A stretch of 64,000 bases of DNA from Coptis chinensis (lineage: Eukaryota > Streptophyta > Magnoliopsida > Ranunculales > Ranunculaceae), in the NCBI GenBank assembly GCA_015680905.1, contig CM027377.1:5294501-5358500 (forward strand), read 5' to 3'. Positions 1 through 64,000 of the stretch are shown here, piece after piece; the first letter of the stretch is position 1; each line of letters opens with the position of its first letter. The notes under the pieces are model-generated. The model was not told the DNA's origin, ran no database searches, and saw only the letters and a list, made by a program, of their open reading frames with translations. The translations under genes and the position numbers were made by a program.

Positions 1-2476
1 GTGATATCTCCAACAATAGCTACATAAGTAAAACGTGCATCTCAGACTCCGATCACCAGAAAAACTAGAATAGGTGCATGCTATACTTGTCAGTAAATGT
101 AAACACTTATTACAGGAGACACTTATTACAGGCATAATAACTTGTAAATAAAATGGTAAACCCTGAGGAACTGAAACAATTAGTAATTCTATTGCAAGAA
201 AAAATACAACTCAAAAGACAGGGAGAAGAAGAAGAAGAAGAAGAAGAAGATAAACCTTAACCTACCTAAACTTCCATTTAATTAAAAAAAAAAAAAAGGT
301 TTCCTCCTGGATCTGGTTATAACCCCATCAGATGTTGAGGCTCTTATGGACTTTTTACTTATTCTAGTTCTACAATACAACTCAAGAACAATGTGGTAGA
401 ACTTTGATCGTATATGGAGATCATCCTCACAAACAATTAGTTTCTTCCCCCACTTTTTAACCACATCAAAGGTACCATTTAGTTCATGATAATTGCAATA
501 CCCAGACTGACACAATCTTTGTTTTGGAACCATCTTCTGAGATGCTGGAACCATTCTTGTGAGAATGGCCCCCATAATGTATTATGATGCAATCATTTTC
601 AGAAATAACAGCCCATATAATCATCTCTCGAGGGTTCATAGACTGGCGACCACCAGAAGTGTCATAATAACCTCCCCTTAATGACAAACTAGACAACCAA
701 CCTAATAAAAAGGGAACAAAGACAATAACATAGTAATGAACTAAAAAAACAATAATGACCAGTAAGGAAAAGGGCTGTGTTTACAGTACCTTCAGCTATA
801 TCGTGCACAATTGCTATCTTGATACACCTGTTTAAATCAATATAAAAAGGCAATCAGCAACTATCACATAACAAAGGCTAATTCCAAAAAGATATTTAGA
901 ACGGTATAACAATCACAAAGAAATATTATTAAAGAAATACTTGTGGACAAATCTGCAGATAAGAAGGTATTAAACCGATTCTACTTTCTTCTTGTGTTAA
1001 CTTCTCTAGTCATAAATTGAGGAAGCTACATACGCTTGAAAGTACAGGGGAGTATCAAAATATTAAAAACTAAAATAGATAAAGAAAACAATTAGAAATA
1101 GAGAGAGATATTTCCAAATCCACAAGAGAGAGAGGACAGGCAAAAAATCGACAATATAGTCATCTAGCACCTAAATCAACTCCGTATTAACCTTTTCAGT
1201 TTATTCTGAAAAAACTTTGGACAAACTCTGAACGTGCTTATCTTACCACTTCAGCAGCATCCCAATACTCAAAATTCTAATTACACCATTGATTAAGTGC
1301 ATGAATCATTTAAGAATAGAATAGTTGTCCATTAAACTTTAAACCCAAGTTCAATCTGACTAGCTTTCAATCGGGAATATCAGAAAAGTATAGAAGAGAT
1401 CTTCCCTTATTAAGATAAGTGCGTGTTAGAGAATATATCTCAACCAAAAGCATGCGTTTGGATATCCAATCCTGCATACTACTTCTCTTTTGAAGGCAAA
1501 ACTAGTGCTAAGGCCATAAGCACTCTCAAGTCTTAACACTATCCTTGGTTGCTTATGTATTTTGACCTGAATTAGCAATGTAAATATCTCTTTTCCAATT
1601 TCCAATTCATTTCAATGTAACATTGAATGACAATTTTCCCTTCAAAGCTGACTGAAAGCCCTCAAAAGTTTTGGATATCAGTGTTCTTTAGCCATTTTGC
1701 GGGCATTGGTGAAATTGGTGCATTTCCGACAAGAGAAAAGGAACTACTTTGCTCCTCATAATCTTTAACAATTACAAATGCTTGAGATAAAAATGTATAT
1801 ATAAAAAGACACGTTAATAACGATACGGGCTAGCACAATTTATGTAAATCGAACCTTTCCCTGTCTACACCAGTAAGGTCGCCAACAATTAACGCCATCA
1901 ATGCCATGCGGTACATGTGATCAGCAATAGATTCAGGACCCTTTATCCCGTGGTTAATCCATCCCTTCCTTTTGGTAGTCTGAGAAGGAAAAAAAAGAGG
2001 CCATACATAATAATGAAAGGTTCCCACCATAGTGTACTGCTTATAATATACCATTGCAATTCCATAGTAACTAAAGAGAGTTTCTTTGGATATAAATAAT
2101 TTTTTTATTCACATGCCAAACTTATAGAGAAGTATATTGAGTTTTATATCAAACACCTTTTACATGCAAATACAAACTAGAACAAAAACAAAATTAAAAA
2201 AACAGAAAATGAATATATATATCGTACCTTGAGACTGTGACACAAGGTGAGAAAATCAATAGCCGAAGAAGAAGAAGATTTCTTTGAGGAACCAAATCCA
2301 TTTTCATTAGAATTCAATGATGCATGACAATGAACGGTCGTCATCAGGATTCTTGTGGAGAAACCAACCTTTGATAATGACGAGGTTGGAAGTAATGAGA
2401 AAGATTGAGTGCGAGAACGAGAAATTCGTTGAAGAGATGATGGTGGAGACGAGATGGAACTACTTGCTGCTGCCAT
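1..2476 (-). CDS. HD-domain 5'-deoxynucleotidase, HDDC2 type (partial, runs off left edge)
   Basis: Member of the HD-domain metal-dependent phosphohydrolases; HDDC2/YfbR-like proteins remove phosphate from deoxynucleoside 5'-monophosphates (family knowledge). Four exons fit on the minus strand: 2228-2476, 1855-1979, 790-827 and 1-19 (continuing out of the window). Phases agree (249, 125, 38 bases, then a split codon). Exon 1 is a Ser-rich leader, possibly a transit peptide, ending in AIDFLTLCHSLK. Exon 2 carries GWINHGIKGPESIADHMYRM with the first metal-binding His. Exon 3 reads CIKIAIVHDIAE, the HD signature. Exon 4 begins AIVGDIT. The donor after exon 2 (GTTCGA) is weak but keeps frame. The start is the Met at 2476, just after a long A-tract. 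The ~770-base intron 3 contains two unrelated open frames (282-696) that I do not consider coding. Confidence 0.85.
222..251. repeat. GAA microsatellite in intron
   Basis: About nine GAA units in the third intron of the HD-domain gene. Confidence 0.8.
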
Positions 2477-2932
2477 TTTTTTCAGTTTTTTTTTTTTTTT
2501 TTTTTTTTTGCTTTGAAGAATAAATGAGAAAAAGTGTGGTGGGCTTGGACATATTTTTAATTGGGCCTTTTATGGCCCAATAGTTGTTATCCATGTCTGA
2601 GTTGCACCTCTTGCAAATGTCTCAAAGCTCTATTTTCATTTGCGTGCTTATTTTGTTACTTTTGTTCTAGGTTATATACAAAGTCTGAAGTGACAATCGC
2701 CAACAACAAAGTACTAAATAATATCAACTCCTAAAGTAACAAAAAACAATTTAATTTCCTTGATTCATGATAACAACAGCAGAAGAAAGTAGATGAATGA
2801 AGTTAATTAATCATGTCCATTACAGTTGTACTACAAAAATGTATAAGCGATCATCTATAAGATGCACAACAGACTTCCATTACGAACAAAGACATAAGCC
2901 CACCAATACTATTAGGAATAGCCCTAATGCTA
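2477..2932. other. Upstream region of the HD-domain gene, with a duplicated patch
   Basis: Promoter side of the HD-domain gene. A run of T (A on the gene strand) lies at about 2487-2509. Bases about 2612-2688 are nearly identical to 9132-9208, downstream of the frameshifted GH81 copy, so this stretch belongs to a segmental duplication. No gene seen. Confidence 0.6.
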
Positions 2933-3400
2933 CTGTAGTCAAAAACAAACTGTAGAAAAGTAAGAACTGAAATAATGTGTTCTCCGTGATACTAACTGAG
3001 TATTATAACTTGGGAGTTTATTCTATCATAGTTTTCCAAGCAGCTTATAAATCACAAAACCGAAAAAAGGCAACATAACATAAAACATAATATTGATTCA
3101 AATTTTTAGTGATCACTATAGTGTCTAAACCAGCAGTATCTCCCTCCATCATGTCCTTCCTCCTTTCCATCACTTCTACTATGAATCCACCACAACATAT
3201 TCGAAAAGTGAATTCCCATCATCATGCCCATTCAAGTTTCTGATTTTCTCCAATGCACCTTCCTTATCATAAACTCCTTGTAGTGCATAAACGAACCCCT
3301 TCCATCCTTCTCCAACCCCTTCTCTTCCCAAAGCCGGCAATGTCCAATTCACCAACTCTCTAGCAAACCCAAGTTAATCCGAGAACAAATTCTGTAATTC
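2933..3400 (-). pseudogene. 3'-end fragment of a GH81 endo-1,3-beta-glucanase gene
   Basis: Nearly identical to the 3' flank and last ~85 codons of the intact GH81 gene (22413-22860). It reads the same C-terminal sequence, including a GWKGFVYALQGVYDKEGA stretch with small indels, and breaks off near 3395 just after the NLFSD residues. A small indel at 3370-3378 introduces a stop. Beyond the break the sequence is unrelated. This is a truncated duplicate, not a functional gene. It keeps an uninterrupted version of the site (2982-2991) where the MULE inserted beside the intact gene. Confidence 0.85.
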
Positions 3401-3703
3401 ACACCAAAGGGCATCCTCCATGAGGGCATCAGTTGGTGAAATTTCTCGCTTCCTTGGTACTAAGCTGATTGGTAGCTTCATCAGACATGACCCGTCACTG
3501 CTTTCATCAGAAGCTCGTGTTGATATGGGGCACAATCTAAGTGTCCGCTTGATCAGTTCTATATTGGCATCATCCTGGATTTGTAGGGGTAGAAGACTAT
3601 CATCGGCCGCCGAGCCCACATCCGAAATATTAATGACTTCAAAAAAATTCTCATCAAAAAATAAAAAGTTTTCTCGAGAATTATTTACTAAATTTGAGTC
3701 CAA
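3396..3703 (-). other. Unidentified open frame joined to the GH81 fragment
   Basis: About 109 codons are open on the minus strand from 3703 to 3374, ending in residues derived from GH81 (NLFSD, then stop). Upstream residues such as FFEVINISDVGSAADDSLL are not from GH81 and match no family I recognise. The plus strand is also open over 3420-3725, so coding status is unproven. It could be a captured gene fragment. The first codons lie inside the adjoining MITE. Confidence 0.3.
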
Positions 3704-4017
3704 TCGATGCTCTCTATCCCTTTAAAAGTAGTGTTAAAGTCGATAAAGTAAAATTTAAAAGTCAATAAAAAATTAGAATTTAAAATAAGAGTAAAAGTAA
3801 AATTTAAAAGTATTTATTTCATCTCTATCTCTATTTTACTCTCTATAATAGAGAGTAAAATAGAGAATGTAATGAAATATGTCAACTTTTAGCTTTCTAA
3901 TTTTATCGACTTTAAATTTCTTTAAATTTCTATTTTAAATTTTACTTTATTGACTTTAAATTTCTACTTTATTGACTTTAACACTACTTTTTAAAGGGAT
4001 AGAGAGCCATTGGACTC
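3696..4017. mobile_element. Hairpin (foldback) MITE
   Basis: A 322-base near-perfect palindrome. It begins GAGTCCAATCGATGCTCTCT and ends with the reverse complement AGAGAGCCATTGGACTC. The arms run almost to the centre at about 3841-3856 (CTCTATAATAGAG). No coding capacity. No clear target duplication is visible, so the superfamily is not assigned. Confidence 0.75.
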
Positions 4018-4717
4018 ATGTTTGTTTTTCCGCCTATGAATGTTGAATGTTTGAATCTTTGAATGGCTCATTCTCTCCAATGCTAAATGCCGATTGTCAA
4101 TTCTAAAAACATGTTTGTTTTCTCACTAAAATAAATAATCTGGCTCAAGGTCAATATAAATCATTCGGACAATTTTACTCATGTTATCTATTTTAAACAC
4201 TAACTTGATTTCTTGTTAAACAAAATATATATTATATTTGAGGAGAAGAGATGGATTATCGAAAAAAATAAATGATAAATAAATTTATTTAAAATATGTT
4301 TTCACAAATATATTTTAACGGTTTATTTTCATATTTTGTTTATTTTCAGTATATATATATATATGTAATTCTATTTTTAACAAAGTGGATATCATTCACC
4401 CAAAAAAATGAAAAAACCCGTGACGCCAACATCAAATTTTGAAGAACTTATTTTGAAGCCATAAAAGTCAAGGTAGGAAAGTAGATGGGTTCTTAAGATT
4501 GGGTTTTTAAGAAAGGGCAAGAAGGGACTTTATTGTTTCAAGTATTAGAATTCAAAGATTCGTAAGAAATTTTGGTCTTTGAATCTTTGAATGCTAAAAG
4601 TACCAATCAATGCTTAAACTACTTAAAAAAAAAAACAAACAAGTTTTGAGCCTCAAATGCTTAAAACTTAAGTTTAAGAGGCTCTGAATGCTGAATTCAA
4701 AAAAAACAAACAACCCC
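4018..4717. mobile_element. Possible hAT-type MITE relic
   Basis: The right end, read inward, begins AGGGGTTGTTTGTTT and GAATTCAGCATTCAGAG, a form typical of plant hAT MITEs. The left end (TGTTTGTTTTTCCGCC, GAATGTTGAATG) is a degenerate inverted match. The interior is AT-rich and noncoding. The left boundary and target duplication are unclear. Confidence 0.35.
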
Positions 4718-6036
4718 TAAGTTAGCATCTTAGTAGTTTGTATCAGGATTAATTATAATATTTGTGATGAGGGATTCTCATAAATAATTAAAAGAAAAAA
4801 TTAACAAAAATAAAGAATAGACAAACCAATCTTTAGTTGAATTTTGAAGAATAATATGTTAATTATATTGCAAATACTATGTAAAACTCAATTTTCATAA
4901 AACTTTTGATACATGGATAAGGATCTAATTTGGAGCAGACACCCTATTAAAAAGGGGTAAGTATGTTCTTTTGGTTATACAAAGTACACACGTTGAGAAA
5001 CCCTAACTTACAAGTCTCTAATTCGCGACCTTTGGATGAACCTATGAACTAGCACCTTTACATAAATAGCCTTCTCTCCCTCAATGACCTCTTTTTGCCA
5101 TGCCCGGCCCGAGGCGGTTCAAAATCCAAGCGTGTTCGTGGGCAAAAGGCACTTTTTGTCCGAACCTTTGCCGGATTTTGGAGTCGCCCCGGGTCGACTT
5201 TTGCTTTGAACTTTTGCCAGATTTTAGAGTCGTTCCTAGCCTGGGATTTAATAATATTGGAGATTTTGGGTTTCTGTTCTTTGAGCCTTTGCTGCACCGG
5301 ATTTCTTTGGAGGGGCTTGGAGATTTTTTGATTCTCAACCTGTTCCTAGGTTCTTAAACCCGGATTTCGGAGGGGATTTACTTTGAAGGAACCCAAATAA
5401 AGTACACAATTCTCTATGATCCATGCATGGTGGAAAAGTTTAAGTTTAACAGTTTATGGAGACTTGCCGTGTTTTAAGTTCCACAATGTTTATGGCAACA
5501 CAATTTTGAGTCCAAAATCTGCATGCAGTCTACATGGTGTTTTGAAACCTTCTTTTTCCTTCACATAGCGATGGTATTAAATAGAACCCAAAATATGAGA
5601 ATGTAGGATTTCGTTTATGTTGTTTCTGTAGGGTCATTCAGTGATGTTTTTATTGGATCGTGTTGCTAAAGCTTGACCAGTCTTTCGCAGTGCTTCCGTA
5701 GATCTCATGTTCTTTGATTGAAAGTTGGTGAAGTGTTTTTTGTTTCCACAACACATTTCTGGAGGTTTATTGTCATTAAATACGTTTACAACGATGTTTT
5801 GCTTACTTGAGAGAAGTATAATTAAATATTGGTTTGTTTGGACTCCCTTAAAGTTGAAATGTTGTAGCTGTTGTTATTGAAATTTTTGGGTTGTTACTGA
5901 AGCTGGTATCTTTCTTATTGAAAGTGTTTGGAAACAGTTGGATTTACACATGATCTTATTTGTCCATCCTGAGCCCTACTCTGATTGCATGTGCATTCCG
6001 TACCATGAAGTCTTGCCTTCTCCCGACCACCCCGCC
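4718..6036. other. Intergenic; GC-richer patch with overlapping open frames
   Basis: No supported gene. At about 5058-5357 a local GC-rich patch has open frames of ~80 codons in several frames and on both strands (for example CRILESPRVDFCFELLPDF on plus). None has recognisable domains, so I treat them as chance frames in a repeat-like patch. The rest is AT-rich and featureless. Confidence 0.5.
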
Positions 6037-6127
6037 CGAATGTTGTGGGCTGCAAGATAATCGGGGCCCTAAGCAAAGTTCGAATCTTCTATGATTAATA
6101 TATACTAATAAAATTTGTTTTTTTGTT

Positions 6128-6345
6128 ATATATATATAACAAAATAACAAATAAAATAACAAAATATATTATTATATTTTTATATATAACAAAATATAAC
6201 AAATAACAAAATAACAAATAACAAATATAACAAAATATATATAACAAAATAACAAAATATATTATATATATAACAAATAAAATAACAAAATATATTATAT
6301 ATATAACAAAATAACAAATAAAATAACAAATATATATATATATTT
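6128..6345. repeat. AT-rich satellite (ATAACAAAATA type)
   Basis: Irregular tandem copies of short units such as AACAAAATAACAAAT and TATATATA, inside the hAT-like element. Confidence 0.85.
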
Positions 6346-6377
6346 TTTTTTTATTTTTTTTTTATTATTATTTTTTT

Positions 6378-7570
6378 TTTCTCACAAAATCTTATTGATT
6401 TGTTTACGTTATTTCATATGATCCCAACTTTCTCTTTTTGTCTTTCTTGAATATTCTTCACACAAACTTGAACTTCAATTGATTTATTTAACTAAAAATT
6501 GCAAATAGAGAGAGAATGTAGAATAATTATACACCAAATAAAACAAATACGTAAAAGAAATAGAGATTATAGGGAAAACCATAAAAGGCAAAAATATGAT
6601 ATATGTAAGATTGAATTGTTGGCGTTATATATACTTGATTATTTGTTATAGGGTGATGAAGAACTTTAATAAGTTATGGAAGCGTGCTACTTTTTGTTAG
6701 AGAAGGCAAGGGAACCGAAGGAGTTTAAGTGTTTAACACTACTTTAACAAATAAAAATTGTTAGATCTTTTTTAATTTTTTTTTCTCACAACATCTTATT
6801 GATTTGTATACATTATTTCATATGATCCCAGCTTTTTCTTTTTTCTTTCTTGAATAGTCTTCACAAAAAGTTGAAACTTTAATAGATTTATTTAACAAAG
6901 AATTGCAAATAGCGAGAGAGAGAGAGAGAATGCAGAATAATTTTACACCAAATAATACAAATATAGAAAGAAAAGAGATTATAGGGAAAAACTATAGAAG
7001 ACAAAAAAAATGATATAGGTAAGATTGAATTGTTGATGTTATACTTAATTATTTATTATGGGGTGATGAAGAACTTTAATTAGTTATGGAGGTGTGCTAT
7101 TTTCTGATTGGAGAAGGCGAGGGAACCGAAGGAGTTTAAGTGTTTAACACTACTTTAACAAATAAAAATTGTTATATCTTTTTTTATTTTTTTTCTCACA
7201 CATGTTATTGATTTGTTTACGTTATTTCATATGATCCAAACTTTATCTTTTTTCTTTCTTGAATAGTCTTCGCACAAATTTGAAACTTCAATAGATTTAT
7301 TTAACAAAGAATTGCGAATATAGATAGAGAATGCAGAATAATTATACACCAAATAAAACAAATATTGAGAGAGAGAGAGCGAGATTATAGAGAAAAATCA
7401 TATAGAAGGCAAAAAAATGATATATGTAAGATTGAATTGTTGGCGTATATATACTTGATTATTTGTCATGGGGTGATGAAGAACTTTAATTAGTATTGAA
7501 GTGTGTTATTTTTTTGTTAGAGAAGGCGAGGGAACTGAAGGAGTTTAAGTGTTTAACACTACTTTAACGT
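6378..7570. repeat. Three tandem ~400-bp repeats
   Basis: Three diverged copies start near 6378, 6783 and 7194. Each begins with CTCACA...TTATTGATTTGT and runs through TTCATATGATCC, an ATGCAGAATAAT-like segment and a GAAGGAGTTTAAGTGTTTAA segment. They lie inside the hAT-like element and have no open frame. Confidence 0.85.
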
Positions 7571-7799
7571 GATTTTATGGTTTCCAATTTGCCAATATAA
7601 AAACGTTTATCCAACAGTGAAAAATAAATGAAAAACAATAGTGGGTTTTGGTTTTAATTTTTTTCTTTATTTCCCCACTAATAAATCAATAGTGGAGTAG
7701 TGGACAATGACTGGATTATATTGTGGGGGGGCCCTTGGGCTACGGGGCCCTAAGCGGAGGCCTACTTTGCTATAAGGTTGAGCCGGCCCTGCGAATGTT

Positions 7800-9379
7800 C
7801 TTGTAGATTGTTCCTGTATTACATGCTCTGGTCTGTGTTGCTAGACCTTAAGTGCATATTTCTCCTTTTCTAATTCAGGTGTAAAAATTTGCCTTTTACG
7901 TCAGAGTTTGGTGCTACTAGTTGGCTGTTATGTGCTCTTGGACCTAATATAGACTATTGTGTGCTTGCTGTTGTTTTTGTGCGTGTGATCATTTTCATTC
8001 ATTTTTAGTACTTGAATGTCTTCAGCCTTCATGGTTACTGCTGTTAAGGTTGAAATTTAATTACTGTTTAGTGCTTTGAAAATCATGCTTGTTAGCTGCT
8101 TTCCTCGTGGAAAATTTCAATCGCTGTTTTGTAGGCTAGAGTGTTCAGCTACATTGAGCTTCATGGTGACATTTATAGTTGAGCTGTGCTAATTGATCTA
8201 ATTTTGCACTTTCTCCACTATAACTAACTCTTTTTATTAGCTATAGTACGCAGTAGTGCAGTACACAGGGTATGTTTTATTTTGAGTTTGAGTTAATGAA
8301 TTACTTCCATCAGTTGTTTAAACTATCAGGTGTGACATATATGCTCTGTTATTGAATCTAATCTGATGAAGGTATGCTTAGTGATCTCCTTCTTTATTGG
8401 ATGTATTATTTTGTATGATGTTGTTCTAGTGATTAGGTGCCCCCGATGTAATTTTTTTAGTCTGATACTTGTAGCGATTGAATCTTCTTGGTGTTGTTGA
8501 TAATGATGTCTGAGTTATAGATTGTTTTGAACATACACTTCTTGTAGTATAAATATTCCAATATTTATGACATTTTCTGACTTTTTTGGTTAGGTACTGC
8601 TCTGGTTGTTTTATTCCTTTCAGAACAGGGATGTAAGGAAGGCTCACCTGACGCTTTCTTCCAATATATAGAAAGACAAGGAACATGCGGCCACTCTCTA
8701 GATAAAACTGGAAATTTTTTTACCACCAATGTAAAAACCAGAGGCGTATTAGAAGGTCTGATGGTAAATACTGTATGCATTTGTTCTTGTGGTGCTCTTT
8801 AGGAATTAAATGACATACTGCCCTGTACAACAGAAGCTCTTTTCTTCAGTAGCCCATAATCCTCATAAACCACACTTTCTTGGTTATGTAAATATTATAA
8901 CAATGGATTGTTAGCCTTTCTTTTCAAGCTAAACAAATTAATTACTTAACGTGATGTTATGGATGATATCGAAGTAGCCTGAAGACGCCCTAAGCTTTAT
9001 ATTTAACTGTTACGTCTGCCAAATAGATGGGAAGGACTACCTATATTAGAAATCATGTGTTGACACTTGGACATAACTCATTAGGGCCACATCTCACATG
9101 AGGCAGACGTAACAGGTGAAGTTCTGACACTTGCAAATGTCTCAAAGCTCTATTTTCACTTGCGTGCTTATTTTGTTACTTTTGTTCCAGGTTATATACA
9201 AAGTCTGATGTTTTCTGACAGAGACAGTCAAATATTTATCTATCGATTGTAAGCTTAATAACAACGAACTTCACATTTCATATTTTTCCTCCTAACTAAG
9301 TGATACTGTTCTCAATCACAGACAACAAAAAGCATAACATCAAGCAAGTAAGAGATTTTAACAGATGGAGTGATCACAA
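7800..9379. other. Intergenic DNA downstream of GH81 copy A
   Basis: T-rich on the plus strand, without convincing coding frames. The small minus-strand frames near 8426-8780 have no recognisable domain. Bases 9132-9208 match 2612-2688. Otherwise I see nothing. Confidence 0.5.
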
Positions 9380-11495
9380 CTAATCATAATGTCTAAACAA
9401 GCTTAAAAAGAAATTTCCCAACCAGCTCCCTCCAGTTTGTGCTGCCTCTTTTACCTCACTTCTACTATGAATCCACCAGAGTAGATTAGAAAGTGAATTC
9501 CCATCATCATGCTCTTTCAAGATTTTGATCTTCTTCAGAGCCCTTTTTTTGTCGTAAACACCTTCCAATGCATAAACAAAGCCCTTCCATCCATCTCCAA
9601 CACCTTCTCGCCTCAATGCTGGCATTGTCCATTCTACCAGTTCTCTTGTAAAGTCACGATCAGAAAACACAACCTCAGAGATTGGCACTATTGGTAGTAG
9701 TTGTATCCCGAGCCTACACTCTTTCCATTCGGGAGGAGCAAACCAAAGTCCACTATCTCTTTTGTTGGCCCATACCATGCCAACAACTTTATTCGCCTTA
9801 GCAAACTCATCTTCATACATCCCTCCCCTTCCCTCACATGCCACCATGTTCGCATTGCTTCAATCTCGAATGCTGCAAGTGTTGATCCAATATCAGTAAC
9901 ACGAGCATCACCATAACTAAGTCCAAACAGGGCAGCAGCATAATATCCATTCACTGCCTCACTGGTACTTTCTTGATTCCGCCCATCCCCGAATTCAGTC
10001 ACTCCACCAGCCCATGAATGCAGCTTCCACAAATCAAAGTTTCTTAACCGTGGATAATTCGAATTAGCCTGCCTATCCAAGTTCATGAAATCAGCAATCA
10101 AGGAGTACGCTTGAGGTTTATACTTGCTACCCCATGCCGGATCAATCTTCGCAAGCACTGCAATACCATAAAGAAAGTATCCCAAATGGTAATGATGATC
10201 ATTATACACTCCAAACCCGAAATCAGCACCAGAATCCACAGCACCTTGTTTAGTCACTAAACCTCCCCACTTAGATTCATACAAGAATCCATTGCCACTT
10301 AAAGTCCCATCCAACCAAGGCTCAATCCTCGCCTTCAAGTACTTCTCAGCTCTCGGAATCACATCAGGACAAGAAACCTCCTCAGCAATCAAAGCAAACC
10401 TAGCTGCCCTAGCAATCAACTTCCCATAAAAGTAAGACGAACTAGTTGTTATTGGTGTATTCAGACTCTTAACATCTTTGCGAAGGGCAGAAACTATTTC
10501 AGGGATGGATTCTTCTTGTACTCCCCCAATCGAATGCCAAGTAACCGGAACCGGCTTAGTTTTCAACATCCATGAGTCTCCTACAACACCTACCAGATCT
10601 CCATCCACACTTTTGTACTTAAAATCCTTCAAAATAGACACACCCCCCTTGCTCTTTAGACAAAAGCTGAACATGAAGAGGATGGGCAAGTAAAAGAAGA
10701 TCCCCAATCCTTTCTTCTCCCACTTATATTCCAAAGAAAAGGGTTCCCCAAAACTGCTTCCCCACTAACTGGATAACAAGAACTATATTGATCCAGTACA
10801 GATTCATAACTGGGGTCAGAGTCCGGCAAGATTGCGAACCTAAGTGCACCAGAAAACCCACTAAAAGTGATGCTAGACAAACTAGAATCCAGATTCAATG
10901 GTGAAGATGAATACATAATCCATGTTTGGTTGTTGTTAAAGTGAATCTTATGCTTAGTCCCAAAACTATTTGATGAAATTGACAGAATGGCATGAATAGT
11001 TGATATGGAAATTTGAGTTGAACTACAAACTTCACAAGTAATATAAGGACTTCCTCTAACTAACAAGAAACGTAAACCAGGTGGAACATCTAAAGTAACA
11101 CTAAGATCATTAAAAGAAGAGATTTTGTGATCTTTTTTTACCTCACAATCTTTACCATTATTCACAGCTGAGATAGTGAGATCAGCTACAAAAACTTGGC
11201 ATATGAAAGCAGAAGTGAAGAAACGAGATGGGTATGAAACACTTAGGGAAGAGTTTGATGATTTGATGAGATATGGGTGAATGTATTCAGGTTGTTCAGC
11301 ATTGTTGAGTGCAAAGTTTTGGAAGAATGAGTTGGTTGGAAGAGGTGACGAGAGAAGATTTGGAGTGAAAAAACGAGATGGGTCTGGAAGAACTGTTGAA
11401 TGAACTAGTGGGAAAGTGAATGGTATAGTTAGAGCTGGTGGTGGATTCATTGTAGGGAAAGAGAGACGGGGTCTTTTTTCTTCTCGTGGGTTCAT
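9380..11495 (-). pseudogene. GH81 endo-1,3-beta-glucanase, frameshifted copy (copy A)
   Basis: Homologous over its whole length to the intact GH81 gene at 22537-24717; the family hydrolyses internal beta-1,3-glucan (callose or fungal wall glucan) linkages. Reading from 11495 the frame breaks at four single-base indels relative to the intact copy. One base is missing at about 10741-10755. One is missing at about 10700. One is inserted in a C-run near 10643-10650. One is missing near 9820-9832. Between breaks the protein is well conserved, including YNDHHYHLGYF and NQESTSEAVNGYY with the catalytic Asp and Glu motifs. The N-terminus starts MNPREEKRPR and lacks the basic leader of the intact copy. 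Most indels lie in or beside C/T runs, so sequencing error cannot be excluded. Confidence 0.85.
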
Positions 11496-14188
11496 TTGTA
11501 GAGAGGGTTTAAAGATGGAGATTCCCTTTTTTTATATTATTTGTATAATCTTATGATTTACGTCAGACTGCCTATTAGAGGTTTTAGCTTGGATGGCAAG
11601 TAATTCGTTAACTAGGAAACCTACTTCAGTTAGAGACACACTTCACTTAAATACTTAACTCGGAATAGAATAGAAATTAGAAACAAAATCCCTATATATT
11701 TGGAAGATTCCGTGCGTGAAAAATGGGAAAAAATATCCCCACAATACGAGTTTGTGTTGGAATGGTGATGAAGTGTTGTTTTAATGGCTGGCAGAGCTAT
11801 TATGTTAGGACTTTTGAAGGGGTTCACTTGTCTTAGTGGTGCTTTCATGATGCAAATATATCTTGTTGTTTATGGAAGCCATTCGAAATCTCTTATAGTA
11901 CTTATTGCCTGGACCACTGGTTTTGTTTTGTATCTTGGTTAAACCTACAGTCGCCTTTATTGAAGTAAATATATTGATTGTCTTTGCTTGTACTTTCCAT
12001 TTCTTGTAGTGGCGTTGTATGTATAGACAAATGATCTGGGTTGTAAACCCTTGTACTTGGTTAGCCAGTAGCTGAGATGACATAGAATAAATGTTCAACA
12101 GCAGCTCAGTTGTTTTATCTCTCAATCGAGGTGCTACTGTGGTCATTGATTTATACTTGGTACATGTAGAAACCGTGTAGAAATCGCATAAAAGGTGTGT
12201 AGGAACTAGGAACCTCCTCATACATAGCGTGTACAAACCATGTAGTTACAAGTAAGCTAGTCTTGTGATTTTCGTCTATATAACAAAGAAAAGCTCAATG
12301 TTGCAAAGTTGTGTATGTCACATTCGAAAATAGCTGCTTGTTTTTTTTTTCTTATCTTTTTTTTGTTTTTTTTGGTCTTGTCTGCTTCAATCTGCATCTT
12401 TGGATCTTCTTGCAGACTTCCTTCTCTAGATATTGAATAGCTAGGTGTTCTTAATAGTTTAGGAAAATATAAAGTGCAGAATAACATGAAGCAAACAATT
12501 TGCTTCCTTGGAGTTGACTCTATAGACACATAATGCAAGCGCTCCACATACACGAACAGACTTGATTGGGATCATTTTTTCGTAAGGTTCTGCAGGGTGC
12601 AGACTGCAGTCAGGCTATCCAAGAGACCAATCTCTGTCATCTTTACTCATTCTTTTTGGCAATACAGACAAAATGTAGAGATTAAGATGCATATATAGTT
12701 CTGATTTGGCTAATTGGTTTTAATGCTCGAGAAATGTAGTTCAAGGACATATATCACCTGATACAAAAATTGAACAAATGCTGGAAGGACACCAATATCT
12801 TATATTACCAAAGGCTTTGCTGCAAATGATGGGCATGGTGACTGATGATTTCCAGAGCATTTGAAACTCCAGTGTTTTGTTTTATTGATGGTCTCCTTGT
12901 TCCTTGGGTTTTGTTGTATATGGGGAGCTGGGGGAGCCTTTCTGAGAATGGATTAGGAAGACTTGCTCTCCAAAGAAGCGCATATGATCCACACTCGTTG
13001 ACAAACCAAAACCTTAATATCTATTATTTAACCCCCTTCTTCCTCTATCCACTTGCCAGTTACATGTCCCCAACAATTGGAAGATCAGGTCTGTTTGCTT
13101 TTCGTTGATGGCTTTTTCTCTTATGAAGGCACTATAATCTAGAAATGACTATCGAATTTATCTATGCAGGAAGCAGGGAATCTGGTGTACAAGGCCCAGA
13201 GAAAGAGATCATTACCTTGTGGAAAGGGTTTCAAAAAGCATGAACTCTGGGAGTCAAGAAGCTGGTGGTTGGATGTGAGTGCAGGAGTTTGCTGGATCCT
13301 ACTTCTCCGTCTAGCACTCAGTCCGGCTCTAGCTTCTTTTTTGTTTGTGATTGTCTTTATCTCAATGTGGTAGCACACCATAACGTAGCACATGAACATG
13401 CCTGTGAGCGCAGACGTGGGCAAACTACCAGTTGGTCTGCTGGTGTAATGAACTGCTGTCTGCTTACTTAGGGTGTTAATTTGTGCTTCCTCTGTTATCT
13501 ACTTATATGCTTTAAATTTTAAGTGATTATATCTTTTGCAACAAGGAAAAAGACGTGATTATTTCTTTTTAAAAATCTAATGGTGGACCTAGGGCTATAT
13601 TGTATTTGTAACTGATGATGCCCTCGAAGTACAACCTAAAATTGAACAATTACATGGAGGAATTCTGCAATGAGTTCTCATAGCATTAGGTGATTAAGAT
13701 CTTTTTCAGTTGGAGCATACTCAGTGAGGTAATTTACAAGGCATTTCCGCACATCACAAGACTTTCAACTAGAACTGGCTGTTTAACTGACATGCTTTGA
13801 TGCGAATTATTGACAGGCAATACTTCCAATTAATATATAAAGGCAAGCTCTTGAAAATAAATGGCCAGCATCCTTACTGAATATCTGATAATCTTGAATG
13901 CATACCCCTTCTCGGCACCACATAGTTACAGACGTACACAAACTGTAATCGGATCATTCTCATTTCTGAACCCAATAATTAGGATAAGTAGATAACTATG
14001 AATCAGCTCGTATTTACAAATAAAAGCTGAACCTATAAAGACAACATTCACTGGCATATGATCTTATTACAACTATTGCCGACAATAACGTTCAAGTATT
14101 CAATCAAAAGGACACAAGGTAAAAAGCCAGGATATTCATAGCATAATATGCTCCGATTCCTCCTCCTATCAGCATCAGAAATCTTGTC
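11496..14188. other. Intergenic DNA between GH81 copy A and the HACL exon
   Basis: A TATA-like run (TATAAAAAAAGGG on minus, about 11525-11537) lies just upstream of copy A. No gene is supported. The only open frame with protein-like character is 13164-13373. The sequence GGAAGATTCCGTGCGTG near 11700 recurs inverted near 15675-15690. The last ~150 bases before 14189 are probably 3' UTR of the HACL exon. Confidence 0.45.
13164..13373 (+). CDS. Possible small membrane protein or exon (weak)
   Basis: An open frame of 69 codons. It is basic at the N-terminus (KAQRKRSLPCGKGFKKH), has an acidic/Trp segment (ELWESRSWWLD), then a hydrophobic stretch of about 30 residues that could span a membrane. 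A splice-acceptor-like TATGCAG precedes GAAGCAGGG at the start. I do not recognise the family and the frame may be fortuitous. Confidence 0.2.
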   Translation: MQEAGNLVYKAQRKRSLPCGKGFKKHELWESRSWWLDVSAGVCWILLLRLALSPALASFLFVIVFISMW

Positions 14189-14503
14189 TCAGTTCTTGTG
14201 TTGCATTCTCCCACTTTCTGCACCAGCATAAGGATCAATGGTGACATTTATTACAGCTGGTTTCCGTGCAGAAAATGATTCCGCAAGCGCAAACTTGAGG
14301 TCTTCTGGAGTTCCAACAAGATAACCTTTGCCTCCAAAAGCTTCCATTACAGTATGATATGCTGCACCAGGTACAAAAGAAGTAGGGGCAGGATCATCTT
14401 TGTAAGGCCCAGTAATTTCTTCAGGGTTCCTCCGGTCACCTCCATACAGACCACCATTGTTAAAAACAATCACGACCACGGACAACTGATATCGTACTAA
14501 TGT
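14189..14503 (-). pseudogene. Orphan last exon of 2-hydroxyacyl-CoA lyase
   Basis: The exon starts after an acceptor (CTGCAG, 14504-14509) and reads TLVRYQLSVVVIVFNNGG, then YGGDRRNPEEITGPYKDDPA, and ends SGRMQHKN with a TGA stop. This is the C-terminal part of the thiamine-diphosphate-binding domain of plant 2-hydroxyacyl-CoA lyase (oxalyl-CoA decarboxylase-like), a peroxisomal enzyme that cleaves 2-hydroxyacyl-CoA. NNGG lies in the ThDP/Mg-binding region. I looked upstream (14504-15823 and beyond) for the preceding exon with the conserved GDS-G-F motif and did not find it; GH81 flanking DNA starts at about 15774. Either the rest of the gene is lost or this is a captured fragment. The exon itself is intact. 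Confidence 0.75.
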
Positions 14504-14509
14504 CTGCAG

Positions 14510-15823
14510 GAATCAATGAAAAGCAATTATCAGCACGAGAAAAGTTTGTTTATCAAGATGGACACAAAACTGTTATACTCCACTCAGTGACGAGTTTAGG
14601 AAAAGTAAAATATGGTCAGATGGAACTATAGAGGTAAACAAGCATACATTAAAAAATAAAATAAAAATGCTCTAACTAAAGACTGAATAATGAAAAATGG
14701 TCTTCTTATGACAGAAATGAGAGCTAAGACTCCTAAGAGTCTAACAGTTATAATGGTTTTCCTGAAAACTGAAAAAGCAGGATTGTTTACAATTTTAAGA
14801 GATGACGATGACCATATATCACAAGCTTATCCCAAGTTTACAAAGGAGGTCGGCAGTTGAGCAACACATACATTTCTCATATTAACCTTTCTGACGAAGA
14901 GATGAAAGGTGGCGGAGTAGCAATAAACAAAGGTTTTACTTTTCCAACATCGGGTAATCGAATGTCAAGAGAAAAGAAACTATACAACTACACAAGCAGA
15001 CATGCCACTCTAATACAAATATGAGAAGGAAGATAAATTACATTGAAGTTAGAGAAATTGAATACATTCGGAAAAGGCAAAAAAGATTGAAAGTTTCATT
15101 ATCAGTATATCACTAGTTAGAGTTTAGTGGGTGTATGGTGAAGGGCTAGAGGAGGTTGCAACAGTTTACTTTGATGTAGTTTTAGGGTCTGCACAACACA
15201 AAACATGATTTTTAGGATAATGACAAATTTGTAATTTTTTTTTTTTTTTGGGGTCTGCCCAACACAAAATGGGTTGTGCCCCTAGCGAGTACCTAACAAT
15301 GAAAATTTTGGATAGATATGAGTTGTTGATTACATTATTATATTGTCTTGGGTTGTTACTAGCTAATCAGTATTTTTTTTGCACTTAAGCTGTTATACGA
15401 CATTGTCTGGGAGGAATGAAAGCTGAAAAAAAACACAGCATTAGTTATGTATGTGTGGAACCTTCATTGATTTTTGTGGAAGCTTAGAGCCTTAGACAAG
15501 CTCGTCTCAAATATATAAAACTAACTAAAAAGGGCGTTAAGTGAACTACTCTGATTTGGCCTCATATTTGCTAGTGTTGGGGCGCAAGACATATGAGAAT
15601 AAGAGTCCGGGATTGGCAGCCTAATGCATTCAAGTTCAAGTTATCTTTCCATTTTTAGTTTCGAGAGTTTTATGTACACACGCACGGAATCTTCCTAACA
15701 TATAGGGATTTTACAAAGGTTTCTCACTCGAATCCAACCAACGCCATCCCCCCTGACCCTGTCACAGGATAACATCGTAGTCGAAAACAAACTGTAGAAA
15801 AGTAAGAACTGAAATAATGTGTT
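14510..15823. other. Noncoding DNA upstream of the HACL exon
   Basis: No further HACL exon is visible. A T-run lies near 15237-15250, and two similar GGGTCTGC-CAACACAAAA patches lie near 15186 and 15251. From about 15774 the DNA is homologous to 2933 onward, the GH81 3' flank. Confidence 0.5.
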
Positions 15824-15833
15824 CTCCATGATA
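15824..15833. repeat. Target-site duplication of the MULE, left copy
   Basis: CTCCATGATA, repeated exactly at 22413-22422. The related unoccupied site at 2982-2991 is CTCCGTGATA. Confidence 0.9.
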
Positions 15834-15937
15834 CACTTAATTGGCATAGTATACAACGTAGTATACATGTTTTTGCACTTTGGATACTATACAATTTTCT
15901 AGGCACTAAACTACATTGTACTATCAAAAAAATTTCA
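15834..15937 (+). repeat. MULE left terminal inverted repeat
   Basis: Starts CACTTAATTGGCATAGTATA; inverted partner at 22309-22412. Similarity fades after an ATTTCA segment. Confidence 0.9.
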
Positions 15938-16402
15938 GGTTCTGCACTGGGCAAATATTCCGGCCAAAATCTGCTGACGTGGCCAAATTTGGAGGTTTTA
16001 TAATCCTATGTGGAGACATGTCATTTTATTTATTATAAAAAACGTGTGTTTACATTTGCCACACAAGCTGAATAGCCAACAAGCATTTCCCGCATTTTCC
16101 CTCTTAACTTTTCCCTCTCTTTTGATTAGCGCCCAAAAATTGGAGATTTCATCAAAAACCTAATTGACCAAAATTTGTTGTCTTTAAGATTAAATTGTCT
16201 AATTCACACAAACCCTAACCTATATAAAACACAGAAAACCCTAACCTTCTTTGCTGGCAATCAGGAATCTAGTCCATATTAAAGTAAGTTAATGTTTTTT
16301 ATTCTTAAGTTAATGTTTTTTATATTGTTGTCGGCTATTATACATGAATATTATACTATGATTGTTGTTATATTATTGATATATTGTTGCTAAATTACTG
16401 CA

Positions 16403-19400
16403 GTGGAAACAGTTGTAATTAATCTCCATCATGGGGGTTCATTTGTTACTAGTCCAGACCTTCGTTACCTTGGTGGTAGGATAGAGTGCTTGGACAATAT
16501 TGATCCGGATAGGTTTGGATATTTTGATTTAAAATCAATGGTGGAGGAGTTGGGGTATTATAATGTGAATAAAATGCACTATGGTCAAGCCAGCAGTAAG
16601 GGTTATATGTTAATTTTTGATGATACTAGTATTATGAAAATGCCGCAAAAAAGCTAGGGTGGGAATAGAATTGAGGTATACATTGAACATGATGTTGAGG
16701 TGGATTCAAGTGAACAAAATGTTGTGCATGATATTGAAGTAGTTGAAGTTAGAGAATGGAGAAGACATTGAGATACAAACTTCGATTCTGAGTGATAAGG
16801 TTTGTATTTCGATGATGATAATGAGTCGATGAGGAAGATTTTAGGTTTGAGGATTTGCCCTGAATTGTCCGATAATGATGAGGAGCTTATTGAAGTTAGG
16901 AAAATGATAGAAGAAAGGAAAAACGAAAAAGACTTGAAAGAATGAAATCAATTTGGGATGATGGTGATCATGAACCTGAAGTGAATGGTACTGGAGCTGA
17001 GCAAGCAATGAATGCTGAAGGTGATGATGATGTTGAAGCAATGAACACTAGTAATCGGTGTTTGAAGCAGTGGATGGGCTTTATGTTGATGAAGGCAACA
17101 ATGTGTTTATTAGTGATAATGAAGTTGACCATGGGGATGTTGATAGTGACTATATAGATTCAAGTGATTATGAAAGTCCTGATAATCGATGAGGATGATG
17201 GTATTAGAAAAACCAAGAAGTTTAGGTACCCTAGTTTTGATCCCAAGATCGATGTATTTCATGTGCAACCAAGACTAGGGATGGTGTTTGCATCCCCTAA
17301 TCAGCTCAAAGATTGTTTGAAGGATTTTGCAGTTGCTCATGGGTACCAACTTTGGTTGAAGTTAAACAACCGAGAAAGAATCCTTGCATTATGTCTTTGA
17401 GGATTGCCCATTTAGACTATATGCTAGTTGGATGACAAGCAAGAGAAGCTTCCGATAAAGTCCTATATAGAAGAACATAAGTGTTCAAGGATATTTGATG
17501 TCCGTGATTGCTAACCGTAAATGGATTGCTAGGATATATGGAGAGAAGATACTGAAGTATCCTAAAATGAAATTGAAGGATTTGAAAGAGCATATTATGC
17601 ACAAGTTTAAGCTTGATGTGACATTGTGTCAGTGTAGCAGAGCTAAGCGCAAAGTTCTAGATGCAAAGGGAAAATAGGTTGGGTCGGTGTATATGCAAAG
17701 TTGTGGGACTACCAATTTGAACTAAGAAGGAGTAATCCCGGAGTACTATTGAGATAGAATTATTTCATCCTACACCTAATGAACCTGCAGTGTTCAAGCG
17801 CATGTATATAGGGTTTGCTGCACTTATAAATGCATGGAAGAGTGGTTGCAGACCAATTATTGGAGTTGATGGATGTTTCTTGAAGGGGTACTGCAAGGGG
17901 GAGCTATTGGCAGCCATTGGTAGAGATGCAAACAATCAAATGTTCCCAATAGCATGGGCAGTTGTAGAAGTGGAAAACTCAGATAGTTGGATGTGGTTTT
18001 TGGATTTGCTGATGCAAGACTTGGGTTATAGTGAGGGTCAGGGTCTTGGGTTGACTATTATTAGTGACCAGCAAAAGGGTCTTGTACAAGTGATAAAAGA
18101 CTATTTGCCTTTTGGTCGAAAGCAATGAAATTGTGCCGCATATGTATATGCCAATTTCAAGAAGACATTCCCCGGTTTACGATAAGTTTCGCTTTGGAAG
18201 GCTAGCAAATGTGGGACTCCTCAAGAGTTTGAACAAAACATGGATGAAATGAAAAGTATTCGAGGATGCATATCACCACTGCATGGTGAAGCAAAACCCA
18301 AGACAAAGGTCAAGAGCTTTTTTAGCATGTTTCCTTGTTCGATTCTGCTGACAACAACATATACGCGAGACATTTAACTCAACAATAGTGGAAGCAAGGG
18401 AAAAGAACATCATAGAAATGCTTGAGGATATCGACAGCAAGTAATGGCTAGAATGCAAAAGAAGATTGCAAAGAATGGCTAATCGAAGACCGCCTTTTGT
18501 CCCATTATAATGCAAAAGTTAGAAAAAAAAAAAAAGAAGATCATAGGTTTTGGGTTGCACATTACAATGGAAGCAACTCATTTGAGGCCGGAAGAACAAA
18601 TATGAGGCCTTTATCGCGGATGCAACCGCTATGAGATGCAAATGAATGTGGGAAATGAATGGCATCCCATGTCCACATGCCATTTCAGTTATGTATTATC
18701 TCAACATTGATCCATCAAGAAAGATGTATCTAGTTGGTATAGTGTGGCAGAGTACAAGAAGATATATAGTCATGTGTTACAGCCTTTGAATGGTCAAAAC
18801 ATGTGGCATAGGACAAAAAGGCACGCTATTTTGCCTCCCATAGCAAGGAGGATGCCCGCGCACTCCGAAGAAGAATAGAAGGAAGGAGAAGGAGTAGCAA
18901 TGGGAACTGGAAGAGTGACACAAGTGGGAACTGGAAGAGTGACGTAAGACAAGGCTTCTCATCAACTATGCATGCAGAAGCGGTAGGAAAATGCATTGTT
19001 CTAGATGCAATAGTGAGGAACACAACATAAGGTCATGCAAGTCTACGACCCACCACTTAGAAAGAAACAAGTGAGTATGCATTTGTCTTTTACTTTTATA
19101 AGTTATTTTTACAAGTGGTTTTGATTGTATTTAAATATGTTAATATAATATTAGGTGAGGAAGAAGAAAGGAGAAGTGAATAATGTCCCAGCTGAGGATG
19201 CAACTAATGAAGGGCCAACTAATGTAACAGCTGAGAATGGCAGTAATGAAGGTAGGTGTACAAAAGGCAGAGGTACAAGGGGTAGAGGTCAAAGAGGGAG
19301 AGGAAGAAGGGGAACCAAATTCCTATAGCTTTGGAGTATACACTAGTCCTGAAGGAGAAACTTACATCAATGTGAGTCTTCTAATATATTTAATGTATTT

Positions 19401-20150
19401 TTCATTTATTATATTTTGTGCATTATCTTATTCATAGTGTATTATGTGTAGACTGCTTCAAGATTGACACCCTTGAATTCAAATGAACCATCTCCAAGTA
19501 ATGAAGGGCCAAGTACTTTAACAGATGAGAGTGCAACTAATCAGCAACCAAGTACAAGGGGTAGAGGTACAAGGGGTAAAGGTACAAGGGCTAGGGGTGA
19601 AAGAGGAAGAGGAAGAGGAAGCAATGAGCCAATTACTGTTCCACTTGGTGTAAACACTAATACTATTGAAAGAGAAGCTGACATCAATGTGAGTGTTTTA
19701 GTTTAGTTTTTTCAATAAATTAGTTTGAGTGCATTGGCTTATTCATTGTGCATGACTGTGTAGACTGCTTCAAGATTAGCTGTTCCACTTGCACCAAGAG
19801 TAACTGTGGTCAATGGGTGATGGAGTACACATATTACCTCCAACCGAAGAAAATATTTTCATGTAAGTTATTACTTTAAGTTTTTTATTCATTTAAGTGT
19901 CTGCAATTTAAAATTTAGTTTAGTTTATGTCTTTATTCTTTAGTTTAGTTTGGTAAGTTTTTATTAATTATGCTTTATTTCTTATATAGCCACCACAAGA
20001 AAGGAGAGTTGTACAAAGGAAGACTTCAAGTGCAAGTGATCAAGTTGGAAGTAGTCAAGGGTCAAATAATACACCACTTGGAACTCAGGAATCAAGTGCT
20101 GCAAAGAGTACAAAAGGCATCCCACCTAATTATTTGGTAAAATTGATCTA
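16403..20150 (+). pseudogene. MULE transposase (MURA type), broken by frameshifts
   Basis: Pieces in family order: a plant N-terminal domain at 16403-16657 (FVTSPDLRYLGGRIECLD), acidic linkers, a MuDR DNA-binding domain at 17200-17396 (FASPNQLKDCLKDFAVAHGY), and the MULE DDE domain at about 17790-18128. The DDE part shows PIIGVDGCFLKGYCKGELL with the first catalytic Asp, and LTIISDQQKGL with the second. A SWIM-like segment follows near 18640-18700 (WEMNGIPCPHAISVMYYL), then a CX2CX4HX4C zinc knuckle near 18988-19045 (CSRCNSEEHNIRSC). At least five frameshifts or stops separate the pieces, so no full protein is made. The N-terminal piece opens with GTG after a CAG acceptor, so its true start is in a lost or upstream exon. 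Confidence 0.88.
19170..19762 (+). repeat. Tandemly duplicated RGR-repeat exon in the MULE
   Basis: Two ~310-bp units, about 19150-19450 and 19451-19762. Each carries a NEGP-type segment, an Arg/Gly repeat (GRGTRGRGQRGRGRR; TRGRGTRGKGTRARGERGRG), and a closing ETYIN- or EADIN-like segment with a GTGAGT donor. Introns end in TAG before ACTGCTTCAAGATT at about 19452 and again at 19763. This is the likely basic C-terminal tail of the transposase or a fused cargo protein. Confidence 0.65.
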
Positions 20151-20394
20151 GCTCATTTTGGTGTTTTAAGAGTGTATTAATGGTTTCTGTTTCAAACTTG
20201 TTGCTTTAATGAACAAGTGTCACGTTTTGTATATTTCTCTCAAATATGGTCATGCAAAGAACAAGTGTCATATTTTGAATGTAAGAAAACAGTTTTTTTT
20301 TTTGGTCAAAGAGAATGCTTTAATGAACATATTGAAAACTGATTTGACTAATGTCTTGTAAATAGTGTTATAGTTTTAATTTTGGACTTTATAG

Positions 20395-20634
20395 TTGGTG
20401 ATAATTAATGGTGTTTGGTATGCAATCTATAAAACCATCCTAGAGGGTAGAGGGTTGTATGCAATAGGTTTAGATTCGAAAAACAATGCCCAAGGGTCGA
20501 TGATCCATGTTGAGGGTAAGGGAGAACCCAAAACTTTTGAAAGAGCATTGGTTGCAGTTTGGGACCTCATCAAAACAAAGGAGGGGAGAGAGTGTTCATG
20601 GAGGTTGTTTATGAGAATGATGTTATTAATTTGA
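20395..20634 (+). other. Uncharacterised open frame in the MULE
   Basis: About 79 open codons (NGVWYAIYKTILEGRGLYAI, later FERALVAVWDLIKTKEG) without a family I recognise. It may be a downstream exon of the same MULE transcript or a captured fragment. Frames after 20634 are broken. Confidence 0.3.
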
Positions 20635-21666
20635 AGCCTTGTGATGACCGTGGAAGGGTGTGCATCATTGAGTCAAGGGAAGAGGGAGAGTCAAGTCGAC
20701 CTAGAGAACCAAGTCCGGTTCCACCCGATTCAACATAAGCTCGAGAAATCGCCATAAGGTTACCAGCCAGCAGAAAATGAAGCAAAGCGAGGAGGGAATC
20801 AAAGACCAACACCATCCAAGCAAAGAAGTTCAAGAGGTTATCCTGGGTCTTTCTGCTGCTGCAGCCTTATCCCGGTTTTGTATGAAGTCCAAGAAGTTTA
20901 AGAAGTCTAAGTCTAAGAAGTGAACCCGATGTTTGATGTGTTGTTTGATGTGTTGAAGTGTTGAAGTGAACCGATGTTAGGTTTATCTAGGCAAAGTATA
21001 TGGTGTATTGTGTCTTGTTCTTGTTTCTATGTTTTGATGTTTTTTTAGCTTGGTTGTCTTGTTCTATGTTAAATTATCAAGTCTTTTTTTTTTTGATAAA
21101 CTTTCCATATTATATATTAAGCCTTAACATGGATTAGGGACAATATATTAAGTTTAGAGTTTGTCTCCACCATACACATTGGCAGAGCTGTGTAGTGTAG
21201 TGATGTTTAACCCTGATACAGAAACTTAAAGCCACAGGTTTTTGTAACATGGTTACACAGGGTTTTCTGGTTTTTTTAAAGACCAGGCTACACAGGGTTT
21301 CATTCACAGAAACTTAAAGATACAGAACATTACAGAAACCAGGCCATACAGAAACTTAATTCCATTTTCATTCCAACTCTACAAGCCACGTAAAACTTAA
21401 AGATACGTAAAACCGGATAACTCTACAACTTCATTCCATTTTCATTTTCATTCAACTCATTACATTACAAAACCATGTTACGTAACATTACGTAAAACAC
21501 GTAAAACCGTGAGATTCAACTCATTACATTACAAAACCATGTTACGAAACATTACGTAAACACGTAATCCGTGAGAACTCTATAATTTCATTCCATTTTC
21601 ATTCAACTCATTACATTACAAAACCATGTTACGTAACATTACGTAAAACACAATGCACTTCACTTA

Positions 21667-22092
21667 TTAACCAAACAAATACTTGTAAAGCAAGAATACA
21701 ATGACCAAAATCAAACAAGTTTTCTTCGCCTTATAATTCGGCATTCCAAAGTCGTCACCTTTTTCTTCAACTCGTTTCTTCTTCTTCTCTTCGGAGTAAA
21801 CAATTACATTCAATTTTCCTTGCAACTCCACCTTTTTCATGTTAGCTTCCTCCAAACTTTCTTTCAATTCGTCAATCTCTTTGTACAAATCAATGAACCT
21901 TTGCTTTGTTGATTTTGGAACTTTGTCCTCCCAATCAAAGTAGCCACAATCGTGAGTTTTGTAATTTGTACAACAAAAAATCTTCTTCCCAAATTTCCAA
22001 CAGGTCTTTGACATTACTAAAGGAGATGGCTCTCCACAAAAAGCATGAATGATTTGAATTGATAGAGGTGGACGACATTTTGAACTATTCAA
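21667..22092 (-). CDS. MULE-borne zf-GRF-like, coiled-coil, membrane-anchored small protein
   Basis: An intact 141-codon single-exon frame on the strand opposite the transposase, starting 217 bases inside the right TIR. Residues ~1-55 resemble the plant GRF-type zinc finger: FCGEPSPL, then FGKKIFCCTNY, then HDCGYFDWEDK. The first Cys of the usual C-x-CG pair is absent (HAFCGEP), so zinc binding may be altered. Residues ~60-105 are Glu/Lys-rich and likely coiled coil (LYKEIDELKESLEEANMKK). The last ~18 residues (TCLILVIVFLLYKYLFG) look like a tail anchor. GRF fingers bind nucleic acids in other proteins; the role here is unknown. An intact frame inside an otherwise decayed element is notable. 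Confidence 0.7.
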   Translation of the reverse strand: MNSSKCRPPLSIQIIHAFCGEPSPLVMSKTCWKFGKKIFCCTNYKTHDCGYFDWEDKVPKSTKQRFIDLYKEIDELKESLEEANMKKVELQGKLNVIVYSEEKKKKRVEEKGDDFGMPNYKAKKTCLILVIVFLLYKYLFG

Positions 22093-22308
22093 ATTGATAG
22101 TTAGGGTTTCAAATTGAGAGTTAGGGTTTTCAAATTGAGGAAGAAGGTTAAACTTGCAATTGAGAGTTAGTGTTTCAAGTTTTCAAATTGAGGTACCACC
22201 AAGTCACGTGTATTTCAAAAATGCCACATGTCTAGATGGCCGGACACGTGGCATAGGCCGGTGGCCACATCAGCAAAAATTGACTGGAAATACTTCCAAG
22301 TCGCAAAG

Positions 22309-22412
22309 TGAAATTTTGTTGATAGTACAATGTAGTTTAGTGCCTAGAAAATTGTATAGTATCCAAAGTGCAAAAACATGTATAGTACATTGTATACTAT
22401 GCCAATAAAGTG
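22309..22412 (-). repeat. MULE right terminal inverted repeat
   Basis: Read on the minus strand it starts CACTTTATTGGCATAGTATA and pairs with 15834-15937. Confidence 0.9.
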
Positions 22413-22422
22413 CTCCATGATA
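22413..22422. repeat. Target-site duplication of the MULE, right copy
   Basis: CTCCATGATA, identical to 15824-15833. Confidence 0.9.
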
Positions 22423-22536
22423 CTAACTGAGTATTATAACTTGGGAGTTTATTCTATCATAGTTTTCCAAGCAGCTTATAAATCACAAAACCAAAAAAAG
22501 GCAACATAACAAAAAACATAGTATTGATTCAAATTT

Positions 22537-24717
22537 TTAGTGATCACTGTAGTGTCTAAACCAGCAGTATCTCCCTCCATCATGTCCTTCCTCCTTTCCA
22601 GCACTTCTACTATGAATCCACCACAACATATTCGAAAGTGAATTCCCATCATCATGCCCATTCAAGTTTCTGATTTTCTCCAATGCACCTTCCTTATCAT
22701 AAACTCCTTGTAGTGCATAAACGAACCCCTTCCATCCTTCTCCAACCCCTTCTCTTCCCAAAGCTGGCAATGCCCAATTCACCAACTCTCTAGCAAACCC
22801 AGTGTCCGAGAACAAATTCTCGGTAATTGGCAGCAATGGAAGTAACTGAATTCCAAGCCTACACTCCTTCCACGCAGGAGGAGCAAACCAAAGACCACTA
22901 TCCCTCTTGGTAGACCATAACACACCAACAACTCTATTCTCTTTGCTGAATTCATCCTCGTATATTCCCTCCCCTTCTCTCACATGCCACCATGTTTGTG
23001 CCGCTTGAATCTCCAAAGCAGCTAGTGTTGACCCTATCGCTACAAGATGAGTATCACCATAGCTTAATCCCATTAAGGCAGCTGAATAGTAACCATTCAC
23101 AGCCTCACTAGTACTCTCTTGATTACGCCCATCAGCAAATTCAGTCAGTCCTCCAGCCCACGAATGCAGCTTCCACAAATCAAAGTTCCTCAACCGTGGA
23201 TAATGTGAATTTCCCCGCCTACCTAAGTTCATGAAATCTGCCATCATTGAATAAGCTTGAGACCTATACTTCCTTCCCCATGCCGGGTCAATCTTAGCAA
23301 GCACAGCAATACCGTAAAGAAAGTATCCTAGATGGTAATGGTGATCATTATACACCCCGAATCCAAAATCAGCTCCAGAATCCAACGAACCTTGTTTAGT
23401 AACTATTCCTCCCCATTTAGGATCATACAAGAAACCATTGCCATTAAAACTCCCATCCAACCAAGGCTCAATAGACTCCTTTAAAAACTTCTTAACAGTT
23501 GGAATAACGTCGGGATATGATACCTCCTCTGCAATCAGAGCAAACCTAGCAGCTCTAGCAATCAATTTACCGTAAAAGTACGATGAACTCGTCGCTATGG
23601 GAGTTAGACCCTCGACGTCTTTGCAAAGAGCAGAAACAACCTCATCAAAGGATTCTTCTTCTATACCGCCAATCGAATGCCAAGTAACCGAAATGGGATG
23701 CATCTTCAATACCCAAGAGTCTCCTACAACTCCTACAAGATCCCCATCCATACTTTTGTACTTAAAATCCTCTAAAATAGATACATTCCCATGGTCTTTC
23801 GACAAAAGCCGAAGATGAAGAGGATGGGCAAGTAAAAGAAGATCACCCCATCCTTTCTTCTCCCATTTATATTCCAAAGAAAACGGATTGTTAAAAACTG
23901 CCTCCCCTTTCACTGGATAACAACAACTAAACCGATCGAGTATCGATTCATAATAGCCATTAGAATCCGGTAAGATTGCAAACCTGAGTACACCAGAAAA
24001 TTCACTAGTTGTAATGCTAGACATACCAGAAGTGAAACTCAACGGTGAAGATGAATATAATATCCATGTTTGGTTGTTGTTCATTTTAATGGTGTGCTTA
24101 GTTTGATTACTGTTTGAAGACACAGAGAGAATGGCATGAATGGTTGATATGTAAATTGGGGTAGGACTAGAAACAGCACATGTTATAAAAGGACTACCTC
24201 GTACTAAAAAGAAACGTAGATTTGGTGGGATGTCTAAAGTAACACTAAGATCACTAAATGATGAGACTTTGTGATCGTGGGCCGCCTCATTTTGAGGAGA
24301 TGAGATGGTGAGGTCAGCAATGAAGATTTGGTAAATGAAAGCAGTTGTGACAAAACGAGATGGGTGGCAAAGAGTAAGTGAAGATTGAGATGATTTGACG
24401 ATGTAAGGGTGTATGTATTCAGGTTGGTCACCATTTTTGAGAACAAAGTTTTGGAAGAATGAGTTGGTGGGAAGAGGTGACGAGAGAAGATTTGGAGAGA
24501 AAAAACGAGATGGGTCTGGGAGTATTGTTGATTGTATGTGTGGGAAGAGAAATGGGGTGGCAGACGATGAAGACATGGTGGGTTGAGGTGGTGGAGATGG
24601 AGGAGGGGTCGAGGAAGGAGAGAAAGAGTCTTGCTGTGATGGCTTTGAAGGTCTTCGGCGTTTTTTAAAGGCCTTGGAGACTATGGTTTTGACTCTTCGT
24701 TTGAGTTTTTTCAACAT
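22537..24717 (-). CDS. Endo-1,3-beta-glucanase, glycoside hydrolase family 81
   Basis: A complete 726-residue single-exon frame. GH81 enzymes hydrolyse internal beta-1,3-glucosidic bonds by inversion; in plants they are linked to callose turnover and attack on fungal walls (family knowledge). An N-terminal basic and Pro/Ser-rich leader (residues 1-55) has no clear signal peptide. The N-terminal beta-domain spans about 57-310 and includes PTNSFFQNF and SPFITC. The (alpha/alpha)6 catalytic part spans about 375-715, with YNDHHYHLGYF at 456-466 (catalytic Asp region), HSWAGG at 518-523 and NQESTSEAVN at 532-541 (catalytic Glu region). The ending LSNMLWWIHSRS is typical. The start at 24717 could instead be Met48, which aligns better with copy A. 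Its 3' flank is interrupted by the MULE. Confidence 0.93.
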   Translation of the reverse strand: MLKKLKRRVKTIVSKAFKKRRRPSKPSQQDSFSPSSTPPPSPPPQPTMSSSSATPFLFPHIQSTILPDPSRFFSPNLLSSPLPTNSFFQNFVLKNGDQPEYIHPYIVKSSQSSLTLCHPSRFVTTAFIYQIFIADLTISSPQNEAAHDHKVSSFSDLSVTLDIPPNLRFFLVRGSPFITCAVSSPTPIYISTIHAILSVSSNSNQTKHTIKMNNNQTWILYSSSPLSFTSGMSSITTSEFSGVLRFAILPDSNGYYESILDRFSCCYPVKGEAVFNNPFSLEYKWEKKGWGDLLLLAHPLHLRLLSKDHGNVSILEDFKYKSMDGDLVGVVGDSWVLKMHPISVTWHSIGGIEEESFDEVVSALCKDVEGLTPIATSSSYFYGKLIARAARFALIAEEVSYPDVIPTVKKFLKESIEPWLDGSFNGNGFLYDPKWGGIVTKQGSLDSGADFGFGVYNDHHYHLGYFLYGIAVLAKIDPAWGRKYRSQAYSMMADFMNLGRRGNSHYPRLRNFDLWKLHSWAGGLTEFADGRNQESTSEAVNGYYSAALMGLSYGDTHLVAIGSTLAALEIQAAQTWWHVREGEGIYEDEFSKENRVVGVLWSTKRDSGLWFAPPAWKECRLGIQLLPLLPITENLFSDTGFARELVNWALPALGREGVGEGWKGFVYALQGVYDKEGALEKIRNLNGHDDGNSLSNMLWWIHSRSAGKEEGHDGGRYCWFRHYSDH

Positions 24718-26040
24718 ATTTTTGATGAGGTGGAATGACTTGGTTGGTGCTAATTTTTGGTTAGGTGTTTGAGTTGATGAATGTTGGACACTTGGACCTC
24801 AATAAGGGGGATGAATTTGTAGAATTTAAGACTTGAGATGCACAATATAAGGAGAGATGTATCAACTATAAACTCATTGAAGAGACATGTAGGAAGAAGA
24901 TATGTATGAACTAGACATTCTTTGAAGTGTGGGAAGAATGATGTTGGGAAGAAGGTTGGATTGAAAGGAAAGTTGAGAGATGGGATTTTGGTATCTGGGG
25001 GCATGAGTATGTGAGTTTGCAAGTTATGTATAGGGAATTTGATTAGTTGAGTGAGGGAGGGGATATGTTAATGGAGTAGGTATGTTTGGTAAGCAAGGGA
25101 TAGAATTTAATTCTTTTTCAATCAAGGGTTGAGGGATTAGTTATAATTTGAATTGGATATAGATTTGTAATGGAGATGAATGTTGCCATGTTGAAAGTTG
25201 CTACTATGGTTATGCATCTATAAACAGACTTAATAGGCATGTAGGTGGTGGATTCTGGAAGGTACGATAGCTGGAAAAGAAAGAAAAGCATAGTGTGAAG
25301 GAAATAATTCTAGTACTGAGTTTTTTGTATGACTTCAGAACTGAACTAGGTAGAGTTCTGTACAACTGTACACAGTACACGTACAAATCAATCATTTCAT
25401 CAATTTTTTGCAATAATATACGAAATCAAAGTTTCAATATGTTTTGTTGCAACTTGCAAGAGTTGGCACTCATTGATAATCTAAACTCTTATTCACTTGC
25501 AAGAACCACAGTACTCTGGTAAGTCAATGTATTACATAAACTCGACAAGTGATCAAAACATAAAACTCCTGTTTAGTTGCAAGTTGCAACAAACATACAT
25601 TACCTGCTTCCATAATAATTTAGCCTAAAAAGTACCTGAAAGAGACTATAACAGTTCCACTAATCAACTATCAAGTATCAACTACTGGCATTACTCTTGC
25701 AATAGGGGTGGTTGTTATCCTAATTCCTAATCCACTTACTCATTATCCAAGCAAACCTGAACCTTAAGGAAGTAGTTGTAAATGGCATTACAGGAATAGA
25801 AGGTTGCTACCAAGCCACCTATAAAAACGAGATAAGAAGCAAAAGGTTAGTTTTTCAAATGGTGCAGTCTAACCCCAGCATAGGAAAAAAGGCCATGAGA
25901 AAGTCATATTATATAATCAGATTTATAAGGAACAATAGATTATAAAAAAGTTACACTGAATAAGATAGAGACATGATACAAACTTTGATCCATAGTGTTT
26001 ATACGCATACTTTTAGTACGGGTTGTGGATTACCTTACAA
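24718..26040. other. Upstream region of the intact GH81 gene
   Basis: Noncoding. A TATA-like CCTTATATTG (minus strand, about 24842-24851) lies ~125 bases before the start codon and could be the promoter core. Other open frames are short and featureless. Confidence 0.4.
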
Positions 26041-27035
26041 TCACTCAACATCATATCCTTTCTCTTGGAGGTCTGAGAGGACCTCATTCCTCATTCTAAA
26101 CCACATCTTCAGAGATTCTTTTTCAAACTTCTTTGATTGCAATTTCTTCTGAAAATTATCAGAATCTTCCCCAGTTTCAATTAGTCCTTTGGGTCCAATG
26201 GTAGTGCCAATTGCGCCTCCGCTAGCGATAAATGCATCAGTAGCCTCTGTGTCACCTGGATATGGAAATCTTCGGCGCTCATACAAGTGCGCCATCTCCT
26301 TTTCTTCCTAAAATAACAAGTGTATGTTTAGCCTTTCGACAACTGCATTTCTATATCTAATTTTCAGAACAAACTAACTAATATAGACTCTGGATTATAA
26401 CCATTCAAGTTAAGTTCGTAAAAGTTGAGGCCGAGCTGCACCACTGCTGGCACTCCCATGCTACTCTCGTCAAATATGGCTTTTGCATTTGTTTCTTTTT
26501 TTGTTCTCCCCAACCATTTTCTGCCCTTCTAAACTTTGCTTCCTAAACATAGGTTTCATTGGAAATATCTGACCAATCTCCCCTCTTATAGTACTAATAT
26601 GGTATTTCATATCTTCGACAAGTCCAAAAAGATTATGAGTCTTAAATACTCTCCCTATTTCAAAACAAAGCTAAGGGCTTCCACACTGTTTGATTAAAAT
26701 TTATATGCATATGTGTAAACTAAGGTTTCTTGAACTTGACAACAAAAAAATGATTTGCCTATAAAAAAACGAAAGATACCTTGGGTTTGGGCTTAAGCGT
26801 CATCCAACCAAGGGGAGATGTCTCATTCCACCACCAAGCCACACCAAAGCATGTGTATGTACATAGTAGAGCTTTTCCTATTTGCTTCCAGAAATAGTGA
26901 TCTTCCTTTCCCAATCCCACTTTCCTGATAACAAAAACAATGTATCTAACTAGTAAAAAAAAAATAGCATAATTTATGTTAAAGCTCTAAGTCCACTTAC
27001 TTCAGAAACCTTTCTGCATTAAATGACTTCGACAT
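26041..27035 (-). CDS. Conserved small plant protein, three exons (possibly a plant-specific complex I subunit)
   Basis: Exons 27001-27035, 26780-26924 and 26041-26307 join in phase into 148 residues. It starts MSKSFNAERFLKKVGLGKED. A Trp-rich, probably membrane-embedded stretch follows (CTYTCFGVAWWWNETSPLGW), then a Lys/Pro turn. The hydrophilic tail holds HLYERRRFPYPGD, IGTTIGPKGLIETGED and a charged C-terminus ending EKGYDVE. All splice sites are GT-AG. The architecture recalls plant-specific mitochondrial complex I small subunits (the P1 type), but I recall that family only loosely, so the function is tentative. The 5' UTR appears to have its own intron (acceptor TTGCAG just upstream of the ATG, likely donor near 28276) that contains the hAT element at 27183-28215. 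Confidence 0.8.
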
Positions 27036-27182
27036 TTAACAAGCCTGCAACCAAAACAAAACTTCTGAGTGAGGAATTTCGTCAAACATTTGAGACACGT
27101 TTACCAACACAATGTGTAGACTAAACCGGAAGACATCACCAATACTTAAGTGTTGGTAATGAGAAGAAGATGCAATGCAAAT

Positions 27183-28215
27183 CAGTGGCGGAGCCAGGGG
27201 GGTCCCAGGGTACACCCTGGTGCACCCTCAAATTTCCTTAACAAAATATATATACTTCACTACAAACTTTTGCTTGGTCAGTGACAAAAAAGAAAGACCA
27301 ACATCTCTTTTAGTAATGTAAGAGGAAAACATGTTTAAAATAAGAAAAAACTAGAGCTAGTGAATGAGGGAGAGTTGAGTTGGCAGACCTGAATCTGATC
27401 GTGCCTCATTTTCTCAATGAGGAAGATGATGACATCATCTTTCTTTTAAATCAAGTCTTGAGTTGGGTAGCCCGCCCATATCTTACGCCCATATATATCA
27501 AGTCTTAAGCCTATACAACTGTTAAAAGTTCATGGACCCTACTAGAATGTAATTTCTTTCGGCCCACATAGCATTAAATCATATTCGGGCTTTATTTCAT
27601 TTTGACCGATCACACTCAAGCATACTAACTATCCAACCCATTTACTAGAATAATAATAAAAAAAAAATAAAAGCCAACAAGTAAAAAAAATAAAAGGAAA
27701 ATATCTTCTTTACAATTATTAATTACTCTACTTAAAGATATCTCGTGGACTCATTTTACTATGGAGGAGCATGAAGAGCGTATACGTATTGTATTGAGGT
27801 ATTGCTAGACCAGAAGTTGTACGCTAAGTTCAGCTCACGCTTTAAGATTTGTAGGAATGACGCAGAAATAAAGTAGAATCTATTTGTTGTCGATTTGGAT
27901 TCTATAAAAAAAAAAAAATCAGAGCGTGATAGTTACTCCTAGGAAGTACAGTAGATGTGAGTTTTGATCTAATACTTCCAAATTTAAAATTTTGTTACCT
28001 AAACTATAATATGATTTTGTAATTGATAACATACACTACAAAAAATTTGTTGTTTGTATAACAGTATTAAAAAAACAAAATAAAACGATAGACTCACAAA
28101 TGTTAAACTTAAGAAAAAAACAAGAAAAACGCGTATATGTTTTAATTGAATTTGCGCTGAAAAATTTGTAGTGATAATCGGCTCACCCTGGAATCAATTC
28201 CTGGCTCCGCCACTG
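27183..28215. mobile_element. Non-autonomous hAT element in a 5' UTR intron
   Basis: Perfect terminal inverted repeats CAGTGGCGGAGCCAGG / CCTGGCTCCGCCACTG and an exact 8-bp target duplication ATGCAAAT (27175-27182, 28216-28223). It is 1033 bp, AT-rich inside, with no transposase. Confidence 0.93.
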
Positions 28216-28459
28216 ATGCAAATAATAAAACCACTTAAAAAATACACAGAATTATAGAGAAGAATTGAATTACCAGAATGCAACAGGGGAAAACACCAAC
28301 GAAAATGAGGAATCGGCTTAATTGACGACCCCCTTGCACGATGGACACGACGCCAGCCAGGCCTACGTTTGTGGAATTTCGTGATATCAATTGATTTTTC
28401 AGAGTGTCGGCATTTAAACTACAGAAATGTTTTTGGTATCCCTAAAGTTTGATTATGTT

Positions 28460-28847
28460 GGGCTGTCAATGGGCCGGGCCAGGCCCAAAGCCCGATTGAA
28501 TCCGAACTTATATGACAGATTGAATCCGAACTTATAAGATAGGGACTTGTCCGATAAGACTATTGAGCCAGTTATGGACATATCCCGTCCGACCCGATAA
28601 CGGCCCAGTTCGAAAACTAAGATTATTTTTTTAGTTTTTCAAATAAGTACTATTAAATTTGTAACTATTAGTATACATAAAATGTTAAAAGGTTTGATGG
28701 ATTAGTGTTGTAGTGCCACATATAAAACTTGGGTTGGAGTCTTACTGCTCAAGTCCGGCCGGACTTAGACTTTCTAAATGTAAATATAATTTGGACAGGA
28801 CTTGGACATAGGTGAGTCCTGTTCAAATCCGGCCCGTTGACAGCCCT
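28460..28847. mobile_element. Small hAT-like MITE
   Basis: Inverted ends GGGCTGTCAATGGGCCGGGCC-like on the left (from about 28460) and GGCCCGTTGACAGCCC on the right (ending about 28846). Flanks GATTATGT and AATTACGT form an imperfect 8-bp duplication. The interior repeats GAATCCGAACTTAT twice. Confidence 0.65.
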
Positions 28848-29325
28848 AATTACGTAACACTTTTCTGTCGACAGATTTCAGGGGCCACAAATAAGGCAAG
28901 TTTAGCTGCAAATGTCCACATGCGTCCATGACTATGACTATTGATTATTACGGAAACGCAACGAGTTACATTTCACTTGTAAATTCTTCAGAGAGAAGTT
29001 TTTTTAGATGCACTTTTGGACCAAAAACTTTATCCTCCTCTCCATGCTTTTTTCTTAAACGAACGCACTTTGCTAGATTCGTTCCCCAATAGTTAGGATT
29101 TAGGAGCGAATACGATACTATGTGTATCAGAGCATCTCTAAGAGATTGTATAGCAAGATCCCTCGAAAAATACATAAGATCTCACCAAAGGCACTATTAC
29201 AACCAGCCGTTTTTGCCACAAAACTAAAGTGCATGTTTGTATGGTCCTATGGAAAGGTGCCACTAGGTTCAGACTTTAACACAATCCACTCGTTATAGTC
29301 GCAGGTGAGTAAGGTTCCAAAAGAT
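28848..29325. other. Upstream region of the Cys-rich gene
   Basis: No gene supported. A 69-codon minus-strand frame at 28966-29175 has no recognisable domain. A donor-like CAGGTGAGT at 29302-29310 hints at a spliced 5' leader. Confidence 0.35.
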
Positions 29326-29670
29326 ATGAGAAGAAAGGTTTCTTCCTCTTCTTCTCATTGTTCGTCCCATTCTTCCGTGAAGAAAACTTATCAAACTGAG
29401 TGTTGTTACCAAGCGACTGAATGTGGTATTAGTGTCTGTGCGTTGTGCATATGTTGTCCATTAACCATCTTATGGTGCTGTGTGAAATTTCCTTGCAAAG
29501 TTGCGTGGCAAATTGGGAAACGTTTGATGGATTCAAATTGTTGTAGATCGGACAGCATGAGAGTCATTTCTGCATCAACATCATTTTCAGATACAGGTAG
29601 TGAAGACTACTCGAGAACTAAAGTTGGTCGACGAATTCAGGTACCAGAAAGACAGAAGGCATATCATTAA
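29326..29670 (+). CDS. Cysteine-rich small membrane protein
   Basis: The ATG at 29326 gives 114 residues. A Ser/His/basic N-terminus (MRRKVSSSSSHCSSHSSVKK) precedes a dense Cys segment (TECCYQATECGISVCALCIC) and a hydrophobic stretch continuing CCPLTILWCCVKFPCKVAW, then a basic GKRL and a polar tail (SFSDTGSEDYSRTKV). The in-frame GTG at 29305 overlaps a perfect donor-like CAGGTGAGT, so the ATG is preferred. The layout CCP-x-IL...K-x-P-x-K...KRL also occurs in the protein at 56470-56931. Such plant proteins are uncharacterised; Cys palmitoylation or metal binding is possible but unproven. Confidence 0.7.
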   Translation: MRRKVSSSSSHCSSHSSVKKTYQTECCYQATECGISVCALCICCPLTILWCCVKFPCKVAWQIGKRLMDSNCCRSDSMRVISASTSFSDTGSEDYSRTKVGRRIQVPERQKAYH

Positions 29671-31700
29671 ACTATTTTGTAGTGGCTCCTTTGTTTCTTT
29701 TTCAGTTTTTGGGCCAAGCCTTGTATAGTGTCGTCTTTTGAATTTGCATTTGGTAGTGACGAGATGCATTGAAAGGAATTCCGAGTTTCATATACTATTC
29801 ATGGATTCTTCATTACTTCATACCCTGCGCACATAGAACAATTTTGTCAGCCTTACACTTTCCATTGAGAAAATATTGTTTCCTTCGAATCCTAGTATAG
29901 CTACAGCTTATCCCTTAAATTTAATAGATACTTTACAATGTGTAACAAATAAATATAACAATCATCATGTTATTTTTTCTTGGACAAACCTCCTCTGAGA
30001 GCACATAAAATTGGTAACAGGCAGGGATTATCAGCAGATAAAAGGGTCGTGCATCAGCATCTACAGAAGGCGACGTCCTAAAAACGTCATGCATCAGCAT
30101 CTAATCGCTATTAAAATAAACTACATTTGTTGCTGGTGATTTAAATAGCTGTCAAATAAAATGTTACATTTACTCTAACCCAGTTCCCATGAACCAAGTT
30201 AATTTACATGTCTAATTAGACTGCAAACCACCGAAGAGTGAAGTGCAAGTCCGCAAGAAAACACTTGACCGACGTGATTACATCTAAAGGAGATTAGACT
30301 GACGGGGAATCCTGAGCCATAGCTGAAAAAATGCAGAGCACAAGAAATGCTGGTGTTTGAGCCTAATACTTTTGACATGTGCAGAGATAAACACACGCAC
30401 ACACATATATATATGAAACCACAAAATTACAATACTTCGGGTTCACACCACCAGGATATGATCAATACAACAAGACAATAAACTATTACGTTTGATAAAC
30501 TGAACCGATTCTTAACGGTCAAATAACACAATACAAAACGATGCAGAATCAACAACTTCAGGTTTTTTAAGTATCCTTATTCTACTTATAAGCCCGTACT
30601 AGTTACACCCTGTGCAACTCTAAAACATGGACACACTATTGGCAGGAGAACCATAAAAGGTCAAATGACTTGGCAATTCAATAAGGAGCATTAAGTGTAC
30701 ACATTGAAGTAGTCTATTTTCCACTTAAACCTAAAAAGTATTATGCAAAGGAGCATAATCAAGAAACTTAATAGTTTGTCCATAAGATGAAGACGGTAGC
30801 CCTCACATGAGAGCTTCCCTCTAATATGCTAATATGATATCCAGCTTCAAACATATAGCTGCAAGATACAAATGCGTTACATAGCGAGAAAAACACAAAA
30901 CAGAGGACAACTACACACAAGCCAGATCTAAATCCCGAGGTGGTTGAAGTAGCGACACAATTGAAATGCAATATTTTTTTCATTAGATGAATTCACAATC
31001 CTTACATGACTACTTATTATCATCTATGCACAAGGAGAGGTAAACAAACACTCCGGACATGTCTGACAGCAGAAAATATAGCACATTGTAGTATTATTAA
31101 AACGTGGCACCACAATTTATATCACAGACGGCATTCTCATATATGAGTGCAGATTCACATCTACTACCAACAAAAGATTGCCAACCAGATTTGATGTATA
31201 CGCCACAAACAAAAAATAGCATCCAATCAGCAATCATCAGTATGCAATGCTTTAAAACCAATACCACATTCATAACAAATATTTTCACAACTCAAATATT
31301 CGTCTTAAGAATCATTTTGGCATTGATTCTTTCAGAAAGAAGTAGTTCTGAAACAATGGTTTTATTTTTATGATTCCCGTTTTAGGTACCACACTTCCAA
31401 GTTTCACCTTCTTTCATCATCACTTGTTGCAAGACACTAATGTAGTATCAAAATCAGGTTACGAGCACTACAAGTAGAAAAATATGAACATGTACATTTC
31501 ACCAAATACACTAAAACAATGGAATTCAAATTCTAATATCTAGAACACTGACGGCATTTATTGTTTCAAACAATTCCCCAATAATGTCTACAATATAAAG
31601 TTCAAAAATCCTACTTGTAGAGTTAACTGATAGACACATGCCTGACTGACAATCAAAATCATCAAATGATAGAATACAGAAAGCATATTTGTAAACAACA
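29671..31700. other. Noncoding region downstream of MIR162 and of the Cys-rich gene
   Basis: No protein-coding gene is supported. Short AC/AT repeats lie at about 30392-30412. Because the MIR162 primary transcript runs leftward from about 31.8-32.1 kb, parts of this stretch may be its downstream exons, but I cannot define them. Confidence 0.4.
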
Positions 31701-31733
31701 TTGATAATAAATAATATGAAAGTAAGGGGCCGG

Positions 31734-31826
31734 CCGGATGCAGAGGTTTATCGACCGATTCATGTATTGCTTTTTTATTCTTCAACTTATTGCAATCCAG
31801 GAACAGATCGATAAACCTCTGCGTCC
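31734..31826 (-). ncRNA. MIR162: miR162 precursor hairpin
   Basis: On the minus strand the 3' arm (31754 to 31734) matches mature miR162 over its 21 positions apart from one base near the 3' end (it ends CATCCGG instead of CATCCAG). It starts TCGATAAACCTCTGCA. The 5' arm (31826 to 31806, GGACGCAGAGGTTTATCGATC in two parts: GGACGCAGAGG and TTTATCGATC) matches the usual miR162 star strand. The arms pair almost fully; the loop region of ~50 nt contains an extra stem (ATTGCAA/GCAAT). miR162 targets DICER-LIKE1 mRNA, giving feedback control of microRNA processing (established). The miRNA-side arm position (3p) is as in known plant MIR162 genes. Confidence 0.92.
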
Positions 31827-31849
31827 GAACACACATACAACAACACATT

Positions 31850-34570
31850 TTTTTTTTTTTCAATATTAGATCTTGAGAATAATCAAACAAACAAGCCCAA
31901 TCGAAACACAAATTAATGCACCTATCAAAAAAACAAGAAGAGCAGATAAGCAGATCTGAAATTTCGGAATGAAAATCGAGATTTTGTTGTATTGAGGGCG
32001 GGGGGGTAGTTGGGTTGAGTAGAAGTGCAGAACGAACGAGGAATCTGTGAAAGGATCGTCGTCATTGTCGTACGGTCCTTTTTAAGGCTTTGTAATTATT
32101 AGCTGGTGCTCTTGCCTGCCTTTTTTTAGGGTGGTCAACTAATTGCTTTTCTATAAGAGGTTGCAATCAGCTGCCTCTCAAGTCTTGATAGCACTGTTGC
32201 GAACCCATTTTTGCTGCAATGTTTGTACGCTGAGTTTGCTTCCAGCCCAATGAGAACATACCAGTATACCACACACAATTGAAACATATCATATTATCTT
32301 CGTCAACAATCTCTATATTCACTCCCATCCCAACCCATCTCTTTGTGTGATGATTTTTTTTTTTTCCGATGGAGTGTGATGAGCTTTTAACTCTTCAAGG
32401 CCTATTTGTGACATTTGAAGTTTGGAATCAAATTTCTATTATTATTAAAAAACAATTGAATTTTAGTTTAAGTTTAATTTTCAACAACCAAAATTGAATG
32501 GTATTTCTCGATCAAAAAAAAATTGAATGGTATTTAGATGTTTTTGACTTTTGATTGCGGAGTTCACCATTAATCGAAATGAATTTATGATATTTGGCTA
32601 CTTCAAAACATTGAGATCAACTATTAATAACCTTATGATACAGTTAATTTTACTTTGTTTTGGAAAACGGTCTTTTATTTATAGGCCATGTGGTTGTTTC
32701 TCATTTGTCCAGAAGCAAACTCAGCATCCCAAAAATTCAGCAAAAATGGATTCCACTGTTGCACATTTTTTTTTAGTAATAATAATGGACAAAATTTATA
32801 TGGTCAGGAATTCAGGATTCACTAGATGTGGTACGGTCCTTCTTGTTGCTAGTTGCCACCATAAGATTTATATGTTCGGTGTTCACTTTTTGAATTAACG
32901 AAAGATTGGGTGGTTTGCATGATTGCAACAATCTAACATGCTTCGTTTTGGTGGACATTCTGGTGTGCTCAACAAATATATGTCAAATTGTCAATAACTC
33001 AATATACACACACTTTGAGCCAGTTGGTTTTCATTTTAGAATATTCTTATCAAATATCTCACCTCTAACCTATATACATAGATGGATATAGGGGGTGCGT
33101 GTGGGGACGGTTGTACTCCTTGAGATTAAAAAAGCTTCACTATTACATAACTAATTGTTTAGAAAAATCTTCAAACTATAATGATTCGCATCCACAATTT
33201 TTTTAGCAAACTTTCACTACCTGCTTTTTCAAAATTTTTACAACTATAGTAAGAATATGATCAACAAAAAAAAAAATAGTATGAAAAAAAAAACTAATAA
33301 AAAACATTCCAATAAACCAACTTTTTTTTACCTTTCTTTTTGTCCTTACAAAATTATCATTTATATATAATTTATTTTTAGTCCAAAACCATTAAAGATT
33401 AACAAATGTGTCTTTGAATGTTTGATGGGTTGATGAGACTAAAACAAATAGCCAAAAGCCCAAAGCCGAACCAACCAATTTGTATAGTTCTAATCACTCA
33501 TAACAAACTCTTATGCTCTTCTTCCTTTCTTTCACTCTCAATCCTTAAACAAACGTTCAGACCTCAACCCAAAAAAAAAAACAAAAAACAAAAAACACAA
33601 ATTCATAAATGACTTGTGGCGCAGCTTGTTGTACGTTTGTCCTAATTATTTATATAACTCATTATCATTATCAATAAAATTTTCACTTAAAAAAAACAAA
33701 AAACAAAACAATGTAATTTAATATTTTCAATGTTAATCTTTTATAAGTCTATATAACATTATATATAATGATATAACATTATAAGTCTATATAATGTTAT
33801 AATAATGTAATAATGTTATATATAATGATATAACATTATAAGTTTATATAATGTTATAATGTTATATAGACTTATAACATTATAGGAAGTTAACACTTTG
33901 TTGAATAGTTGTAGACATAGTAGTATCAATTAATGGCTTAAGTGCTTAAAGTAGTTAACTTTATCACCATATTAAATTCTTAGTAATCAATGCACTATAG
34001 TTTTGTGAAGTGAAATAAATACATAATTTTGTTGGTCTTTATTATTTAGACCTTCTGACAAAAAAATAAATAAAATAAAAAATAGTTTTTTTTGTGGGGT
34101 GGGGTATGTACATAATCTCGCACCCCCTAACTTAGAATCCTGATTCCATCCCTACCTATATATAGTTCGTAAACTATCTCAAATAGATAGAACTTTCTCA
34201 ATAATCCTGGTCCTTTAGAACTAAAATAACATTTAACCAAACCTCTCATGATTCAAACAATTTTTTGTTGTAATGATCTCTCCTCTCTGTTCTCAGGCCC
34301 CTTGCTCTTTGTCGGGGAAAACTAAGAAAACGAGGGCGACTTCAAGAGTGCACCTGTCACTTGGTTCACTTCTCTAAGGCAATTCGAGAGTACGACGTCG
34401 GTCTAATAGCCTGTTAAGGAAGCGTAACATGCATTGCATTTCTATATTCATTATCTCCATCTTTAATTATTATATTGAACACGCAGTGCACGTCCATATG
34501 CATTATAGCTTGTGTACTGACCTGGCCGTGTGAATGCAGGACTACTCACGCACCACCAATTCAATGATGG
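31850..34570. other. Upstream of MIR162 and AT-rich intergenic DNA
   Basis: 31850-32110 is the probable promoter and 5' region of the MIR162 transcript. From 32.3 to 34.3 kb the DNA is very AT-rich without supported genes. GGGGGTGCGTGTGG near 33091 and GCACCCCCTAACTTAG near 34119 may be inverted ends of an old element with unclear borders. Confidence 0.4.
33735..33890. repeat. AT-rich inverted/tandem repeat (TATAACATTATA type)
   Basis: Repeated units of TATAACATTATAAGT and their reverse complements (ACTTATAATGTTATA type). The stretch can fold into several hairpins. Noncoding. Confidence 0.75.
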
Positions 34571-37500
34571 GTGTCAGGAGATAACTTGATAATGGATCGG
34601 ACGGTGACGAAATTAACAACTGAAGACGTCCGAAGGAGATTCGACATACCGGATTACATTGGGATTCGAAAACCACATATGAGGGGAACGTCGTTAACGG
34701 ATCAAGGTGAGACGGGTGAAGTTATTGTGAGCTACTATCAACTTCTCTTCTACCTTTCGGTTTCCATTAAACGAGCTATTGGTCTACTTGCTATCCATGT
34801 GGGAGACTTCACCGGTCAAATGTAATGTTACATTTTATATGATCATCTCGGCGGCCGAAACGATTATTCGCCTAGCTGCATAACTTACATCCGAATCGGG
34901 AGTCCATCTACTACCTCTTAGTTCGGAACCTGTTCCTTCCAGAGGGCCGTATTTGCCTCTCGGGTGACATCACAGTGGGGGTTCGAGTTTACTTGGATTT
35001 CTTCAGAGCCATAAAGGATGGGACACACCGTGTTACATACTCGATGGCGGAGGAGGCGGCGAAATCTGAAGAATTCATCCCATGTACATTTAAAGGTAAA
35101 CCGACCCTCAAAATGAATTCAATTAATCATTCAAGTTTGACAACTAACCGAATTTATCATTCGGATCGGTGTAGATGAGATTACCGGGCGGGAATTGGCC
35201 CGAGGAAATGTGGAGTAATCTAAGCGTGCTATGTAGCCTACCGCCAATGGCGTATGACTTGTCATATCCGGACGAGGTGGTCCGGTGGATACATGATGTA
35301 ATGCCAACGCCCGAGGGTACAGGGCATGGTGTTGGTGGGGTCGCCGAGCACACCCGAAGCGCAACCTTTAGCGGTGACCTTCCTCGTATTCGAATTCCAA
35401 ATGTGGCAAAGGAGGCAACGCCGAGATGCATGGAAGGCCTCACGGAGATCGGTTACCCGTCACGATCATATGTGCCACCAATTTACTCATGGGAGCACAC
35501 CGAAAGTGTGAGTTCTAGGGTTGCATCCAGTGCCCATTTGAACTTGGAGAATAATGCTGGAACTACGCGTGGAAATAATTTTACCACAGGTAAAACTCAT
35601 ACATTGACGAGCAATGCATTTTCGCGGAACATCTTACTTTGCGACTCAGAAATAAAAACTGACTATAATTCTGCTTGCTAGGAACAGTGCCTGGTCCATC
35701 GCGAAGGAGGAATCTTATAGTCAGTAGTTCAGAGGATGAGGAGGAACCAGATGCCCCCAGTAGCTCAGAGGACGACGAGGAACCAAATGCCCCGAGAAAG
35801 GATCGAGGGAAGGGTGTGCAGTTGGGAGAAACCCCACCCCATACATTTTCGGCTTTTGGGTCAGCTGCAACTAGTTACAGTGATTCTGGGTTCCGTGTTA
35901 GGAGTGGTAGGCCTTCGAGAGTACCCTTAGAGATAGTGCCTATTAGTAGTATGATACCGACCTTTGTAGCAGATAGGTCGCGTGGATCGGATGGTTCGAC
36001 GTCTGTAAGACCCCTATTTTATATTTACATTATCTGGTCGTAACAATATTTAATATTTTTGTATTTGATCAGATTTTTCTGGTCAACGTGCTAGCGTGTG
36101 AAATACCAAATAGTAATTTCGAATAATGTTAATAAATGAAACTAGTATTTGAATTTTGAATGTGGGTAATTTATCTTTAATTTTTGGAAAGCTTTAAATA
36201 AAAAGGAAACAAGTTATTAACCTAAGTAACATATATATAATCCTTTTAATATAAATAATATTTCCATAGTTAGGATATAAGAATATTTAGTAATTTGGAA
36301 GTTAAGGAGAATATAGGTTGTCTTCGTAGGAACTTGTTTTTCTGGAAAAACCTCACACAACACACACACAATGAACAAATGGAGAAGAACACGGATTTCG
36401 CGAGCTAGGCGGGATTAGATCTTTCATTATTTTTAAATTCGATATTTTTACTCGTCTTTGTTAACACATAAAGTGAGTAGTTTATCTTTTTCGGTTTTTC
36501 CCGTGATATAGACCACGATGAATCGACTTTAAAACCATGTTTTGTTCATCCTTCATTGTCTGCTCTTTTCTCTTCAAAGATTATTCTTATTGTGAGTGGT
36601 TATTCTTGATTGTTTCTCGCATCTAGACACGCATTACATACCACATTTCATTTTAATGAAGAACCACCTTTTAACTACTTTTCATGCCGTTTTGTTACGA
36701 TCAACCATGGATTTTTCCCCGCATGTTTGATACTCGAGGAATGGTTAGTAATCTGCCTACACCATTAGGTGTGGTGGTGAAGGGAGGCGCTGAGCCCCTA
36801 ACCTCTCCTCTGTCAAAAAACCATTTCGCCATTACCGTGTTCCCGAGGAATTTTGTTTGTGTATTTATTTGTGTGATTGAGCTGTTTTTGTATGGAGGGT
36901 TGTTGGTATGAGGTATGGTGGTGGTAGAGAGTTTGTAGGGGTTCAAAACTCCCAAGAACGAGAATGGTGGTCGGATCCGGGATTTGAGGGAGATTCTGGA
37001 AAACTGAAAATTGGTGGTTGAGTGGTGAAGTAAAGTCGTGGGGTTTTTCACCCACCTAATTTTCGCTGGGTTATTGATGGGTGGTGTGTGAAGGTTTTTG
37101 GGGATGGTCGGAAGGAGCGGTCGCTCTTTATGGAAGGGATGACCGCGGAGAGAGCGATCTAGCCAGTGTCATTGTTTTAGTTTTTGACTTGTGTCTAATT
37201 AAGTTGGGCCGGACCATATTAGTTTTTGGTTTTGGACCGGTTTAAAAGGTTTATGTGGGCTGGTCCTAAAATTTGAATTGGAATGCATGGGATCTAGTTA
37301 GTTTTGAAATTTCCAAGGGCGGATTAGTTTATGGGCCGGGTTAAACCGGGTCAGTTTAGCCAGTCGTGTAGGACCAGGGTTTGAATTCTTTTTAAATATG
37401 GGTTTGGGCGAGGACCGGGTAAAATGACCACCGGTTAGGACCGTGACTGTTGAGTTGACTGTTGACCCGTTGATTTTTTTCCAAAAATGTTATAGATGGA

Positions 37501-39216
37501 ATTTATGGACCCATCCGATGATAGGATGTGGGTGACTCTTGTATAAACTTGTTTGTCAGTATCTAATATAGATTTGACGTTGATCCGGTGTAAATATTGA
37601 CACGTGAAAATAGAGAATTTTAAGATGCATAGATATATACACTTTCGAATAAATTACGTAACGAAAATCTTAGAACCTAGCTACCACAACTCATGTGATT
37701 GGCCCTTTCCGGGCGTTTGATTAATCCAATGGCCTTCGGGCGTAAGTAATGTGATTGGCCTTTCTCGGGCGCTTTGAAGAAAGCTGAATGGCCCCTCGTG
37801 AATGAATAATAGTGGCTTGATTATTCCGTTAGCAAAATAGAACGATGATGCGCAATATTTTATGCGAATAGTGGCATTACTTACATAATTGCTTCCGTGA
37901 GGATTTTACCGGTGTCGCATCCCTTCGGTAGTTACGCATACGTGGTTTCATTATGTAAGGGGAGGCATGTGGATATACATGTTAGAGGCGTTGGTAGCGA
38001 TTGTGGTAGCGGAAAACTAGGTAAAACATAGAGACGATGTATTATTAGGGACACTTGATAAAATGTTACCGATATGTTACTTTTCCCTTTGGTGTGGTTA
38101 GCAAGTTAAGTTTCAATTTATAATATGATTATCACAAATTGCTTTGCTTGGGAGAGTGGGTTAAACTAATTATTCTTGAGAGGACCCACTCTGCGATAGA
38201 GCATGCATAAAGGTAAATACTAGGATGCCATAAGTTATTTATTCATAGTTAGAAGCTAAGGTGCCTTTATGAAGGAACTAACTACCTTAAGCTAAAAGCT
38301 CGGTGAGGAACTACCGCCATGTAAAGAATGAAATTTTATGTATGTCTAAATGGTTTTCTAAGGCTACTCATACCAACATTATTTATAATGTTGACCCGAT
38401 TTGCATGTTTGCTAATCGGTGTGTTCTTATATGAACATAGTCGATCGACCGGGCGGGGGTTAGGCCGATGTTCGGTAGGTGGCGGGTTGCTCGTGATTGA
38501 TGTTAGCATTTATTTTCAATAAGATGTTGTTTCATTTTTCCTCGAGAGATGTAGTGGAATTTGTTGGGGACATATGTTTAATTTATTTTTTAAATTATTA
38601 AGTGAAGAAGTTTGTAACTTATTCGACCACCGGATTCATAATGATGAGTGGATTGTTTTGAGTATTTTATTGTATTTGTTTTCATGTATTATTATTCATT
38701 AAGGGTTATGATATAGATTGGGTTTTGAGGTTGGTGTCACATCTCGGATATCGAGGAGTCGGATATCATTTATATTATCTGATTTATCAAAATTCGGGGT
38801 GTGACAGCGTCACATAGAGAGCAAACCCCTAATGTATTTGATACAGGAACGGAAGTACTTAATTATGCATCATCTGGATCTCGTGGCCGCCGATCTGCCT
38901 ATAGGCAATGTCCAAATCTTGATCCTGCTCCCCGAGAGTCATCGCCGGTACTGCCATCGGAATATATTATGGAAGCGATTGATGCGTTACAACGGGATTT
39001 AGACAAGGTAAACAACAACACTGGAACTTGTAACTTGATTAGTAAAGAAGCGAATTAACACGTGAATTTATATATGGACTGCAGGTACGGGTGTTAGCCA
39101 CACGACGCTATGAGAGCCATCAGGAGGAGACGCCACCTAGCGGAGAAATTACGCAGCGAGGCGCGGAGCTTGATCTGCTTGAAGGGGAGTTAGCCCGATA
39201 CCGTACCGATGGTTGA
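34571..39216 (+). pseudogene. Uncharacterised, probably TE-related gene, split by a solo LTR
   Basis: Several exons are recognisable. First is 34571-35095, broken by a stop after 34825 and a frame change: VRRRFDIPDYIGIRKP, then FLPEGRICLSGDITVGVRVY. Next is 35175-35589 (WPEEMWSNLSVLCSLPPMAY). Then 35682-36003 with an acidic SSSEDEEEPDAPSSSEDDEE stretch, continuing after the inserted LTR at 38812-39007 (EAIDALQRDLDK), and a last exon 39085-39216 rich in heptad-like residues (RGAELDLLEGELARYR, stop). Introns 35590-35681 and 39008-39084 are GT-AG. The N-terminal part vaguely resembles plant transposon-associated proteins (putative gypsy-type/plant mobile families); I cannot name it. Broken at several points. 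Confidence 0.55.
36004..38806. mobile_element. Solo LTR (probably Ty3/gypsy), 2803 bp
   Basis: Begins TGTAAGACCCC and ends GGGGTGTGACA, near-inverted LTR termini with TG...CA. The flanks ACGTC (35999-36003) and GCGTC (38807-38811) form a 5-bp target duplication with one mismatch. Taking it out rejoins an open reading frame of the surrounding gene. No polyprotein is seen, and the length fits the long LTRs of some Ty3/gypsy lineages. The interior has repeats of GATTGGCC...TCGGGCG near 37690-37775. Confidence 0.7.
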
Positions 39217-40627
39217 ACTGTTCATATCATAGTTTAGGTATGGAGTTCATGTATGACGTAGCTTGTGTTAACTCGGCAGAGAAAAACACGCAGGCAATAA
39301 GTTAAATATTTGGAATGTGTAACCGTCCTTAAAACGAAGATGAAGATGATGTGTTGAATAATTAAAGTACCGAAAAAACCAAGGGACTAGAAAACCGGTT
39401 TGACCCGCAAAGCACCACCACCCACCCGATGAAAAAAATGATGACCCGGCCTGAAAATGTAGGAAACTCATCAGACCAAGATCTAAGTAGGCCTGAACCG
39501 GCCTGGCAACTGTTGGAACCGGCATGTATACCGACTGAATCTAATGGGAAGTCTTTGGACCCAACGGAAAACCGCTGACAAGGCCGAAAAGCGGATGGAA
39601 ACCACCAACCGGTTGGAAAAATGCTTGAACCGTCGCTGCGGTGTCGGTTGCCGGTTGCCGATTGATCGCCCGGTGGTAGAAAGGTCAAGAGTTGAAGTGC
39701 CTTTTGTTCAAATCTTGTTGGTTTGGTTTTATTTTTTGGTTTTGAATGGGCCCTTTGGATGGGCCTCATTGAATACATGGGAGGCTATTCAAAAATGAAT
39801 TTCGGATGTCTTGAACGACCGGGCTTGTGTGAAGAACAAAGTCAGTATCAGATGAAAGTATGGAAACCAGATCAGGAGAAATAGACGTGGAATCTTTGGA
39901 ATTGGGACATCATCTCCAATCGAATCGACACTAATCCGTAAGATTCTCTTCATAGAACCTGCGCAAGTGGACGTAACACGGATAGAATATGTGCAATATC
40001 TAACCATCTTTATAAAATATTATATGGTGGCTACCGTTGCCGCGGCGATAACAATGCCACTAAGTCATTTGATCTAACAAGCGTGGTTACACCGCCAAGA
40101 TTCTCCCCCATAGGCGATCCTTGAGGGAGACAACGAGACAACCCGAAGTGCCTCAATAGTTGGGTTTAAATCGAGTGTAGCTTTAAACTCCGCCACCAAG
40201 GGTATAAACTTGATGTACTCTAAACAATCGCACCCGCACCAAAAGCGAGATATTATCGTTTCTTGGGTTTTCATTGTCGAACCATGATGCGGTGTAATAA
40301 TCGCACCACCACAAACCAAAACTGAAGTCTTGGGATTGCCTTAATACCCGGGTTTAACAAATGTAAAACTAAATGACCAATTTGAAGTTAAAACACAACA
40401 TAAATGGAAAAGAATTTTATTGATGAAAAATGGAAGGAAAGTACAAAGTATGTGAAATTTATTGTGAGGGTAATACACCCCTTTCGTCATTCTCGGTGAA
40501 CTTCAACTCGTGACCTTCATAGGTTTCGATATTGATACCTTGGTCAAAATTGAAACTATTGACCGGTAATGATCTTGTATATGACGGTTTCAAGCGATGT
40601 TTCTATCTTGCTTGACGACGTCGAGCG
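39217..40627. other. Repetitive, GC-richer TE-derived DNA
   Basis: No host gene. Open frames at 39268-39798 on both strands have no recognisable domain and lie in CCGG/ACCGGT-rich DNA typical of decayed LTR elements. 39800-40600 lies downstream of the gag relic and may be its remaining internal sequence or LTR. Confidence 0.4.
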
Positions 40628-42221
40628 TTATCGACACGCCAAGCGTGGCATACATCGATAACGTTGTGTTCGAAGTTGATATGAAATGACCGAGGTTTGT
40701 TTTGAACAAACTCGATGGTCATCCTCGCCAATGAGGCGTTGAACTTCTTTCTTCAAAGCTCTGCAGTGATCTGTTTTATGCCCAATATCATCGTGATATT
40801 TGCATTTTCGATTTTTATCCCTCACTTTACCAGATAGGATCTTACAGTGCGGCGGAAATGGGGCATAACATTTTTAGTTCAGATTTTTTTTTAGATGCAA
40901 AACCGGCAAGGCCAAGAGTCGAAAGGTGAATACATTTTCTTCTATATTTGGGGCCTTTGTATTATTCATCGCATTATCTTGTTACCTTGATCGGCAATCT
41001 TATCCTTTGTGGAGTCCTTGGAAGCGGGATCATCGCCATCCTTTCTCTGTCGAGACTTTTGATCATCTTCCACTTTCACGCACCGCCCTTCCACTTCGGG
41101 CGAATAAATCCGAAGGGTGGTAGTGCTTTCAAGTGAGAGAGTTGTAAAGTCCATTTCTGTCGAAATGCAACGCTTTGATGGAATGCTTGTATTGGCGAAA
41201 GCATCACTCACATCCCGAACTTCGGCAGAAGCTTCTGAGCCAACATTCGTTACCAAACTCTTAATTGTTTTCACCTTTCTCCATAGCGAGAGTGAACGAT
41301 TGTGCTTTCGGACTCTTCTTCGCCTTTCATGTTGTCTTGAAACGTTCAACGAACATATCGGCCGAGCTTGGTAAATGAATCAATTGAACGCGGAGGCAAC
41401 TTGTTGAACCAAGATAGTCGTATCCTTTCAACGTCATTTGGAAAATACGATACATTAACGACTCATGAAATTCCATAAGGTCATAGCGGCTTGGTAGCTC
41501 ATGGCGGCTCGCTCGGACAACCATCCATGTCATCGTAAGTTGGAAGAGGGGTTGTTTGAATGCCTTAGGATGAACCACCGATCGAATGTCATTTACAAAG
41601 GGTGAAAATTTCGGACCTCACCGCGATACTCTCGAGAGTGGATCGTCTCGGATGGTTTGCCTGGTCACGACTTGGTTAATCAATTCCTTACCCCTTTGTT
41701 CATTCATATTCTCACGGTTGTCCTCATCTTGATTCTCTTCTCTCCAGATCCGTTCATCGCGGGCTAAGATTCGAAGGGGATTCGGTGGATTCTTAGATGT
41801 TCGATTCTACCATATACGCGCCACTCGTTAGCGGTGACACTCATTTCGTTTGTGTGTTGGGATTCATATCTTGATCTGGACACATCCGCGGATCTTTGGC
41901 GTTCGGCGGAACTTAATGCATTTTTGGCGTTCGGTTGTTGTAACTGGCGGGTAATAATGCGAGGATTTGTGCCCAAAGCGATCGGACATTGTTTATTTGT
42001 GAATGAGTGGGGACGGAACCGCGATATGGTGGATAGTCGGCTTTGGCTTGGATCTCTAGCTTGACCATTATTGTGAATAAGGTTTTGGCCATTATTAGGA
42101 TCTTGCGCTTTCGGTTGTTTGCCTTTGCCTCGTCGCGGACAAAAGGGACTTCGACCGACCGATTGGTGCTCAGGTCTCTAGGTCGTTTGCCTAGTTGATT
42201 TCTCAAATTTTTCGTTTTCAT
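40628..42221 (-). pseudogene. Ty3/gypsy retrotransposon gag relic
   Basis: Minus-strand pieces in gag order. A leader lies at 41913-42221. A capsid-like segment lies at 41327-41578 (MYRIFQMTLKGYDYL, later VERFKTT, matching the common capsid pattern of a FPMTLKG-like motif followed by an F-x-x-x-F-K segment). A linker follows at 40966-41349, then a zinc-knuckle-like segment at 40730-40825 (CKYHDDIGHKTDHC then LKKEVQRLI). Frames are interrupted repeatedly. No protease, reverse transcriptase or integrase is visible, so the element is truncated or decayed. Confidence 0.7.
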
Positions 42222-43550
42222 ACTACTCTCATCAAAGAGATTAAGAGCTCGATCCGATTAGTATTGCAAGTTCGGATGGAGGTGGTGGGTTAGCATGTCG
42301 GCCTCCCTTTATTGACGGGCGTCACCACGGTAGCATCGCGGGTGGGTTGTTAGACCATCCCCGACGGATTCTCGTAGCTATCATGCTCCGACAAAGGCAT
42401 TGGGCGAGGGACATGGGGATTAGGTTCTCGAGTTTAAAACACCAAAACACCAAACCAAATACAAAAATCGCTAATATTTGGTTCTAGGTTTCGTCAGATT
42501 AAATCACTCACGCTGTTTTGCCAACACCGCTATGGCTTGAGCTTCTAATCGCTTTATATGGCTGCTTTTGTGAAACCGGTCGAGATTGGGAAAGAAAAAT
42601 AGAAAAAAAAGTTTATGTATCGATACATGGATGCGGTTTTCTCAAAACGCGTGAGCGCTGGGCTTTGTGATTGGGCTTTTAGTGACGCGGTTTTGAACCG
42701 CGTGTTATATGACGGGTTTATCCAAAACGCCGTGGTTTGATGTCGAAAATTTGATGTTGTTCCTCCGCTTTTGGTGTTTTTTGGTTTGGTGTTTTTGTTC
42801 AAAATTTTGGTGTTTTTTGGTAGCTCTCCTAAAGATGCTCTAAGAACAAAGATAACATAAACTACCCAACACACAATATCCATTAATCGATAGTTAGTTA
42901 CACACAATATCCACTACTGATAGTTAGATACACAAAAATGCCTAAATAATAGGAACTACATGCTAACTTACACAAATCCAACAAATACCCTTATAAACAC
43001 ACTTGACGCCATATTAATCAAAGGACTTTAGCGCTTCAATTTTATGCACTTGACGCCACCCATGACCCCCAAAACCCAATTACTTCTTCACTCTAATAAT
43101 AAGGGTTAACTTTTAGTATTGCCCCTCCCCCGATGAGCCAATTAGGATCCTCCCTCCCCAAACCCAATTACTTCTTCACTTCCTCTAATAATAAGGGTTA
43201 GCCAGTATTGCCCCTTCCCCCGAATGAGCCAATTAGGATTCCTCCCCTTAGCAAAAAATATGTAGCTTAGGGTTTGGCTCCTAATTGACCTTTGATAATT
43301 TATTTGGATTCCATTTTTAATTTTTAATTATTTTATAATAGTTAAGAATTTATAATAACATTTAAAAACATTAATGCATTTAACACAATAAAGTACAATT
43401 ACATTTTCAATAAACAAATTCCTCGCTCCCTCACTCCCAACAAAAACTTTTAATTTTCTTTAGTAATAAGAGTACTCAAGTAATAAATAGTTCTTCACTA
43501 TAATGAACCGCAAAAAAACAATTTATTTATTTATTTATTGTGGCACTATT
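42222..43550. other. TE-derived and AT-rich DNA without genes
   Basis: The CG-rich 42222-42740 portion continues the retroelement relic. Around 42770-42845 an end like AGAGCATCTTTAGGAGAGCTAC (in two parts AGAGCATCTTT and AGGAGAGCTAC, minus strand) resembles a MITE terminus. The remainder holds the tandem repeat at 43055-43250. Confidence 0.4.
43068..43247. repeat. Two tandem ~85-bp units
   Basis: The segment from AAAACCCAATTACTTCTTCA through TGAGCCAATTAGGAT occurs twice, with small indels, at about 43068-43155 and 43158-43245. Confidence 0.75.
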
Positions 43551-43581
43551 TGTAGTAATTATGTATTTTGCATTAGGATGT

Positions 43582-44284
43582 CCACACACACATTAGATAT
43601 ATAAATAAAATATTAGGAGGTATAAACCGGTTGAGTTATCCTCACATGAGGAGAGAAACTAACCGATTCTACGAGGATTTGTCAGAGCGCACTGCAAGGC
43701 ATGCCGCGGAAATCATTCCAAGAAACAGAGCGCCGGCCCGCCGGGCGGGTGCACCCGCCGGACTCTCGAAGACGTTAGATTCGACCATATGAGGCGCGAC
43801 CCACGCCAGAAGGCCTGCGCCAGCCGAATCCCATTTCGTGGCCTCATTTAATAAGAATCAGCGAAATTTGGTTTTTGGAGATAAAAACCAAAATCAAGGT
43901 TTTGGAAAACCAAAGACTAAGAACTAGACAAAAACAAAGAGTAAAAAACCCAATCTTGAAAGCTATCAAGATTGAGATAACCTTTCTGAGATACAACCTC
44001 AGAAAAGAGATAAGAGTGATCTAGTAAGGTGAGAAACCCAAAGGAGATTGTAAATCTTCCCTCTTGTGGAAGTAGGCATCATTAGCGAACCACGGTAAAT
44101 CTTTGTGTTGTGGTTTGCTTTTTTTTTACATTATTATCTCATTGTTAATAGTTGTTTAGCGGAGTTGGGCATGTTAGTATAAGTTGTAGTTGATATCTAG
44201 ATTTTGTCCCGAGTTGATCGAATTGAGTTCATATACAAATTATCTCGTGTAGTGGGAATCGATTGGTATTGGTATAATCCCCAA
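43582..44284. mobile_element. LTR-like remnant (copia type?), uncertain borders
   Basis: Contains a stretch typical of LTR leaders (GAGAAACCCAAAGGAGATTG, then TAAATCTTCCCTCTTGTGG) and ends ATCCCCAACA. The start may be TGTCCACACA near 43582. No clear target duplication, so this may be a truncated LTR. Confidence 0.3.
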
Positions 44285-44470
44285 CATAAACAAGAGAAAA
44301 GTGTGTAATCGATAGTAGAAAGCCACTTTTCGAACTTCCTTACGGCCCAAATGGCTTGAGCCGCCCTGGGGATACACTATCACACATTAATTTTTTTCCT
44401 GATCTGGAAGCAACAATGGGCTTTGTAAACCTCGATGTTTATTTACACTCATAAAGTCTTAATGTTTCAG

Positions 44471-44793
44471 GGTGTACCGAATTCTTCCACAAAATCACAC
44501 TTGAAGCATTGCCTTTGCCTAGATTCTCACATCGTAAAGAAGACGAACAATATGACTACTTAAGCTCAGCAACAAGAGCTAGTACTGCATCACCGTTTTG
44601 TAGCAGCAAAGCCAAGGTAGATAGTGTTACTGAAGTGTGTCAAGAAGCTGTTTGGGAGGAAACTTGGGAGCTAAGAAGAATAGGGATGATGTTAGAAGAT
44701 TACATGTTTGGAGACTTGATTGAGGAGATGGTAAAAGAATTAGGATGTTGCGACAGGTATGCACTTCCTTTGAGGTTTGTAGGCGAAGACTAG
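44471..44793 (+). pseudogene. Orphan C-terminal exon of a DUF4378-like plant protein
   Basis: An exon starts after TGTTTCAG and reads GCTEFFHKITLEALPLPRFS, an acidic/Ser linker, then WELRRIGMMLEDYMFGDLIE and EMVKELGCC, ending RFVGED and TAG. The helical WE-x-x-RIG...FGDLI-EM pattern resembles the C-terminus of plant DUF4378/TRM-type proteins (microtubule-associated families). No upstream exon was found between the LTR-like remnant and the gag relic. Either the gene's 5' part was displaced by transposons or this is a fragment. The 3' side (44794-45160) looks like ordinary UTR. Confidence 0.5.
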
Positions 44794-46134
44794 CTTTCTA
44801 GTTATGTTTATTTTCCACAACCATATAAGGCTTTGTATGTAGTCCTAGATACAATTTGTGAATGGAATTGATTTGAACGTTGTTGTTTCCACTCTTACAG
44901 TTCATACTTCATACCATCTAAAATGAGGCAACCATTTGTGTCAAATTTTTATGCATGTATGCGTCCACAAAACGAAATCTTCGTCCCAAATTGTGGAATT
45001 TTTCAGAGCACCAATCTGAAAATACTTTGGACGTCCCCTTGAACATCATTCGATCTCATTCCCTTCCATCAGGAATTGATAGAATCTTTAGGGACTCCAT
45101 TCTTGTTCAGGTGGCCGTGGCCTTCAAAGGACTTGACTTGTAAGGGACGAAATTAAAAATGCCTGGTGATACTATAAGAATCCAGTAATCATATTCTGAA
45201 AGATTGAGTTTAGAATCCCTTGTTCTCTTTAATAAACGCACTTCGCTTGATTTCGTTCAAACAAAGAAGTGAAACTGCCGTACATGATCTAAGTTGAGAA
45301 TGAGGATTTGCACGAAGTTCGGCACCAGGATATCAAACACTCTAAATAAAAAGTTACACATTTTGAATCTAATAAGAATTTATTACAAACTACTTTGTAA
45401 ATTTTATGGCTAATTGCTTTGAATACATGAACATTTAGTATCTGCAACGTATTAGTTCAGTAGGTGTTAATCGCCTATCCACCTGCTCCAGAGGATCTTG
45501 GCGTATACAGGAAGTTCTGCTGAGGTTTTTCTGCAAAGTGCTATCTAGTTCTAGTGTCCAATACCAGATTGTCTCCTTACTGTAGATAAAATAACAGAAT
45601 TAGGTGGATATCAGCCCCCTTCCGAGTTCCAAGTGTAGCGAATTTTATTTATTTAATTATGTGAATTGCGTATTCAGGGACTACTTCCTTGTATCATACG
45701 GCTAGACTTCTGTTAAGTGTTTTCTGCAACTTGATTTTAATGACTTGCCGGCATGAATCCATGAATTTTATTATCATAATGTATCATCCACTAGATAACG
45801 TGAAGCCATTAACAAGCCTAAACAAATCAGAAAGGGTTATATTAAATTTTATCCCCAAGTGGGAGTGGAATGCCTCAATTTTCTCGTTTATACAATTCTT
45901 CCATCATTTACAATTTAGGAACAAGCAACTTCATGAAAATTTAATTACATTTATAAATGGAGAGGTCAACATTACCAAAACGTTAGTGTAGGAAAGAAGG
46001 CGATGATAACAACGGCGACAAACCATGGCCTGATGCCCATCTTTTTTTGTGGATCTTTCAAGCTTGATAGGCTGTGATGAATCCAACACCACATTCATGA
46101 CCATGGCCCTTCAAAAGTGACCATGGCACGACAA
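44794..46134. other. Intergenic between the DUF4378-like exon and the CML gene
   Basis: No gene supported. The open frame 45689-45991 (plus) has no recognisable domain. Confidence 0.4.
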
Positions 46135-46616
46135 TCATGAAACCGTGATACCAAGGAAATCAGCTGCAGATCTGCCCATAATGTTAGCGAATTCACCGAA
46201 ACTAATGACACCATCACCGTCTGCATCAGCTTCTCTCATCATTTCTGTAAGTTCTCTATATGTTAAAGGGTGTCCCATTTTGCCATTGACCCAGCAAGTT
46301 CAGCTGCAGTAATATAACCATTACCATCACGGTCAAAAGATTGGAACACTTCTAATAACTGCTCTTGGTTGATCAAAACTTCTTCATTCATGTCGGGCAA
46401 TATAACGTCCACCAATTCTTCAAACTCAACTAATCCATTTCCATTTGAATCCATATTGGATAATAAAACATGTAGTTGATCACCTGTTGGCTTTAGACCA
46501 AGAGACCGTAAAAGCGCTGCGAGTTCTAGCTGTGTAAGGCTTCCATCTGAATCCATGTCGAAGCGGGAAAAGATGTCTTTCAGTTGTTTAAGTTGGTCTG
46601 TTTGAAGACTAGCCAT
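46135..46616 (-). CDS. Calmodulin-like Ca2+ sensor with four EF-hands, one frameshift
   Basis: Starts MASLQTDQLKQLKDIFSRFD. Four EF-hand loops are visible: DMDSDGSLTQLE, DSNGNGLVEFEE, DRDGNGYITAAE and, in a shifted frame, DADGDGVISFGE; it ends GRSAADFLGITVS and TGA. CML proteins bind Ca2+ and relay it to targets. Between EF3 and EF4 the read frame stops shortly after AELAGSMAK because the A-run on the coding strand (46278-46281) has four bases where five would keep frame into MGHPLTYREL. All canonical loop residues are otherwise intact, so either a very recent mutation or a one-base sequencing error in a homopolymer. As read, the product is a 117-residue protein lacking EF4. The gene is intronless, like many CMLs of the CML15/16/18 type. 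Confidence 0.88.
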
Positions 46617-47458
46617 GGAAAATGGTAAGAGAAGGGTTAGAGAGGGAGGAGGAGAGAAAAGGGAGGTGATAGGGAGCTTGGTTTGATTTGTTATAGATGT
46701 GAGGTTGTGAATAAGCGCGTCGGTGAATATTGTTTTGTTTTATGTTGTGAGGTGGATGTGTATGGTTGCTGTGTAACAATGTCCATTATTTTCTCGAGTG
46801 CAACTTCTTAGAACATGTCGCCTGCCTCACATAGTCACATCATTTGGTCCATAAATATAAAATATAGATCAACAGAGTGATGCTTATAAATACACTTCAC
46901 TGATTTACTAATAGCATCCTTAGTTGACCTACAACTACAAAACAAAAGTTAACTCAAAGATGATCGATGACTGATGTATTTAAAAATGTGGAAACCAAAC
47001 TGGTACCTAGGAAAGGGTGACAAGTGAACCTATGCAATTGTCATGGGAAGAAATACTATTATTAGGCGCAGGTCGCAAGCCATGAGAATGATGAGGAATT
47101 GTTCCAACCCAACTCTTCATTTCATTTCATGATCAATTGGTACAGAACATGAAAAAGTAGATGCGCGCAATTCAATGGTTATTAGGAGGTCAATGTGAAA
47201 GATGAGACCATGAGCACAAACAATTTTGGACAGTCTCCAAACAGTACCACGGACCACTCCAACAAGCGCGTGATCCGGACTTAAACAAATAAAAGTCAAA
47301 TTAAAAATGTCGAAGGAAATAAGATATACATGTTGGAAGTGATGCTGATGGGGATGCTGAAAACCTTTGCACCAGATGATCTTGGAGACACTACATGTAT
47401 TTTTCGGAGACAAGCCAATGGGAGGAGTTAATGGTTTCGCATGCTCTTTGTCTTGGTG
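46617..47458. other. Promoter region of the CML gene
   Basis: Noncoding, with a GA-rich leader (46625-46670). The frame at 47117-47491 is not convincing and overlaps the LTR border. Confidence 0.4.
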
Positions 47459-47463
47459 ATCAT

Positions 47464-48101
47464 TGTTAGAATAGTTGTATGAACACAGCAACTAAAGTAG
47501 AACATAAGGAATAGTAGCAATGAATAAATAAGGACAAAGAAGAATGGCAATAAATAACCGCCAGAAGTCGGGTTCCTAAGGAAAGATTTCCCCTTCCTTC
47601 CAATCGCAGAAAAGCAACAATTGGCGTCTTCTTCATTGGATTCAATGGTTAATGACGACTTTGACTTTTGAAACGCACTACCCTCTGTAACGTCGGTGAA
47701 TATAACTCTCTCCTGGGGGCCGACGAAGAAGAAGAGAAGAAGAAAAGAACCGGTTTGAGTTTCGTTTCTCGAGTTGAGTTTTCGATCAAGTCTACTCTCT
47801 CTATGGACTCACAAATCCTATTTATAGAGGTTAGGAGGAAGAGAGACCAACTCCTAATAGAACACTCAAAACTTGTTTCGCGACAAGAAAAAAAGGCAAA
47901 ACAAGTTTAAAGCTATTGGGTCAAACCACTACCCACAACAAGAAGCAGTTTCCAAGCCCAAGCCCAACCCTACCGATGTGGTGGATAACCAATGGGGACT
48001 ATCTACTATGCACTAAAGTGGCGAGAACACCATTTGTTCATCTCCTCCACTTTGCATTAACACACACACAAGTATTTAGAAATACGCAAGAGATTCCAAC
48101 A
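47464..48101 (-). repeat. LTR (3' LTR by inferred orientation)
   Basis: 638 bp; pairs with 53822-54443 but with many substitutions and short indels, indicating an old insertion or uneven sequence quality. Confidence 0.88.
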
Positions 48102-51100
48102 ATCCCCTACTATTTCAAAATACTAATAGTCCCCACTATTTTGGAATAGGATATTACAAAAGAAATGGGTTAACGAAATGCCGAGAGAATCGAAAAACAA
48201 TGCATAAGATAATCGGGGGTGCTTTCTGGGCTTGAACCACCATAATGGTAACATATCTTATAATACGTGAAAGTGGTGGATTAAAAAATCTTTGAACCAA
48301 CATTCCCTCAGTAAAATAGAGGGACATGCACCCACATTGCTCTTTCATTATATGCCCGTTACTGGTGTTGGCGCTTTTGGCCCTCTTGTACTGTTTATGT
48401 GAATGCTCTGTGAGAGTACTTGCCCGAATACTCATAAGAACCGACCCAGTTCTACATTCACGTAGGATATCCATCAAGTGTACATAGCATTTAAAATACA
48501 CTATCTCATAAAAATAATGGACTATGGATTCCATTAAGAGTAAAATAACTCATCCTTTTCTCATTGCTATTCAAGTTATACAAAGTATACAAAAATGCTA
48601 TCTAGTCATAGGGGGGGCGCCCTCAAAGAAAGACAATAAGATACCGTGCGGACGAGGTGACTTGTTTTTCCCTTTGAACCTACTTCATGGGATCTCCAAT
48701 CACATGTGTGGGGTGCCGCCGTCGGTCTTAAGCCCTATCTAAGGCAAAAGTCCCATCCCTCGACGATAACCACTTGCCTCCAAAGAAGTGGTGCGGTTAG
48801 ACATGTGGCCAAACCGAGTCCAACCTAACATAATCTCTAGCAACCGCTGATTAAGTTATATCTCAACTTACATGTATTCTTTTCCCATTGCACATAAGTT
48901 AACATGTCTTAGCTATTGCAATGAGACAAAGGTTGCAAAGCATATACACATCGTGAGGTCATTTAGAGCCAATGGGAAGATTTGCCAAGAGGTTGCTAAC
49001 CCACTCAAGATCATCACATGCCTTTTCTATATGCATTAGCTTGGATGATATCCAAGACACTCAATTTCCACCAAAGGTAAACACATAAACATTACTCGAT
49101 CCAGTTTTATAATATTTTACCCTTCTAACAATGATGGAAATCTACTAAATATTAGTCCATAATCAATGGCTCATGCTATAGTACTTGATAATCGACAATA
49201 TACATCAAAGTTCCTTATAAGGACACAATGGGTTATCACCAAGATGCCATTAATGTAGGCAATGTCATGTCTCACATACATTATCCATCAAGTACAATTG
49301 GCTACCAATGATATTGACATATTTAGTATGAGAAAACACAAGGAGATTATTTTTCATAAGATGGATATTTGCCACAAAAGGTGTTAACACATGCTTACTA
49401 TCATAATACCCATACTTTTCAATGAAAAATATTTCTACTAAGTGTTATAACAATATAATGAGACCAACATGAGTTTTAATTCCTATATTCACCAGTCATT
49501 CAATTCTGTAGTGCCCGAAATTCCCCTATACCATCCGGCCAGTCTGGTTTAAAAGATGCGGTATGGCCTTCAACCATATTCAAACGTCAACATCTTGACA
49601 ACCTAATATAGCAATTACAGAAATGAGTTTAACAACATAATAAACTATCATTTTAATGACGGTTTATGATGTGTTTCAAATAGAATTTCTCTCCTCATAC
49701 ACATTCTCAATGCTAGCACTCATGATATTAAATCATCTAAACAAAGAGAGATTAACACATATGTCTTGCTTTGCTCTAAAGAAAGTACACATTTTTTATC
49801 AACAACGGTGTTTTGACATCCATATGACACTAATATGTTGTTGAATTGCTCATGCCATTTATAGAGCTTTGAATCAACTCATACAAAGATTTAACTAAAT
49901 TGTATACCTTCACTCATCACCGGTACTACTTGGTATTGTAGTTCCTTTCAAGCACAACTACTCAACTAGAGTCTTTAGAATTACAGAGAAGAAATTCTAG
50001 TTATATGAGCAAGGTTTCAAAATAGTATAAATCTTGTCTCTGATTGAAACCCCTTGGCTATTATTATTAGCATTGTATGTTGCAATACAACTATCACCTT
50101 TTAGTTTTCTTTTGAAGATCCAATTCAACCTATAGATCCCTCAATAAATCAAGAGTCCAGTTTAGAGGAGTTGTATCCTTCAAAAAGGACACTTCTCATA
50201 GACAGACAACTTCTTTATAGGTTAATGAATCTTCCTCAAGAAACATATAAACATCATCACCGTGAATGGTGAAAATACTCATTGATAGTCTTCCAAATTT
50301 CTTGTGCAGAAATAATGGGATTATCTTATGCAGTTCATTATGAACATTCAACCACTCTATGCCAATTTCTCAGAAAGCACAACCTCAAATAAAATTAGCA
50401 TATAAGACATTCAATAATAGTGTGGTATCTACAAAATTGTTATCACTCATGACAACTGAAAACAAACATCACTATTATGAGTTTCACCAATGAATATCTA
50501 CTAGATAATTCTAGGTCTCAAAAAAAGACTTCTTTTAGATTCATTCACAATAGCCTTGGCAAGACACCCAAGACATTTTGAAGCATTTTTGGATAGGCCC
50601 AAGACCTTTCCATACTTTGTAGTTCAGTTGTCTTTCCAATTATCTTGTGAGATGAACTATGGTAAAAAACAAGAGCATGCATATGGGTCACCACCCCCCA
50701 CAGTTCAATAGTTACTCAACCTAATCAAACTTACATGCAAAACACATTATACCGCTACAAACACTAAAAGAAACAACAACAATAAAATGCACTCTTATGA
50801 CAAGAATATATTTTACTCAAGTCTATGATTCTGGATCATATAAACATAGTCATATTATGTTCATGTTATCTATATGAAAGGAAATCCACAAAAGATTCTA
50901 ATGAATCTTAAAGAATAGAAGAATCAGATGAAAAGGGTTTTACCCGAGATAATATCATTATCATCCTTCTTTTCATCATTCAACATTCCAACTATCATAG
51001 GGAGACAATCCACGCACTTGTACATCACCTTAGCTATTTATCCATAGTCATAGGAGGATAATGCCTAATAAGACAATCCAACAAGCGTTACATCTCTTTG

Positions 51101-52133
51101 TCTAAAATAGTCAATTGGAGGATATTGTCTAAGAAGACAATCCATAACCTTACATCTCCTTGACTAAATTAGGTTTAGGAGGATATGATTGTTTCCCATA
51201 TTGTTTCCTCTCAGTGAACAACGATACTCATTACTTAATAATATATGACATGGTTAAACTTCATGTCAATGTTAAATAATGCATTCATGCCAAACATGGT
51301 AAATATCATATCATAGGTTCAGAAAAGTAAACTTTAATTGTACCCCTCACAACAAAAAGTATCGATATTTAAGCAAATCTAGCCAATTGAATATGCAAAA
51401 CAACCGAGGACTTCACCTCCTCTTTTTACATGAGCTCAAGCAAGATAGGATACCTATTAACAAGACCTCAAATACTACCACAACATCTAATGGCTCAACC
51501 CATTAATGTCTTCAACTAGAAAAATTTACCAATAAACTATTATCAAGTTTAAAGTAAATCCATCCACGATGATTAATATCCAAAACTAGCATGCTACACA
51601 ACTTTAACATATGCTATATTAGATATAAGCTACAAGTTACTTCATCTAACATGTATTTTCACAACAGTACAATTATACCCATCGTCTAACAACACGTTCA
51701 CTCAATAAAGGTAAGCAATTATGCATTGAATACATTATAATTACTATCCAAGATTTGAGTGTGGTTGATATTAACTATCTTAAGGTCTCTCTTAGACCAT
51801 CTACATACATCTACATATGTACAAAGAAAATAATATCAAACTACTTCTAGTCAAACCAATTAATATTTTAGTGATAAACACGTATAATTTGTTGACTAGG
51901 TTATTAAAGAAGTTTAAGCTTTTGGGATTTCCTCCTAAGAAAAACTAGCATGCAACTCAAGGCAAGAATATCACCATATAATCAAACCAAAAGAATTGCA
52001 AATGAGTGAAAGAATACGATACCTAACCGATTGAAAAATCGGATTACCATATTTTTCTCCTTCTAGAAAAAAAAAATTCAAAAGAACTATAATTCTCAAC
52101 CATTTCGGACGAATTGGGTATCAATCCTTATAC

Positions 52134-53428
52134 TAGGGGTGGGAATTTGGCCCTAACGACCCTAACCCGCCCCGACCAATTCGGATTAAGCCTTATAAAG
52201 CCCTCACAACTAAAGCCCTCCACAGAGTTTAGGGGCCGGCCCGCCCTACCTCTAATGCTTCTCTAGGGAGGCGGCTAGGGCTAAGATTCTAAAACATAGG
52301 CCCTACCCCTAACTAAGCCCCTAACCAAGCCCTAACCGCCCCGTTTCATACTTTCACTATAAATACACATACCATAATTGTCCAACTCTTTGTTAAATAT
52401 TTTCAATTAAAATAACATCGTCCTTTAATTTATCACTTACACCCAAGGGTACTTCCAATAACTTGTTTTATATAACAAAAAACTTGTCAACTTAGCGACC
52501 ATGAAAGAACAATGAGCACTAGCCTAATAAAAAAATAAGACTTTATTCCTTTGATCATCAAGTCAAAGTCCATAACTTATTATTCTCAATTTCTTTTCTC
52601 ACTTATTTCTTATAAATTATATTTTTATTCACATCCAAGCCAAGTCTAAAACTAAAGGTTTCCTTCCACACCATTAAAGCAAAATACAGAGCAGACATTT
52701 GTAACATAGAAACCAAAAAACACCCTTTGTCAGAAAAATGACATTTGTAATCTCAAACCTTTCTCCATCACTTGTTCAAAAGCCAATATTTTCATTTCCA
52801 TATACAAAGCTTGAATCACTTTTAAATTAGAAGAAAGGTAATATTATTTTTTTGTTTGAATCTATTATAGAAATAATTTATGATATTACAAATAGTTTAA
52901 CAACTTCCATGACCCTTAACCAAAACTATTATGTTTCTTCTTTATATCTATTACTTCTTCCTTTAAAATGATAATATAATTATTTGTCTATGTATTTAAA
53001 TGTTAAATGTAATTTTAGTGAGGTTTGAGTACAAGGAAGAACAAATTCCGAACTCTCGATGTACTTCAGTTCATTAGATTGTGGATGTGCATTTAAAATT
53101 TTTGGACTTATACAGGATTATTACTAGATTGGTTGGACTTTGAGTTTGTAGATTATTGTACATTTTTGTAATATAAATGAGTTTTAAAACTGATGTAGTA
53201 AAAAAAAAGAAAATATATAGGCCCGGCCCTAAAGCCCGGCCCTAAAGCCCGACCCTAAAGCCCTTAAAGAGGGCTAGGGTCAGGGTCAGGGCTTGAGATT
53301 TAGACTTGTGACCCGGCCCGACCCGGCCCTATGCTGACTTTAGGGCCGGGCCGACCCGACCCTAATATCTGAAGGGCTTTAAATGTTTAGGGCCGGGCTA
53401 GCCCGACCCGGCCCATTGCCCACCCCTA
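52134..53428. mobile_element. Non-autonomous hAT element nested in the LTR element
   Basis: Ends TAGGGGTGGG and CCCACCCCTA, with an exact 8-bp duplication CCTTATAC (52126-52133, 53429-53436). Subterminal regions are rich in GGCCCTAA/CCCGGCCCTA repeats. It is 1295 bp and has no transposase frame. Confidence 0.92.
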
Positions 53429-53821
53429 CCTTATACCACTGGAAAGCTCTTTGAATCAGCTATCCAACACAAGAAGCGGATTGCAAAACCGAAGCTCGAA
53501 ATGAAAGTTATAGCAGCTTCGTAACGAGTGACGCAAATTGTCAAAAAGACGAACTTTGACGTTTTTCTTGATAGAAATCTCAGATTTGACTCCCACAAAC
53601 GTAGGAGAAAAGTCTACAACCATATAGGGTTTGATAAACCACAAAAGATCAATAAATATTCAATCTTTAATTGGTTTCCCTATAAAAAATGAAATTATTA
53701 GAAAATTTCTAAAGTCATAACCCAATAACACAAACAATAACTCAAAGTAAAAGACTTATCTTTTGATTGTCGTATTAAAGCACTCTCCTTTGTTCTACTA
53801 CAAAAATTCTTTCCTTAAGAT

Positions 53822-54443
53822 TGTTAGAATAGTTGTATGAACACAGCAACTAAAGTAGAACATAAGGAATAGTAGCAATGAATAAACAAGGACAGGAGTA
53901 ACTGGGAATAACCAAGGCGCGGATTAGGCTGTCCTTAAGGAAAGATTTCGCCCCTTCCAATGGTGCAGAAAGGCAACAGTGGCGTCTTCCCTCACAGGAT
54001 TCAATGGTTAACAGCCACTGACTTTGCACTAGAACAGACTACCCTCTAGAACAGCAATATAACTCTCTCTGGCGGCTGACAGTAAGAAGAGAAGAAGAAA
54101 AGAACTGGTTTGAGTTTCTGTTTCTCTGAGTTGAGTTTCTGATCAAGTCTACTCTCTCTATGGACTCACAGTTCTATTTATAGAGGTTAGGAGGAAGAGA
54201 GACCAACTCCTAATAGAACACTAAAACTTGCTGCACAAGAAAAAGGCAAAACAAGTTTAGGCTATTGGTCAAACCACTACCCACAACAGTAAGCCCAAGC
54301 CCAAGCCCGAACCCTACCCGATGTGGTGGATAACCAATGTGGGACTATCTACTATGCACTAAAGTGGCGAGAACACCATTTGTTCATCTCCTCCACTTTG
54401 CACACACACACTAGTATTTAGAAATACGCAAGAGATTCCAACA
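53822..54443 (-). repeat. LTR (5' LTR by inferred orientation)
   Basis: 622 bp, same ends as 47464-48101. The TATA-like CTATAAATAG on minus is at about 54174-54183. Confidence 0.88.
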
Positions 54444-54448
54444 ATCAT

Positions 54449-54944
54449 GTGTTCGTGGATCATCGTAGGTTAGTGCAGTGCACTAGTCATGAACCAATTA
54501 CACCACAAACATGTCCAAGCAGTAATCTAGTGACTACTTTACTTAAGCAAAAAAAAAAAGTAACTACGTTACCCTTAAAAGGTTGTGCATTATTATCGAA
54601 AAAAAACAGATTGAGCATTAGTGCATGACTTCTATCATTAAGTCATGAACCTCTAATTCAAGCAAGTAACAAATACAGAGCGGATTGGTTATCAGATCCA
54701 CATGAAGTCAATACTATGAACTATCTCATCATTGCAGCTTTGAGGAGTTGTGAACAGTTGTCTTATGAGCTTCAAAAACTATTATATTTGGAACTTACTA
54801 TCCCATTTGAATACCGAGTGCTCTATTAATAACAACACACAATTTCAAACGACATGGTTCGATCATATTTACAACGAATCCTAATTTAATTCAAAATAAA
54901 ATTAATCAGTCACAGATTTTACATACTTCACTAAGAGGATCATA
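54449..54944. other. Downstream flank of the LTR element
   Basis: AT-rich; no feature seen apart from the probable 3' UTR of the membrane protein. Confidence 0.4.
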
Positions 54945-55298
54945 TCAAGTTGAAGGTGGAGGAGAAGGAGTCTCAATATCATGAGGCTTTGAAGTAATTG
55001 CTTTCGCTCCTAGTTCCAATTCATCTGATATACAGCAGCAAAACTTTATGCGAAACCACCAGTAACAGTCAACATACCTAATGTTCAACGGATTCCCTGA
55101 ACGTCTAGCTAAGAAACGACCCAAGATGCATGACAGTAGCGTTATAACAGCTAGCACAGACATTACAGCAAAAAAAGGTCCAACTGATCCATTATTATTT
55201 GAAACCGCTTCTGGATACATCACTTGCTGTGGCTCCTCCTGCTGTTCAGGGAAGGATGCAGATGCCATCGCGTTCTTGCAAGTATAGAACACGTCCAA
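54945..55298 (-). CDS. Small single-pass membrane protein, uncharacterised
   Basis: 117 residues from 55298, or 107 from the second Met (MASASFPEQQ). An acidic/Gln N-terminus is followed by a hydrophobic helix (GPFFAVMSVLAVITLLSCIL), a basic stop-transfer GRFLARRSG, an aromatic/Cys segment (YVDCYWWFRIKFCCC) and a Pro-rich tail (ETPSPPPST). This layout is shared by short plant transmembrane proteins of unknown function. No introns needed. Confidence 0.65.
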   Translation of the reverse strand: MDVFYTCKNAMASASFPEQQEEPQQVMYPEAVSNNNGSVGPFFAVMSVLAVITLLSCILGRFLARRSGNPLNIRYVDCYWWFRIKFCCCISDELELGAKAITSKPHDIETPSPPPST

Positions 55299-56469
55299 GC
55301 TAAGAAGATAATTTATACTACAAGTATGAAGTATATGCTACTAGCTAGAGAAAGGCAAACGATGGAGTACTCCTTTAACAAGACCCATAAGCGCATCGCT
55401 GTTAAAGGAAAAAGCAATCAGGGATATATTATTAAGATTCATCATCTGTGTTGTTTATTTAATATACAAAAGTTGAATTATCTACTCAAAAGTCAGGCTT
55501 TCCACAAATGGATGACATTGGGAAGAATATACAAAGATTGTTTGATCACCGTACCATTCTCTCGTGATGTTTTTAACTGGACCAGAATTTAATTATTGCA
55601 GTTTTCATGAGTTTCACAGCTGCAAGAATTACCAGTGTACAATAGGATCAAGTGTAAATTTTGAACAAAAAACAAGATCAAGAAAGTATGTAAAGAGATC
55701 AAAGCCCCATTCACGGGGAACTTTGAATCTCTGTTAAGCTTCTTTGGTTGTACGTTGTAACATGGCACATGTGCATTCATTGAAAACATTCTGATCAAAG
55801 ATATAATATGTCAAGATGAATGAACATGCAAAACATTTAAGAAAATTTCAGCTTATTGATACTAGATCGACTTTCTAGCTTTTCTGACAGATTTCTCAAA
55901 GGTTTGCCTGTTGACTGGCCAGTTTTAACTTTTAACCAATAGCAAACTGGGTATTATGACATTGATTCAATTGGTGATACTACATTTTCATGATCCAGCT
56001 AGCTGAACTCCTGCGTGGCTCCATTGACCATTATAGTTTATATGACACACAATAACTTGACGTAGTAAGATTTCATAAAAAGGATATATAAGGATAAATG
56101 TTTGGTGAAATCTCATTTATGGATGAACAAAATATATTGGCCCATTCCATGTCTTTCAGAAAATTGAAATTCGAAAATGAAATCAATCTTTTGAAAAAAA
56201 TTAGCGTTTAATTGGTTTTATCAATATGTGGATTCCTTATGATGATGCATGAACGATAATCCTGAAACTTTTACTATTGATAACGAGCGAATCAAATTGG
56301 CAGATTGCATAGGTTTTAATACATACATTCACATTTTGTAGCGAAAAAAAATAGTAAATATATTCACAACATATATTGTGTGTGTGTGTGTTTTTTTATG
56401 GCGAGAGAAAGTGCAAGAGACGACTAATTACTGAATCAAGTTACTCCCATAGGCCATATCATATATTTT
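55299..56469. other. Intergenic between the two small membrane protein genes
   Basis: No supported gene; a TG repeat lies at about 56376-56391. The frame 55224-55592 (plus) is antisense to and beyond the membrane protein and shows no domain. Confidence 0.4.
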
Positions 56470-56931
56470 CTAAAGATTCTTCACCATTTGGATTAAATGG
56501 TAGTGTAAAACAGAATCAAGTTCATCTTTCCCTATATACGGCGGGAAGCTACTAGATTCCTCTCTTCCCCAGAAGCTGCCAAATGCAAACTTTCCATGCT
56601 GCGACAATTCCTCCATTGCCTTCTCAACTTCATTAAAAGTCTTTCTACAATCTTGGTAAGAACTTACAGAAAAACCTTCTAATACGATTCTTGTCAGCTC
56701 TCCTTGAAAACTTATTCGTTGATCTTCCCCTGCATGTTGAACCATTCCACTCCATGTTATCTGCTCTTTTCGCTTCTTCTTCCAAAGTCTCTTTGATACA
56801 AGTCTTTTAGACTTTCGCACCAACTTGTGAGGAAGCTTAAGTAAGACAAGGACGATGATTTGTAGAATCAAGCATGGACAACAACAACATAAGACGGCGC
56901 CATCTGCAACCAACAAATTGCAGTCTTCCAT
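56470..56931 (-). CDS. Cysteine-rich small membrane protein
   Basis: 153 residues. The N-terminus (MEDCNLLVADGAVLCCCCPC) runs into a hydrophobic helix (LILQIIVLVLLKLP) and a strongly basic segment (HKLVRKSKRLVSKRLWKKKR). The rest is a charged domain with FNEVEKAMEELSQHGKFAFG and a C-terminal GKDELDSVLHYHLIQMVKN. The family recurs in plants with a CCCCPC motif and unknown function; membrane anchoring with a cytosolic basic tail is inferred. It shares the CCP...K-x-P-x-K...KRL layout with 29326-29670. Confidence 0.75.
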   Translation of the reverse strand: MEDCNLLVADGAVLCCCCPCLILQIIVLVLLKLPHKLVRKSKRLVSKRLWKKKRKEQITWSGMVQHAGEDQRISFQGELTRIVLEGFSVSSYQDCRKTFNEVEKAMEELSQHGKFAFGSFWGREESSSFPPYIGKDELDSVLHYHLIQMVKNL

Positions 56932-58401
56932 GCCAATGTAAAGTTGTTGATGAAAGGAGACGGGAAATGGTTATTCAGAAACTTGTTTAAGATGTCATGT
57001 CTTGGAAGGAATAATATATTTTCCTCTGAAGAGGGTAAAGAAAAAGCTAAGCAAGAAGAATAAATGTCAAAGAAATAAAAGGTGTTCTCATTTCTAATTC
57101 TTGCATTACTTCCTGTCTAGCGAAAACTCCCATATATAAGAAAAAGGGATCCTACAAGTATAGCAATCCAATGCTTTATAGCAATCCAATGCTTAATGTG
57201 CAGTATATTGCAACTCTGGACAGAAAGAAAAGATAATGCCTATTTCATTTGAAGGAAAGATTACAACAGATGTCTCATTTTTAATTATCCTTTACTTTTC
57301 TAAAGCTTGCAGGATTTTCTGCATAACTTGAGATGACATTGAGTGGTAGAGAAGTTTACTTTCTAATAAAGGTCACTCTTTATTGTGAAGACTGTAAGAC
57401 GAAGTTCAAGTTTCCAACAGGAACTTATCTCATGTCATATCCTCCATTATAAGATTAGAATCCAAGGAAAAAGTGCAACATAGCTTACAACCAGAGACTT
57501 TCATCATTTCAGCAAGATTATTAGGTCCTTCGGAACTTTGGAAGGTGAACGACACTGATATGGATCATTGAGGGGCACCAGATGTGAAGATCCGGATATG
57601 GGTGTTTCTATTATAAGGTCAGTAAATTTCTCACTCTGATTATTATCAGTTTCCTTTCCGCAGTGTTTGCAATTTTGTGCTTTGCCGATTTGCTCAGAGA
57701 GAAAATACTATGCCAATATATGTGACCCACAACGAAAGTGTACATGAAAATATGTGACCCACAAGGAAAGTGTATTTACATGGTAAATTTCAAAATCTTG
57801 TGGCTACCAAGACTCATATTTCCAGGATCCGAACTGAGTTTTATAAATTTGAAATAGCATGCATGCAGAGTACCTATTTCATCAATGGCACAAGTGCACA
57901 ACGAACCTGTAGAAACAAGAAAAGAAATGGAAAAAGTCTCAAGATGAAAACAGTTACTCATTAATTTGAATAAAGAAATTAAGTTAAAAGTTGTATTCAC
58001 AACTCGAAAAAATATTTGGTAAAAGTGAACATTTATCTCTACATGGATTTCTATATCGACAAAAAAAAGCACAAATTACAAAATTGAAGTCATACAATAT
58101 CGTAGAAGACGGAATGAACCTGGCTATAGATCTTCGTCAAACCCGACTGAAACGAAGACTAGTTAGCAACTTTACAACCGAATTGCTGCAGACATGAGAT
58201 TCACACTGTATCCTGCTCATAGTTTCTTGAACTCAATCCATCTGTTTAACGAGTCCCAAATTCTGCCAGCTAAATTCGCATGCCCTCATTTTGTCCAGCC
58301 AAGACACTCAAAATGCATATGATAAACACTTCGATTTCAGGGCTAAATGGTGTAGCACATGGTATCGGTCAGTATTAGTCCTATCTGGATATCATAGCTC
58401 T
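56932..58401. other. Intergenic between the Cys-rich gene and PERK
   Basis: No supported gene. 57770-58197 has chance frames on both strands without domains. The last part is PERK 3' UTR. Confidence 0.45.
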
Positions 58402-61400
58402 CTAATTTTCCCAACTACTTCTGCTGAACAAATCAGAAGAACTATAGTCTTGACTACCAAATGCCATTCTACGAAATATTCTGATTTCCTCAGACCGTTG
58501 GGTAGAGTTGAAAACTTCACTTTGACCAGGTAAAATTCCATTTGTTAGATCTGAGGACTCAGCTATAGCTTCAAAAGCTCTGACGACCTGAACAAAAATA
58601 CAATTGCATCATGGTTTTGGTTCCTACTTCCATCCTCAGCCACATAAAATTCAAGTGAAGATTTTTTTTGTTCTTTTTCTTATGAATAAAGTGTAATCGA
58701 TAAAATACCTGTCCCATACGAGGCCTTTTCACAGATGAATGGCGCACACATACTGCAGCTGCCTCAATCATGTGGATCACCTCACGTTCTACATAGTTCT
58801 TCTCTAACCTTGGATCGAGCAATCCTTCAAACTCTTTATTCACAAGTGCATTGCTCATTAATGGTCGAGCCTGAAAATGACACCCATTCTGTAAGCATAA
58901 GGAAATTTGTTTTGCAAATAATCTAAACATCGTCAAGATGTAGAGGCCTGATTCAGTAATGTGGAGAAAAAAAATGGAATTCCCTTTTGTTTTGAATTAA
59001 AGCAAATAGAACATGTATTACACCATTAACATTTCCTGTAGCTTGTCATACTCTGGCTCTCCAAAACAAACGGGTGGGCTGACATGATAAAGATGTCCAA
59101 AGCACACCAATGAAATTAATGCTTTAAAAACAGCACAAAAGATGTACTTGTTGTTTTCTTTTCTTTTCTTTTTTACTTTTTTTTTAGGTTGTTGTTGTTG
59201 TTGTGGTGACAGAAGTTCTAGTCCTGGACAAGCAAAAAAGTTTGAAAACACATATATCAAGCAGAAAATATCATTTCACAATGTTCCTGGTTCCTTGAGC
59301 TGACTGTTCAACATATGGGGAATTCAGGATACACGTGTTTTTTTTTGGTGAAAAACATGTGTGTCATGGAACAGTTATCCAGCAAATCCTCAACAGCCAA
59401 ACAAACAAATCCTGCCATACATGGGTAATTTATATGAAACTTCTCATAAGTCCCCATACCATGCAAAGTCACCAAAAGGTTATTCAATTAGTAGTTGATG
59501 CAATTACACTTCTAAATTCGTTTTGGAAGTACATTAAGGTTGTGTATGGTCTGCAGAATCAGCTTAAGATGGAAAACCAACTTATTCCAATTCATTTATG
59601 ATATATCAGGTCATGTTTAAAGACAATCGTTGTTCAATTGTTATTTGTTAGTTACACACAAGAAAAGAACTAATTCCAATTAATTTCTTCAGAGAGATGC
59701 AAGGCAATGACTACTACTTCAACTAGGGAAGAGAGTAACCACTGCCTTCACCACGGCTTCGTTCACACAAACTTACTTATATCTCTTTGGGATACACCAC
59801 AAACACCAAAAGAGTATCCTCAATCTCACCGCATCAAAAAAAATATCATAAATATAAGAAGTCGATTCCAATCCATTTGCAGAAACGAAAGCAAATCAAC
59901 ACCATGATTATCAATCCCATACTAAATGCAAGTTATCTTGCCGCAGACAGAGTACAAAAAGGTATGTGAAGATACAGTTTCCATTCTAGTCTAAACATCA
60001 GACAGCTTCCACAACCATGACCATAGTTGATCATAGAGAGATCGTGTGTGTGTGTGCAAGAGAGAGAGAGAGGATAAGTTCATTAAGGAAGATGAAGTAA
60101 CCACATGATTTCAAGGAGGTGGATTGAAGATAGGGAATAAGTGTCAAGGATAGACAAAACAAGCTGAGAGGATTTATCCTATCTTTTTGAAACACCAGGC
60201 TGTTCAAAAAGAGGTGTGGGCTGGAGGTGGAGGTGGAACCACATGCACTATGCATGAGCTTGCATGGTATCGGCTATCATCCTTGACTTCAGCACCTAAT
60301 TGGCCTCCAAACAAATACTCTTTTGCAACACCCTGAGGTCCTGACCCATCTTGCTGAGTTGCCTATTTTCGCTTATACAGTGTGCCACATGAACACTAAT
60401 CAATTTTATGTGAGTACAAAGAGATTAAGAAATAAAGCTGTGAAAGATTTGAGACATCTATCTTATCTAATGTTAATCTGAATTGGAAAGGTGAAACCAA
60501 TAAGATCCATGTATTCGTTCTAGTTTTGTAAGAGATCTTGTCGAGAATTGTTACTTATAAGTGCTTACTACTTATTCTCACAGTAAGTGGAGGACTACTT
60601 TTTTTTGGGTGTTTGTTTTTTAGCTACTTATATGTGGTAGACCTTTTATTTTGGTACATTTTGCTACTTATTAGTGCCAAAAGTGCAAGTAGGAAAACCT
60701 GACTTACACAAACTTGTAAGTAGCAAGCACTTGTAAGTACTAAAAAACAAACAGGCCCTTATTTACATCTGTTAGTTCCTTTTTTGTGCGAAATAACCAC
60801 AACTCATAATATCCAGGAACTAACTTTCTTTCCCAGCAACTTCCTACAAACGAAACACACCGTCAATTTCCGTAAGTACCTGATATAACTCTCTCTCTCA
60901 AGTTTAGGTACTAGTCTTAGAATTGGAAGGAAAATCAAGCAGTACACAAAAATCAAGAGCATCTGAGACACTTTAACTGAAGTGCAATCCTTTTCAAATT
61001 AACCAGTCTCTAGTGTATAGTGTACATATTAGATCAATATGGGTAAACTTCTACTATAGACAGGGGTTCAAACATGAGAAGTGTGTCTTCACGGCAAATT
61101 CTATGAATTTGAAATTGTAAAAAGCTTGAGAAGTTTGACGTGTCACTGGAACTAGCAATGAAAACAAGTTTTCAAAATGTTTAAGTTCCTACGTATAATA
61201 GAGAGAAGGTTTTACATTAATTAGTACTTACCCATTCAACTAGGTTCTCATCTCCCAAAGGCTGAGATCCATCCACAGGTTTACGGCCAGTAATTAGCTC
61301 CAAAAGCACAACTCCAAATGAGTATACATCAGATTTCTCAGTCAATTTGCCACTTGATGCATATTCTGGAGCCATATATCTGGAAATAATACAATTTTAT

Positions 61401-64000
61401 TCCATGTCATTCAATTCTATCATTTAAAAGCTCAATAAAATCTAGATAATTATATAGAGAATATTAATCACATTTTCCTATCCAACCGAGAAAATGCACG
61501 TAGAAAGATCCTGCATGATTCTCTAGCAGATACATTCAGCTTTAAAGAAGTTGCCTACCCAAATGTTCCCACCACACGTGTGCTTATATGTGTGTAAGTA
61601 TCCCCAGCTAACTTCGCAAGCCCAAAATCAGAAACCTGTCCAAGAAAAGAAAATAACAATTTCAGAAGCTTCAATTACCATAAAAAATGAAATTCAGAAA
61701 TTGTTCAGCCATTGGGCATGCCTGAGCTTCAAAGTCGTTATCTATAAGAATGTTTGCTGACTTGATGTCCCTGTGAATAATGCGAGGATGACCTGAGAAA
61801 TGAATCAGAAGCTTTGACTCATGAATATGCAATTGTTAATTGTAGCGTAAAAATACCAAGTAACTTACTTAACTGGGAAAAGTTCAAATTCTTTAAGACG
61901 TGCACACTCAGAAATATGCGACAACTAAATTATTGACATGGATTAAAATAAATAAATAAATAAAATAATTTTAAGTTTGTCTATAGTTTTCAAATATCCT
62001 TTACATGCCTGCTATATACATTCACATGCACATAGCACACAAGATATGCCTGTTGTATATGACCGTATGAAGTTTGAACTATATAACATTACTTCAAACG
62101 TGTGAAAAGCATAGAGTAACCAACTATTCAATGATAACAATATGGACCCGTCAAGTCAGAGCGGTAAGAAAAGTGTGAAAACGATCGAATAACCAAGTCC
62201 AGAAGCAAGGGAGGGAGTACTCACAATCTTCATGCAAATAAGATATTCCACGTGCTGCGCCAGTAGCAACCTTAACCCGAGTTCTCCACTCCATTACTGG
62301 CCTACCATGCGCTACAAAATGCAGAGAAACATGAGATTAGTAATCTCATAATGGAAGACCAACACACATACGCTGAAAAGTTCATTTTTCACTAGTATTG
62401 ACTAAAATGCTCATCTTACCGTGAAGATGATAATATAGGGTGTTATTTGGGACAAAATCATAGACAAGCAATCGTTGATGGTCTGATATGCAGTACCCTA
62501 CTAGTGAAACCAGATGTTTGTGATGAACACGGCTAATAGTCTCGACTTCAGCTCTGAACTCACGGTCTCCCTGTGAACCACCAATTTTGAGCTGCTTTAC
62601 AGCCACATCTCTTCCATCTGCTATAATTCCCTTGTAAACACAACCGAATCCACCTTCACCTAAAAGATTCTGCTCCGAAAACCCATTTGTGGCTCCAACT
62701 AGTTCTTCATACGTGAACCACGACCTGGAATTGCCCATTAAACCTGAATCTTGTGGTGAATATACAAATTCACTTCCAGAACCACGGTTTATTAGAGGCT
62801 TTAAAGAATAAGCCTTTACATCTGACCTATCTGTAGAGGATCGAGAAAAATCAACATCAACTTATGGAAACACAAAATATTTCAAGCGTACACTCAATAT
62901 GATAATTGAGTAAAAAGAATAACTACTTCTACACTTTTGACCAGGAAATTCACAACTTTATGCTATGTTACATAGACACGCCATATTTATAAGAATAATC
63001 CGTGTTTATCGATCCACGTGTCCGTGTCAAACACATATTGTATGTGTTATACCTCAATTTTTTATATTTTGCCGTGTTGGATACGGACACGTGGATCCAC
63101 GTCAATGTAACTTAGCTTTTACGTTCAGTATGTATCTTGTGCATATCCTACTACAAAACTTTGTGGAAGGATAAACCGTCCAACAAATAAGGAAAACAAT
63201 AAAATTTACATCCAACAACCATGTAACGTAAACCTTCATACAAAATAATATTGGCAAAGTTTTCAAGGCAGTACCTGAGACTGGGGAAGTGCCAAGTGGG
63301 GAGGGCATAACATGTCCGGCATTGTAGCGAGTGGCCTTTTTCTTTTGTTTCCTCATATAACAGACAGCCAGTCCGATGAGACTAATCACGATAAAGCTAA
63401 CTAGAACAACAGCGACTGTACCTCCAGGGCCAATTCCGCCAGAACTTTTATTGTTGTCATTTACTGGTGCACGAGAACTCTGATTTGTTGAGTCATTGGG
63501 TGGAGTCAGAATTGGTTGAGTGGGACTCGGTTGGGGTGGAGCCTCAATTGGTTGAGTGGGAATCGGTCGGGGAGGAGCCACAGTTGGTGAAATGGAAGTA
63601 GGTGGTAAAGGGGGTGAAGGAGAAGAAGGTGTTGGCTGTGTTTGATTTATAGGCGGTGAAGGTACAGCAGGTGGAGTATCCCTGGAAGGGGGAGATGTGG
63701 GCCGCCGTGAAACAGATGGAGGAGGAGGTGTAAGCGACGGTGGCGCAGGTGAACGTTTAGGCGGATTAGCCAATGGTGGTGGAGGGGAACTTGTTGGCAA
63801 CGGAGGAGAATCAGCAGGGGGAGGAACAGAGACATTTGGTGTAGGTGGAGGTGGCGAGACTGCTTGGGGAGGAGGCGATTTTACCGCAGGTGGTGTGGAT
63901 GAAATAGGGGGAGGGGAGTTAACGGTGTTAGGTGGTGGAGGTGAAACGACAGTCACAGGCGGTGGAGATGAAACTGGACGAGGGGCAGGAGGAGAAGGAG
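58402..64000 (-). CDS. PERK-type proline-rich receptor-like kinase (partial, 5' end beyond window)
   Basis: Eight exons in phase: 63275->64000, 62420-62830, 62225-62311, 61722-61792, 61559-61635, 61232-61379, 58709-58870 and 58402-58587. The extracellular part is Pro-rich (SPPPP-type repeats, still open at the window edge). A transmembrane helix ([20 protein letters not shown]) and basic MRKQKKK follow. The kinase has the Gly loop [18 protein letters not shown] (ATP Lys), [40 protein letters not shown] and KRPRMGQ. The C-terminal tail ends [16 protein letters not shown]. PERKs sense cell-wall state and phosphorylate Ser/Thr. The intron after FEAQ uses a GC donor (CAG|GCATGC). The intron 58871-61231 is 2.4 kb and holds a MITE. 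Confidence 0.95.
60607..60758. mobile_element. Small MITE in a PERK intron
   Basis: The left end GGGTGTTTGTTTTTTAGCTAC and the right end (minus strand) GGGCCTGTTTGTTTTTTAG form inverted repeats, with ACTTA-rich subterminal repeats. Likely hAT-type; the target duplication is unclear because of a T-run. Confidence 0.6.

Follow-up and report, generated by a model that had tools for sequence, protein, structure and literature searches.

The 64-kb window analysed here, a 64,000-nucleotide stretch of the Coptis chinensis genome (C1:5294501-5358500 of its own 935.6-Mb assembly, G000), contains an intact GH81 gene whose stop codon lies 124 bp from a MULE, counting the target-site duplication (TSD). 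A second GH81 locus is found at 9426-11399 and is 79% identical. Farther from the element lies a short piece of a GH81 3' end in which the same target is uninterrupted. The window also spans the junction between two large tandem blocks, which we call U1 and U2, with the element residing in U1 (Table 1).

Table 1. Features of the locus, in window positions; the strand is left empty where none is assigned.
Feature	Positions	Strand	Remarks
Block U1, part inside the window	1..42433		U2 starts at 42436
GH81 3'-end fragment, target uninterrupted	2936..3399	-	CTCCGTGATA at 2982-2991
Left flank common to the empty U2 twin gene	15736..15833		98 sites, 1 difference
Left TSD CTCCATGATA	15824..15833		exact match with 22413-22422
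Left TIR arm (repeat tool)	15827..15937	+	7 bases within TSD; 94% complementary to 22309-22419
MULE element, 6579 bp	15834..22412	+	broken reading frames in this copy; multi-copy family in G000
MULE transposase domain fragment (PF10551)	17790..18128	+	Pfam E 1e-12
GRF zinc-ribbon ORF near right TIR	21667..22092	-	E 1e-4, below Pfam cut-off; frame disturbed in this copy
Right TIR arm (repeat tool)	22309..22419	-	7 bases within TSD; pairs with 15827-15937
Right TSD CTCCATGATA	22413..22422		exact match with 15824-15833
Intact GH81 gene, 726 aa	22537..24717	-	ORF; Pfam GH81 N and C domains
Block U2, left part	42436..64000		42436-47467 matches C1:5274106-5279178 at 95%

Borders of the insertion and its unoccupied counterparts

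The element is bordered by an exact 10-bp TSD, CTCCATGATA, which falls within the 9-11 bp of MULEs and occurs on either strand of the window only at the two ends of the insertion. Both this duplication and the length of the element are as given by the first-pass annotation, which had also put the TIRs at about 104 bp; the arms do pair, over a slightly greater length of 111 nt at 94%, and are thus the long TIRs of a MULE. When one TSD and both joined flanks were aligned to window 2935-3410, as that annotation had proposed, 458 of 478 positions matched, with 6 gap columns (left arm separately 55/57, right arm 412/431). The flanks therefore run continuously through the GH81 fragment, and this unoccupied paralogue defines the borders of the insertion, as had been claimed. 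Within the TSD, a single base distinguishes the occupied locus from the fragment, CTCC[A/G]TGATA. The TSD, the flank match and the family-wide ends and TSDs described below exclude chance.

A search of G000 with window 2590-3750 recovered the GH81 piece at 95-97% identity at C1:5366791 and C1:5398673, as well as the right flank of the occupied locus. The stretches that were read hold three unoccupied copies of the target, namely the window fragment, a copy of this fragment in U2 (A'), and a full-length GH81 twin in U2 whose 3' flank carries a single CTCCATGATA and no element. Each has one target copy, continuous flanks and no footprint, which is the structure of a RESite. Cut-and-paste elements can excise, and the fragment and the U2 gene could once have been occupied and then have lost the MULE in this way. 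However, to leave all three sites free of a footprint and with one target copy each, several independent precise excisions would have been required, or one excision preceding both duplications and then a second insertion at the identical base; we find such a history hardly credible. The unoccupied copies are probably RESites that never held the element, and not scars of excision; we include this in the preferred explanation given below.

The fragment is situated inside a patchwork of unrelated pieces at window 2610-3700. It begins with 79 bp that resemble (97%) the 3' flank of the second GH81 gene, followed by about 245 bp from a dispersed repeat and by the GH81 3' piece itself; the last 250 bp or so match, at 82%, the surroundings of an endonuclease-domain ORF on C4, which we read as LINE-like. 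The patchwork looks like template-switch filler.

The MULE family and its disagreement at CAG/CTG

Searching G000 with the left TIR, in which 40 of 154 candidates were scored, returned at least 40 matches; some of these pair up as opposite ends of a single element, as happens for the window copy. From these matches 20 further stretches were chosen; 18 hold both TIRs (all but L021 and L024) and together with the window copy make a set of 19 elements. Sixteen of the 18 begin exactly with CACTTAATTGGC and end exactly with GCCAATAAAGTG, L009 being off-consensus at its start and L026 at its end. TSDs of 9 or 10 bp are perfect in 14 of the 19 elements and carry one mismatch in three; no convincing TSD was found for L009 and L022. 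L022 is a full-length copy with both ends present, for which a recombinant origin or an assembly join is possible. A megablast search of the element against a plasmid collection gave no match.

The MULE transposase domain is recognizable in the window copy and reaches E 3.3e-17 in L022, and Pfam finds MULE, DBD_Tnp_Mut and SWIM domains in relatives. No intact transposase gene, which autonomy would require, is present in the window copy, where there are stops and frame changes; these broken frames are possibly consensus error. The ORF near the right TIR has a homologue in L017 that matches the GRF domain above the Pfam cut-off (E 1.3e-9); 8 of the 18 aligned copies keep the ORF open with no frame change (L018 gave no match). 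By eye, the middle of its protein is coiled-coil-like and the tail hydrophobic. Omega for this ORF was 0.71 at shared sites and 0.93 at private sites; for it and two transposase stretches the values were 0.71-0.76 and 0.93-1.05, respectively, with no significant difference between shared and private sites in any of the three (Fisher p 0.65 for the GRF ORF, then 0.14 and 0.40). No title or abstract in a limited literature collection linked GRF zinc fingers to MULEs.

Divergence is unevenly distributed along the MULE copies. Long stretches of identity are broken by patches of mixed substitutions and indels, which recur at the same places in many copies with differing content and hold most of the raw divergence and broken frames. 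Disagreement up to 3 bases from the centre of a CAG/CTG was enriched 4.25-fold relative to elsewhere (first 5000 consensus columns), which put CAG/CTG at the top of 32 trinucleotide classes; none of 704 circular shifts reached this value. Across 1872 such windows in the family, 950 were unchanged and 922 were altered, by a length change in 510, two or more substitutions in 191, one other substitution in 149 and a plain C>T or G>A change in 72. CAG/CTG is a symmetrical CHG context, which is methylated in plant transposons, and deamination there is expected to appear as C>T/G>A change.

The MULE family and one LTR pair (3.11; reached by 0/533 shifts) show strong enrichment, and the repeat-rich U1-U2 segment at 34700-42433 a weak one (1.39; 27/512). 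Five low-divergence duplicated segments gave ratios of 0.29, 1.00, 0.31, 1.81 and 0.51, none of them significant; the 1.81, from the segment GH81-1, was reached by 62 of 523 shifts. A ratio of 1.73 in segment 4720-6000 was also not significant (102/612). Masking of CHG/CG sites and gap patches reduced the differences in the repeat-rich segment from 493/7561 to 12/2272, similar to the other segments.

It could be argued that the broken frames and the 4-6% divergence of the MULE copies reflect real decay of an old family and not sequence error. Raw K2P distances between the window copy and 17 others are 3.8-6.6% (2.4-7.7% over all pairs of 18 copies, L018 dropped), most copies have stops or frame changes, and the 72 windows with plain C>T/G>A are as deamination predicts. 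The weak excess in the repeat-rich segment and the ratios of 1.81 and 1.73, though not significant, point the same way. However, decay of this kind is hard to reconcile with the 510 altered windows that change length and the 191 with multiple substitutions, with an enrichment that no circular shift matched, with the ratios of the five low-divergence segments, and with the effect of masking on the repeat-rich segment. We therefore regard real decay as rather improbable. The apparent decay would instead be largely consensus error at methylated CHG sites, with the proviso that the sequencing platform of G000 may not be nanopore.

Nanopore consensus errors at methylated positions, indels included, have been documented in bacteria (PMC12506013), and the available excerpts of literature on nanopore errors at plant CHG sites, including PMC7501810, contained no such statement for plants. 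Two readings follow that we hold, jointly, in even balance: that the CAG/CTG patches are a base-calling imprint of CHG methylation in a finished assembly, and that the element is a two-gene MULE with the GRF gene in the place of mudrB. If the former is true, error patterns by themselves could reveal silencing, and silenced transposons could be recognized, and their 'decay' discounted, without methylation data. Many 'dead' plant transposons in long-read assemblies would then perhaps be less broken than they appear.

Tandem blocks, clocks and the order of events

U2 was found by reading 60 kb downstream of the window. U1 spans C1:5274106-5336933 and U2 spans C1:5336936-5417918, in tandem and head to tail, with the junction narrowed to window 42433/42436 using small extra stretches and a genome search. 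Within U2, window 55779-61804 matches upstream C1 at 99.2-99.5%. In the assembly, there are thus two head-to-tail copies with one junction, as in a tandem duplication. No long homology was found at the junction, and no N occurs in the 64-kb window or in the 60 kb downstream. The insertion and deletion differences between the blocks include the MULE and an LTR element.

Several repeats were noted in and around the blocks. An LTR-type element at C1:5377790-5381674 (L036/L037) is in U2 and absent from U1; its ends are identical at 547 of 622 positions, and their differences are indel-rich patches enriched at CAG/CTG. Window 47463-51300 is a high-copy dispersed repeat, matched nearly in full at 89-92% by at least 26 of the 33 candidates scored, and window 6365-7568 is an approximately 400-bp tandem repeat whose units are 86-89% identical.

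Across seven aligned segments, which omit the tandem repeat at 6000-7600 and non-aligning stretches, U1 and U2 differ at 74 of 18645 masked sites. This divergence of 0.40% overall lies within the range of ordinary heterozygosity. The blocks may therefore be two haplotypes of one locus misplaced in tandem by the assembler, in which case the MULE is heterozygous and the 'empty twin' is simply the other allele; the insertion and deletion differences, MULE and LTR element included, and a junction without long homology would fit this as well. The lack of any N and a single head-to-tail junction inside a chromosome-scale contig argue against such a misplacement, which we consider a serious but somewhat unlikely alternative. 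Were it true, the order deduced for the fragment would still hold and the insertion would be a heterozygous polymorphism. It would leave most of the preferred explanation standing, and the odds of the two are not mutually exclusive.

Dating by TIR divergence was rejected. Differences between the left and right arms at TIR positions 6, 24, 106 and 107 are fixed or nearly so in the 19 copies, so that this divergence is inherited and is no insertion clock. Raw substitutions and private sites (36/6328) were set aside as clustered noise, as was a FastTree branch of 0.018. The locus thus carries a warning: neither TIR divergence nor raw divergence among copies can serve as a clock here, as the arms differ family-wide and many differences among copies track CHG-type context. 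Of the 17 copies compared with the window copy, L014 is the closest, differing from it at 8/3830 isolated-difference sites and 14/3759 masked sites; this low masked divergence marks the family as young. An attempt to rank the insertion against the block duplication by such distances failed. Since the 0.37% between the window copy and L014 and the 0.40% between U1 and U2 are alike (Fisher p = 1), only the empty twin orders the two events.

The relative order can be read from the target itself. The two fragments and the two genes were compared over 434 columns of a four-way alignment (window 2936-3370), omitting window 3371-3410, where the fragment differs from A' by a small indel patch and looks locally garbled. 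At site 2986 the two fragments have G, and the empty U2 gene and each TSD of the occupied copy have A; sites 3081 and 3090 divide fragments from genes in the same way. The remaining differences are private to one copy, except for the three-state column 3062; several of those private to the U2 gene cluster at 3060-3072. Because fragments and genes are divided by the A/G split, the split between fragment and gene is older than the block duplication, and because the twin in U2 is empty and the MULE is in U1 only, the insertion probably came after the blocks split. We infer that the fragment arose first, the blocks were duplicated next and the element inserted last. The suggestion from the first-pass annotation that the fragment separated before the insertion is supported by the three shared sites together with the empty twin. 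Its alternative, that the two histories differ, applies only insofar as the A/G difference predates the insertion and is otherwise not needed.

Therefore, we favor, with a probability of roughly three in four, transposition of the MULE into one of two nearly identical tandem GH81 loci in this order. An approximately 465-bp 3' piece of this GH81 gene would first have been copied about 13 kb away (element excluded) into the patchwork, and the entire region would then have been duplicated in tandem to give U1 and U2. Finally, an element belonging to a young, multi-copy MULE family would have entered the 3' flank of the U1 GH81 gene only, by the usual Mutator route. A staggered cut followed by repair that forms the TSD is established for Mutator; here, transposase acting on the TIRs would have cut the target in this manner, and repair would have produced the 10-bp TSD (9-10 bp family-wide). 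Against this explanation, the placement of the fragment before the block duplication depends on only three shared sites, which gene conversion could imitate, and two of the 19 copies have no convincing TSD. The locus yields a relative chronology from one assembly.

Comparison with known systems

An insertion beside a gene for a plant cell-wall enzyme is ordinary transposon biology, of a known kind. Similar to MuDR/Mutator and plant MULEs, the window family has TIRs of about 100 bp, a TSD of 9-10 bp, and a transposase with DBD_Tnp_Mut, MULE and SWIM domains that reads inward from one TIR. In one 2.8-kb member (L018:489-3298), which has a perfect 9-bp TSD, these TIRs enclose protein-kinase fragments, and we take this member to be comparable to Pack-MULEs. 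The window copy differs from Pack-MULEs in that it carries transposase and showed no captured host gene.

In MuDR, the second gene is mudrB, next to TIRB (PMC8224964). The window family may differ in this respect, as its ORF reading inward from the other TIR codes for a GRF zinc-ribbon protein. The use of RESites for MULEs is well established, for example in MuTAnT, where an insertion-free paralogue reveals the TSD and the insertion gap (PMC4486113), as it does here. Unlike the MuTAnT-type RESites described there, the GH81 locus offers three unoccupied copies and a fixed variant within the target, which together give the relative order of events.
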